This document shows, piece after piece, positions 1 to 38,517 of a DNA stretch of 38,517 nt (position 1 is the stretch's first letter; every line of letters starts with the position of its first letter). The notes beneath the pieces were generated by a model. The model worked only from the letters and a program-made list of their open reading frames with translations. It made no database searches and was not told where the DNA came from. The translations under genes were made by a program, and so were the position numbers. This stretch comes from Candidatus Prevotella equi. Its GTDB lineage: Bacteria > Bacteroidota > Bacteroidia > Bacteroidales > Bacteroidaceae. The DNA is taken from positions 1 to 38,517 of the forward strand of contig JAGHTW010000155.1 of assembly GCA_018065145.1 (NCBI GenBank). Direction: 5' to 3'.

Positions 1-101
1 CAGACAGAAAAAGGGATCAGGACGTATGGGCAGACGCTTGAACAAAACACAAGCTTAAACGAGACGCAGCGTCTTGAATACTTAGAGGAAGAGCTTATTG
101 A
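1..101. repeat. Terminal direct repeat, left copy (circular overlap)
   Basis: These 101 bases are identical to 38417-38517. The repeat falls inside one continuous reading frame once the ends are joined, which is what an assembler overlap on a circular molecule gives. The unique genome is then about 38,416 bp. A packaged terminal repeat is possible but not needed. Confidence 0.95.
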
Positions 102-165
102 TGCGCTTATGTATATTGAGCATATCAAGGCAGGATTGAAAAGTCAGACTGATGACGGAAAGTAA
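1..165 (+). CDS. MazG-like NTP pyrophosphohydrolase, C-terminal part (continues from 38378)
   Basis: The open frame enters from the left edge and stops at 163-165. Joined to 38378-38416 across the circle it encodes a 67-residue protein. It carries a short all-alpha helix with the acidic motif LEEELIDALMYI, which matches the EExxD metal-binding helix of MazG-like phage proteins. Such enzymes hydrolyse nucleoside triphosphates to monophosphates and sanitise or adjust the nucleotide pool. At 67 residues it is near the short end of the family, so catalytic activity is not certain. It lies in the distal early operon, just before the putative late regulator. The family call rests on motif and size only. 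Confidence 0.6.
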   Translation, partial: QTEKGIRTYGQTLEQNTSLNETQRLEYLEEELIDALMYIEHIKAGLKSQTDDGK

Positions 166-181
166 TATATGAGGTGCAGCC

Positions 182-472
182 GTGAGGACTAGATATAAAA
201 AATATACTGACTACGGATTGACACAAGATGAAGTACGAGAGACATATGACTGGTTAAATACGCTTGCTGGAAGCGATTTAGAGATAGTTAAAGATATCAT
301 GGTGAACGAATTACCACCAAGCATCGGAGAGTACGTATTTATGGCCTTAACGCAGCGTAAAGGGTATTACAAACTGTACCACTTAGGTCTTGACTACTGC
401 AAAAGCGATTTCTACGGGTACAAGCGCAAAGGATTGTCTATAGCAAACACCTATATGAAAGGCGCTGAATAA
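182..472 (+). CDS. Putative ArpU/RinA-like late transcription regulator
   Basis: A 96-residue protein starting at GTG 182 behind a GAGGTG ribosome site. The C-terminal part (about residues 60-90, with SDFYGYKRKGLSIA) resembles the helix-turn-helix end of ArpU-type small phage regulators, where a helix is followed by an S/T-x-FY-xY-x-R/K-K-x-L pattern. It is the last gene of the long early operon and is followed at once by a strong terminator. That is the classic position of a phage late activator. Two promoters sharing an unusual upstream element (1561 and 12008) lie downstream in front of the packaging and capsid genes, and this protein is my best candidate for recognising them. The regulatory role is inferred from position and a weak motif. 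Confidence 0.5.
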   Translation: MRTRYKKYTDYGLTQDEVRETYDWLNTLAGSDLEIVKDIMVNELPPSIGEYVFMALTQRKGYYKLYHLGLDYCKSDFYGYKRKGLSIANTYMKGAE

Positions 473-480
473 ACACACGA

Positions 481-511
481 AAAAGCACGGAAACAAACGC
501 CGTGCTTTTTT
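481..511 (+). terminator. Intrinsic terminator ending the early operon
   Basis: AAAAGCACGG (481-490) pairs perfectly with CCGTGCTTTT (500-509) around a 9-base loop, and the stem runs into a T tract. It sits 9 bases after the stop of the putative late regulator. Confidence 0.9.
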
Positions 512-523
512 GCTGAAAAAGTA

Positions 524-552
524 TTGACATTATGTATATACTGGTATATAAA
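524..552 (+). promoter_or_regulatory. Sigma-A promoter for the small-gene operon 583-1535
   Basis: A perfect -35 TTGACA (524-529) is followed after exactly 17 bp by -10 TATAAA (547-552), just after a terminator and before a gene with an AAAGGAGG ribosome site. Unlike the late promoters it needs no activator by sequence. It could work in lysogeny unless the overlapping palindrome (535-550) is occupied. Confidence 0.85.
535..550. promoter_or_regulatory. Palindromic candidate operator over the -10 region
   Basis: TATATAC-TG-GTATATA is a perfect 7-bp inverted repeat with a 2-bp centre. It fills the spacer and covers most of the -10 box. The operon it precedes encodes two ribbon-helix-helix-type proteins, which commonly bind such short palindromes, so autoregulation is plausible. 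AT-rich sequence forms palindromes easily, so this is moderate evidence. Confidence 0.5.
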
Positions 553-582
553 TATATTATAATATTAAAGGAGGTACATGAT

Positions 583-945
583 ATGAAGTACTATTACAAC
601 GGAAAACTCGTAAGAACAAGTGAAAAACATATTTACACAAATGCAGTAATTGACAAGAGCAATGGAAAATGCATGGGATGCAGAAAAAACTATGAGCTGT
701 GCGTTGCTTACATTGAAAGCGAAATAAGTCGTTATAATGGATACATCAAATTCGTGAATGAAGCAATACATGCTATAAACGAAGGGAAAAGCGGATACTA
801 TTACAGATTCAGCGGACAGAAAAAATATCATGTATTCAAAGAGGGCGATACATTAGAGCACTATGAGGATCTTATGAACATGTACAGATCAAATCTGGAT
901 CACATAATAAACAATTACGAAGTTGTTGAACTGGAGAGCAAATAA
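583..945 (+). CDS. Hypothetical phage protein
   Basis: A 120-residue protein, unrecognised. I chose ATG 583 because an AAAGGAGG site lies at 567-574. The longer track start at 532 falls between the -35 and -10 boxes of the promoter and so cannot be used by that transcript. The protein is Tyr-rich, has three cysteines near residues 35-45 (CMGCRKNYELC) and a long amphipathic helical middle, and has no membrane segment. It is the first gene of a short operon with its own sigma-A promoter, ahead of two ribbon-helix-helix-like genes, so expression may differ from the flanking late genes. Confidence 0.75.
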   Translation: MKYYYNGKLVRTSEKHIYTNAVIDKSNGKCMGCRKNYELCVAYIESEISRYNGYIKFVNEAIHAINEGKSGYYYRFSGQKKYHVFKEGDTLEHYEDLMNMYRSNLDHIINNYEVVELESK

Positions 946-955
946 CTTTAAACCT

Positions 956-980
956 TGCTGGTGGAAAGGTAAAACCAGCA
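956..980 (+). other. Small hairpin in the intergenic leader
   Basis: TGCTGGT (956-962) pairs with ACCAGCA (974-980) around an 11-base loop, just before the GAAGGAG ribosome site of the next gene. There is no T tract, so it is not a terminator. It may stabilise mRNA or tune translation. Confidence 0.4.
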
Positions 981-992
981 GAAGGAGACAAT

Positions 993-1169
993 ATGAGAGT
1001 TACAGCAGATATTATCTATAAGCAGTACATTGATGCGCTTACAGACGACGCGTGGGAGGCTATTCCTGAAGAACTTAAAACAAGATTAGATAGTGCAAAG
1101 AACATTGATGAAATGATTGATGCACTGGCAGAAATTGAGAAATATTTTGACGAAATGTGGGAGGGTTAA
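993..1169 (+). CDS. Small acidic hypothetical protein (58 aa)
   Basis: This ORF is too short for the supplied track. ATG 993 follows a good GAAGGAGA ribosome site, and the frame runs to TAA 1167-1169, one base before the next start. The product is about 58 residues, acidic and predicted helical (for example DEMIDALAEIEKYFDEMWEG), with no cysteine and no membrane segment. Tight spacing with the next gene supports translation. I do not recognise the family. Its position between unknown and ribbon-helix-helix genes suggests a small accessory or partner protein, but no function can be assigned. Confidence 0.7.
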   Translation: MRVTADIIYKQYIDALTDDAWEAIPEELKTRLDSAKNIDEMIDALAEIEKYFDEMWEG

Positions 1170-1170
1170 T

Positions 1171-1350
1171 ATGGCAAAGGTTTACAGAAAACGCATTGAG
1201 ATCTGTTTGAACGAGAGGGAGTACAAATTTCTTGAATGGCTGGCAGATAGAGACGACGAAACATTCCAGCAAGAGCTGCAGCAGTTGTTCTATCTGCAGT
1301 TGCGTGAGGAAATGGATCTGTATGAGGATGAGATGAAGGAAGGTTTGTAA
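1171..1350 (+). CDS. Ribbon-helix-helix-like small DNA-binding protein (tentative)
   Basis: A 59-residue protein. I use ATG 1171 rather than the track start 1117, because the upstream codons overlap the previous gene and a GGGAGGG site precedes 1171. The sequence begins with a basic potential beta strand (KVYRKRIEICLN) followed by two helices, the layout of MetJ/Arc-type ribbon-helix-helix proteins. The C-terminus is acidic. The stop overlaps the next start by one base, so the two are probably translationally coupled. The pair could regulate the promoter at 524-552. The fold assignment is tentative. Confidence 0.55.
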   Translation: MAKVYRKRIEICLNEREYKFLEWLADRDDETFQQELQQLFYLQLREEMDLYEDEMKEGL

Positions 1351-1535
1351 TGGGGGCAAAGTACACAGATGCGCAGCACGCGGCAACAAACGCGTACAGA
1401 AGCGCCAGAGCACAGATCACTATATCTGTGACAAAGGAAGAAAAAGAGCTTATAGATCAGAATGCGAGGGATGCAGGAAAGAGTGTAAAGCAGTATCTCG
1501 TTGATCTGGCAAAAGCAGATGTGGAGCACGTGTAG
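1350..1535 (+). CDS. Ribbon-helix-helix (CopG/Arc-like) protein
   Basis: A 61-residue protein. After about 20 basic residues it shows a clear strand-helix-helix pattern: QITISVTKEEKELI, then a glycine turn (DAGKS) and the helix VKQYLVDLAKAD. This matches CopG/Arc ribbon-helix-helix repressors, which dimerise and insert the strand into the DNA major groove. It is the last gene of the 583-1535 operon; its stop lies inside the terminator hairpin. Likely a transcription regulator, perhaps acting on the palindrome at 535-550. No toxin partner is recognisable next to it, so I do not call it an antitoxin. Confidence 0.7.
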   Translation: MGAKYTDAQHAATNAYRSARAQITISVTKEEKELIDQNARDAGKSVKQYLVDLAKADVEHV

Positions 1536-1552
1536 GTACGTGCTCCTTTTTT
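1523..1552 (+). terminator. Intrinsic terminator
   Basis: GGAGCACGT (1523-1531) pairs perfectly with ACGTGCTCC (1538-1546) around a 6-base loop, followed by six T. It overlaps the stop codon of the ribbon-helix-helix gene and insulates late promoter 1 from upstream transcription. Confidence 0.92.
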
Positions 1553-1560
1553 GTTGCATA

Positions 1561-1599
1561 AAAGGTGCGTACTTTTTGGATTTTTAACTGTTCTATAAT
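1561..1599 (+). promoter_or_regulatory. Late promoter 1 (packaging/head operon)
   Basis: The 25-bp element beginning AAAGGTGCGTACTTTTT at 1561 is followed by -10 TATAAT at 1594-1599. There is no good -35 hexamer 17 bp upstream (ACTTTT). A second copy at 12008 differs at one of 25 positions and keeps exactly the same 33-bp distance from element start to -10. This looks like an activator-dependent late promoter. It lies immediately after a terminator and before the ParB/terminase genes. Confidence 0.75.
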
Positions 1600-1632
1600 G
1601 GAATATGACGGAGTATATCCGAAGGAGACAAG

Positions 1633-2670
1633 ATGCAGATTATCGAGAAAAAGCTAACAGATATTATACCATATGAGAAAAATCCGAGAAAAAATGATGC
1701 TGCTGTGCAGTACGTTGCAAACAGCATTAAGCAGTTCGGATTTAAAGTACCTATAGTGATTGATAAAAACGGCGTGATTGTTGCAGGACATACGCGCCAT
1801 AAAGCCGCAAATAAGCTTGGAATGGAAACAGTGCCATGCATTATAGCGGACGATTTATCAGAAGAACAAATAAAGGCTTTTAGAATCGCTGACAACAAAG
1901 TATCAGAGCAGGCAGAGTGGGATGAAGCTTTATTGATGGACGAAATTGAGGATCTGATTGAGTTTGATATGACTGATTACGGATTCGATTTTGTTGACAT
2001 TTTTGATATTGAGGAAGAGCACAAGAAAAACGCTGACGATACACAAAACAGGGTTGAAAACATAGAAAACCTTGCACTCGGTCAATTTGATGGCGAGGGT
2101 TATTACGATATTCCAAAGCTAAAACCAGTTTATGAGCTTCCAGAAATAAAGGAATGGATAGGTTTTAACTATGTATTGTCAGACGAAGATCCAACTGGAA
2201 AAGGTGTGCATTTCTTTATAGATGATTACCAGTTTGAACGTATATGGTCAAATCCTGAAAAATACGTTGAAAAACTCAAACAGTACGCTGCAGTTGCTAC
2301 ACCAGACTTTTCCCCGTATGGAGATATGCCAAACGCGCTGCAGATCTACAATCATTACCGAAAACACTGGGTAGGCGCTTTTTTACAAGAGCGTGGGGTT
2401 AAAGTAATCCCCACTATCCGCTGCAGTTCAGACAGAAGAAGCCTTGACTGGTATTTAGACGGAGAACCGCATGGCGGAATAGTAATAATTAGCTCCATGT
2501 GGGTAAATGATGAAAAGAAAGACAGGGTACTGGAAGAATACACAAAGATGTATGAGACATTAAAGCCTGCAAAGGTAATTATTTACGGCAAAAAAGTAGA
2601 CTGGCTGTATGGCAATGTTGAGTATATACCAAACTTTACGCAAAAAAGGTGGGGCGAAAACAATGGATAA
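1633..2670 (+). CDS. ParB-like nuclease domain fused to DUF4417
   Basis: A 345-residue protein with a GAAGGAG site before ATG 1633. Residues 1-95 form a ParB/Srx-type domain, with NPRKND near the start and the GHTRHKAA signature around residues 52-59. Residues from about 160 to 340 match DUF4417, with DYQFERIWSNPEKY, TPDFSPYGDMP and RKHWVGAFLQERGVKVIPT as landmarks. It lies first in the late packaging operon, just before terminase, where phages often carry ParB-like or methyltransferase genes. ParB-like domains are CTP- or DNA-related; DUF4417 has no established function. Role here unknown, possibly in DNA processing before packaging. Confidence 0.85.
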   Translation: MQIIEKKLTDIIPYEKNPRKNDAAVQYVANSIKQFGFKVPIVIDKNGVIVAGHTRHKAANKLGMETVPCIIADDLSEEQIKAFRIADNKVSEQAEWDEALLMDEIEDLIEFDMTDYGFDFVDIFDIEEEHKKNADDTQNRVENIENLALGQFDGEGYYDIPKLKPVYELPEIKEWIGFNYVLSDEDPTGKGVHFFIDDYQFERIWSNPEKYVEKLKQYAAVATPDFSPYGDMPNALQIYNHYRKHWVGAFLQERGVKVIPTIRCSSDRRSLDWYLDGEPHGGIVIISSMWVNDEKKDRVLEEYTKMYETLKPAKVIIYGKKVDWLYGNVEYIPNFTQKRWGENNG

Positions 2671-3040
2671 GGAAACACGCGGCGGCAGAAGAGTTAGAAA
2701 AAGAAAAAATGAGATTGTAAGAGCAATAATAACACTTGACAGTGGACATGTGATTGAATACGAAATCAAAAATGGATCAATTTACAGAGTTGATGGTTTA
2801 GAGATTGAAGAGGTTGAAACTACACTAAGCATTGATCAGATATTGCAAAATGCAAGATCAATGGGAAGTACAGTTGAAACATTTAACGCAAAGCAAGATA
2901 AGGAACTTCAAGAAAAAAGAAAGAAAGACCGTGAAGAAACTAATGAGTTTTTAAATGCGCACGATGTACAGAATAAAACAATGAAGCGCGGCACAAAAAT
3001 GAACAAAATCGCAAACAGACGAAGAAATAGGAGGCGATAA
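2663..3040 (+). CDS. Basic hypothetical protein
   Basis: A 125-residue protein. I take ATG 2663, inside the 3' end of the ParB-like gene, because an AAGGTGGGG site precedes it. The track start at 2609 would overlap 60 bases of ParB coding with no ribosome site. Both ends are strongly basic (GGRRVRKRKN and RRRNRRR), while the middle looks like a small beta region followed by a charged helix. This pattern suits a nucleic-acid-binding protein. It is coupled to ParB-DUF4417 and to the HExxH gene that follows. I do not recognise the family. Confidence 0.7.
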   Translation: MDKETRGGRRVRKRKNEIVRAIITLDSGHVIEYEIKNGSIYRVDGLEIEEVETTLSIDQILQNARSMGSTVETFNAKQDKELQEKRKKDREETNEFLNAHDVQNKTMKRGTKMNKIANRRRNRRR

Positions 3041-3042
3041 TC

Positions 3043-3711
3043 GTGGATAAAGATAAAAGAAAAGGCAAGAGAAAACTTAAGAACTCACAGGGCGAAGACG
3101 TAAAGATCAGAAAAGAACAGGATGTCTGGTCTGAAAGACATAATCCGAGCCAAGAAGCAGCGGTTGATCAGATCCTGACTGGTACGCGTGACATGAACGA
3201 CGAATACGGAATAATGGATAATGTTGACACTGTAAGTATTGCAGATATGGATAAAATCAATGTAATTGCATTTTACGACAACGAAGCAAACAAAATGGTA
3301 GTAAACAGAGCATTTACAGACATTGACGGAATTGAAGCTGCATACGCAGATTGCGTGGAAAAAGGATACCATCCTGCGCTTGGAGACAAGAGCGCTCTCT
3401 CTGCAGTTACGGCGCACGAGCTGGGGCATGCACTTGCTGACAAGATCAACGAAGCAAGAATGGCAAAAGGCGGCGGTGCAGAGGCAAATGAGCAGATCGT
3501 AAGAGATGCCTTCAATTCAATGGGAAGAAAAGATAAGTCACAGAGGGCACTGGATAAGGCGCGCGCTGGTATTAGTGGTTATGCAACAGAAAACTATCAC
3601 GAAACAGTCGCCGAATCAGTTGCTGACGTATACTGCAATGGCAAAAAAGCAAACAAATTTAGTCAGGCAGTAGTTAAGAGATTAAAAGAAGTAATGCAGG
3701 CCGAGTTATAA
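3043..3711 (+). CDS. Putative zinc metallopeptidase-like protein (HExxH)
   Basis: A 222-residue protein starting at GTG 3043 behind AGGAGGCG, two bases after the previous stop. It has an extended HExxH site, TAHELGHALA (about residues 124-133), and downstream HETVAESVADVY (about residues 186-197), where a third zinc ligand (E) is typical. This pairing is also seen in metallopeptidase-like domains attached to minor head proteins of other phages. The first 50 residues are basic and probably disordered. It lies between the ParB-like gene and terminase. It could process head proteins or act on a host target. No signal peptide, so it should act in the cytoplasm or particle. Confidence 0.65.
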   Translation: MDKDKRKGKRKLKNSQGEDVKIRKEQDVWSERHNPSQEAAVDQILTGTRDMNDEYGIMDNVDTVSIADMDKINVIAFYDNEANKMVVNRAFTDIDGIEAAYADCVEKGYHPALGDKSALSAVTAHELGHALADKINEARMAKGGGAEANEQIVRDAFNSMGRKDKSQRALDKARAGISGYATENYHETVAESVADVYCNGKKANKFSQAVVKRLKEVMQAEL

Positions 3712-3732
3712 AAAATAAAGGAGGACAAAAAA

Positions 3733-3873
3733 ATGGCAACAAAGAACACAGGAAGCAAGTCTAAGGGCGGATACGTAGAACCGACAAGTTATTTCTCAAA
3801 GGATCAGAGAAAGAAATATGGCCTCGGTGAATACGCAAAGAAAACCACAACAAAGAAAAGCGGCAAAAAATAA
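3733..3873 (+). CDS. Small basic protein (46 aa)
   Basis: Not in the ORF track. ATG 3733 follows AAAGGAGGAC, and the frame runs to TAA 3871-3873, 12 bases before the terminase start. The 46-residue product is Lys/Thr/Gly-rich (about one third Lys or Arg), with a short Tyr-containing centre (YFSKDQRKKYGLGEY) and a KKSGKK tail. It may bind DNA or be a small structural or packaging accessory. The ribosome site and spacing make it likely to be expressed; the function is unknown. Confidence 0.65.
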   Translation: MATKNTGSKSKGGYVEPTSYFSKDQRKKYGLGEYAKKTTTKKSGKK

Positions 3874-3885
3874 GGTGGTGATATA

Positions 3886-5469
3886 TTGGCAAACGAAGCG
3901 AATTTGATACCACAGGCGCATAAAATAACCGTAGAAGAGGCGTCGAAAGGCGGCAAAGCTTCGGTTGAAGCGCGCAGAAAGAAAAAAACAATGTCAGCGC
4001 TTGCCAGTATGATGATCAATGCAAGCCTAGAAGGAAAAGCAAAAGAATCAATACGGGATCAGTACGGAATAGCAGACGATGATATAACAGTCGCGTCTGC
4101 TATGATGGCTGGACAGATTAAGGCGGCCATGAAGGGCGATTCAAGGGCTTTTGGAATTATTGGCGCACTTGCACAGCAGGAAGAAGAGAAGAAAGCCAGA
4201 GAAGAGGCTGCGCAGGCTGCATTGTTAAAAAAGACATATCACATGGATTTAGACATGATTCCTGACAATTTCCATGCGCTTATACGTGATATAAGAGGGA
4301 AAAAACATCAGGAATATGTGTTTGAGGGTGGGCGTGGTAGCACTAAGTCATCAGACATATCACAGATAATTATTGAACTGATGCGGAATTATCACGACAT
4401 TCATTGTGTAGTTGTTCGTAAGGTGGGAAACACGCTGAAAGACTCAGTGTATTCTAAGCTAAAATGGGCGATAGGAATGCAGAATTTCACAGAGGAATTT
4501 GACGCGCATAAATCTCCTTTGGAAATTACTCTAAAGGCAACAGGCCAGAAAATATACTTCAGAGGCGCAGACGAACCAGAAAAGATAAAATCAATTTCAC
4601 CTGAATTTGGCTATATTGCAATTATATGGTTCGAAGAATTGGATCAGTTTAACGGGGAAGAGGAAGTGCGAAATATTACGCAGTCAGCTATTCGAGGTGG
4701 CGAACTTGCGTGGATATTTAAGTCATTTAATCCGCCAAAAACTGCAAACAACTGGGCGAATAGGTATGTGCAGATACCAAAAGCAAACATGGTTGTGCAT
4801 CATTCGACATATCTGGAAGTCCCTCCTGAATGGCTGGGCAAGCCTTTTATCGAAGAAGCAGAACACCTTAAAGAGGTAAATCCAGAGGCATATGAGCACG
4901 AATATTTAGGCATACCAAACGGAAACGGCGGAAACGTATTTGAATATCTGGAGATCAGAGAAATTACGGACGATGAAATAAAAGGCTTTGATAGAATTTA
5001 TCAAGGCCAAGACTGGGGATGGTTTCCTGATCCTGCAGCTTTTATCAGGTTGGCATACATGCCAGCGCAGGACATGATAGTTTTGATAGACGAGCATTAC
5101 GTAAACAAGACGCCGAACAAAGAAAACGCCGAGTGGATTTTGCAGCAGGGGTACAATGACTATGATATCATATGCGACTCTGCAGAAAAGAAATCTGTAA
5201 ACGACTATAGAGATTTAGGACTGCCTGCAAAAGCGGCCATAAAAGGCGCAGGAAGCGTTGAATATGGCATGAAATGGCTTCAGGGCAGGAGAATTGTTAT
5301 TGATCCGAACAGGACGCCGCATGCATATCAAGAGTTTACGCAGTATGAGTATGAACGCGACAAAGAAGGTAATCCTATAAGCGGTTATCCAGACGCAAAC
5401 AATCATTTGATAGATGCCACAAGATATGCTCTTGAAAGATTCTGCAACAAGAGAGGAAATATTGCATAA
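3886..5469 (+). CDS. terL: Terminase large subunit with fused small-subunit-like N-terminus
   Basis: A 527-residue protein with TTG start 3886 behind AGGTGGTG. Residues from about 110 form a PBSX/Terminase_3-type enzyme: Walker A GGRGSTKSS (about 150), Walker B IAIIWFEELDQF (about 245), then the nuclease domain with QDWGWFPDPAAF, ICDSAEKKS and NHLIDATRYAL carrying the metal-binding acids. It pumps DNA into the prohead and cuts it. Residues 1-105 (ASKGGKASVEARRKKK and onward) resemble a KGG-type protein that related phages encode separately upstream and that is sometimes called small terminase. No separate small terminase gene is evident. Its last base overlaps the portal start. Confidence 0.93.
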   Translation: MANEANLIPQAHKITVEEASKGGKASVEARRKKKTMSALASMMINASLEGKAKESIRDQYGIADDDITVASAMMAGQIKAAMKGDSRAFGIIGALAQQEEEKKAREEAAQAALLKKTYHMDLDMIPDNFHALIRDIRGKKHQEYVFEGGRGSTKSSDISQIIIELMRNYHDIHCVVVRKVGNTLKDSVYSKLKWAIGMQNFTEEFDAHKSPLEITLKATGQKIYFRGADEPEKIKSISPEFGYIAIIWFEELDQFNGEEEVRNITQSAIRGGELAWIFKSFNPPKTANNWANRYVQIPKANMVVHHSTYLEVPPEWLGKPFIEEAEHLKEVNPEAYEHEYLGIPNGNGGNVFEYLEIREITDDEIKGFDRIYQGQDWGWFPDPAAFIRLAYMPAQDMIVLIDEHYVNKTPNKENAEWILQQGYNDYDIICDSAEKKSVNDYRDLGLPAKAAIKGAGSVEYGMKWLQGRRIVIDPNRTPHAYQEFTQYEYERDKEGNPISGYPDANNHLIDATRYALERFCNKRGNIA

Positions 5470-6881
5470 TGAGTATTCTGAAGACAATAAAAGGATGGAT
5501 AGCAGGTATGTTCAAAGGAAAAGCAAAAGAACTATTTGACATTGAAACAATAACAACTGCAAAAATGGATAGTTTTGTCAGACAGTGTGTGAGAATATAT
5601 CAAGGCACTCCTGACTGGCTGGATGATGACGACGAAATAAAAACGATCAATTTTGCAGAGGTAATCTGCGCAGAGACGGCACGGCTTGCGACGTTGGCAA
5701 TCGGCGTAAGAGTTGACGGTAGCAGCCGAGCAGAGTATCTGCAGAAGCAGATTGACAAAGTATATTACAGCCTGCGCACGTGGGTTGAGTACGGCCTCGC
5801 ATACGGTACAATTGTATTAAAACCATCAACAGATGGAGTTGAGTTGTTCACAAATGAAAGATGTATTTTGACAGACAGAGACGGCGACAATGTAACGGGC
5901 GCTGTATTTGTTTTTAATGAAGAAGCAAATGACGTATATTATACGCGCTTAGAGTATCACAGATTCGCTGAAGATGGCGCATACCTGATTGATAATAAGT
6001 GCTTCAAAGGAAAAGCAGAAAACGACATGCGCGAAGCGGTAGGAATTGATCAAACACCGTGGGCAGGTCTTTTAGAGTCAGCAAGAATTGACAATCTTGA
6101 AAAGCCTTTGTTTGCGGTATTCAGAACGCCAAACGCAAACAATATTGAGCTTGACAGTGTGCAGGGAATGCCTATATTTGCAACAGCAATTGAGGAACTA
6201 AAAGATCTTGATATCGCATACAGCAGAAACGCAACAGAAATAAACGACTCAAAAAGAACCGTGCTTATGGATGCGGATAAGCTTTTCCCGTTTGGCAGGA
6301 TGTCAGATATTGCAGCGCTTGACAAAACAATCGCTACTGATCGCATGCGTGATAAGATGGGAATGCCAAAATATGTCAGAATGGTTGAGGGTGACGGAAA
6401 CACTGGATTCTATCAAGAAATCAATCCTACACTCAACACCGTAACAAGAGAAGAGGGCATAAATTTCCTGCTATCAGTAATTGGATTCAAATGCGGATTC
6501 AGTAATGGTTATTTTGTATTAGATCAGAAGACTGGCATGGTTACTGCAACTCAGGTTGAAAGTGACGACAGAAGAACAATTCAGACAATCAAAGACGTAA
6601 GAGACAAACTGCAGAAATGTATTGAGGATCTTGTTTATGGTATGGATATCATGGCGGATCTGTATTTCTTAGCACCAGTCGGCGAGTATGAACTTATATT
6701 CGACTTCGGAGACATTACGTATAACAGAGAAGAAGATCGAAGCAGATGGTGGAGCTATGTAATGAGCAACAAAGTTCCTGCGTGGATGTTCTTTGTAAAA
6801 TTCGAGGGAATGACAGAGGAAGACGCGAAAGCAATGGTATCGGAAGCGACTCCCAAAGAAGAGGGATTATTTCCTGAATAA
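5469..6881 (+). CDS. Portal protein (A118/SPP1-like)
   Basis: A 470-residue protein whose ATG 5469 shares one base with the terminase stop (TAATG). Length, position after the large terminase and sequence style (an early KTINFAEVICAETARLA helix, then DLDIAYSRNATEINDSKRTVL near the middle) match A118-family portal proteins. The portal forms the dodecameric ring at one capsid vertex, docks terminase and later the head-tail connector. No frameshift or missing segment is seen. Confidence comes from gene order plus overall resemblance; no single catalytic motif exists for this family. Confidence 0.9.
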   Translation: MSILKTIKGWIAGMFKGKAKELFDIETITTAKMDSFVRQCVRIYQGTPDWLDDDDEIKTINFAEVICAETARLATLAIGVRVDGSSRAEYLQKQIDKVYYSLRTWVEYGLAYGTIVLKPSTDGVELFTNERCILTDRDGDNVTGAVFVFNEEANDVYYTRLEYHRFAEDGAYLIDNKCFKGKAENDMREAVGIDQTPWAGLLESARIDNLEKPLFAVFRTPNANNIELDSVQGMPIFATAIEELKDLDIAYSRNATEINDSKRTVLMDADKLFPFGRMSDIAALDKTIATDRMRDKMGMPKYVRMVEGDGNTGFYQEINPTLNTVTREEGINFLLSVIGFKCGFSNGYFVLDQKTGMVTATQVESDDRRTIQTIKDVRDKLQKCIEDLVYGMDIMADLYFLAPVGEYELIFDFGDITYNREEDRSRWWSYVMSNKVPAWMFFVKFEGMTEEDAKAMVSEATPKEEGLFPE

Positions 6882-7024
6882 GTGAATATGGCCATTTTAT
6901 ACTTTCTTTCATAATGTATGACTTCAAATAACCTATCAATCACTTGATTTTGCGCCGCCAGAGGTGTGAGTTGTTCCAGCAACGAGAATAGGCTGGCTGG
7001 TCTCCTTTCTAAAAGAGGTGAAAT
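6882..7024. other. 143-bp gap between portal and minor capsid genes
   Basis: This is an unusually long gap for an otherwise gapless operon. I find no good start or ribosome site for a gene on the + strand; the longest frame after ATG 6887 has 8 codons. A weak hairpin CCAGC/GCTGG lies around 6976-7001. The AAAAGAGGTG site at its end serves the next gene. The content is otherwise unexplained. Confidence 0.4.
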
Positions 7025-7519
7025 ATGGGAAGAGTACACAGTTTTTTTGATAAGATTTTTCATAAGTACAATTTCAAACGGACGGGAAATGGCTTCAATA
7101 TAGTTATGAACTATACGCCGCTGGGAATCGCACTGGATCGCGCCCAGCTTGCTCTTGATTCGCAAGTATGGGCAGATATGCAGCAGTACATGCCATTTGC
7201 AACAGGCAACCTGATCAGGCAGACAAATACACTCAATCAGACAGTTTTGGGCACTGGTAAAGTGTACAAATATGATCCAAACGTAGAATATGCGCATTAC
7301 ATGTATGAAGGAATTCTGTACGTCGATCCAGTTTATAGAATCGGCGGATTTTACTCACCTGATTACGGTTTCTGGTCTCGCGCAGGCGTTACAAAAGTAC
7401 CGTCTTCAAGAGGCCTAAATTATACGAATCCTAAAGCAAAACCGCACTGGGATGAAGAGGCAATCAAGAACCATTCAAATGAATGGCTGGCGATTGTAAA
7501 AAAGGAGCTTAATAAATGA
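7025..7519 (+). CDS. Minor capsid protein (Minor_capsid_2-like)
   Basis: A 164-residue protein, ATG 7025 behind AAAAGAGGTG. Residues 30-164 match the phage Minor_capsid_2 pattern: LDRAQLALDSQVWADMQQYM, then PFATGNLIRQ, a tyrosine-rich middle (YAHYMYEG) and a C-terminus containing NPKAKPHWDEEAIKNHSNEW. Such proteins are thought to be head-tail connector or completion components. In many relatives the gene lies after the major capsid gene beside other connector genes; here it sits between portal and MuF. The first 30 residues are an extra basic stretch. A start at 7106 would remove it but lacks a ribosome site. Confidence 0.8.
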   Translation: MGRVHSFFDKIFHKYNFKRTGNGFNIVMNYTPLGIALDRAQLALDSQVWADMQQYMPFATGNLIRQTNTLNQTVLGTGKVYKYDPNVEYAHYMYEGILYVDPVYRIGGFYSPDYGFWSRAGVTKVPSSRGLNYTNPKAKPHWDEEAIKNHSNEWLAIVKKELNK

Positions 7520-8799
7520 TTACTCCTAAATTCTTAGATGAGATAATCGAAGCGACACGGGCAGCAGTCAATAAAATGAACAATCTGTTTATCGTTTTGA
7601 TTGTAAAGAGCATTTGCGCAGCGTTTAAGGCTGGAGAAGATAGACTTCTGACGCCCAGCACAATAAAAAACATAGGCAAACTGCTTAAAAGCGGCATGAA
7701 TGTTGATGATGTGCAAAAGATCATAGAAAAGCAAATGCCGTCCATAAAAAAAGAGATCAGAAAAGCATTCATGCAGTCAGCAAAGGAAATATCAGCGCAT
7801 AACAGCGAGATAGAAGAGCAGATGGTGCAGAATGCAAGGCTGGATGTTAAGCTGCCAAATACAACAGTGGAGGGTATTCCGACAAACCCTGCAGCGCTTA
7901 ACATGACAGTGCATGAAATAAGGGTGCTAGAGGCCGCGTACAGGCGTACAAACGGCACAGTCAATAATATATCCAATTCCATTGCTCCTGCTGTATATGA
8001 GGCTTATACGCAAGCGTGCGATACAGCTATTTTGTCTATACAGAGTGGCAGATCACCTGCACAGGCAATAATGGACGCAGTAGAGGAAGCAACAAAGAAC
8101 GGAATAAAGGTTATCGAGTACAATTCAGGCCGCAAAGACAGTGTAGATGTCGCAATTGCCAGAGCAGTAAGAACTGGAGTGAATCAGGCAAACAGTGAGA
8201 TTATACTTACCAGATGCGCTGAGCTGGGCATTCAGTACGTCAAAGTAAGTCAACACAGAGGCGCAAGAGTTACCCACAAAAACGATTTTACAGATCATTC
8301 TTGGTGGCAGGGCAAAGTTTACAGCCTGAACTGGAACAGTCCTGAGATTTCTGGATTTGTGCACGATGTTCCTGCAGATGATCCGAAATTCGGATACATG
8401 CAGGAGATAAAAACAAAGTATCTGCAAGCACCAAAGGAATTTGATTTTCCTGACTTTGTAAAGACTTGCGGATATGGGCGCATAGAAGGAATTATAGGTA
8501 TAAATTGCCGTCACACTTTTCAGGCGTGGCTTCCAGAATACAATAAAATCACTGCAGAACCGATTGATCCAGAGGACAACGAAAAGCGGTTCAAACTGGA
8601 ACAGAAGCAGCGATCAATGGAAAGAGCAATGCGCGCTTTAAGGCGTGAAATAGAGGCATTTGAAGCGATAGAACCGCAAACAAAGGATACAAAAGATAAA
8701 ATCTCCGAAAGAAAGAGGAAACTGAAACAGATGGGCGCTGAGTTGATGCAATTCTGCAAAGAAAACTCATTGCCGTACTTTTCTGAAAGAATAAGATAA
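7516..8799 (+). CDS. Phage minor capsid protein (Phage_min_cap2 / MuF-like)
   Basis: A 427-residue protein, ATG 7516 overlapping the previous stop (ATGA). The middle holds the family landmarks: VAIARAVRTGVNQANSE, then SQHRGARVTHKNDFTDHSWWQ, and GINCRHTFQAWLPEY near residue 335. These match Phage_min_cap2 (the A118 gp4-type protein), which sits on or inside the capsid near the portal and may be ejected with DNA. The last 80 residues are a charged coiled coil. In relatives this gene follows portal directly, in line with the order here apart from the inserted Minor_capsid_2 gene. No toxin domain is visible at the C-terminus. Confidence 0.88.
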   Translation: MITPKFLDEIIEATRAAVNKMNNLFIVLIVKSICAAFKAGEDRLLTPSTIKNIGKLLKSGMNVDDVQKIIEKQMPSIKKEIRKAFMQSAKEISAHNSEIEEQMVQNARLDVKLPNTTVEGIPTNPAALNMTVHEIRVLEAAYRRTNGTVNNISNSIAPAVYEAYTQACDTAILSIQSGRSPAQAIMDAVEEATKNGIKVIEYNSGRKDSVDVAIARAVRTGVNQANSEIILTRCAELGIQYVKVSQHRGARVTHKNDFTDHSWWQGKVYSLNWNSPEISGFVHDVPADDPKFGYMQEIKTKYLQAPKEFDFPDFVKTCGYGRIEGIIGINCRHTFQAWLPEYNKITAEPIDPEDNEKRFKLEQKQRSMERAMRALRREIEAFEAIEPQTKDTKDKISERKRKLKQMGAELMQFCKENSLPYFSERIR

Positions 8800-8813
8800 A
8801 GGAGGTGCTTCTT

Positions 8814-9173
8814 TTGTATGTAAATTTCAATCCAAACCCTGCACTCAATAAAGTGGGTGATTGTGTAATCAGGGCGTTATGCAAAGCACTGTCGAAACCG
8901 TGGGACGAGGTTTTCTGTGAATTGTGCGCCTATGGGTACAGCGCAAAAGACATGCCGTCAGCTAACCATGTATGGGGCAAATATCTGTCTGATAAGGGCT
9001 TTAAACGCCGCATAATTGATTGCGATTGCACAGTTGATGAATTTTGCGACAAGCACAAAGAAGGGCTTTATATACTTGCTATACAAGGCCATGTGGTGTG
9101 CTGCGTAAATGGTTGCTACTATGACTCATGGGATTCTGGGAAAGAAATTCCTTTGTATTACTGGGAGAGATAA
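8814..9173 (+). CDS. Conserved phage protein, possible papain-like cysteine peptidase fold
   Basis: A 119-residue protein. I choose TTG 8814 because GGAGG (8801-8805) is 8 bases upstream. The track GTG at 8805 lies inside that ribosome site. The pattern is N-terminal GDCVIRALCKAL, later ILAIQGHVVCCV and then YYDSWDSG. Cys, His and Asp in this order and in these contexts resemble papain/C39-like folds. It is a recurrent small protein in the head modules of Bacillota phages and has no assigned role. It might process a head protein or act on a host protein. The catalytic inference rests on motif order only. Confidence 0.65.
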   Translation: MYVNFNPNPALNKVGDCVIRALCKALSKPWDEVFCELCAYGYSAKDMPSANHVWGKYLSDKGFKRRIIDCDCTVDEFCDKHKEGLYILAIQGHVVCCVNGCYYDSWDSGKEIPLYYWER

Positions 9174-9176
9174 AAA

Positions 9177-9377
9177 ATGAAAATCTGTGAATACACCATG
9201 CCAGAGATCAGATACCTGCTGGCAGAGGCAAATTTCACAGAAGATGAGCGCACACTGTTTGAAATGCGGTGTGTGAATGTACCACTGGAAGAATGCGCAG
9301 AGCGAATGAATGTAAGCAACTCAACAGTAAACAGGTTGAGCAAGCGCGTAAAAAATAAAATTGATAAAATTATGTGA
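9177..9377 (+). CDS. Sigma-70 region 4-like HTH protein
   Basis: A 66-residue protein whose C-terminal half, LEECAERMNVSNSTVNRLSKRVKNKI, is a textbook region-4 helix-turn-helix, preceded by FTEDERTLFEMRCV (the usual 'E...l.lR' helix). Small region-4-only proteins of this kind bind DNA or RNA polymerase and may alter phage transcription. It starts 3 bases after the previous stop with GGGAGAG as ribosome site, and is followed by a strong terminator. It is a second candidate, besides 182-472, for a factor acting at the late promoters, although its place inside the late operon fits feedback or later timing better. Confidence 0.75.
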   Translation: MKICEYTMPEIRYLLAEANFTEDERTLFEMRCVNVPLEECAERMNVSNSTVNRLSKRVKNKIDKIM

Positions 9378-9386
9378 TAGTTTTTA

Positions 9387-9419
9387 GGCAGTAAACTGAA
9401 ATGGTTTGCTGCCTTTTTT
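9387..9419 (+). terminator. Intrinsic terminator within the late region
   Basis: GGCAGTAAAC (9387-9396) pairs with GTTTGCTGCC (9404-9413, one G-T wobble) around a 7-base loop, followed by six T. It separates the packaging genes from the next gene group and may be partial or overridden, because no strong promoter is evident right after it. Confidence 0.88.
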
Positions 9420-9521
9420 GCTGCCATAATTAAAACATGATAACACAGTACAACAATCTCTATTTATCCATTGATGATAGAGACATAATTGACGAATTGA
9501 ATAGATTGGAGGCAATAAAGG

Positions 9522-9914
9522 ATGACGACATATCCGTATCAGCAGAATTACTATCCGTACCAGCAGCCGCAGTTCTCACAACCGACGGCAAATACGGGGA
9601 TCAATTGGGTGTCTGGAGAAGGGGCTGCGAAATCTTGGATGGTATCGCGTGGAGAAACTGTACTTTTAATGGACAGTGAAAATCAGTGTTTTTATATCAA
9701 ATCTGCAGATGCAAGCGGTATGCCGTTACCTTTACGCATATTTGATTACACAGAACGCTCCCAGAACGCGCTACAAGGCGCAAATACGGCTTTGATTCAG
9801 AGCAATGATGAATTTGTTACCCGTGCAGAATTTGACGGTTTACGGGCTAAATACGAAGAGCTTGAAAAGCAGATAAAAAGACCAGTAAAGAGGGAGGCAA
9901 AAGCTGATGAGTAA
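9522..9914 (+). CDS. Conserved gut-phage structural-region protein
   Basis: A 130-residue protein, ATG 9522 behind TTGGAGG. The first 30 residues are Tyr/Gln/Pro-rich and repetitive (YPYQQNYYPYQQPQ). A small beta domain follows, WVSGEGAAKSWMVSRGETVLL and CFYIKSADASGMPLPLR, then a short coiled coil and a basic tail. I have seen this arrangement often in clostridial gut phages between the packaging and capsid genes, without known function. The stop overlaps the next start by 8 bases. Likely a small head-associated protein. Confidence 0.7.
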   Translation: MTTYPYQQNYYPYQQPQFSQPTANTGINWVSGEGAAKSWMVSRGETVLLMDSENQCFYIKSADASGMPLPLRIFDYTERSQNALQGANTALIQSNDEFVTRAEFDGLRAKYEELEKQIKRPVKREAKADE

Positions 9915-10119
9915 TCCTTTGTACAATTCACTGGCTGGAAGCATGCCACAAAATAACAACATGATGCAGATGATACAGCAATTTCAGCAATTTAAGCAGA
10001 ACCTGCAAGGAGATCCAAAGCAAATTGTGATGAATATGTTATCAAATGGCCAGATCTCACAGGCACAGCTTAATCAGGCGCAGCAGATGGCAAACCAGTT
10101 GCGCGGCATTCTCAAATAG
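9907..10119 (+). CDS. Small Gln/Asn/Met-rich phage protein
   Basis: A 70-residue protein, ATG 9907 overlapping the previous gene. It is low in complexity: MQMIQQFQQFKQNLQ, then GDPKQIVMNMLSNGQISQAQ and LNQAQQMANQL. It appears mostly helical with no cysteine and no membrane segment. Proteins of this composition accompany the previous gene in many gut phages. The two probably act together, but no role is known. The GAGGCAAAAG sequence upstream can serve as ribosome site. Confidence 0.65.
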   Translation: MSNPLYNSLAGSMPQNNNMMQMIQQFQQFKQNLQGDPKQIVMNMLSNGQISQAQLNQAQQMANQLRGILK

Positions 10120-10124
10120 TATGT

Positions 10125-10153
10125 AAGGTGCACACTTATATAAATATCATAAT
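10125..10153 (+). promoter_or_regulatory. Partial late-promoter-like box before the Cys-rich protein gene
   Basis: AAGGTGCACACTT at 10125-10137 matches the core of the late element (AAGGTGCRTACTT, one change), followed by AT-rich DNA with CATAAT at 10148-10153. The spacing to a -10 differs from the two main late promoters, so it may be a degenerate or differently arranged site. Tentative. Confidence 0.35.
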
Positions 10154-10170
10154 CGAAGGAGATTATTACA

Positions 10171-11010
10171 ATGACAGACGGATTATCAGCAAGTGATGTT
10201 GCTCTGATTCAGGGCAATGGAAGAAGCGGCATGGGTGGCTTTGGTGACGGCGAAGGCTGGTGGGTAATCATTCTCTTTGCACTCATTTTCGGATGGGGCA
10301 GAGGCGGCTGGGGCGGCAACGACTGCGGCAGCAATGGCGGCACATACCTTGGCGAGAATTACGCACTTATCACAGACAATGCAACACTGGAGCGCAAGAT
10401 TGATGGAGTATATGCAGGCATTTGTGACAGCACATTTGCACTGAACAATACCATCAACAACGGTTTTGCGTCAGCACAGAACACAATGACGCAGGGATTT
10501 GCAGGCCTTAACACTGCACTGGTAACACAGGGCTATGAGACAAGAAATGCAGTTACTCAGGATACTATCGGTAACATGCAGAACACAAACCTGCTTCAGG
10601 GTGCTATCAAAGATTGCTGCTGCCAGACTCAGCAGAACCTTGCAGACGTTAAGTATACTATCGGATCTACTGGCGCAGGCATTCAGTCACAGATCCAGCA
10701 GTGCTGCTGCGATGTATCAAGACAGATCGAAAGAGGATTTGCTGATACAAATTACGCAATGGCTACACAGAATTGCGCGACTCTGCAGGCAATTGATAAG
10801 GTTGGCGACAGAATACTTGAAAGACTCACTCAGGACAAGCTTGACGCATTGCGCGATGAAAATGCATCTTTGCGTTTGACTGCTTCACAGACTGCACAGA
10901 ATCAGTATTTGATCAACCAGCTCAAACCTTTGCCCGTTCCCAGCTTCAATGTTCCGAACCCTTGGGGATGTAACTGCAACTGCAATTACGGCGGCACTAC
11001 AATCGCATAG
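10171..11010 (+). CDS. Cys-rich coiled-coil protein with one transmembrane segment
   Basis: A 279-residue protein. Residues 30-44 are hydrophobic (WWVIILFALIFGW), flanked by Gly-rich stretches such as GRGGWGGNDCGSNGG. The rest is a long helical region with phage-fibre-like phasing, interrupted by two CCC clusters (DCCCQTQQ and QQCCCDVSR), and it ends with CNCNCNYGG. The triple-Cys clusters in matching contexts suggest an internal repeat, and disulfide or metal linkage. Members of this type recur in clostridial gut phages next to the two previous genes; function unknown. The membrane segment is unusual in a head module and could mean an ejected or envelope-acting protein. Confidence 0.7.
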   Translation: MTDGLSASDVALIQGNGRSGMGGFGDGEGWWVIILFALIFGWGRGGWGGNDCGSNGGTYLGENYALITDNATLERKIDGVYAGICDSTFALNNTINNGFASAQNTMTQGFAGLNTALVTQGYETRNAVTQDTIGNMQNTNLLQGAIKDCCCQTQQNLADVKYTIGSTGAGIQSQIQQCCCDVSRQIERGFADTNYAMATQNCATLQAIDKVGDRILERLTQDKLDALRDENASLRLTASQTAQNQYLINQLKPLPVPSFNVPNPWGCNCNCNYGGTTIA

Positions 11011-11039
11011 GTAACTTGGAGCATTAGGCTTAGTTGAAA

Positions 11040-11072
11040 GGGTGTTTCATGTTACGTGGGACGCCCTTTTTT
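11040..11072 (+). terminator. Intrinsic terminator (with wobble pairs)
   Basis: GGGTGTTTC (11040-11048) pairs with GGGACGCCC (11058-11066) using G-T wobbles, followed by six T. It lies after the Cys-rich protein gene and just before the ribosome site of the next gene, so readthrough must feed the next gene unless a promoter is missed. Confidence 0.7.
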
Positions 11073-11086
11073 ATGGAGGTGTAAAT

Positions 11087-11494
11087 ATGTTTTTAGGACA
11101 GATTGATAATTATTTTGTCCCTTCAGGAGAAGCAAACAACGTGATCCCTATTCGGACAAAATCAAACACAAACGAAAAGATCATCAATAGACGCGGTATC
11201 ATTTATTTTCCGCAGAACGGGAATTTTGACGTTGATGCAACAATATCTGTAAGCGCAACAGCAGCGCAAAATGTTACTGTGAGCATTTACGCAGAAGATG
11301 GCGCAAGAGCGTCAGTTGTTGCAACAATTCCTGCTCCTCCTGACGGGGAGACGGTTGGCGTTGCAAATGTTTCTCTGGTGGATGCCATTAAAGTAATTCT
11401 GACAAAATACAGAAATATTGCGAATATTTATATCACTGTTGATCAATCAGAAGTAACTGTAAACGGCTATATCAGAATAGAGTATGTGCGATAG
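11087..11494 (+). CDS. Hypothetical beta-rich structural protein
   Basis: A 135-residue protein. ATG 11087 follows TGGAGGTG; the track start at 11042 lies inside the terminator and is rejected. The sequence has regularly alternating hydrophobics typical of a beta sandwich (ATISVSATAAQNVTVSIYAED and later ANIYITVDQSEVTVNGYI). That composition fits a capsid decoration or other particle surface protein, and the gene lies in the head module. No motif allows a firmer call. Confidence 0.6.
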   Translation: MFLGQIDNYFVPSGEANNVIPIRTKSNTNEKIINRRGIIYFPQNGNFDVDATISVSATAAQNVTVSIYAEDGARASVVATIPAPPDGETVGVANVSLVDAIKVILTKYRNIANIYITVDQSEVTVNGYIRIEYVR

Positions 11495-11505
11495 GAGGTG
11501 TTGAT

Positions 11506-11961
11506 ATGGCAAACATGGAAAAAATGATGGATATTGTCTGCGCAGAGATCGAAAAGATTGCAGAAAAAGGACTGACTACACAGAATCTGGAGACAGCATA
11601 TAAACTCATCGACATGATGAAAGATCTGAAGACTGTTGAAGGAATGGAGGAATATTCTGACGGCGAAAGCGGAGCAAGAGGAAGATACGCAAGACGCGAT
11701 GCTATGGGCAGATATGCGAGAAGATACGACGGCGGAAATTCTTATAATGACGGAATGAACGGATACGAGCAGAGATACATGCAGTCAAAGAGAGCATACA
11801 GAAATGATCACAGCATGGCTGCAAAACAGGATATGCTGCAGGATCTGGATGACTTTATGCAGGATATGCACGGCAAGCTGAAAGAACTGAAGCGTGATGC
11901 AGATACACCTGAGGAACGCGAGACCATTGAAAGATACATGAAGATGCTTGAAAGAGTATAA
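11506..11961 (+). CDS. Hypothetical phage protein with RGRYARR repeats
   Basis: A 151-residue protein with a GGAGGTG site before ATG 11506. It has helical ends and a low-complexity centre carrying GARGRYARRDAMGRYARRYDGG, which contains two RYARR units, then Asn/Tyr/Gly-rich sequence. The C-terminal helix is Met-rich and charged (DLDDFMQDMHGKLKELKRD). It is a common protein type in clostridial gut phages before the capsid operon, without assigned function. The Arg/Gly/Tyr centre could bind nucleic acid. It is the last gene before terminator 11977-12002. Confidence 0.6.
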   Translation: MANMEKMMDIVCAEIEKIAEKGLTTQNLETAYKLIDMMKDLKTVEGMEEYSDGESGARGRYARRDAMGRYARRYDGGNSYNDGMNGYEQRYMQSKRAYRNDHSMAAKQDMLQDLDDFMQDMHGKLKELKRDADTPEERETIERYMKMLERV

Positions 11962-11976
11962 TATTCGTGTATCTAG

Positions 11977-12002
11977 GGGCAGTGTAAAAACTGCCCTTTT
12001 TT
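11977..12002 (+). terminator. Intrinsic terminator before late promoter 2
   Basis: GGGCAGT (11977-11983) pairs perfectly with ACTGCCC (11990-11996) around a 6-base loop, followed by six T. It lies immediately upstream of late promoter 2, the same arrangement (terminator, then late element) as at 1523-1599. Confidence 0.92.
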
Positions 12003-12007
12003 GCGTT

Positions 12008-12046
12008 AAAGGTGCATACTTTTTGGATTTTTGCTTGATGTAAAAT
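12008..12046 (+). promoter_or_regulatory. Late promoter 2 (capsid/tail operon)
   Basis: AAAGGTGCATACTTTTT begins a 25-bp element at 12008 that matches late promoter 1 at 24 of 25 positions. The -10 TAAAAT lies at 12041-12046, at exactly the same distance. There is no consensus -35. It drives the scaffold, capsid, tail and lysis genes through a 250-base leader. Confidence 0.75.
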
Positions 12047-12295
12047 AAAAGGGTGGAGCAATCCACATCATCTTGTGTCCTTCTTTCGGATTGGATTGTT
12101 ATTTCTGTACTCGGCGGAAATAGCATGACGCAGTTTAGTTTAGGCTGGTTAAGAGCGCTGTAATCAAAAGATATGCAGAGACGCATGTTCAAATCATGCA
12201 ACTGCGCTTTGGCAGATATGCCTTAAATATCAAATCATAAACAATTCATGGTGGACGCGGTTACACACCTAAAACAACCTAAAATGGAGGAAATT
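12047..12295 (+). other. Long 5' leader of the capsid operon
   Basis: About 250 bases separate the late -10 box from the scaffold start, in contrast to about 33 for late promoter 1. I see no gene in it. Besides the tRNA-like fold it holds a hairpin made by CAATCC (12059-12064) with GGATTG further down, and GGCA-GATA-TGCC (about 12211-12222) just after the cloverleaf. A structured regulatory leader is likely. Confidence 0.55.
12129..12207 (+). ncRNA. tRNA-like cloverleaf in the capsid operon leader
   Basis: A complete cloverleaf can be drawn. The acceptor CGCAGTT/AACTGCG is 7 of 7 Watson-Crick. The T arm is GCATG/CATGC with loop TTCAAAT. The D arm is GTTT/GAGC (two G-T wobbles) with an 11-base loop having A14, G15, GG18-19 and A21. 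U8 and a G15-C48 pair are present. The fifth arm departs: CTGTA/TGCAG closes 11 bases instead of 7. With one bulged A it can zip further (ATC/GAT) to an AAAA tetraloop, leaving no anticodon. There is no encoded CCA. It is therefore either a decayed or odd tRNA or, more likely, a tRNA-mimic leader element. Confidence 0.65.
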
Positions 12296-12892
12296 ATGAA
12301 AACAGACGAACTGAAAGAAAAAGGACTCACAGAGGAACAGATTGCATTTGTAATGGCAGAAAACGGCAAGGATATCGGAAAAGTGCAGAAAAAGCTTGAC
12401 GATATGACTGCTGAAAGAGACAAGGAAGCAACCAGAGCAACGACTGCAGAGGAAACTTTGAAGAAGTTTGAGGGTGTGGACGTTGAGGCCATTAAAAAAG
12501 ATCTTGCAGACTGGAAGACAAAGGCAGAAAAGGCCGAAAGCGATTATGCAGCTAAGATTGCAGAGAGAGACTTTGACGACATGATCAAAGATGCAATTTC
12601 CAGTGCAAACGGACTTAATGCAAAGGCAATCAAAGCACTTTTGGATACAGATGCGCTGAAGGCATCCAAGAACCAGAAGGAAGATGTAGCAGCGGCAATT
12701 AAAGCCCTGAGCGAAGCTGAAGACAGTAAAATGTTGTTTAAGCAGCCTGAGGCAAAAGCGCCTGCGAAATTCACATCTACCAGCACAGGAAGTGCAACAG
12801 GTGGAAATGTAACAAAGGAATCTATTATGGCTATTAAGGATCGCGGTGAGAGACTTCAGGCAATCTCACAGCATAAAGATCTTTTCCAGTAA
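12296..12892 (+). CDS. Capsid scaffold (phage minor structural GP20-like)
   Basis: A 198-residue protein. ATG 12296 follows TGGAGGAAATT; the track start 12248 lies in the leader without a ribosome site. It is Glu/Lys/Ala-rich and almost wholly helical: LTEEQIAFVMAENGKDIGK, then a long coiled coil and a C-terminal FTSTSTGSATGGN linker with a basic helix. This matches GP20-type scaffolds, which direct assembly of the HK97-fold capsid shell and leave before DNA entry. Its place immediately before the major capsid gene supports the call. Confidence 0.88.
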   Translation: MKTDELKEKGLTEEQIAFVMAENGKDIGKVQKKLDDMTAERDKEATRATTAEETLKKFEGVDVEAIKKDLADWKTKAEKAESDYAAKIAERDFDDMIKDAISSANGLNAKAIKALLDTDALKASKNQKEDVAAAIKALSEAEDSKMLFKQPEAKAPAKFTSTSTGSATGGNVTKESIMAIKDRGERLQAISQHKDLFQ

Positions 12893-12964
12893 TGATTTCA
12901 CACCGACCATGCAGCATCACGAGTATGGCCGCTAACCAAAAACAAATATTGGAGGATAAAAACT

Positions 12965-13858
12965 ATGGCAAATGAAGTTTTAAAGACAGCAGAAAACAAC
13001 CTTATCAAAAATGCCGATCTTGCAACCGTAAGACAGATTGATTTTGTATCAAGATTCGGATATTCAACCAAGAAACTCATGGAGCTTCTGGGTGTAACCA
13101 GAATGATCCCCAAGCAGGCAGGCACTGTACTTAAGAGACATACCGTAACTGGTTCTCTTGTAAGTGGCGCAGTTGCAGAGGGTGATATCATTCCTCTTTC
13201 AAAGTACAGCACCGCTGATGTTCCTATTGGTGAAATCACCCTGAACAAGTGGCGCAAGGCTACATCTGCAGAGGCAATTCTTGACAAGGGATTCGATCAG
13301 GCAGTAGGCGAGACCACTGACAAGATGCTTCAGGATATCCAGAATGGAATTAAGGCAGATCTTATTTCCTCACTTACCATCTCTGGCCAGCCTACAGCAA
13401 CTGGTGAAGGTACTCAGGCAGCACTTGCAAACGCATGGGGCAAGCTTGCAAATATCTTTGAGAATGATTCAGTAGAACTTGTATTCTTTATGAATCCTCT
13501 TGATATCGCTGATTATCTTGGCAAGGCAGCAATCACTGTACAGAATGCATTCGGATTCCAGTACGTTGAGAACTTCCTCGGCCTTGGCACTGTTGTTATG
13601 AACAGCGCAATTACTGCTGGTACTTTCTTTGCAACTGCAAAGGAAAACATTGTTGCTTACTATGTTCCTGCAAATGAGAGCGATCTTGCAAAGGCATTTG
13701 ACTTCACATCTGATGAGACTGGCCTTATTGCTATCCATGAGTATGCAGACTACGACAGACTGACTGCAGATGATACCGTTCTTTCTGGTATCAAGGTATT
13801 TGCAGACATGACTGCAGGCGTTATCAAGGGTACAATCACTGCTCCTCTGGGGGAATAG
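12965..13858 (+). CDS. Major capsid protein
   Basis: A 297-residue protein with TTGGAGG before ATG 12965, directly after scaffold. It lacks a long N-terminal delta domain, as expected when a separate scaffold exists. Features typical of the HK97-fold family include an N-terminal helix and arm, a VLKRHTVTGSLVSGAVAEGD extended loop, and a C-terminal ADYDRLTADDTVLSGIKVF strand region. Codon use is more biased than neighbours, which suits a highly expressed gene. The frame ends in CTGGGGGAATAG, and a -1 slip on the G run opens a further 50 codons (next entry). Confidence 0.93.
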   Translation: MANEVLKTAENNLIKNADLATVRQIDFVSRFGYSTKKLMELLGVTRMIPKQAGTVLKRHTVTGSLVSGAVAEGDIIPLSKYSTADVPIGEITLNKWRKATSAEAILDKGFDQAVGETTDKMLQDIQNGIKADLISSLTISGQPTATGEGTQAALANAWGKLANIFENDSVELVFFMNPLDIADYLGKAAITVQNAFGFQYVENFLGLGTVVMNSAITAGTFFATAKENIVAYYVPANESDLAKAFDFTSDETGLIAIHEYADYDRLTADDTVLSGIKVFADMTAGVIKGTITAPLGE

Positions 13859-14007
13859 CAGGGTATAGTTTAACTGGTTATTCAGCAAGCGAGCTTGATA
13901 ATATGACAATCTCAGAAATCAAGGCGCTTGCTGCAGAGTTAGGCTATACCATTACCAAGACAAGAAAAGCAGAAATCATTGAAGAGTTTATCGCAGAACA
14001 GGGGTGA
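13855..14007 (+). CDS. Capsid C-terminal HeH/LEM-like extension reached by -1 frameshift
   Basis: In the -1 frame relative to the capsid gene, translation continues for 50 codons past the capsid stop to TGA 14005. The residues read as real protein, with SASELDNMTISEIKALAAELGY then TKTRKAEIIEEFIAEQG when split at the turn; this is a HeH/LEM-like helix-loop-helix. The frame has no start codon before ATG 13903, which lacks a ribosome site and would cut the domain. The slip site G GGG GAA sits directly before the stop. Programmed frameshifting that extends capsid proteins is known in Listeria phage PSA. The alternative is a lost base in a G run. Confidence 0.6.
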   Translation: MAGYSLTGYSASELDNMTISEIKALAAELGYTITKTRKAEIIEEFIAEQG

Positions 14008-14011
14008 TTGG

Positions 14012-14458
14012 ATGAAGTACACATATAGTGATTACGCGCTGCTGTATGGAGCAAATAGCGAAGTGGAAAAATCATTTAATCGAATCCTCTGGGATGCTGA
14101 AAAAATCGTAAATGATTTAACAACTGGAGTTGATGGAATTTGCAAACTCAGGGTGGCGTTTCCAAATGATGAATACAGTAAAGAAGCTGTAAAGCGTGCG
14201 ATCCTTGCTGTGGTTGATAAAATCGCAAAGGTTGAAGAAATGAATCGAAAGATCGCCAGCGGCGGCGTTGTGAAATCAATGTCTGCAGGTAATGAAAGCG
14301 TTTCATATGAGACTGGAAGCGAGATTGCATCAGTTGCAGCCAGTGACAGCGAGCAGCGAATGTACTATTCACGAATTGCGGAACATTACCTGAGTGGTGT
14401 GGGCGACAGCAACGGTGTAAATCTTCTATATCGAGGAATGTATCCGTATAGAGTATGA
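14012..14458 (+). CDS. Head-tail connector (DNA packaging) protein
   Basis: A 148-residue protein. ATG 14012 follows GGGGTGATT; the track start 13979 is inside the capsid extension. It is mainly helical, with LLYGANSEVEKSFNRILWDAEKIV at the N-terminus and a C-terminal MYYSRIAEHYLSG helix, in keeping with gp6-type adaptor proteins that ring the portal after packaging. First of four connector/tail completion genes between capsid and major tail protein. Assignment relies on position and helical pattern. Confidence 0.75.
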   Translation: MKYTYSDYALLYGANSEVEKSFNRILWDAEKIVNDLTTGVDGICKLRVAFPNDEYSKEAVKRAILAVVDKIAKVEEMNRKIASGGVVKSMSAGNESVSYETGSEIASVAASDSEQRMYYSRIAEHYLSGVGDSNGVNLLYRGMYPYRV

Positions 14459-14478
14459 CTTAAAAGGTGGTGGGAACT

Positions 14479-14925
14479 ATGTATCAAGACACGATAACGG
14501 TATTCAATAGAATGCCAAGCAGACTGGGGGATATGTGGTATCCCACCATTTTGCGTAATGTGAATTTAAATGAGGACAGAGCAGTAATTGTAAATAGTTA
14601 CGGTGAATCATCCGCAGACAATGCCGTTTTAAACGTGCATTACAGCGTTGTAGACGACGTAAAATACATTAGTGGTAAAAAGTACGTATTGCCAAAAGAA
14701 TACCGAAATTTAACGAATGACGAGCTTGTAAAGTATATCACTTTTACCAGCGGACAGGACTTTGATTTCTTTGTTTATGGATCGTATGACACTGGTGTAG
14801 TAAATGACGATGATTACATCAATGGCTTTTATGATTACATGCGTGATAAATACGACAAAGTGTATGCAATAACATCAGTCGCAGATTTCTCAGTAATTCC
14901 ACATTTGCAGATTACTGGAAAGTAG
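14479..14925 (+). CDS. Head closure/minor structural protein (DUF6751-like)
   Basis: A 148-residue protein. I prefer ATG 14479 to the track GTG 14467, because AAAGGTGGTG (about 14463-14472) then acts as ribosome site. The short beta-rich N-terminus (MYQDTITVFNRM) and the DNAVLNVHYSV and GKKYVLPKEY strands resemble DUF6751-type proteins found at this point of clostridial phage genomes, in the slot of head-closure or stopper proteins. The function is inferred from order. Confidence 0.65.
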   Translation: MYQDTITVFNRMPSRLGDMWYPTILRNVNLNEDRAVIVNSYGESSADNAVLNVHYSVVDDVKYISGKKYVLPKEYRNLTNDELVKYITFTSGQDFDFFVYGSYDTGVVNDDDYINGFYDYMRDKYDKVYAITSVADFSVIPHLQITGK

Positions 14926-14932
14926 GTGAAGC

Positions 14933-15427
14933 ATGGCAGATAAGGTTTTATATGACATTGACGGCCAAGAGGTTGTAACAAACGCGCTGCTTGATCTGCT
15001 TAATGATTGCCCAGCACTGAATGGAATTGAGGTTAAATATTCCACGTTGGGATCTACCAGCGGCATGGCAATGTTTCCGACCAGCGGAAGCGCAATTGCA
15101 CGTGAAGACGTAAATATCTTAGGACGAGTTAAACAGATATGCGAATATCCTTTTATCTTGGTTTTTAGAGCAAGCGGACTTACACAAAGCAGAAAAGTAA
15201 ACGCCAAGGAGCTTTTGGACAATATCGGAAAATGGCTGGAAAAGCAGCCCATTGTTGTGGGTACGCAGGAATACAAACTGGAGTCTTATCCAGATCTTTC
15301 AAGGGGAAGGAAATTTGATGAGATCAGGCGCAGCTCAGTATCGTATTTAGACAGCGAAAACGAATCCAAAGCAGAAAACTGGGTAATCAATATAACAGCA
15401 ACTTATATCAATGAATTTGAGAGGTAG
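14933..15427 (+). CDS. Tail terminator/minor capsid protein
   Basis: A 164-residue protein, ATG 14933 after TAGGTGAAGC. The pattern GIEVKYSTLGSTSGMAMFP, then YPFILVFRASGLTQSRK and a C-terminal NWVINITATYINEFER strand resembles small alpha/beta tail-terminator or Minor_capsid_3-like proteins, which cap the tail tube and join it to the head. It lies directly before the major tail protein, which is the normal place. No specific motif beyond that. Confidence 0.7.
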   Translation: MADKVLYDIDGQEVVTNALLDLLNDCPALNGIEVKYSTLGSTSGMAMFPTSGSAIAREDVNILGRVKQICEYPFILVFRASGLTQSRKVNAKELLDNIGKWLEKQPIVVGTQEYKLESYPDLSRGRKFDEIRRSSVSYLDSENESKAENWVINITATYINEFER

Positions 15428-15432
15428 AAAAC

Positions 15433-15903
15433 ATGAAGCTTAAGAGAGAAGCACACGCACTGTTTGTACAGGGCACAGGTACATCATGGCAGATTGTTGG
15501 TGAAGATATCGACGATATGTCCGTTGAGATGAACGGTTCATTCGACAGCAGCAAGAACATCCTCGGCGAGGATCGTGTTACTGACACTGGATACGCTCCC
15601 AGCATCGGTGTAGACACATATTATGCAAATCCTGATGACAATATTTATGAGTTCCTTAAGGATATTGCCATGAATAGAAAATCAGGCGATGAAGCAAAAG
15701 GCAAGTACTTAGAGGTACTTATCGAGAAGACCACTGGCAGCAATGACGCATGGCAGGAAGACTGCATTTTTGAAGTAACCAGCTACGGCGGCGCAGCAGG
15801 CGGCAGCCTTAATATTGCTTATACAGTTCACCCTTGCGGAAACCGTAAGAAGGGTACAGCAACAATCGAGAACAAGCAGCCCACTTTTGTGGAAGGGCTG
15901 TAA
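15433..15903 (+). CDS. Major tail tube protein
   Basis: A 156-residue protein with GAGAGG upstream of ATG 15433. Beta-rich with the order typical of siphophage tube proteins: WQIVGEDIDDMSVEMNGSF, then DDNIYEFLKDIAMNR, CIFEVTSYGGAAGGSLNIAY and a C-terminal GTATIENKQPTF. Codon bias resembles the capsid gene, suiting high expression. Followed by the two tail chaperone genes and the tape measure, fixing its identity by order. A non-contractile tail tube is implied; no sheath gene is present. Confidence 0.87.
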   Translation: MKLKREAHALFVQGTGTSWQIVGEDIDDMSVEMNGSFDSSKNILGEDRVTDTGYAPSIGVDTYYANPDDNIYEFLKDIAMNRKSGDEAKGKYLEVLIEKTTGSNDAWQEDCIFEVTSYGGAAGGSLNIAYTVHPCGNRKKGTATIENKQPTFVEGL

Positions 15904-15926
15904 TATGACGAAAGAAGGACAAAAAG

Positions 15927-16337
15927 ATGGGTAAAATTGTAATCGAGGAACATTTAGAAGAGTTTGAGGTTGTTACTTCAAGCGGAAGAACCGCTGGTGT
16001 AGTGTGTTTTAATCCTGCAGATACAGGACTGGCAAAGCGCTATGGGGAAGTAGCAGAGAAATTCGAAAACATGCGGAAATTATCTGATGAGACAGACGAA
16101 GAATGCGCAAACAGACTGAATCAGGAAATCAGAGACATTTTCGATTATCTTTTAGGGCAGCCCTGCTCTGACGTATTTTTTGCGGAAGCAGAACCTTTGG
16201 CAATCCTGCAGAGTGGTGATCTTTACTGCGAAGGCGTTTTAAATGGTATCGCAAAGGCAGTAGAAGAGGCCACAAACACCAGAATCAAGCGCGTTAGAAC
16301 AAAGGTAGACAAGTATGCAAAGAAGTACCACAAATAA
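15927..16337 (+). CDS. Tail assembly chaperone, first protein (gpG-like)
   Basis: A 136-residue protein, with AAAGAAGGAC before ATG 15927. Between the major tail protein and the tape measure, siphophages carry two overlapping chaperone genes that keep the tape measure soluble. This one begins with a strand (KIVIEEHLEEFEVV), then a helical middle (RYGEVAEKFENMRKL), and a basic C-terminus. The next gene overlaps it by 23 bases in the +1 frame. Assigned by position, size and pattern. Confidence 0.75.
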   Translation: MGKIVIEEHLEEFEVVTSSGRTAGVVCFNPADTGLAKRYGEVAEKFENMRKLSDETDEECANRLNQEIRDIFDYLLGQPCSDVFFAEAEPLAILQSGDLYCEGVLNGIAKAVEEATNTRIKRVRTKVDKYAKKYHK

Positions 16338-16905
16338 TGTTTGGTACTTGCCTGAAACAATATTTGTGGATGGTAAAGAGTACGCTATAAGAACCGATTT
16401 CCGTGTAGTTCTTGATCTGTTCACTGCTCTTTCTGATCCTGAAATGGTAGGGGAGACAGAATCTGAAACAAACGAAATCCGCGCCAGATTGATGCTTGAA
16501 ATAATGATTCCTGAATATGACAAGATAGAGGACAAAACAGAAGCAATCAATCAGATTTGTGAGTTTGTCGATATGGGTGAAGGCGATTCAAAACCGCATC
16601 CAAAAGTGATGGACTGGCAGCAGGATGCAAAGTTGATAATACCTGCAGTAAATAAGGTAATAGGACACGATATCAGAATGGAAAAGCACATGCACTGGTG
16701 GACGTTCTTGTCAGCTTACATGGAAATAGGCGAAAGCACTTTTTCACACGTTCTGCATTTGAGACAGAAAAAGGCCAAAGGTAAAAAACTGGAAAAATGG
16801 GAGCAGGAATTTATCCGAGAAAATAAAGATCTTGTTATTTTGAAGGACGCAAGCAACGAAAGAGATGAAGAAGAAAAAGAAGAACTGAGAAAATTACTCT
16901 ATTGA
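16315..16905 (+). CDS. Tail assembly chaperone, second protein (phage Gp15 family)
   Basis: A 196-residue protein whose N-terminal part (YAIRTDFRVVLDLFTALSD) and middle (EIMIPEYDKIEDKTEAI, then KHMHWWTFLSAYMEIGES) match the Gp15 family, the second tail chaperone of many Bacillota siphophages. It has a charged C-terminal tail. It starts at ATG 16315 inside the preceding gene with only a weak AAGGTAG site. The +1 register and the AAA-TAA end of gene 1 leave room for +1 frameshift expression, but independent start or coupling is simpler. Confidence 0.82.
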   Translation: MQRSTTNNVWYLPETIFVDGKEYAIRTDFRVVLDLFTALSDPEMVGETESETNEIRARLMLEIMIPEYDKIEDKTEAINQICEFVDMGEGDSKPHPKVMDWQQDAKLIIPAVNKVIGHDIRMEKHMHWWTFLSAYMEIGESTFSHVLHLRQKKAKGKKLEKWEQEFIRENKDLVILKDASNERDEEEKEELRKLLY

Positions 16906-16915
16906 GGTGTAAGCA

Positions 16916-18454
16916 ATGGGTAAGATAGAAATTGATACAAGAATAACTGTTGATAATGCAATTACAGGAATAAAGAAAATCAATAGCGCGCTGGGTAAAA
17001 CTGCAAAAGCTGCAGGCAAGACTGCGTTGAGTATTGCAAAGCTTAATGGAAAAATGCTCAAAATGATTGCAGGCAGCGCATTGAATGGCTTTTCAAAGCT
17101 TGCATCCACTGCGTTAAAAGCATTGCCAAAGATTGCAGGAGCGATTTCTTTGTTTTTGGTAAAGGCGCTACACGATGGACTGCAGAACCTTGCAAAGTTC
17201 AATGATGGCATGAATCCATTTAATGAAGCAGTAACTATGATGAGATCGTCACTGCTGACGCTTAAAAACTCAATAGGTGCAGCATTTGCGCCTTTGATTC
17301 AGGCAGCAGCGCCTGCGATTTCAACTGTGATCAACCTGCTTGCAGAGGCAACAAACAAAGTAGGAATGTTTTTTGCTGCGCTCACAGGGGCAAAAACATT
17401 TACAAAAGCTATTAGTTATACAGACGACTATGCAAAGTCGCTTAAAAAGGCTGGAGGTGCGGCAAAGCAGGCCAAAACATATTTAAGCGGACTTGATGAA
17501 GTCAGAACATTTCAGGATGAGTCGTCTGGCGGCGGAGGCGGCGGAGCGTCTCTGAATCCAAACGAAATGTTTGAGACAGTAGAGATTGAAAGTAAAATTG
17601 CAATGCTTGCTGAAAAAGTAAGGAGCTTTGTTGATGGCGCGAAGGCTACACTCGCAGAACTGTGGGCATCATTTAAAAACAGCGAATTTGTGCAGGACTT
17701 TATGGCCAGATTTGAGACTTTAAAGGTTGCTTTTACAAACATGAAAAACAAGCTTGTTGAAGTATGGTCTGGATTTGTTTCTGGCCTTGGTGATAGAAGC
17801 GGAAAGATCCAGAACATTTTAAACGCTGTCGGTAGATTCTTTACATTTTTTGCAATTCAGATTCAGGCAATTATACAGCTCATAATCGGTGCGTTTGCTC
17901 CTTTGGTAAAAGGAATCACAGACGCTGTACTGCATATTATTGACGCTCTTGATGGCGTTATAGAGTTTGTTGCTGGAGTGTTTACAGGAAACTGGGAAAG
18001 AGCATGGAAGGGTATCAAGGACATTGTTGCAGGAATAGCAAATGCAATTCTTGACATTTATGAAGGTATTGTAAATGGCCTTATTGGAGCGTTGAACGCG
18101 ATAAGTATTGACGTACCAGACTGGATGCCTTTTGGATTGGGTGGAAAGCATATTGGTTTTGGCGATAAGCTTGTTGAGCTACATCTTCCCAGACTTGCAA
18201 GCGGCACAGTTGTCCCCAGATCAAGCGGAGAATTTGCTGCGATCCTTGGCGACAATAACAGAGAAACAGAGGTTGTATCGCCTTTGTCTACCATGAAGCA
18301 GGCATTTTTGGAAGCACTTGCGGAATCAAAGCAGGGCGTCGGCACTTACAACTTCAGCGCATCTATCAATAGACGCGTACTGTTTGAGGAAATGATTGAA
18401 GAGGCAAAACTTCGACAGACTATTAACGGAAACAATCCTTTTAATCTGGCATAG
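16916..18454 (+). CDS. Tail tape measure protein
   Basis: A 512-residue protein, ATG 16916. Its N-terminal third is Lys/Ala-rich helix, then come hydrophobic stretches (for example AGAISLFLVKAL and FFTFFAIQIQAIIQLIIGAFA), a Gly run SSGGGGGGA near residue 205, and a Gly-rich LPRLASGTVVPRSSGEFAAILGDN segment before the end. That last pattern, including 'ILGDN..E.EVVSPL', is typical of the C-terminus of short Bacillota tape measures. Length sets tail length; about 0.15 nm per residue gives roughly 75 nm. It interacts with the two preceding chaperones. Confidence 0.9.
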   Translation: MGKIEIDTRITVDNAITGIKKINSALGKTAKAAGKTALSIAKLNGKMLKMIAGSALNGFSKLASTALKALPKIAGAISLFLVKALHDGLQNLAKFNDGMNPFNEAVTMMRSSLLTLKNSIGAAFAPLIQAAAPAISTVINLLAEATNKVGMFFAALTGAKTFTKAISYTDDYAKSLKKAGGAAKQAKTYLSGLDEVRTFQDESSGGGGGGASLNPNEMFETVEIESKIAMLAEKVRSFVDGAKATLAELWASFKNSEFVQDFMARFETLKVAFTNMKNKLVEVWSGFVSGLGDRSGKIQNILNAVGRFFTFFAIQIQAIIQLIIGAFAPLVKGITDAVLHIIDALDGVIEFVAGVFTGNWERAWKGIKDIVAGIANAILDIYEGIVNGLIGALNAISIDVPDWMPFGLGGKHIGFGDKLVELHLPRLASGTVVPRSSGEFAAILGDNNRETEVVSPLSTMKQAFLEALAESKQGVGTYNFSASINRRVLFEEMIEEAKLRQTINGNNPFNLA

Positions 18455-18462
18455 GAGGAAAC

Positions 18463-18837
18463 ATGCAGAGAAAAATACTTATAAACGATATTGAAATCTT
18501 CCAGCCAGAAAAGGATCTGGGATATAACCTTGAAACAACATTCTCCAGCGATTCTACACGAACAATGGACGGACGCGGATTCTTTACGCCTTTGTTTACA
18601 GTAGAACAGTTGAGCTATTCAGCATCACACGTTCCTGCAGACAAGGCGGCAGAACTGCTGCAGCTTGTAGCGCTTGGCGAATCATTCAACCTTACTTATT
18701 TTTCTCCATATTATGGAGCGTGGAGGACTGGCGAGTTTTATGTTGGAAAGGGTAGTTTGAGTATTGGAACGATGGAAGAAGATAAGGAATATATGACATC
18801 TATTTCATTCAACATGACTGGAGTTGACCACTTATGA
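18463..18837 (+). CDS. Distal tail-like protein
   Basis: A 124-residue protein, with AGGAGG before ATG 18463. It starts KILINDIEIFQPEKDLGYN and has a beta-rich core (TPLFTVEQLSYSASHVPAD, then GEFYVGKGSLSIGTM), in the slot of the Dit/baseplate hub protein right after the tape measure. At 124 residues it matches only a Dit N-terminal beta domain and is short for the whole family. The stop overlaps the next start (ATGA). Confidence 0.7.
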   Translation: MQRKILINDIEIFQPEKDLGYNLETTFSSDSTRTMDGRGFFTPLFTVEQLSYSASHVPADKAAELLQLVALGESFNLTYFSPYYGAWRTGEFYVGKGSLSIGTMEEDKEYMTSISFNMTGVDHL

Positions 18838-20888
18838 TTAATGTTTCAACAGATTATAGAAAAGCGATGCTAAAATCTAGGAAGTTCAAAAGACGGGCAG
18901 TGTTTACGCTTGCTGACGGAACTGTTCTTGAACTTGGAGACCATGATTTTACAGTGCGAAACAACACTTTAGTAGATAGTGCGGATGCAAATGGAATCCC
19001 TTTGGGAGCAGCAATTTGTCGGTCTGTACAGCTTGAAATTCAGAACTTCAATGATGAATATTCCAAGTATGATTTCTATGGTGCAAGGCTACACGTTTAC
19101 TGCGTTTTTGAGAACGATTCAATTGTAGATGAGTTTACCGAGGGATTGTTCACAGTATTGCAGCCAGAAACAGAAGGAACAACAATCACAATCACAGCGC
19201 TGGACGATATGTATAAGGCAGATATAGATTACAAGCCTTTATGGTTTCACACTCCGTGCACACTTTATCAGTTGTTGCAGAATGTTTGTGATTTTGCTGG
19301 CATTCTTCTTGCAACATCATCATTTTATAACAGCGATTTTGTGATTGAGGGAGATATTAACAATAAGACTTGTCGAGAAATGATTGGCCTTATTGCAATG
19401 CTGGCTGTTGGAAACGCAAGAATATCAAGAACTGGACAGCTTGAAATTATTTCTTATACAAATGATTACTTTGATTTTGCACCAGAAAAAGATGGTGGCT
19501 CTTTCAAGTATACAGATGGCGCAAATCTTGATGGAGGTAGTTTTTCTTTTACAGATGGAGACAATGAGGATTGCGGAGATTTTGAGTACAGAGATATAAA
19601 CTATCACATTTTGGATTCATGGAAGAACTTAAGAGTCGAAACAGACGATGTTGTTATTACTGGTGTGAGAATGGGAAGTGCCTTTATGGGATATCAAGGT
19701 TACATCCTAGAACTTACAAATCCACTTGCAGAGAAGCATTATAACGATGCAGTTTTTGACCATTTAGCACCGATTCTCGTTGGCGCAAGGTTCAGACCTT
19801 TTACTGGAGACAGTGTAGCTTATCCGCTGGCAGAGTTTATGGATAGAGTTTTGATTGTTGACAGAAAAGGCAACACGTATAAATCGTTCTTAACAAATAT
19901 AAATTTTGTATACAACGGATTTACTACTTTTTCAAACAGTGCGGAACCTGCATTGCGTAATGCATTAAAGCCTATTTCCAATTATACAAAGGTATTGCAG
20001 GACACAAAGGCTATTGTAGAAGAAGAAAGAACAATGCGACAACTTGCAGAGCAAAGATTGCAGAACGAAATAAACGATAAGTCTGGATTATATCAAACTG
20101 TAGATGTTGGCGATTCTGGATTTATATATTACATGCACGATAAGGAAGAACTTGAAGAATCCACAGTGATTTGGAAACTAACAGCAAATGCTTTTGCAAT
20201 TTCTAACAATGGCGGCCAGTCTTACGATTTCGGACTAGATAAAATGGGCATGGCAATTGTAAATAGTTTGTTTGCCAATGATGCAGTATTAAAGCGTGCT
20301 TTGATTGATGATTTAGAGGCGCTACGTATTAAAGCTGGAAGCGTTGATGCTGAAAATATTACTGGAGATACAATCAAAGGTAAAACAATGGAAGGTGGAA
20401 AGATTACTGGTGTTGAAGTAAATGCAGACGGTATTGAGTTGTATGGTAACAAAAGCATATCAGAACCATATATCGACTTCCATTACAACAGATCTTCTGC
20501 CGACTACACTGGCAGAATATGGCAGACGTCAGCAACTGGAAATCTGATTGCGATTCCTGCAATCAGTAGTACATCTGATAGGCGCTTAAAGGAAGATATC
20601 AAGGATTTAGATGACAAATATTTAACATTATTTGATAGTATAAATCCCAAATCTTTTAGGCTGAAAAAATATCCATCTCTTAGACTTGGTTTTATTGCGC
20701 AGGATGTTGATGAGGCACTTGATAATGCTGGATTTGAAGAAAAGCCATTGATTGAACCAATGAAGGGTGATGATGGCAATGATTATCTTGGCATTACATA
20801 TGATGATATGATCGCTGTTCTTTGGAAAAAGGTGCAGTCATTGCAAGAGCAGATAAATGCGTTAAAGGAGGCTAAACATGGCGATTAG
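18834..20888 (+). CDS. Tail hub/fibre protein with C-terminal S74 chaperone domain
   Basis: A 684-residue protein coupled to the previous gene by ATGA. Residues 1-370 look like a Tal/gp27-type hub (AVFTLADGTVLELGDHDFT, then GLFTVLQPETEGTTITITALDDMYKAD). Around residues 220-260 lie three related short units of the form GGSFKYTDGAN / GGSFSFTDGDN / CGDFEYRDIN. From about residue 390 a coiled coil leads to a C-terminal peptidase S74 domain: SDRRLKEDI (Ser and Lys of the self-cleaving dyad, about residue 580), LGFIAQDVDEAL and a final coiled coil. S74 domains fold the fibre trimer and then cut themselves off. Confidence 0.85.
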   Translation: MINVSTDYRKAMLKSRKFKRRAVFTLADGTVLELGDHDFTVRNNTLVDSADANGIPLGAAICRSVQLEIQNFNDEYSKYDFYGARLHVYCVFENDSIVDEFTEGLFTVLQPETEGTTITITALDDMYKADIDYKPLWFHTPCTLYQLLQNVCDFAGILLATSSFYNSDFVIEGDINNKTCREMIGLIAMLAVGNARISRTGQLEIISYTNDYFDFAPEKDGGSFKYTDGANLDGGSFSFTDGDNEDCGDFEYRDINYHILDSWKNLRVETDDVVITGVRMGSAFMGYQGYILELTNPLAEKHYNDAVFDHLAPILVGARFRPFTGDSVAYPLAEFMDRVLIVDRKGNTYKSFLTNINFVYNGFTTFSNSAEPALRNALKPISNYTKVLQDTKAIVEEERTMRQLAEQRLQNEINDKSGLYQTVDVGDSGFIYYMHDKEELEESTVIWKLTANAFAISNNGGQSYDFGLDKMGMAIVNSLFANDAVLKRALIDDLEALRIKAGSVDAENITGDTIKGKTMEGGKITGVEVNADGIELYGNKSISEPYIDFHYNRSSADYTGRIWQTSATGNLIAIPAISSTSDRRLKEDIKDLDDKYLTLFDSINPKSFRLKKYPSLRLGFIAQDVDEALDNAGFEEKPLIEPMKGDDGNDYLGITYDDMIAVLWKKVQSLQEQINALKEAKHGD

Positions 20889-21522
20889 AATGCGAAGAGG
20901 ATTGGACAAGGATTTTGATCCCACAAGATTACTTGCTGGAGAGTTTGCGGTAAGCACAGATGCTGATACTAGAAAGCAATCTGTGTACATGTGCTTCCAG
21001 AGTGGTGTAGTCAAAAAGCTTGTCACAGAAGATAAACTATCTGATGTAAATTCAAGAATCGATGTAACAGAAATGCGAATCAGTTTGCATGATGAGATAT
21101 TAGACAATGTCGAATCAAACATGATTAATTTAAATTCTTCAATTGATGAGATTTGGGCAGATTACGCTCCTTTTAAAGCGGCAACAGAAGCGGCTCTTCC
21201 AGATGCAGTTATGCAAAAGCGCTATTACAGCACATCATGGAAGTTTTACGAACCAAACGTAATGCTTACAGTATCTACAGACCCTTATCCTGCGAATGCT
21301 ACAGTTAAAATTGCAATCAAAGAAGGGATGAATGGTATTTTGAGACCTTTAAGTTATTATGGCTATGAAGGTGGAATCATTCACTCAAAACCAGCAGGAG
21401 CAGGAAAGATGTACAGCAATGTCGAGGTTGTGGTTACAAAGAGTTCAACCATTCCGCCAACACCAGTTCCGTCAAACAGTTTGCTCTTTGTTGAGATTTC
21501 TTATAAATATGATATGCCTTAA
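20878..21522 (+). CDS. Tail fibre/baseplate-associated protein
   Basis: A 214-residue protein, ATG 20878 inside the end of the S74 gene with AAAGGAGG upstream. The N-terminus (MAIRMRRGLDKDFDPTRLL, GEFAVSTDADTRKQSVYMCF) is a common attachment module of clostridial phage tail fibres. A short coiled coil (residues 60-95) and a beta C-terminus follow. Probably part of the host-recognition apparatus or a fibre-fibre connector. Confidence 0.7.
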   Translation: MAIRMRRGLDKDFDPTRLLAGEFAVSTDADTRKQSVYMCFQSGVVKKLVTEDKLSDVNSRIDVTEMRISLHDEILDNVESNMINLNSSIDEIWADYAPFKAATEAALPDAVMQKRYYSTSWKFYEPNVMLTVSTDPYPANATVKIAIKEGMNGILRPLSYYGYEGGIIHSKPAGAGKMYSNVEVVVTKSSTIPPTPVPSNSLLFVEISYKYDMP

Positions 21523-21533
21523 GGAGGTAAAAC

Positions 21534-24500
21534 ATGAAAAGTGGATCAACACTTATGATCGTTATTGCAAGCGATATCCAGAATATCGAAGCAGTAGACG
21601 AAGCTATCTTCACTTTAAAGGGCAATGAGCGCCTTACAAAGCGCTTCCCTTCTTCCAGTGTAGGATTCAGCAATGGCCTTTTTTCCATTGCGCTGACGCA
21701 GGAAGAGACATTGCAGCTTGCGACAGAAAATGGACACATGATCGACATTGAAGCGCAGGTAAATTTTACTGACAAATCTGTCGCAAAAACAGAAACGGCA
21801 AATGTGTTTATTAGTGGAACACTTGCAACTGAGTTGGTAGATGGTAACTATCCCAGCGCTTACACTGCTGCAGAAATCAAAATGCGATTCCTTGACGGTG
21901 TGATTGTCGCACAAGTGGATAATGAAAAGGTTGATGAGGCAGTTGAGCGTGCTGATAAGGCCGCAGAAGATGCTACAAATGCAGCTAGAGAAACCATTTC
22001 TGCAACCAATGCTGCTAAGGATGCAACGGCAAAGGCAAAGAGTGCAACAGACAATGCAAAGAACGCAACAGACAATGCAAAGAATGCGACCATGATTGTC
22101 GAGCGTGAAATTGAAAACGCACGCCTTGCAATTGATGCGGTTAAGGCCGCTACTGAAGAGGCAGAGGAAGTAATTGCCGAGACAGAAAAAGCAATTGACA
22201 ATGTAGAAGATGCTATCATTGACGCCGCACTTGCAACCGACAGAGCAAATAATGCTACTATTTCTGCAAACAATGCTGCAAGTGGCGCAAACAAAGCAAA
22301 GACGGATGCAGAGAATGCCGCCGCTGGTGCTGAAAAGCTGGATATTTCTGGCGTATATAATTCACAAGGTGAACTTGTCGTAACTATCACCAGACGTAAC
22401 GGCAAATATACATACGTTGTTAAGAATGGTGTCGATGGTCAAGATTATGTAATCACCGAAGCGGATTACGAGGAAATCGGAAGAGTAGTCGAAGAATCAT
22501 ATATACCACACCTGAACAACACCGACAGAAGTGTTGATGCGTTGTACGAACTGAACGTGAACCAGACCTACACCAAAGACCGCAAGGTAGAACATGGTGC
22601 AAGTGATATTCCAACAGATGCGAAATTCATGTCATTGATGAGTGTTGATGGCATGGCTGAACAAGAGACCACTAATGGGTATCAGATGTTGAATGTTGAA
22701 AACAAGAGTATTACATCATACGGAATTACTGTTGATGTTGAAGACGGTGAATTTTCTGTGAATGGAACAGCTAATTCTCTTGCTATCATTCAGTTTCCAT
22801 TGATTGCCGATATCCCTAGTGGAACATATACCATGTATGGCTTTAATAGCAAGTCTGGAGATGTATCAATCAGATTGCTCAATAGTAATGGTAGTGCAAT
22901 TAGTGGAACAGATATGCCACTTAATTCTGCTAACAAAAAATTGACATTTACAACAGCAGAAACCGCAAGATATATAGCAATTAGAGTTCCTAGCGGTTCT
23001 ACTGTGACCAACATTGTAGCAAAGCCTATGCTTTCTTCTAGGAGTGATTTGACGGAATGGGAGAAATACACGAATGGAGCATCACCTAATCCTTCATATC
23101 CACAGCCTATTGTTGGAATCGAGAGAATGGACTTTTCCTATGTTGGCAAGAACTTAATGGACTTCTATGGTTCATTTACAGCTATTTCTGCAAAGCGATT
23201 AGTTGGTGGAGATACAGTTTATGGTGTGCCTTGCAAAGCAAACAAGACATACACAGCATCTTTTGATGTGACGGCACTTCCTACATCCGATTACAGAATT
23301 GCATTTGCCGTATCGAAAGAAGCATCTATGCAGAATGGAACAAGAGTAATTGGCGCTGTTTCTGATGCGGTTGTGAGTGTAAAAACCTTGGGAAGAGCAA
23401 GTGTAAGCATTACTCCTACAGCAGATGGTTATTTGTATATCAGATGTATTCCTACTGGCTTTACATTAAACAACATTCAGATTGCAGAAGGTACTGATAC
23501 CGATTACGAGCCGTACAGCGGTAATGCATTCTCAATCACACCACCCAGACCTTTATATTCCATCGGTGAGTATAAGGATGTGTGCGATGTAGAGAATGGT
23601 GTGTGGAAGTGGAATTTTGTTACCGAAACATATTCTGCTTCAGATAGTTGGAGCAAAGAAGTAATTAACAATCATTCGAATTTCTATACAGCAAAGAAGA
23701 GCATTCCTTCTGGAACAAAAGCAAACGCACTTTGTACGCATGGTCTTTTCCACACTACATTAAGAGAAGTGGGTGAAGTTACTGTAACTGTTGGTTCTTT
23801 TAACATTATTGCTTTTGCAGATGCTAGTAAGTCTGTAAGTGATTTCCTTGCTATTATTGATAATAAACCTATTACAGTAGTTGCAAAAAATGAAAATACA
23901 ATTACAGAACCCATCTCAACCGAAGACCTTGCTACACTCCGCACATTGTCACATCTTGCAACCGACAAGATCTTGACAGTCACAGACCAGAATGGCAGAG
24001 ATTGTTCGTACATCCTTGAATACATCTTCGGTATCGACTTGGCACAGAAGGTTGATGACAATGCCGACAAGATTGAATCTGTTGATGACAAGCTGACAGA
24101 GCGTATCGACAGCACAGACAAGAAATTGGATATTCTCTGGAAACTGTCACAAGGTCAGGTATATGACTTTGAGCAGAAGACCGAATCTGGAATGAGTGTT
24201 GCTCCTAGTGGTGCAAAGTACATGAGTTTGGAAGAGGTGTACGGCAAAGCAGATCAAGAGACTACTAATGGGTATCAGTTGTTATCATTAAAAGAAAGAC
24301 ATTTTACTGTAAGTGGTATTGAAATAGACATTGATAACGAAGGAAAGCTTGTCGCTGGTGGAACACCAATCAATGCCACACTTGTATTTATTATTGGTTC
24401 ATACAATGGAACAACGCCAATAATGGAAATTCCCGCAGGGCAATATTACTTTACAAGAACAGCAAGGCTTCAACTATATGATACTGTTTTGGAAAGTCGC

Positions 24501-25664
24501 AGAGCTGCAACTGGTGCGATAACTATAGGCGAGAATGAGATTGTATCTGGTGTTTATCTATTGAACCCTACTGACAATAACGGAACGTGGCAAAAAGACG
24601 TTTCTTATCCAAAAACCGCATACAATCTTATGCTTGAAAAAGGAACAGTAGAGCATACCTACGAACCCTACACGGGCGGTCTTCCCATGCCTAACCCTTC
24701 ATTCCCTTCTGATATTCATGGGGTTGAGAGATTGGACTTTAAGGTGGTAGGTCGTAATCTGTTAGACCACAAAAATGCAAATGTTCCTAGTTCTGGAGTA
24801 ACAACATTTACAGATGATTCTGTTGTGTGTAAGAACAACCAAGGTTTTGCGATTAGTGGAATCTCATTTAATTTGAGAAGTATTGAAAACAGAAAATACA
24901 CTTTCACGAACCTTTCAAGTGCAGCTTGTTATGTAATGCTTGCTGGTGGTGATTATTCTCACCTTGTTGCTGTTGGTGGTAAATTCACTTTCGATAAAAC
25001 TGATGTGTTGACATTGCAGATGGGAAATATTGCGAGTGGAGTTACACAAACATTCAAGGGAATGTTGGAAGTTGGCAATGGTACTTCTGATGAGTTTACA
25101 CCTTACGAAGAACCTACCAATATTTATTCCATCACTCCACCTCGCACGATGTATGCCATCGGTGATGTAAAAGATACCTTGGACGTTGAACGTGGTGTGT
25201 GGGAATGGTTTTTTAATGATAAGCAAGCAAAAGAAATTCCTAATTGGCAAATGGGAGGTAGTAGCAGAGCATATACGAGAGATACTTCTGTATTTAGACA
25301 AGGTGAGAATGATATTCCTAACGTGATGTGCAATGTGTACTCAAAAACTTCAAGGTATTCAATTACAAGTGGTGATAATAAGATTACCACTTATCCAACG
25401 TCCGATAGTGCTGGTTTTATGGTACGTGATAAGGCACACACCAACAGCCTTGAAGAATGGAATGCTTTTATCAATAGCAACGATGTTCTAATTGTTTATC
25501 AGTTGGCAGAACCGACAACTACACCCATCTCCGAAGAAGACCTTACCTTCCTTCGCAGCTTGTCTACTCTTGATGCATCAAAGCATATCATCATAACAGA
25601 CCAACGTGGTGAGGATGTAAGCTATCTTTTGGAATACATTATCAAGTTGAGTGAGGTGAACTAA
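21534..25664 (+). CDS. Large tail fibre with two duplicated receptor-binding-type modules
   Basis: A 1376-residue protein, the longest gene, with TAAGGAGG upstream. Residues 1-130 form an N-terminal baseplate-type domain (BppU-like). Residues 135-270 are an Ala/Asn/Thr/Asp-rich coiled coil made of AKNATDNAKNAT-type repeats. Two similar modules follow, about residues 327-830 and 864-1375. Each opens with a LY/LW-x-L...QxY segment and an 'AKFMSL/AKYMSL...QETTNGYQ' landmark. Each contains an N/M-P-S-x-P repeat and 'ITPPR', and ends with TDQNGRDCSYILEYI or TDQRGEDVSYLLEYI. Beta-sandwich (carbohydrate-binding-like) folding is likely. Codon use drifts from the head genes, suggesting modular exchange. 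Confidence 0.85.
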   Translation: MKSGSTLMIVIASDIQNIEAVDEAIFTLKGNERLTKRFPSSSVGFSNGLFSIALTQEETLQLATENGHMIDIEAQVNFTDKSVAKTETANVFISGTLATELVDGNYPSAYTAAEIKMRFLDGVIVAQVDNEKVDEAVERADKAAEDATNAARETISATNAAKDATAKAKSATDNAKNATDNAKNATMIVEREIENARLAIDAVKAATEEAEEVIAETEKAIDNVEDAIIDAALATDRANNATISANNAASGANKAKTDAENAAAGAEKLDISGVYNSQGELVVTITRRNGKYTYVVKNGVDGQDYVITEADYEEIGRVVEESYIPHLNNTDRSVDALYELNVNQTYTKDRKVEHGASDIPTDAKFMSLMSVDGMAEQETTNGYQMLNVENKSITSYGITVDVEDGEFSVNGTANSLAIIQFPLIADIPSGTYTMYGFNSKSGDVSIRLLNSNGSAISGTDMPLNSANKKLTFTTAETARYIAIRVPSGSTVTNIVAKPMLSSRSDLTEWEKYTNGASPNPSYPQPIVGIERMDFSYVGKNLMDFYGSFTAISAKRLVGGDTVYGVPCKANKTYTASFDVTALPTSDYRIAFAVSKEASMQNGTRVIGAVSDAVVSVKTLGRASVSITPTADGYLYIRCIPTGFTLNNIQIAEGTDTDYEPYSGNAFSITPPRPLYSIGEYKDVCDVENGVWKWNFVTETYSASDSWSKEVINNHSNFYTAKKSIPSGTKANALCTHGLFHTTLREVGEVTVTVGSFNIIAFADASKSVSDFLAIIDNKPITVVAKNENTITEPISTEDLATLRTLSHLATDKILTVTDQNGRDCSYILEYIFGIDLAQKVDDNADKIESVDDKLTERIDSTDKKLDILWKLSQGQVYDFEQKTESGMSVAPSGAKYMSLEEVYGKADQETTNGYQLLSLKERHFTVSGIEIDIDNEGKLVAGGTPINATLVFIIGSYNGTTPIMEIPAGQYYFTRTARLQLYDTVLESRRAATGAITIGENEIVSGVYLLNPTDNNGTWQKDVSYPKTAYNLMLEKGTVEHTYEPYTGGLPMPNPSFPSDIHGVERLDFKVVGRNLLDHKNANVPSSGVTTFTDDSVVCKNNQGFAISGISFNLRSIENRKYTFTNLSSAACYVMLAGGDYSHLVAVGGKFTFDKTDVLTLQMGNIASGVTQTFKGMLEVGNGTSDEFTPYEEPTNIYSITPPRTMYAIGDVKDTLDVERGVWEWFFNDKQAKEIPNWQMGGSSRAYTRDTSVFRQGENDIPNVMCNVYSKTSRYSITSGDNKITTYPTSDSAGFMVRDKAHTNSLEEWNAFINSNDVLIVYQLAEPTTTPISEEDLTFLRSLSTLDASKHIIITDQRGEDVSYLLEYIIKLSEVN
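22516..24034 (+). repeat. Fibre module 1 (diverged tandem duplication)
   Basis: Encodes about 500 residues similar in order and landmarks to 24121-25661. Shared points are QETTNGYQ, 'E.Y..G..PNPS.P', a conserved ITPPR near the end and the closing SYILEYI. DNA identity is patchy, so the duplication is old or was assembled from two related fibres. Confidence 0.65.
24121..25661 (+). repeat. Fibre module 2 (diverged tandem duplication)
   Basis: Second copy of the module described at 22516-24034. It begins soon after a short charged helix (TERIDSTDKKLDILWKLSQ) and runs to the end of the protein. Shared landmarks are in the same order, with different insert sequences between them, as expected of variable receptor-binding parts. 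Confidence 0.65.
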
Positions 25665-25665
25665 T

Positions 25666-25809
25666 ATGACGGATGCACAGAGAGAAAGAATCAAGAAACT
25701 TGGTTTGAAAGAATCAGACTTTGAGAAAGATGCAGAGCAGACCACAATCGAAGACTTGGTTGAAGCACTCGATATTCTGACAAGCATTGTACTTGGAGGT
25801 GACGAATAA
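25666..25809 (+). CDS. Small hypothetical protein (47 aa)
   Basis: Below the track limit. ATG 25666 lies 1 base after the fibre stop, with GTGAGGTG upstream; the frame ends at TAA 25807. The 47-residue product is helical and acidic (MTDAQRERIKKLGLKESDF, then EDLVEALDILTSIVLGGDE). Tiny acidic genes commonly follow the last tail gene in clostridial phages. Its stop overlaps the next start (TAATG). Function unknown. Confidence 0.7.
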   Translation: MTDAQRERIKKLGLKESDFEKDAEQTTIEDLVEALDILTSIVLGGDE

Positions 25810-25913
25810 TGGTAGATTTCTATTTCAAACTGGTTAAGGCTGGCAAGATGGATATTGAGGATGTTCCGTCCAAATATCGTGAGAAAGTCAGAGAGCGTAT
25901 CAACGAGGTGTAA
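25809..25913 (+). CDS. Small CD1375/XkdX-like protein (34 aa)
   Basis: ATG 25809 overlaps the previous stop, with TTGGAGGTGAC upstream; TAA at 25911. The 34-residue product, MVDFYFKLVKAGKMDIEDVP then SKYREKVRERINEV, resembles the tiny CD1375-type family found just before holins in clostridial phages ('..LVKAG...i.DVP..yr..V...i'). Role unknown. Confidence 0.7.
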   Translation: MVDFYFKLVKAGKMDIEDVPSKYREKVRERINEV

Positions 25914-25914
25914 T

Positions 25915-26016
25915 ATGCAGATTAAGAAATGCTCAAATTGCATTTATTGGAAGAACTGTCCTTGCAACAACAGGAAAGACTCAAAAGAATGCAAGAGGAT
26001 TAAAAAGCATTATTAA
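25915..26016 (+). CDS. Cys-rich micro-protein (33 aa)
   Basis: ATG 25915, one base after the previous stop, with GAGGTG upstream; TAA at 26014. The product of 33 residues has five Cys: KKCSNCIYWKNCPCNN then a later KECKR, and many Lys. The CxxC-x5-CxC spacing suggests a small zinc knuckle. Its position right after CD1375-like and the ribosome site support expression. The family is not recognised. Confidence 0.6.
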   Translation: MQIKKCSNCIYWKNCPCNNRKDSKECKRIKKHY

Positions 26017-26310
26017 GCAGACATAATCGTAACTAATGCCCTTGGAACTCTGCGGAGTGACCATGAAAGCTTAATCTCTGCGGAGACATAAGAAAGGCGC
26101 AATCAAGTTACAAGCAAGTTAAAATCAACATTTAAAGTGCCATTTTTGCCGATTTTTTGCAAAAAACACGTTTAAATTGTTGTTTTTGGCAAGTTAAGAT
26201 GTAAGATGCCCACACTTGAAATATAGTGGAAGATTCTGTAGGATGCGTCCTTATGATGAGAAGACGGCTGGGATTGCAAGGGCTTGCCTAGTCTACAAAT
26301 GAGGTGGAAA
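26017..26310. other. 294-bp non-coding region before the holin
   Basis: No supported gene on either strand; the minus ORF 26172-26381 runs across the holin start without a ribosome site. It holds the twin UGCG hairpins (26043-26092) and three CAAGTTA direct repeats (about 26104, 26115 and 26189). A run of T/A-rich sequence, a further hairpin AGGA-TGCG-TCCT (26240-26251) and GCAAG-GG-CTTGC (26275-26286) complete it. In an otherwise gapless late operon this suggests a structured regulatory RNA or processing region ahead of the lysis genes. Confidence 0.5.
26043..26092 (+). ncRNA. Twin UGCG-tetraloop hairpins with shared architecture
   Basis: Hairpin 1 (26043-26063): TGG, A, ACTC-TGCG-GAGT, GA, CCA. 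Hairpin 2 (26070-26092): CTTA, A, TCTC-TGCG-GAGA, CA, TAAG. Both have a 4-bp inner stem closed by C(UGCG)G, a stable UNCG-type tetraloop. Both have a 1x2 internal loop at the same place and an outer stem of 3-4 bp. Inner and outer stems differ between the two by compensatory changes, which points to selection for RNA structure. Confidence 0.55.
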
Positions 26311-26769
26311 ATGGAAAAATTTAAAGTAATTGTTGTTGCTGCTGTAGGCGCTCTTACAAGCTTTCTTGGTGTGCTTGCCATTCCAGTTTATTTGCTTGTT
26401 GGATGCAATGTGATTGATTATATTACTGGCTTAATTGCCAGCAAGTATAGAGGAGAAAAACTTTCTTCTTACAAAGGAATTAAAGGGATCGCAAAAAAGG
26501 TATGCCAATGGCTTTTGATAATTGTGGGATCATGGATTGATATTTTGATCCAGTACGCAGTAGAAAGCGCAGGGATTCCTTTGGAATTTCCTTTTATTGT
26601 TGCAATCGTTGTTGCGATCTGGCTGGTATTGAATGAGATGATCTCAATTCTGGAAAACATGGTTGATATCGGTGTAGATATGCCGCCTTTTCTGATGCCT
26701 ATTGTAAAGAGGATCAAGCACGTAACAGAAGAGCAGATCAAGGAGGAAGAAGATGAAGATAGCAATTGA
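26311..26769 (+). CDS. Holin (phage_holin_4/toxin-secretion holin family)
   Basis: A 152-residue protein. ATG 26311 follows GAGGTGGAAA; the track start 26284 has no site. It has three or more hydrophobic helices (FKVIVVAAVGALTSFLGVLA, then YLLVGCNVIDYITGLIA, VCQWLLIIVGSWIDILIQYA, FPFIVAIVVAIWLVL) and a charged C-terminus. The DYITGLIASKYRGEKLSS motif, 'S.KG..GI.KKV', is diagnostic of this holin family. It makes membrane holes to release the amidase encoded next, with which it overlaps by 17 bases. Confidence 0.92.
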   Translation: MEKFKVIVVAAVGALTSFLGVLAIPVYLLVGCNVIDYITGLIASKYRGEKLSSYKGIKGIAKKVCQWLLIIVGSWIDILIQYAVESAGIPLEFPFIVAIVVAIWLVLNEMISILENMVDIGVDMPPFLMPIVKRIKHVTEEQIKEEEDEDSN

Positions 26770-27523
26770 TGCAGGACATGGAGATATAAAATACACTGCA
26801 GGCAAGCGCACTCCAGACGGTTATGCAGAGCACTGGGCAAATGTAATGGTAGCGTCTTATTTTGCGCAGGCTATGGATCGCTGCGGCGTGCCTTATATTA
26901 AAACAGGCTGGAACGATGACAATGCAACAGATGATGTAGACACTGCACTTTCAACAAGACAGAAACAGATCAAAGCAGCAAAGTGTGATTATTCAATCTC
27001 TTTTCATTTTAACGCTTACGGCGACGGGAAGACATACAACGGCGCGCAGGGAATTGAAACACTGATCTCAAACAAGTACCCTGCAGATTCAAAGAGACTT
27101 GCAGAATGTATCCAGAAATATCTTATTAAAGGTACAAAGCAGACAAACAGAGGCGTCAAAACGCAGTCTTTGGCTATGTGCAATTGTTCCGTAATGGGAA
27201 CAAAGGCCAGTGTGCTGATTGAGTGCGGATTTATGACAAACGAGTATGAAGCAAAGCTGATGCAGTCGCATGCATTCTGCAAAGAGTGCGCTGAAGAGGC
27301 CGCACAGGGCTTTTGCGAATACGCAGGCATAAAATATGTACCTGCAGGAAATACCGCTGTAATTGCGCCTGCAACGCAGTCACAGACATATGTGGTGCAG
27401 AAGGGTGACACACTTTCAGGCATTGGCCGCAAGTTTAATGTAAAGTGGCAGGATATTGCTTTGAAAAACAACATTAAATCACCGTATACAATCCGTGTAG
27501 GACAGAAGATTATTATTAAATAA
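26753..27523 (+). CDS. Endolysin: N-acetylmuramoyl-L-alanine amidase with LysM
   Basis: A 256-residue protein, ATG 26753 with AAGGAGGAAG inside the holin gene. Residues 1-185 form an Amidase_3 domain: IAIDAGHGD (zinc His), then the second zinc site region around AEHWAN, SFHFNAYG (zinc His), and VLIECGFMTNEYEA with the catalytic Glu. A linker leads to one LysM repeat at the end (TYVVQKGDTLSGIGRKF, ending IRVGQKIIIK). It cuts the amide bond between muramic acid and the stem peptide, after holin pores open. No signal peptide, in line with holin dependence. Confidence 0.95.
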   Translation: MKIAIDAGHGDIKYTAGKRTPDGYAEHWANVMVASYFAQAMDRCGVPYIKTGWNDDNATDDVDTALSTRQKQIKAAKCDYSISFHFNAYGDGKTYNGAQGIETLISNKYPADSKRLAECIQKYLIKGTKQTNRGVKTQSLAMCNCSVMGTKASVLIECGFMTNEYEAKLMQSHAFCKECAEEAAQGFCEYAGIKYVPAGNTAVIAPATQSQTYVVQKGDTLSGIGRKFNVKWQDIALKNNIKSPYTIRVGQKIIIK

Positions 27524-27533
27524 GGAAAGAAAA

Positions 27534-27566
27534 GGGGAGGCATAAAAAGCCTCCCCACTTTGTTTT
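27534..27566 (+). terminator. Intrinsic terminator after the lysis genes
   Basis: GGGGAGGC (27534-27541) pairs perfectly with GCCTCCCC (27549-27556) around a 7-base loop, followed by a T-rich stretch ACTTTGTTTT. It ends late transcription before the att-like sites and the convergent integrase gene. Confidence 0.9.
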
Positions 27567-27611
27567 GTACTAAAATAACATTCGCATTGGCAAATGTATA
27601 AATAGTACAAA
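27564..27611. other. Candidate integrase attachment site A (attP-like)
   Basis: A 48-bp imperfect palindrome beginning TTTGTACTA and ending TAGTACAAA, with inner halves AATAACAT and ATGTATAA around a central TT (27587-27588). Size, dyad symmetry and position beside the serine integrase gene fit an attP site. A second site with the same geometry follows at 27614. Confidence 0.6.
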
Positions 27612-27613
27612 TA

Positions 27614-27657
27614 TGTACTAAAATAACATAACCACTGGTCTATGTATGGTTAGTACA
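27614..27657. other. Candidate integrase attachment site B (attP-like)
   Basis: A 44-bp imperfect palindrome from TGTACTA to TAGTACA, sharing TGTACTAAAATAACAT with site A, and with the same 44-bp distance between the outer GTAC-containing half sites. Centre CT at 27635-27636, different from site A. Offset from A is exactly 48 bp. One of the two should be the crossover site. Confidence 0.55.
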
Positions 27658-27660
27658 AAA

Positions 27661-28989
27661 TTAGACAAATTTAATTCCATCAATCTCGCCGCTGGCATTT
27701 ACGTCGATTTCCCTTACAATGTTCTGCCAGAATAGTTTTCTGTTTTCTTTTGTAAGCTCATCGTATATCTCTTTCCAGTTTCCAAACACAACACTGGTAG
27801 CTGCAACTTTTCTTTCCACAAGCTGATCAGACAGAGAAGCAATTTCTTTTTGAATTGCTCTGATCTTTTTGTCGTATTCGTCAATGTCAAGTCTTCCCAT
27901 TTCATACAGGTGATCCAGACGTTTCATTGCTTGCTCCAGATCCTCTATGCTTTTAGTTTTCTTTTTCTTTTCGCTGGTTGTTAATGAAGATATTTTCGCT
28001 GTGTAGGAATCCAGATACAGCCTGATGTTGCTGATCATTGTTTCCTCCAGATACTGTTCACCAACTGCAAAATGTTTGTGGAGTCCCTTTGTGCCACTAG
28101 GGCAGCGGTAATAAATATACGTCTTGCCTCGCATGGTGTTTTTGTTTGCAGCAAGCCTAGATCCGCAAATAGGGCACTTGATCATGCCAGTATACAGATA
28201 ATGTAGTCCAGACGGCGCAGCCTTTATGCAGTTTAAGGATCTCACCCTCTGCATGTATTCTTCAGTGAAATATGGTTCACAAAAGCTGTCGTTTTCTCTG
28301 ACGCGGCCTATGTATAAATCAGAGTTGATCATTGCCTGCAGCATTCTGAGAGTAAAATCAGGATCGTAAGTTTCCCTTACCCATTTTGCAGTGCCATTTT
28401 TGTTTTTGCTAAGTAGGAGATGCTCAAAGATTGCGCGCGTTTCCTCTTCCTTGTCGTGGACAATTCTTTTGTATCCATCAATCTTTTCGATTTTGAATCC
28501 AAAGCGCGGCAGTTTCCCAGTGTAGGCCAGTCCGTGAGATATTTTGAAGCGGTGCATATCTTTGTATCGCTCAGATGTGAGCGCCCATTCAAGCTCCGCC
28601 ATTGCGGCCATTTGATACATAAAATTCCTGCCGTATGGTGTTGATGTATCAATCTGCTGACTGACAGAGACAAGACTGCTGCCAGATTCCTCGATATCGT
28701 GGAATATATTGCAAAAGTCCCTCATATTACGCGCTATTCTGTCATAACGCATAATTACAACCAGATCAATCTTGTGTAACTTCACATCATTCATCATGCG
28801 CAGGAAATCTTTTCTATATTTCATAGAATGGCCTGTGAATCCATAATCTGCATCATAGAGTGTAAGCTCATAATTCCCTGCGCCATATTTTCCATCCAGA
28901 TATGAAGTGCAGTTATAAACCTGCGCCTCCATACTGTCTGAGTCTTTTTTCTCTTTCGATTTTCTAGGATAAATCGCTGCTCTTATCAT
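27661..28989 (-). CDS. int: Large serine recombinase (phage integrase)
   Basis: A 442-residue protein. I start at ATG 28989 (MIRAAIYPRKS), overlapping the upstream gene's stop as ATGA; the track's 12 extra residues have no ribosome site. The resolvase-type domain (residues 1-150) has the catalytic Ser in YPRKSKEKK and Arg residues in MRYDRIARNMRDF. Next come the recombinase domain, a zinc ribbon (CPICGSRLAANK, then YYRCPSGTKGLHKH) and a coiled coil (SIEDLEQAMKRLDHLYEMG). It joins attP and attB to insert the prophage and, with a directionality factor, excises it. It converges on the lysis terminator next to the att-like sites. Confidence 0.93.
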   Translation of the reverse strand: MIRAAIYPRKSKEKKDSDSMEAQVYNCTSYLDGKYGAGNYELTLYDADYGFTGHSMKYRKDFLRMMNDVKLHKIDLVVIMRYDRIARNMRDFCNIFHDIEESGSSLVSVSQQIDTSTPYGRNFMYQMAAMAELEWALTSERYKDMHRFKISHGLAYTGKLPRFGFKIEKIDGYKRIVHDKEEETRAIFEHLLLSKNKNGTAKWVRETYDPDFTLRMLQAMINSDLYIGRVRENDSFCEPYFTEEYMQRVRSLNCIKAAPSGLHYLYTGMIKCPICGSRLAANKNTMRGKTYIYYRCPSGTKGLHKHFAVGEQYLEETMISNIRLYLDSYTAKISSLTTSEKKKKTKSIEDLEQAMKRLDHLYEMGRLDIDEYDKKIRAIQKEIASLSDQLVERKVAATSVVFGNWKEIYDELTKENRKLFWQNIVREIDVNASGEIDGIKFV

Positions 28990-29204
28990 CTTTTCACTTC
29001 CCAAGATCTTCCGCAATCGTTGCATGTAGCAGTAGTAATCATTATAACTTTTTCTTTTCTACGGCGTACAAGCATCCACAAAAGCCAGAGGCCTCCAGTA
29101 ATACAGATCATAAAAAGATTCCACAAAAAGGATCTTCTCACGCTCTTTACAACAGCACTGGTTGTACAGTTTACATTCTCACTTCCACATTTTACACATT
29201 TCAT
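28986..29204 (-). CDS. Zinc-ribbon protein with one membrane segment (LITAF-like layout)
   Basis: A 72-residue protein with AAAGGAGGAT before ATG 29204. It starts KCVKCGSENVNC, carries one hydrophobic helix (SFLWNLFMICITGGLWLLWML, residues about 26-45) and ends TATCNDCGRSWEV. Two CxxC halves flanking a membrane-inserted helix is the layout of LITAF-type or split zinc-ribbon membrane proteins. Co-transcribed with the integrase (ATGA overlap), so it may be made in the lysogen. Superinfection immunity or a role with integration are possible; neither is shown. Confidence 0.7.
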   Translation of the reverse strand: MKCVKCGSENVNCTTSAVVKSVRRSFLWNLFMICITGGLWLLWMLVRRRKEKVIMITTATCNDCGRSWEVKR

Positions 29205-29235
29205 ATTTTTATCCTCCTTTTTCTTAACACTTTCT

Positions 29236-29250
29236 TATCACTTAATGATA
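29236..29250. promoter_or_regulatory. Palindrome upstream of the integrase operon
   Basis: TATCA-CTTAA-TGATA is a perfect 5-bp inverted repeat, 32 bp before the start of the zinc-ribbon gene. It could be an operator or an mRNA hairpin in the int leader. No convincing minus-strand promoter could be fixed around it. Confidence 0.35.
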
Positions 29251-29298
29251 TAGAAATGTGATATGGTTTTTTTGTTTAGTTTTGCCAATGTACAAAAT

Positions 29299-29320
29299 CG
29301 AACAAGTGTTCTAATATAAT
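29299..29320 (+). promoter_or_regulatory. LexA (SOS) box overlapping a promoter
   Basis: CGAACAAGTGTTCT (29299-29312) matches the Gram-positive LexA/DinR consensus CGAACRNRYGTTYC at 13 of 14 positions and forms the GAACA-N2-TGTTC palindrome. A -10 TATAAT lies at 29315-29320, three bases downstream, so bound LexA would block RNA polymerase. No good -35 is seen. The promoter drives the 35-residue ORF at 29355 after DNA damage. Confidence 0.75.
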
Positions 29321-29354
29321 TATATCCCACTTATAAACGAAAGGGGGCATACAA

Positions 29355-29462
29355 ATGGGATACAAAGATGAAATCATACAGATGATAACTAAAATTGATA
29401 ATATAAAGATACTTGAATACATTTACGCTTTTTTAAATGAATATATTTTTAACCAAGCATAG
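29355..29462 (+). CDS. SOS-controlled 35-residue ORF, candidate antirepressor
   Basis: ATG 29355 with AAAGGGGG (29340-29347) upstream, ending TAG 29462. The product is helical throughout, with a MGYKDEIIQMITKIDNIK helix and an amphipathic, Tyr/Ile/Phe-rich second helix ending FNQA. It is below the track limit. The gene lies behind a LexA box and converges on the CI-like repressor gene, overlapping its last 14 bases. The repressor lacks a self-cleaving domain, so SOS induction needs another input. A small LexA-controlled protein that binds and inactivates the repressor, as with the small antirepressors of Gifsy phages, would explain this arrangement. Antisense interference with repressor mRNA is the alternative. 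Confidence 0.6.
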   Translation: MGYKDEIIQMITKIDNIKILEYIYAFLNEYIFNQA

Positions 29463-29781
29463 AAGCAATCATATTTTCAATTATCAATTTGTCACGATCC
29501 GAAAGTCTTTCAAAATTCTTTACAAGCTTTGCTGATCTCGCAGCGGTTGCACTCACTGCAGTTTGCTCTTCTACGAGATCGGCCTTGCTTATACCAAAAT
29601 AATTTGCCATCATTTCGATTTTGTCCATTCTTGGATAAGTATTAGCATTTACCCAGTTACTCAGTGTAGTTGCAGGAACGCCGATTTCTTCCGCAAGTCT
29701 TGCACAGCTTATTCCTTTGATCTCAACATAACGCAAAATATTCTTTGCTAACGTCTCTTTATTTCCTAAATTGTTGCTCAT
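29449..29781 (-). CDS. CI-like phage repressor (Xre family, no protease domain)
   Basis: A 110-residue protein with an N-terminal HTH_3 domain: the helix-turn-helix spans roughly CARLAEEIGVPATTLSNWVN, followed by PRMDKIEMMANYFGISKADL. The remaining 35 residues are a short helical tail ending LSDRDKLIIENMIASM, probably for dimerisation. No S24/LexA-type Ser-Lys peptidase is present. Divergent from the Cro-like gene across a 170-bp control region carrying palindromic operators. Presumed to hold the early promoter shut in the lysogen and regulate its own promoter. The ribosome site AAGGAAGTG precedes the start. Confidence 0.85.
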   Translation of the reverse strand: MSNNLGNKETLAKNILRYVEIKGISCARLAEEIGVPATTLSNWVNANTYPRMDKIEMMANYFGISKADLVEEQTAVSATAARSAKLVKNFERLSDRDKLIIENMIASMLG

Positions 29782-29814
29782 TTAATCACTTCCTTTTCTT
29801 TTGTGTTTAACAAT

Positions 29815-29843
29815 ATACTACCTTTATTCGGCAATAAAATCAA
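29815..29843 (-). promoter_or_regulatory. Repressor promoter (pRM-like)
   Basis: On the minus strand a -35 TTGATT (29843-29838) and -10 TAGTAT (29820-29815) are spaced by 17 bp. Operator O1 covers the spacer and part of the -10, so the repressor gene is likely autoregulated. Confidence 0.65.
29819..29833. promoter_or_regulatory. Operator O1 (repressor promoter)
   Basis: TACCTTTATTCGGCA; read on the minus strand it is TGCCGAATAAAGGTA, one member of a 15-bp family with the form TACCG-N5-CGGTA. It lies over the repressor's own promoter. Confidence 0.65.
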
Positions 29844-29860
29844 TATTTTCATTAAAAAAA

Positions 29861-29875
29861 TACCGAAAAAAGGTT
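29861..29875. promoter_or_regulatory. Operator O2 (overlaps early -35)
   Basis: TACCGAAAAAAGGTT, 15 bp, matching TACCG-N5-CGGTA with two changes. Its last two bases are the first two of the early promoter -35 box. Confidence 0.7.
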
Positions 29876-29902
29876 GACACATACCGACATTAGGTATATA
29901 TT
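29874..29902 (+). promoter_or_regulatory. Early lytic promoter (pR-like)
   Basis: Perfect -35 TTGACA at 29874-29879, 17-bp spacer and -10 TATATT at 29897-29902. Operator O2 touches the -35, and O3 fills the spacer exactly. This is the start of the long early operon, which ends at the terminator 481-511 on the circle. Confidence 0.88.
29882..29896. promoter_or_regulatory. Operator O3 (early promoter spacer)
   Basis: TACCGACATTAGGTA, 15 bp, centred in the spacer between -35 and -10 of the early promoter; binding would exclude RNA polymerase. It matches the family TACCG-N5-CGGTA with one change. Confidence 0.8.
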
Positions 29903-29913
29903 ACATTATGTAA

Positions 29914-29928
29914 TACCGAAAAACGGTA
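29914..29928. promoter_or_regulatory. Operator O4 (perfect palindrome after the early -10)
   Basis: TACCG-AAAAA-CGGTA, the perfect consensus palindrome, lies just after the early promoter start region, 23 bp before the Cro-like start. Confidence 0.85.
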
Positions 29929-29950
29929 GATGAAGAAAGGAGACGGTTAA

Positions 29951-30154
29951 ATGGGTATCACACTTAAGGCTGCAAGAGTTAATGTCGGAATGTCTCGGAC
30001 TGTTGCCGCAGAAAAATTAGAGGTTGCTGTAAGCACACTTCGTAATTACGAAATTGGCAAAACATATCCACCTGTGGATGTTGTTAAGCGAATGGAGAAT
30101 GTATACGGGGTATCTTATAGCGATCTTATTTTTTTACCTATGTATACCGAATAA
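29951..30154 (+). CDS. Cro-like HTH regulator
   Basis: A 67-residue Xre-type protein, nearly all DNA-binding domain: LKAARVNVGMSRTVAAEKLE (helices 1-2) and VAVSTLRNYEIGKTYPPVDV (recognition helix and following turn). ATG 29951 follows AAAGGAG. First gene of the early operon and divergent from the CI-like repressor; the classic Cro place, presumed to repress the repressor promoter through the same operators. Operator O5 overlaps its stop codon. Confidence 0.85.
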   Translation: MGITLKAARVNVGMSRTVAAEKLEVAVSTLRNYEIGKTYPPVDVVKRMENVYGVSYSDLIFLPMYTE

Positions 30155-30159
30155 CGGTA
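30145..30159. promoter_or_regulatory. Operator O5 (perfect palindrome overlapping the Cro-like stop)
   Basis: TACCG-AATAA-CGGTA, the second perfect consensus copy, spans the stop codon of the Cro-like gene. A repressor bound here, about 230 bp from O4, could loop with the main operators or block elongating polymerase. Confidence 0.75.
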
Positions 30160-30165
30160 CATAGA

Positions 30166-30180
30166 AACCGAAGGAAGGTA
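30166..30180. promoter_or_regulatory. Operator O6 (half-degenerate)
   Basis: AACCGAAGGAAGGTA, 21 bp centre to centre from O5 (two helical turns), matches the operator family with two changes. It also contains the GGAAGG ribosome site of the next gene, so the resemblance may partly be chance. Confidence 0.5.
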
Positions 30181-30185
30181 TATAA

Positions 30186-30338
30186 ATGAATGAGCTTCAG
30201 GCGGACAACGCAATTAAATTACTGGCCAGACTGTACTGCCAGCAAAACGGAATTGAAAAATTCGAAATTTTAATGAAGAAGGAGAAGAGAGATGAAAAAG
30301 AATTTTGTAATCGGAATACTGGCAGGGCTGATTGTTAA
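30186..30338 (+). CDS. Small early protein (50 aa)
   Basis: Below the track limit. ATG 30186 with GAAGGAAGG upstream, ending at TAA 30336. The product, starting MNELQADNAIKLLARLYCQQ then NGIEKFEILMKKEK, matches a common tiny early protein of clostridial phages ('...LL..LY..QNG.e...'). Its last 15 codons overlap the next gene in another frame, and are probably less constrained. Function unknown. Confidence 0.65.
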   Translation: MNELQADNAIKLLARLYCQQNGIEKFEILMKKEKRDEKEFCNRNTGRADC

Positions 30339-30516
30339 TAGAGAAATTTATTCTCAAAACTCAATATGGCTTCAGATTGGTTTTGTAATTACAATCGCAT
30401 TTTTTGTGCTTGTGGTGATTTCAGAAGTCGAGTGTGTATTGGAAGAAAGAGCAAAGAAGCGCAGAAAAACCGAGAGAATGCGCAGACAGTTGGAAAGAAT
30501 AACAGGAGGCAGATGA
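30292..30516 (+). CDS. Small membrane protein
   Basis: A 74-residue protein, ATG 30292 with GGAGAAGAG upstream, within the end of the previous gene. One or two hydrophobic helices (FVIGILAGLIV and IWLQIGFVITIAFFVLVVI) are followed by a strongly basic cytoplasmic tail (RAKKRRKTERMRRQLE). Early phage membrane proteins of this kind can be involved in superinfection exclusion or replication anchoring; no evidence for either here. Confidence 0.7.
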   Translation: MKKNFVIGILAGLIVNREIYSQNSIWLQIGFVITIAFFVLVVISEVECVLEERAKKRRKTERMRRQLERITGGR

Positions 30517-30809
30517 TGGAAGACGAAAGAAGGAACAATTTACTTGATTTGATGCGAAAACTATCCTTATCCGCTACAGCATATCAGGAAGTGAGAGAAG
30601 ACGGATTTGATTTAGGTGTTCATGTAAGTGACACATTTATGGGCATTGACACAAAGACAGTAGTGCCCATTTACAAAGGCATTCAGGTTCTTGCAGAGGC
30701 TGCAGAAAAAGAGCTGAAAGAAGAGATCAAATGCGGAAGTTTGTTTCTGAGTTTTGACGCGTTTGGTGTGACTTTTATGCAGGTTGATTTCAAAGGAGAG
30801 GAAAGATGA
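30516..30809 (+). CDS. Hypothetical early protein
   Basis: A 97-residue protein. Two ATGs, 30513 and 30516, follow AGGAGG; the second gives the better 6-base spacing. The track start at 30366 is a shadow frame. The sequence is helical, then a beta/alpha part (DLGVHVSDTFMGIDTK and SLFLSFDAFGVTFMQVDF). It overlaps the Gp157 start (ATGA). Unrecognised. Confidence 0.65.
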   Translation: MEDERRNNLLDLMRKLSLSATAYQEVREDGFDLGVHVSDTFMGIDTKTVVPIYKGIQVLAEAAEKELKEEIKCGSLFLSFDAFGVTFMQVDFKGEER

Positions 30810-31315
30810 GCAATTTATATGAACTTACAGCAGAGTACAGAGAGCTGCTGATGATGCTGGAAGACAGCGAGACTGCAGATGAGGTAATTATTGACACCCT
30901 TGAAGCAGTAGAGGGTGAGCTTGAAATTAAAGCGGAAGGATATGTAAAAGTTATACGCAGCATGGAGGCAGACGCAAAGGCACTTATGGAAGAGGCCGAC
31001 AGACTCGCAGAAAAAGCTGCAGTTGTTAAGAACAGAATCGAAAAGCTGAAGCTTGCTTTGCAGATGGCACTTATTGCGACGGGGCACGACGACAGGGAAG
31101 GCGTTCAGGCTGGACTTTACAGGATCAAACTTGTGAACAACGGCGGCCAGCGTCCTTTGATCATTGACGGAGAAGTCCCCAACAGATTTGTCAAGATGAT
31201 TCCCCAGAACGATAATCACGCGATCAGGCAGCATCTTGAAGAGCTTGCAACTGCAGGAATCGAATGTACATGGGCGCACCTTGGTGAGCGCGGTAAGCAT
31301 ATAACAATCAAATAG
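30806..31315 (+). CDS. Gp157-family protein
   Basis: A 169-residue protein, coupled by ATGA to the previous gene with AAAGGAGAGG upstream. The N-terminal half is helical (LYELTAEYRELLMMLED and a long coiled coil). The C-terminal half (GLYRIKLVNNGGQRPLIIDG, then VPNRFVKMIPQNDNHAIRQHL) matches the Siphovirus Gp157 family, where it often precedes recombination genes, as here. Family members have been linked to phage resistance in Streptococcus; the molecular role is unclear. Confidence 0.85.
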   Translation: MSNLYELTAEYRELLMMLEDSETADEVIIDTLEAVEGELEIKAEGYVKVIRSMEADAKALMEEADRLAEKAAVVKNRIEKLKLALQMALIATGHDDREGVQAGLYRIKLVNNGGQRPLIIDGEVPNRFVKMIPQNDNHAIRQHLEELATAGIECTWAHLGERGKHITIK

Positions 31316-31331
31316 TAAAGGAGGACATGAG

Positions 31332-32030
31332 ATGAAATTTAGAGATCTTACAGCTAGTGAGGTAGAGTGCCGAGTTGCTACTGCCAGCGAAAAAGGAGTA
31401 AGTTTGCTGCTTTACAAAGACGCAAGATGTGACATGCGTATTTTGGATGAGACTGTTGGCGCTGAGTACTGGCAGAGAAAGCACGAATTGATCAACGGTA
31501 ATTTGTTCTGCAGCGTTGGAATTTACAACAAGGAATTGCAGCAGTGGATCTGGAAGCAGGACGTGGGAACAGAATCCTACACAGAGAAAGAGAAAGGGCA
31601 GTCAAGTGACTCATTCAAAAGGAGTTGCTTTTGCTGGGGCATCGGACGCGAACTCTATACAGCGCCTTTTATCTGGGTAAAAGCTGAAATGAAACAGAAC
31701 AATGGACGCTGGACAACTTACGACAAGTTTGATGTATCGGAGATGGTTGTCGAAGACGGAACAATCACAAAGCTGCAGATTGTAAATTCTAATACAAAAA
31801 AGGTTGTTTTCACTTACGGAACTGCAGAAAAGGACAAAGTTACTACTCAGATCCCTGCACGGTACATGGATAAGCTTGTAAGCACGCTGAAGGACAACGA
31901 GATCGAACTTACAACCATTTACAAGCTTTACAAAGTAAGCGACTTATCAGAGCTGAATCTTTCAAGCCTTAATAACATCATGGAACACATACCGAACATT
32001 ATGGAATGGCAGGCGGCTCATGGAAACTAA
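31332..32030 (+). CDS. Rad52-like single-strand annealing protein
   Basis: A 232-residue protein with AAAGGAGGAC upstream. The core ARCDMRILDETVGAEYWQRK, then DVGTESYTEKEKGQSSDSFK and CFCWGIGRELYTAPFIW, is the Rad52/22-type phage annealase pattern. It anneals complementary single strands during phage recombination and replication. Followed by a NinB-like gene and SSB, its usual partners. The C-terminus carries a short extra domain that may bind SSB. No paired exonuclease is recognised nearby. Confidence 0.88.
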   Translation: MKFRDLTASEVECRVATASEKGVSLLLYKDARCDMRILDETVGAEYWQRKHELINGNLFCSVGIYNKELQQWIWKQDVGTESYTEKEKGQSSDSFKRSCFCWGIGRELYTAPFIWVKAEMKQNNGRWTTYDKFDVSEMVVEDGTITKLQIVNSNTKKVVFTYGTAEKDKVTTQIPARYMDKLVSTLKDNEIELTTIYKLYKVSDLSELNLSSLNNIMEHIPNIMEWQAAHGN

Positions 32031-32565
32031 AGGACGATTGGCGACAATCACGCGCAATGTGATGAATGGAAAATTGATGATCACATTTGAGATCGACGCC
32101 GTGAGTACGGAAGAAATAAACGACCTGAATGGTATTGAACTGGATGTTATAGCACACAAGCACAGAGAAAAACGCAGCCTAGATGCAAATGCATATTTTC
32201 ATGTCCTTGTGGGAAAGATCGCAGACAAGAGAAATCTATCAAAGCAGTATGTAAAAAATATGCTCATATGCAGTTATGGGCAGCAGCTTTTAAATCTTGA
32301 CGGCGCGCCAGTGGTGTTTAAGGCGAATGTGCAACCTGAAGAAATGTTCGAAAACATGACACTTCACTGCGCGCCCTGCAGATCATCTATTGAGAATGGC
32401 AAAGAGATTGTATTTTACAAGGTTTTCAGAGGATCGCACACATACGACACGCACGAAATGCATGTATTGATTTCAGGGACGGTGGACGAGGCAAAACAGC
32501 AGGGCATTGAGGTTCTACCGCCAAGAGAACTTGAAAGGATGGTGAACGCATGGCACGAAGCATAA
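32020..32565 (+). CDS. NinB-like recombination protein
   Basis: A 181-residue protein overlapping the annealase gene by 11 bases. It contains AHKHREKRSLDANAYFHVLV and GKIADKRNLSKQYVKNML, the KRSLDANAYFW pattern of phage NinB-like recombination proteins, then a DGAPVVFKANVQPEEMFEN part and a C-terminal LPPRELERMVNAW helix. NinB binds ssDNA and aids recombination in lambdoid phages. Assignment is by pattern and neighbours. Confidence 0.7.
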   Translation: METKGRLATITRNVMNGKLMITFEIDAVSTEEINDLNGIELDVIAHKHREKRSLDANAYFHVLVGKIADKRNLSKQYVKNMLICSYGQQLLNLDGAPVVFKANVQPEEMFENMTLHCAPCRSSIENGKEIVFYKVFRGSHTYDTHEMHVLISGTVDEAKQQGIEVLPPRELERMVNAWHEA

Positions 32566-32837
32566 TGCAGACAGAAAAAGAATGTTATGTTTGCGGATCG
32601 ACTTACGGACTGGAAGAGCATCACGTGATTTATGGAACAGCAAACAGAAAACTATCTGAGAAGTACGGCCTTAAGGTTTGGCTATGCCATGCACACCACA
32701 CTGGAAGCGCTGGCGTCCATTTTAACCGCGATTTAGACATGCAGCTAAAGAAATATGCACAGGAGTGTTTTGAATTGAAATACGGGGCAAATATGAGCTT
32801 CAGAGAGGTATTCGGAAAGAATTATAAGGAGGAATAA
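32550..32837 (+). CDS. HNH-type zinc-binding protein
   Basis: A 95-residue protein starting in the end of the NinB-like gene (ATG 32565 is an alternative start). CYVCGSTYGLEEHHVIYGT provides CxxC and the HH pair, and KVWLCHAHHTG the second metal-binding part; the C..C / HH / C..H-H arrangement is that of compact HNH nuclease-like phage proteins found beside SSB. Could be a recombination endonuclease or a DNA-binding zinc finger. Catalysis is not certain. Confidence 0.7.
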   Translation: MARSIMQTEKECYVCGSTYGLEEHHVIYGTANRKLSEKYGLKVWLCHAHHTGSAGVHFNRDLDMQLKKYAQECFELKYGANMSFREVFGKNYKEE

Positions 32838-32842
32838 AACAA

Positions 32843-33259
32843 ATGAATAAATTTATTGCAATGGGACGTCTTACAAAAGATCCTGAGGTGAGATATTCAC
32901 AGGGAGCAACACCTACTGCAGTTGCAAACTTTTCTATCGCAGTAGACAGAAGATTCAAGAGAGAAGGAGAACCTGACGCGGATTTTTTCAACTGTACCGC
33001 ATTCGGAAAGCAGGGCGAGTTCGTTGAAAAGTACTTGAAAAAGGGAATCAAGGTTGTTGTTTGCGGAAGAGTCCAGAATGAAACCTACACGAACAAGGAA
33101 GGCCAGAAAGTAACACAGACAAAAGTTATGGTTGAGGAAATTGAGTTTGCAGAGAGCAAGAACGCAGGCGAACAGAAAACAGAGCAAAAGCCCATGACTG
33201 GCAATGATGGTTTTATGTCTATACCTGACGGAATTGCCGAAGAACTGCCTTTTAACTAG
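32843..33259 (+). CDS. ssb: Single-stranded DNA-binding protein
   Basis: A 138-residue OB-fold protein with AAGGAGG upstream. MNKFIAMGRLTKDPEVRYS, then FFNCTAFGKQGEFVEKYLKK and VVVCGRVQNETYTNKEGQ are textbook SSB. The short linker ends in EELPFN, close to the acidic tail (DDLPF) that recruits partner proteins, although one Asn follows the Phe. It coats ssDNA during replication and works with the annealase upstream. Confidence 0.95.
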   Translation: MNKFIAMGRLTKDPEVRYSQGATPTAVANFSIAVDRRFKREGEPDADFFNCTAFGKQGEFVEKYLKKGIKVVVCGRVQNETYTNKEGQKVTQTKVMVEEIEFAESKNAGEQKTEQKPMTGNDGFMSIPDGIAEELPFN

Positions 33260-33269
33260 GAGGAAAGTT

Positions 33270-33629
33270 ATGAATAGATTTCATGTTTATGTTAAACAGT
33301 CCGAGGGGGAATCTATAAATAATCTTACTATTGTTGACTTAATCCCTGAAGGAAGAGAAAACGCGATCAGCAGAGAGATGCTGCTGGCAAAATGCATTGA
33401 GCTTGATATTTGTTACAACGACAGAGCAATGCGACAGCTCATTGAGAGAGAAAAGAAGGAATTTGTAATTCTTGCACGTGAAGGCGGCGGATATTACAGA
33501 CCTACACACGATGACATGCTGGATCTGAACAGATACATTCGGCAGGAAACACACAGAGCGATATCTGTATTCCGAAACATCAAAAGAGCAAAGGCTCTTT
33601 ATGAGGATTTCAGGAGGGGGATCATGTAA
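33270..33629 (+). CDS. Winged-helix-like early protein
   Basis: A 119-residue protein; ATG 33270 follows AGGAGGAAAG (the track start is 66 bases upstream inside ssb). The pattern NAISREMLLAKCIELDICYN then DRAMRQLIEREKKEFVILAREGGGYYR resembles a winged helix with a beta hairpin wing. A long C-terminal helix follows. It recurs between SSB and the replication protein in clostridial phages and may take part in replication initiation. Confidence 0.7.
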   Translation: MNRFHVYVKQSEGESINNLTIVDLIPEGRENAISREMLLAKCIELDICYNDRAMRQLIEREKKEFVILAREGGGYYRPTHDDMLDLNRYIRQETHRAISVFRNIKRAKALYEDFRRGIM

Positions 33630-34046
33630 ATGGGAAGTAGAAGAATGCTAACACGGCAGATTACGGACGATGACAATTTTTTATCGCTCAGCTCCGCGCA
33701 GCAAGCTCTTTTTCTGCATCTTACAATGATTTCCGACGATGATGGATTCACAAACAAAACTTCACTTTGCATGTTCAAAGCACATGCGACGCAAGAAGAC
33801 ATGAATGAACTGATCAACAAAAGATATATCATCAGATTCCCTTCTGGTGTTGTCTGTATTAAGCATTGGTTTATGGCAAATGCAATTAGAAAAGATAGAT
33901 ATACTCCGACATTGCACCAAGATGAGAGATCACAGCTCTATTTGCACAAAAACAATGTTTATTCATTCACACCAGAAGATGAAGAAGATGAGGAAGATGA
34001 GGAAGAAAAGCCACAAAATAAGCCTTTAAAAATAACTTTTAAGTAA
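33630..34046 (+). CDS. Putative replication initiator (N-terminal wHTH only)
   Basis: A 138-residue protein starting on the base after the previous stop, with AGGAGGGGG upstream. SRRMLTRQITDDDNFLSLSS, then AQQALFLHLTMISDDDGFT and WFMANAIRKDRYTPT match the N-terminal domain of DnaD-type replication proteins of Bacillota phages. Usual relatives are about 250 residues; here the C-terminal domain is replaced by an acidic run (EDEEDEEDEEE) and a Lys-rich end. Four iterons begin immediately after its stop codon, so it is the likely origin-binding protein. No helicase or loader gene was recognised. Confidence 0.72.
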   Translation: MGSRRMLTRQITDDDNFLSLSSAQQALFLHLTMISDDDGFTNKTSLCMFKAHATQEDMNELINKRYIIRFPSGVVCIKHWFMANAIRKDRYTPTLHQDERSQLYLHKNNVYSFTPEDEEDEEDEEEKPQNKPLKITFK

Positions 34047-34087
34047 TGGTTGCCAAGTGGTTGCCAGATGGTTGCCGCTTGGTTGCC
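34047..34087 (+). repeat. Four TGGTTGCC iterons (candidate origin)
   Basis: TGGTTGCC occurs at 34047, 34058, 34069 and 34080, exactly 11 bp apart, separated by different triplets (AAG, AGA, GCT). The spacing places every copy on about the same face of the helix, as for an initiator-binding array. The first copy begins right after the stop codon of the putative initiator. Confidence 0.85.
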
Positions 34088-34090
34088 TCA

Positions 34091-34135
34091 ATATAAGTTA
34101 AGTTAATATAAGTTAAGTTAATATAAGTTAAAGTA
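34091..34135 (+). repeat. AT-rich 15-bp tandem repeats (candidate unwinding element)
   Basis: ATATAAGTTAAGTTA occurs twice (34091, 34106) and a third, diverged copy starts at 34121. All are A/T-rich and directly follow the iterons. The arrangement iterons plus AT-rich repeats is the classical layout of a replication origin. Confidence 0.8.
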
Positions 34136-34137
34136 AG

Positions 34138-34170
34138 TACAAGAAGGGATCTTGCACTGTCTTTCTTGTA
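34138..34170. other. Inverted repeat beside the candidate origin
   Basis: TACAAGAA (34138-34145) pairs perfectly with TTCTTGTA (34163-34170) around a 17-base loop. It could be an origin structure or an mRNA hairpin; the next gene's GGAGGA site follows. Confidence 0.5.
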
Positions 34171-34183
34171 TTCTGGAGGATCA

Positions 34184-34552
34184 ATGAACAAATACAAAGC
34201 AGTAAAAGTACTTGTTGACGGTATTAAGTTTGACAGCAAAAAAGAAGCTGCTAGATATTCAGAGCTTAAGATCTTAGAAAAAGCAGGAATTATAACAGAC
34301 TTAAATTTGCAGCAGAAATTTGTATTGATACCATCACAATATGCAGAGGTTACTGGTTACGGAAAACCGAAAAGAAAATGCATTGAGAAAGAGTGTTCTT
34401 ACATTGCAGATTTCACGTATATGCAAGACGGGAAACTGGTTGTAGAGGATGTAAAGGGATACCGAGATCCCAGCTCTGCAGCATATGCAAAATTTACTAT
34501 TAAGAGAAAGTTGATGCTATATGTTCACCACATAAGGATCAAGGAGATTTAG
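34184..34552 (+). CDS. DUF1064 nuclease-like protein
   Basis: A 122-residue protein; ATG 34184 follows TGGAGGATCA (track start 34166 is out of range of it). KYKAVKVLVDGIKFDSKKEA then ARYSEL, ADFTYMQDGKLVVEDVKGY and the closing KFTIKRKLMLYVH form the DUF1064 pattern, a PD-(D/E)xK-like small endonuclease in which the Asp of ADF and the ExK of VEDVK are the likely metal-binding residues. Probably processes branched DNA in replication or recombination. It follows the origin. Confidence 0.85.
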   Translation: MNKYKAVKVLVDGIKFDSKKEAARYSELKILEKAGIITDLNLQQKFVLIPSQYAEVTGYGKPKRKCIEKECSYIADFTYMQDGKLVVEDVKGYRDPSSAAYAKFTIKRKLMLYVHHIRIKEI

Positions 34553-34560
34553 GAGGAGAA

Positions 34561-35154
34561 ATGCGAAAGAAGCACTACACAAGAGATGAAATTATAAAAA
34601 TCTGTAATCAGGTTGCAAGGGAGAGAAGAATGGCACATTTGACTCCTTGGACTGCAATGTCAATCATATGCGGATATACATTGCTGAAAGAAAAAGATTT
34701 CAAGGGTAAAAGGATTCATGCAGTAAGCAAGGCTGTTGATGCATACGAAACAAAATATTTGAACGGCGAGATTGATCTGCAGGAGATGCGAAGAGCAGTA
34801 ATTGAAAAGTGTGATTTCCTCGTGCTGGAATACAATGCCTACACAGAGCAGGATATCGCATTCAGAAAGGGAACATTTAACCACTGGATCGACGAGAAGC
34901 AGCTCCAGCCGCAGAACGCTATAAATGAATTTGCTATTCGGTACATGATATTTTTCTTCACTGTTCTGGGCGAAATGCACGGTTACGGCGAGAAGCGCAT
35001 TAAAGACATATACACAGAGCTTAATAAAAATTTAAACATGTATGCTGATAACAAAATATCGTTGAAGCAATGGCAAAAAGAACTGATGGAAGACGCAGGC
35101 ATTTGGTTTGATGTTCCTGAAGATCCGATCACTAAAACGAAAGGGAATAAGTGA
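34561..35154 (+). CDS. Conserved early phage protein
   Basis: A 197-residue protein with AGGAGGAG upstream. It is helical, with HLTPWTAMSIICGYTLLKEK, EMRRAVIEKCDFLVLEYNAY, then an FAIRYMIFFFTVLGEMHGYG segment and an alpha tail. It is common in clostridial gut phages between nuclease and methyltransferase genes, unnamed. No catalytic motif seen. It may act in DNA metabolism. Confidence 0.6.
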   Translation: MRKKHYTRDEIIKICNQVARERRMAHLTPWTAMSIICGYTLLKEKDFKGKRIHAVSKAVDAYETKYLNGEIDLQEMRRAVIEKCDFLVLEYNAYTEQDIAFRKGTFNHWIDEKQLQPQNAINEFAIRYMIFFFTVLGEMHGYGEKRIKDIYTELNKNLNMYADNKISLKQWQKELMEDAGIWFDVPEDPITKTKGNK

Positions 35155-35855
35155 TGCTAGATTTTGGGTTTTACAATATGGACTGTATGGAAGGAATGAA
35201 GGAATTTCCTGACAACTATTTTGATCTTGCTATAGTTGATCCGCCGTATGGGATAGGCGTTGGGAGCATGGCATATACAAACGGCGTTGCAATTGTTGGA
35301 GGCAAATGCAAAGCAAGAAGAAAAGACTATTCTGGACATAAATTATGGGACACGCAGCCGCCCAGTAAAGAATACTTTACAGAACTATTCAGGGTGAGCA
35401 AAAGGCAAATAATATGGGGTGGAAATTATTTTACAGATAACTTGCCGCCTACAAAAAGCTGGATAGTTTGGGATAAAAGATGCGAAGAAAAAATGAGCAA
35501 CGATTTTGCTGATTGCGAACTTGCATGGTGCTCAAATGGTGTGGCAAGAGTGTTCAGATACCTGTACAACGGTATGCTGCAGGGAGACATGAAAAACAAA
35601 GAGGCAAGATTTCACCCTACACAGAAACCAGTTCAACTATACGAGTGGTTATTGAATAAATATGCAAAGGACGGGGATATTATCTTGGATACACACGTCG
35701 GCAGCGCAAGCAGCTTGGTTGCATGCCATAAAACAAGGCATAAATTTGTGGGGTTCGAATTAGATCCAGAATACTATGAAAGAGCAAAGGAAAGGCTGGA
35801 TGCTGAAATGGCTCAGATAAGTATTTTTGATTTTATGGAGGGTGACAATGATTAG
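35154..35855 (+). CDS. Orphan DNA methyltransferase (N6/N4 type)
   Basis: A 233-residue protein. TGA of the previous gene overlaps ATG 35154 (GTG 35151 is an alternative). The catalytic motif IV, DLAIVDPPYGIG, comes near residue 30, and the AdoMet-binding region is near the end: HPTQKPVQLYEWLLNKYA, GDIILDTHVGSASSLVACH, then FVGFELDPEYYERAKERL. That order is beta-class (N6_N4_Mtase). The motif I glycine pattern (THVGSAS) departs slightly from FxGxG. No restriction partner is nearby, so a protective or regulatory role against host restriction is likely. Confidence 0.88.
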   Translation: MLDFGFYNMDCMEGMKEFPDNYFDLAIVDPPYGIGVGSMAYTNGVAIVGGKCKARRKDYSGHKLWDTQPPSKEYFTELFRVSKRQIIWGGNYFTDNLPPTKSWIVWDKRCEEKMSNDFADCELAWCSNGVARVFRYLYNGMLQGDMKNKEARFHPTQKPVQLYEWLLNKYAKDGDIILDTHVGSASSLVACHKTRHKFVGFELDPEYYERAKERLDAEMAQISIFDFMEGDND

Positions 35856-36153
35856 GTCAGAAAAAGTTAGTGAATGCGAAAAATGTTCAACATGTGCAAG
35901 ATGCGGAAAAAACAAAATGCGTGCTGCTTTGTATGTGGCATGCGATAAATGTGGATGCGATTGCGCGGCAGCAGGTGGGGAGTACTACACATACAATGAC
36001 AAACAGTATTGCGTTTCTTGCATAAACAAAATATGCATGCAGGATCTTAGCAAAGAAGAGTTGATTGATCTGCTGGAGGATTTTGTTGATTCAGATGATC
36101 TGCTGGATTATTTTATGTCAACTAATTTTATTGAGAGGATAAGTGAATGGTAA
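35848..36153 (+). CDS. Multi-Cys zinc-binding protein
   Basis: A 101-residue protein; ATG 35848 follows GGAGGGTGAC in the methyltransferase end. Twelve Cys in the first 65 residues, in CEKCSTCARCGKNK, VACDKCGCDCAA and YCVSCINKICM contexts, point to two zinc sites, LIM- or ribbon-like. The C-terminal part is acidic helix (SKEELIDLLEDFVDSDDLLD). Unrecognised family; likely a DNA- or protein-binding adaptor. Confidence 0.65.
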   Translation: MIRSEKVSECEKCSTCARCGKNKMRAALYVACDKCGCDCAAAGGEYYTYNDKQYCVSCINKICMQDLSKEELIDLLEDFVDSDDLLDYFMSTNFIERISEW

Positions 36154-36242
36154 TTATTTCTTTTTTGGTTGGTGCAGTAATTGGATGTTTTTGTGGGATG
36201 GTTATTATGGCGATATGTGCAGCGCAGAGGGAGGACGATTGA
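36147..36242 (+). CDS. Tiny membrane protein (DUF3789-like, 31 aa)
   Basis: Below the track limit. ATG 36147 within the end of the previous gene, TGA at 36240. MVIISFLVGAVIGCFCGMVI then MAICAAQREDD has one transmembrane helix with GxxxG-like spacing and the short charged tail typical of DUF3789 proteins of clostridial mobile elements. Role unknown. Confidence 0.7.
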   Translation: MVIISFLVGAVIGCFCGMVIMAICAAQREDD

Positions 36243-36467
36243 TTGCGTGTACTTGATACGAAAGCTACGGGAGCAAACTTAAGAAATATGCTCAAAGAAC
36301 GAAACATACCAGTAAAAGATCTTGCGGCATACATGAACATGGAAAACCTAGTAAGTGCATATTGTTGGTTTAGGGGCGATCACATGCCGACAATAGACAA
36401 CCTAGTAATTATGACAGAGTTTTTTGACTGCAAACTGGATGACATTGTAAGAACAAAAGAGGTGTGA
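36243..36467 (+). CDS. Small Xre-type HTH protein
   Basis: A 74-residue protein. TTG 36243 follows GGGAGG directly after the previous stop. LDTKATGANLRNMLKERNIP, then VKDLAAYMNMENLVSAYCWF and MPTIDNLVIMTEFFDCKLDD is a well-known clostridial Xre-like form ('ATG.N....L......V..L........IY.W..G...P..DNL'). Likely a regulator or DNA adaptor; its target is unknown. Confidence 0.75.
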   Translation: MRVLDTKATGANLRNMLKERNIPVKDLAAYMNMENLVSAYCWFRGDHMPTIDNLVIMTEFFDCKLDDIVRTKEV

Positions 36468-36470
36468 CGA

Positions 36471-37175
36471 ATGATAAAAATTGAAAATGTGGTACTGCCT
36501 AGCGCTGCACAATGGGATGCGGTTATCAGAGGGATGAGAAATCCGATGAATAGTTGGGAGAAAAGTGATAGCTACATCACTTATGTTGAGGACTGCGACA
36601 CAGCAGAAACAGCAGATTATGAGTTCTTTGTTGGAGAAAATGATTTGAAGCTTATGAATAGTTTGGCAGATGCAGGATCAGCGCACGCGAAGTACAAAAG
36701 AATGTTGTGTGTGCTTTGCGATATCGTTGCCCCCATGTACTGGTGGAAGGAATGGGACACATATCTACACACGGTAAGAAATTCTTGCTCAACCATGCAT
36801 AAAATTCAGGCAAAAAAATTTGATCTTAATGACTTCAGCACAGAGCACTTAGAGTGGCGCGAGGAAAACATGACATGGGGGCAGAGGATTCCATTGAGAA
36901 ACATGGAAAACACTATTGTTTGCCTTAACCAGTGCAGAGAGAAGTATCTTGAAACCAAAGAAAAAATGTGGTGGTGGCAGATGATCCAGCTATTGCCAAG
37001 TAGTTACAACCAGAGATCTACTGTAATGATGAATTACGAGACACTCACAGCTATTTACAGATGGCGAAGAAATCACAAGCTTGATGAGTGGCAGGCCTTC
37101 TGTGATTGGATCGAGACACTACCTTATAGTGAACTGATAACAGGGAAAGGGGTTCGTAATGAAGACAAACATTAA
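36471..37175 (+). CDS. Conserved Trp-rich early protein (possible ThyX-like relation, unproven)
   Basis: A 234-residue protein, ATG 36471 with AAGAGGTGTG upstream. Recurring clostridial phage type with IRGMRNPMNSWEKSD, ENDLKLMNSLADAG, then YWWKEWDTYLHTVRNSCSTM and WWWQMIQLLPSSYNQRSTVM. The Arg/Ser/Tyr-rich 'NQRSTV' and 'NSCSTMH' segments faintly recall flavin-dependent thymidylate synthases, but the RHRxxS signature is missing. I do not assign a function. Its conservation and length suggest an enzyme of nucleotide metabolism. Confidence 0.55.
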   Translation: MIKIENVVLPSAAQWDAVIRGMRNPMNSWEKSDSYITYVEDCDTAETADYEFFVGENDLKLMNSLADAGSAHAKYKRMLCVLCDIVAPMYWWKEWDTYLHTVRNSCSTMHKIQAKKFDLNDFSTEHLEWREENMTWGQRIPLRNMENTIVCLNQCREKYLETKEKMWWWQMIQLLPSSYNQRSTVMMNYETLTAIYRWRRNHKLDEWQAFCDWIETLPYSELITGKGVRNEDKH

Positions 37176-37368
37176 GCAATTGGTAGACAATGCATACAAA
37201 CAAGGTCGGAAAGATGCTCTTGAAGATCTTACAGAGTATATTAGAGAAAACCAGTTCAATTCAGTTATTGTAGAATCGTGGTGTTCTAATATCGGAATGT
37301 GCGACTTTGGGAAAGTAGTTGAACTGTTTTTGAGATACACAGAAGAAGGAGAACAGAATGATTACTAG
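37159..37368 (+). CDS. Small hypothetical early protein
   Basis: A 69-residue protein, ATG 37159 overlapping the previous gene, with AAAGGGG upstream. Mostly helical, with DNAYKQGRKDALEDLTEYIR as its best-defined helix and two Cys. Overlaps the next gene by 11 bases. No recognised family. Confidence 0.6.
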   Translation: MKTNIKQLVDNAYKQGRKDALEDLTEYIRENQFNSVIVESWCSNIGMCDFGKVVELFLRYTEEGEQNDY

Positions 37369-37657
37369 ATATAATCTTATACAGGCTATATATGACAATG
37401 TTGACACGTGGAGTTGTCAGTCACCTTGTCCACACAGAATGGAAGAAGAAAAGCCAGAATGTATGTGCTATACATGTGCAGAACAGAAACTGAAGGAGTA
37501 TGAGAATAGTATTCGCAGACAGATGATTGATGAGTTTGCACAAAGAATAGCGAATCAATGTATGTGTGGTAGTAAATGTAGAAAAGAATGTTCGAAATTA
37601 GACTGCTGTTTAATTTGGGATATTGCGGAGCAGATGAAAGGAGAAACGGATGGCTAA
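37358..37657 (+). CDS. Cys-rich hypothetical protein
   Basis: A 99-residue protein, ATG 37358 with GAAGGAG upstream. Two Cys clusters, SCQSPCPHRMEEEKPECMCYTC and QCMCGSKCRKECSKLDCCL when split at the helix between them, surround a helical spacer. Probably two zinc sites. Found in the distal early operon, where small auxiliary host-takeover proteins are common. Function unknown. Confidence 0.6.
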   Translation: MITRYNLIQAIYDNVDTWSCQSPCPHRMEEEKPECMCYTCAEQKLKEYENSIRRQMIDEFAQRIANQCMCGSKCRKECSKLDCCLIWDIAEQMKGETDG

Positions 37658-37949
37658 ATTTGGTGAATGGATAGAGGTTAAATGGAGAGATTTGACAGAA
37701 GAAGAACGGGAATATTATGACGATGATGACATAACGAAGATGGCAGATTTTGAAACTCCTGATGACGGTGATGAAATTCTTATTTCGCAAGGAAATGGTA
37801 AATGGGTGTCCGTAGTTGTTTTTTGTAACGATGATTATGGAATAGGAGATGAGGATGGAAACGATTGGCTGGATGAGGTTGATGCTTGGATGCCATTGCC
37901 TAAAGGTTTTGTGAAAGAGCAGACTGCAGGAGAACCCAATGAAGATTGA
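37650..37949 (+). CDS. DUF551-like small protein
   Basis: A 99-residue acidic protein, overlapping the previous gene by 8 bases, with AAAGGAG upstream. WIEVKWRDLTEEE, then DDGDEILISQGNGKWVSVVV and a C-terminal DEVDAWMPLPKGF: the last is the signature ending of DUF551 ('...WMPLP.P'). Members are widespread in phages and unassigned. Unusually acidic and may act as a DNA mimic, though this is speculative. Confidence 0.7.
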   Translation: MAKFGEWIEVKWRDLTEEEREYYDDDDITKMADFETPDDGDEILISQGNGKWVSVVVFCNDDYGIGDEDGNDWLDEVDAWMPLPKGFVKEQTAGEPNED

Positions 37950-38205
37950 TGAACAAATATTTGTATACAAGGAATTGCTGGATAACGGGAAAGCATTCCT
38001 TGTTGATAGTTATGAAGATGCTGAAAGAATTATTGAAGCACTTGAAAAGTATATACCGAAAAAGCCAAATATAAAAGTTCTAAAAAGCGGTCAAAAAACA
38101 TACAATTGTCCTTCATGCGATTGCGATTACAACAGATTCTACATTGGCAAGCCATACTGTATGTATTGCGGACAGAAGATTGATTGGGAAGGAGTGGAAG
38201 AATGA
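37939..38205 (+). CDS. Zinc-ribbon small protein
   Basis: An 88-residue protein, overlapping the previous gene, with GCAGGAG upstream. The N-terminal half is helical; the C-terminal half (YNCPSCDCDYNRFYIGKPYC then MYCGQKIDW) is a two-knuckle zinc ribbon, a very common early phage type. Role unknown. Confidence 0.75.
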   Translation: MKIDEQIFVYKELLDNGKAFLVDSYEDAERIIEALEKYIPKKPNIKVLKSGQKTYNCPSCDCDYNRFYIGKPYCMYCGQKIDWEGVEE

Positions 38206-38375
38206 TATTTGCATTGATTGCAACTTGTGGACTATGTTACTTCCTTGGAATATTCACAGCTAATCATTTTACTTATCTGGATTATGCTGATGGGTATTCG
38301 AATGGATATAAGCAGGGCTACACAAACGGATATGATGATGGATATAACTGCGATGATTACAACGAGGAGGAATAA
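38202..38375 (+). CDS. Small membrane protein with GY-repeat tail
   Basis: A 57-residue protein. ATG 38202 overlaps the previous stop (ATGA) with GGAGTGG upstream; the track start 38184 is inside the previous gene. One N-terminal membrane helix (MIFALIATCGLCYFLGIFTA) precedes a four-residue repeat tail (ADGYSNGYKQGYTNGYDDGY). Such N-in/C-out proteins with xxGY tails are frequent in phage early operons and may act at the envelope. Function unknown. Confidence 0.65.
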   Translation: MIFALIATCGLCYFLGIFTANHFTYLDYADGYSNGYKQGYTNGYDDGYNCDDYNEEE

Positions 38376-38377
38376 TA

Positions 38378-38517
38378 ATGGGGTACTGGGAAAATATCTG
38401 TGAGATGCAGAAAAAGCAGACAGAAAAAGGGATCAGGACGTATGGGCAGACGCTTGAACAAAACACAAGCTTAAACGAGACGCAGCGTCTTGAATACTTA
38501 GAGGAAGAGCTTATTGA
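38378..38517 (+). CDS. MazG-like NTP pyrophosphohydrolase, N-terminal part (continues at 1)
   Basis: ATG 38378 with GAGGAGG upstream; the frame runs off the right edge and continues in phase at position 102 after the repeated block. Full length 67 residues. The start (MGYWENICEMQKKQTEKG, then IRTYGQTL) and the acidic helix after it agree with short MazG-like phage proteins. See the entry at 1-165 for function. The segment 38417-38517 is a duplicate of 1-101. Confidence 0.6.
   Translation, partial: MGYWENICEMQKKQTEKGIRTYGQTLEQNTSLNETQRLEYLEEELI
38417..38517. repeat. Terminal direct repeat, right copy (circular overlap)
   Basis: Identical to positions 1-101. It lies in the coding region of the MazG-like gene, keeps the reading frame across the join, and so marks a circular assembly rather than a phage end structure. 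Confidence 0.95.

Follow-up and report, generated by a model that had tools for sequence, protein, structure and literature searches.

The window analysed here, a contig of 38,517 nucleotides from a metagenome-assembled genome, encodes a temperate siphophage of a gut-type bacterium. An exact terminal direct repeat of 101 bp (1–101 and 38417–38517) closes the contig into a circle, so that it represents an excised or circularised phage genome. Because of this circularity, the gene at 182–472 does follow the early operon across the junction and is its last gene, as the initial annotation had supposed. The coordinates of this gene, of two late promoters and of the features around them are given in Table 1. 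Between 182–472 and the first late promoter lies a small-gene cassette (480–1546), which carries its own sigma-A-like promoter (TTGACA at 524–529 and TATAAA at 547–552, read by eye), is flanked by terminators on both sides and is absent at this place from the related locus L084. Three operator-like repeats (ATACCGAAAAAAGGT, ATACCGACATTAGGTAT and ATACCGAAAAACGGTA) are found at 29850–29930, between divergent repressor and cro-type genes; an identity of the CI operators with the late element was rejected, the operators of this 29.85–29.93 kb region being of an ATACCG type unrelated to it.

Table 1. Features of the late-transcription region and its proposed regulator, in window coordinates
Feature	Position	Strand	Remarks
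Early operon	29951–38416, continuing over the circular junction into 182–472	+	
fam182 (phrog_11237-type) 96-aa protein, proposed late activator	182–472	+	Final early-operon gene
Intrinsic terminator ahead of late promoter 1	1523–1546	+	
Activator element (putative), late promoter 1	1561–1585	+	Spans roughly –45 to –21, counted from the expected start site
–10 hexamer TATAAT, late promoter 1	1594–1599	+	Start site expected near 1605; register common to relatives
Late-operon gene 1, ParB_N + DUF4417	1633–2670	+	Terminase large subunit next
66-aa sigma-70 region 4-like protein, rival activator candidate	9177–9377	+	Covariation not supportive
Hairpin stem-loop, leader of gene 10171–11010	10120–10142	+	8 pairs, 7-nt loop; rejected third copy
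Intrinsic terminator ahead of late promoter 2	11975–11998	+	
Activator element (putative), late promoter 2	12008–12032	+	
–10 hexamer TAAAAT, late promoter 2	12041–12046	+	Start site expected near 12052; register common to relatives
Structured leader of scaffold transcript	12129–12281	+	tRNA-like 12129–12207; GP20-b-like, below threshold, 12210–12281
Capsid scaffolding protein, first gene past late promoter 2	12293–12892	+	

The two late promoters share an element, AAAGGTGCGTACTTTTTGGATTTTT in the first and AAAGGTGCATACTTTTTGGATTTTT in the second, that agrees at 24 of 25 bases. Both elements start 33 bp ahead of a –10 and follow directly after an intrinsic terminator, and a TTGACA-like –35 is absent at either. 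Each promoter bears a single imperfect dyad over the –35 position, and no arrays of direct repeats are seen. The sequence AAAGGTGCRTACTTTTTGGATTTTT at 1561 and 12008 has no further copy with up to three mismatches in the window, and no copies arose in 100 shuffled windows. By comparison, the best pair of 25-mers in the same register reached 19 of 25 identical bases in 100 Markov-resampled windows. The near-identical pair described by the initial annotation, with its 33-bp distance to the –10, its lack of a –35 and its preceding terminators, is confirmed.

Relatives of the phage (about 190 loci) were gathered by terminase, 9177-family and 182-family searches, and each locus was searched de novo for sequences that resemble each other and share their register to a TAnnnT box, with a second pass at weaker cut-offs. 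The same two-promoter architecture, in which the element opens the late operon and recurs ahead of the scaffold gene, was recovered in many other phages, each of which has its own element (TTGGTACAAC, AAAATGGTACAAAT, AAATATGTACAAAT, ACATGTACCACAAC, AAATGTGTACAGAAA, AAAATGTGGGGACAA, AAAGGGTACAACG, AATGTGCATACAAAA and AAACGTGCATACTTACAA). Aligned on the –10, these promoters yield the consensus AAAAnTGGTACAAMT-N10-TnTGnTANAAT; most elements have an A-C step at –35/–34, 17 bp 5' of the –10 hexamer, and a TG is frequent ahead of the –10. They appear to form a late-promoter class of Clostridia phages, in which an A-rich/TGTAC-like element covers the –35 position and keeps a fixed register to an often TG-extended –10. 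Above 17 bits, a position weight matrix (PWM) of the class gave 111 matches on the strand that carries the late genes and 1 on its complement, counts that take in 27 seed sites and overlapping loci of the same record. This recurrence in register at both places in many phages supports the phage-specific late promoter class that had been postulated from the window. A survey of the literature on Clostridia late promoters found no closer system.

The window sites score 6.4 and 0.1 bits against the class PWM, which was built without them and without the L084 sites, and do not reach the class cut-off of 14 bits, so their membership rests on architecture, on a bridging element in L150 and on homology of the 182–472 protein. 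They share with the class the register, the two genomic places, a homologous 182-type gene and the AAANGTGCATAC subtype. This subtype occurs in register with at most one mismatch in the window (two sites), L084 (two), L150 (two), L085 and L004; a further site in L015 is probably due to chance, and the opposite strand holds no copies. By register and context, the window sites represent a divergent GTGCATAC subclass. An exact 20-mer of the element had no match in IMG/VR. Different repeats were observed in two other loci. In L005, which is closely related but has no 182-type gene, a repeat (ATAACATGCG / CGCATGTTAT; 8670, 18117 and 18155) lies close to the –10 at each of the two late promoters, which makes a different activator likely there; L061, also without a 182-type gene, has a promoter pair at 4450 and 6518 that shares a different long element, ACCATAGTGCGCACTACGTCAATATAAAAT.

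The 182–472 protein had been called ArpU-like, a name that does not hold: the protein matches neither TIGR01637 (ArpU) nor any other Pfam or NCBIfam profile, and TIGR01637 has no match among its relatives (NCBIfam) or anywhere in its own genome. TIGR01636 (RinA) is likewise matched neither by 182–472 nor by its relatives, and assignment to the ArpU or RinA family was rejected on these grounds. Furthermore, hhalign of the 182 family against phi11 RinA, Alt, phi13_25 and the 9177 family gave nothing significant. As a single-sequence query, 182–472 matched nothing in IMG/VR, and the family search therefore needed an alignment; an iterated HMM found 76 matching frames among the loci examined and joins short and long forms. 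Among PHROGs profiles, the family corresponds to phrog_11237 (function listed as unknown), with E-values of 0.0033 for 182–472, a weak match, 1e-4 for the L084 protein and 3e-32 for the long form of L083. The L083 protein also matches phrog_248 weakly (E 7e-4), a profile that is matched by phi11 RinA too. AlphaFold2 predicts a confident five-helix model for 182–472 (pLDDT 94.4). Compared with solved structures, the model weakly resembles chain F of a mycobacterial transcription-initiation complex (VIA Z 5.5, 61 residues, 2.3 Å), presumably a sigma factor, and 1s7o (Z 4.5, also weak); small 'ECF sigma factor' models were among its matches in a viral structure library, and Foldseek against the PDB returned no significant match. 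The likeness of the predicted model to sigma region 4 is weak and suggestive only. In L084, L147, L173, L110, L113, L008, L041, L177 and others, the 182-type gene stands directly upstream of a late promoter; the window is an exception, since a cassette of 1 kb that carries a promoter and a terminator of its own separates the two.

Across 17 non-redundant phages, similarity of the elements follows identity of the 182-type proteins (r=0.73, p=0.0002), a covariation that can partly stem from shared ancestry; the control, the spacer between element and –10, is weakly correlated with protein identity too (r=0.31, same phages). Presence was compared in 9177-bearing records of at least 30 kb, collapsed by hand to 16 lineages, with a PWM score above 15 defining a class promoter. 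All 10 lineages with a class promoter have a 182-type gene, and four of the six promoter-less lineages have none (hypergeometric by hand, 66/8008 = 0.008). L190 and L192 are not informative here, since in the examined sequence replication genes and a recombinase come after their 182-type gene. The initial annotation had expected the element to be missing from phages that lack a homologue of 182–472 or of 9177–9377. For 182–472 this is the case, no record of at least 30 kb having a class promoter without a 182-type gene; the gene is missing from L089, L118, L124 and L100, which are fragments or end close to the promoter. For 9177–9377, there are three class-promoter records in which the examined sequence, possibly a fragment, contains no homologue. 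Conversely, L125, L128, L134 and L136 have a 182-type gene and no recognisable class element. Paralogues of the gene sort with the elements: the sole paralogue in the L119 record is of the MLTRNKK type and ACATGTACCACAAC stands at both promoters, the sole one in L116 is of the MNLRKATL type and AAAAGTGGTRKAGAG stands at both, and L122 and L189 have both paralogues and, in the examined stretches, each element type at one promoter. Covariation, presence and the paralogue set together support 182–472 as the probable cognate activator that had been proposed, and since the element co-varies with it, the 182-type protein is very probably the late switch protein.

The 66-aa protein encoded at 9177–9377 offers a different reader for the element. 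With its clear similarity to sigma region 4, it could serve as an additional region 4 and so confer a new –35 specificity on the polymerase; the element does occupy the –35 position, and 9177-type genes are common in phages with a class promoter. The identity of 9177-type proteins does not track the element, however (r=0.20, p=0.07, against r=0.69, p=0.0002 for the 182 family). In the 13 phages with both genes, the 182-type protein retains a partial correlation of 0.67 (p=0.0002) when 9177-type identity is held constant, whereas that of the 9177-type protein falls to 0.05 (p=0.35) once the 182 effect is removed. The 9177-type proteins of L116 and L119 are 97% identical despite the different elements of these phages, and L005 encodes a 78% identical protein yet has neither such an element nor a 182-type gene. 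In addition, the gene itself sits inside the late operon, and the three records with a class promoter and no 9177-type gene, which may be fragments, point in the same direction. The covariation led us to reject 9177–9377 as the activator, and this reading is very unlikely.

The 182–472 protein might instead be a Q-like antitermination factor or a polymerase-modifying factor loaded at the element. Q-binding sites overlap the promoter, as the element does, and long transcription units lie downstream of both promoters. The elements nonetheless lie upstream of the –10 and over the –35, a position that fits a DNA-bound activator, and the terminator before each promoter and the repetition of the promoter downstream suggest re-initiation rather than read-through, which leaves such a factor unlikely. 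Hosts have many sigma factors, and either an alternative sigma factor or a regulator of the host could read the element; the exact 20-mer is nevertheless found in 1 of 399 family genomes, solely in the window's own contig, and the element varies between phages in step with a phage gene, both of which make a host reader highly improbable. A recent intergenic duplication, or a repeat that serves packaging, recombination or some other function unconnected with transcription, would fit the identity of the two copies inside one genome. Their flanks differ, yet the spacing from element to –10 is kept, and divergent relatives keep their pairs at the same two places and on one strand only; we give this explanation almost no weight.

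We favor, with good confidence, the reading in which 182–472 is the late activator and has its binding sites in the elements at 1561 and 12008, where it would recruit host sigma-A RNA polymerase to the –10. For the binding, oligomeric state, activation and timing of the protein, we infer the following course. The 182–472 product would be made last among the early products and bind as an oligomer over roughly –45 to –21, the place of the –35 box that sigma region 4 would otherwise read; as the sites are imperfect dyads, a dimer is probable. The bound protein would let sigma-A polymerase start at a –10 that is too weak by itself and that in relatives is often TG-extended. Promoter 1 would then drive the packaging and head genes, and promoter 2, past the terminator, would restart transcription through the structured leader, the scaffold gene and the remaining virion genes. 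More speculatively, phrog_11237-type proteins may constitute a widespread, undescribed late-activator family of Clostridia phages, acting as detached region-4 substitutes, each variant being specific for its –35-replacing element and leaving the –10 to host sigma-A, and two paralogues may divide the late promoters between them; this wider proposal is possible rather than probable. The present analysis proposes a function for a family of phage proteins annotated as of unknown function, and offers a promoter signature with which the late operons of uncultured gut phages can be found. The matched protein and element pairs also form a specificity series on how a tiny phage protein may redirect sigma-A polymerase.

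By analogy, 182–472 likely works as a late activator in the manner of Ltr, RinA and Alt. In lambda CII and T4 MotA promoters, the activator site lies over or beside the –35 and is combined with a sigma-70 –10; the proteins are unrelated to 182–472, the elements differ in sequence, and they serve lysogeny or middle genes, in contrast to the late genes here. RinA of phi11 and ArpU resemble 182–472 in position and proposed role, and the C-terminus of RinA is sigma-region-4-like, a fold that the 182 model weakly resembles; the profile and hhalign results above set 182–472 apart from both. Alt of the lactococcal phage TP901-1 is likewise a phage late-promoter activator encoded just ahead of the terminase genes, and has no similarity to 182–472. 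Neither sequence nor profile similarity links 182–472 to phi13_25, which by its position was taken as the phi13 Ltr. The Ltr superfamily of late regulators from phages of Gram-positive bacteria (phi13 Ltr, LtrC-type) comprises sequence-divergent families common to one position, and Ltr, RinA and Alt act from sites more distant than –35 (PMC13123087). The phi13 Ltr has four direct repeats from –107 to –42, and Alt binds to four imperfect direct repeats at –76 to –32 (cited in PMC13123087). By comparison, in the phages described here a single element covers the –35, and the promoter occurs a second time ahead of the scaffold gene.

In relatives, too, structured RNAs were observed in the interval from late promoter 2 to the scaffold gene (L102, 13829–13984; L099, 11686–11841; L105, 13339–13814; L116, 13433–13500). 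They are tRNA-like in the window, L116 and L105, RAGATH-21 with GP20-b in L102 and L099, and GP20-b-like in the window.

Another RNA structure accounts for the weaker core copy that had been reported at 10125. Thirteen bases match the element there but form the top of a hairpin (AAGGTGCACACTT in the window), and no –10 stands in the right register; a third promoter at this place was accordingly rejected. The hairpin lies about 30 bp ahead of the start codon at 10171, and in about 20 homologues of gene 10171–11010 one is found just 5' of the start codon (L005, L010, L025, L028, L084, L096, L098, L100, L102, L105, L107, L116 and L130 among the loci), irrespective of the late-promoter element of the phage. 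Its flanks are mostly UACAU...UGUAAAUA, with the ribosome site next, and its stems are unrelated among relatives (AACCGC/GCGGUU, AAUCUGG/CCAGAUU, AUAUAAAG/CUUUAUAU and UUAGGGC/GCCUUAA). In three loci, cow-rumen-4 was the top-ranked Rfam model for the hairpin, each time below threshold. The loop is often self-complementary (UGCGCA, UGGCCA or GUGCAC).
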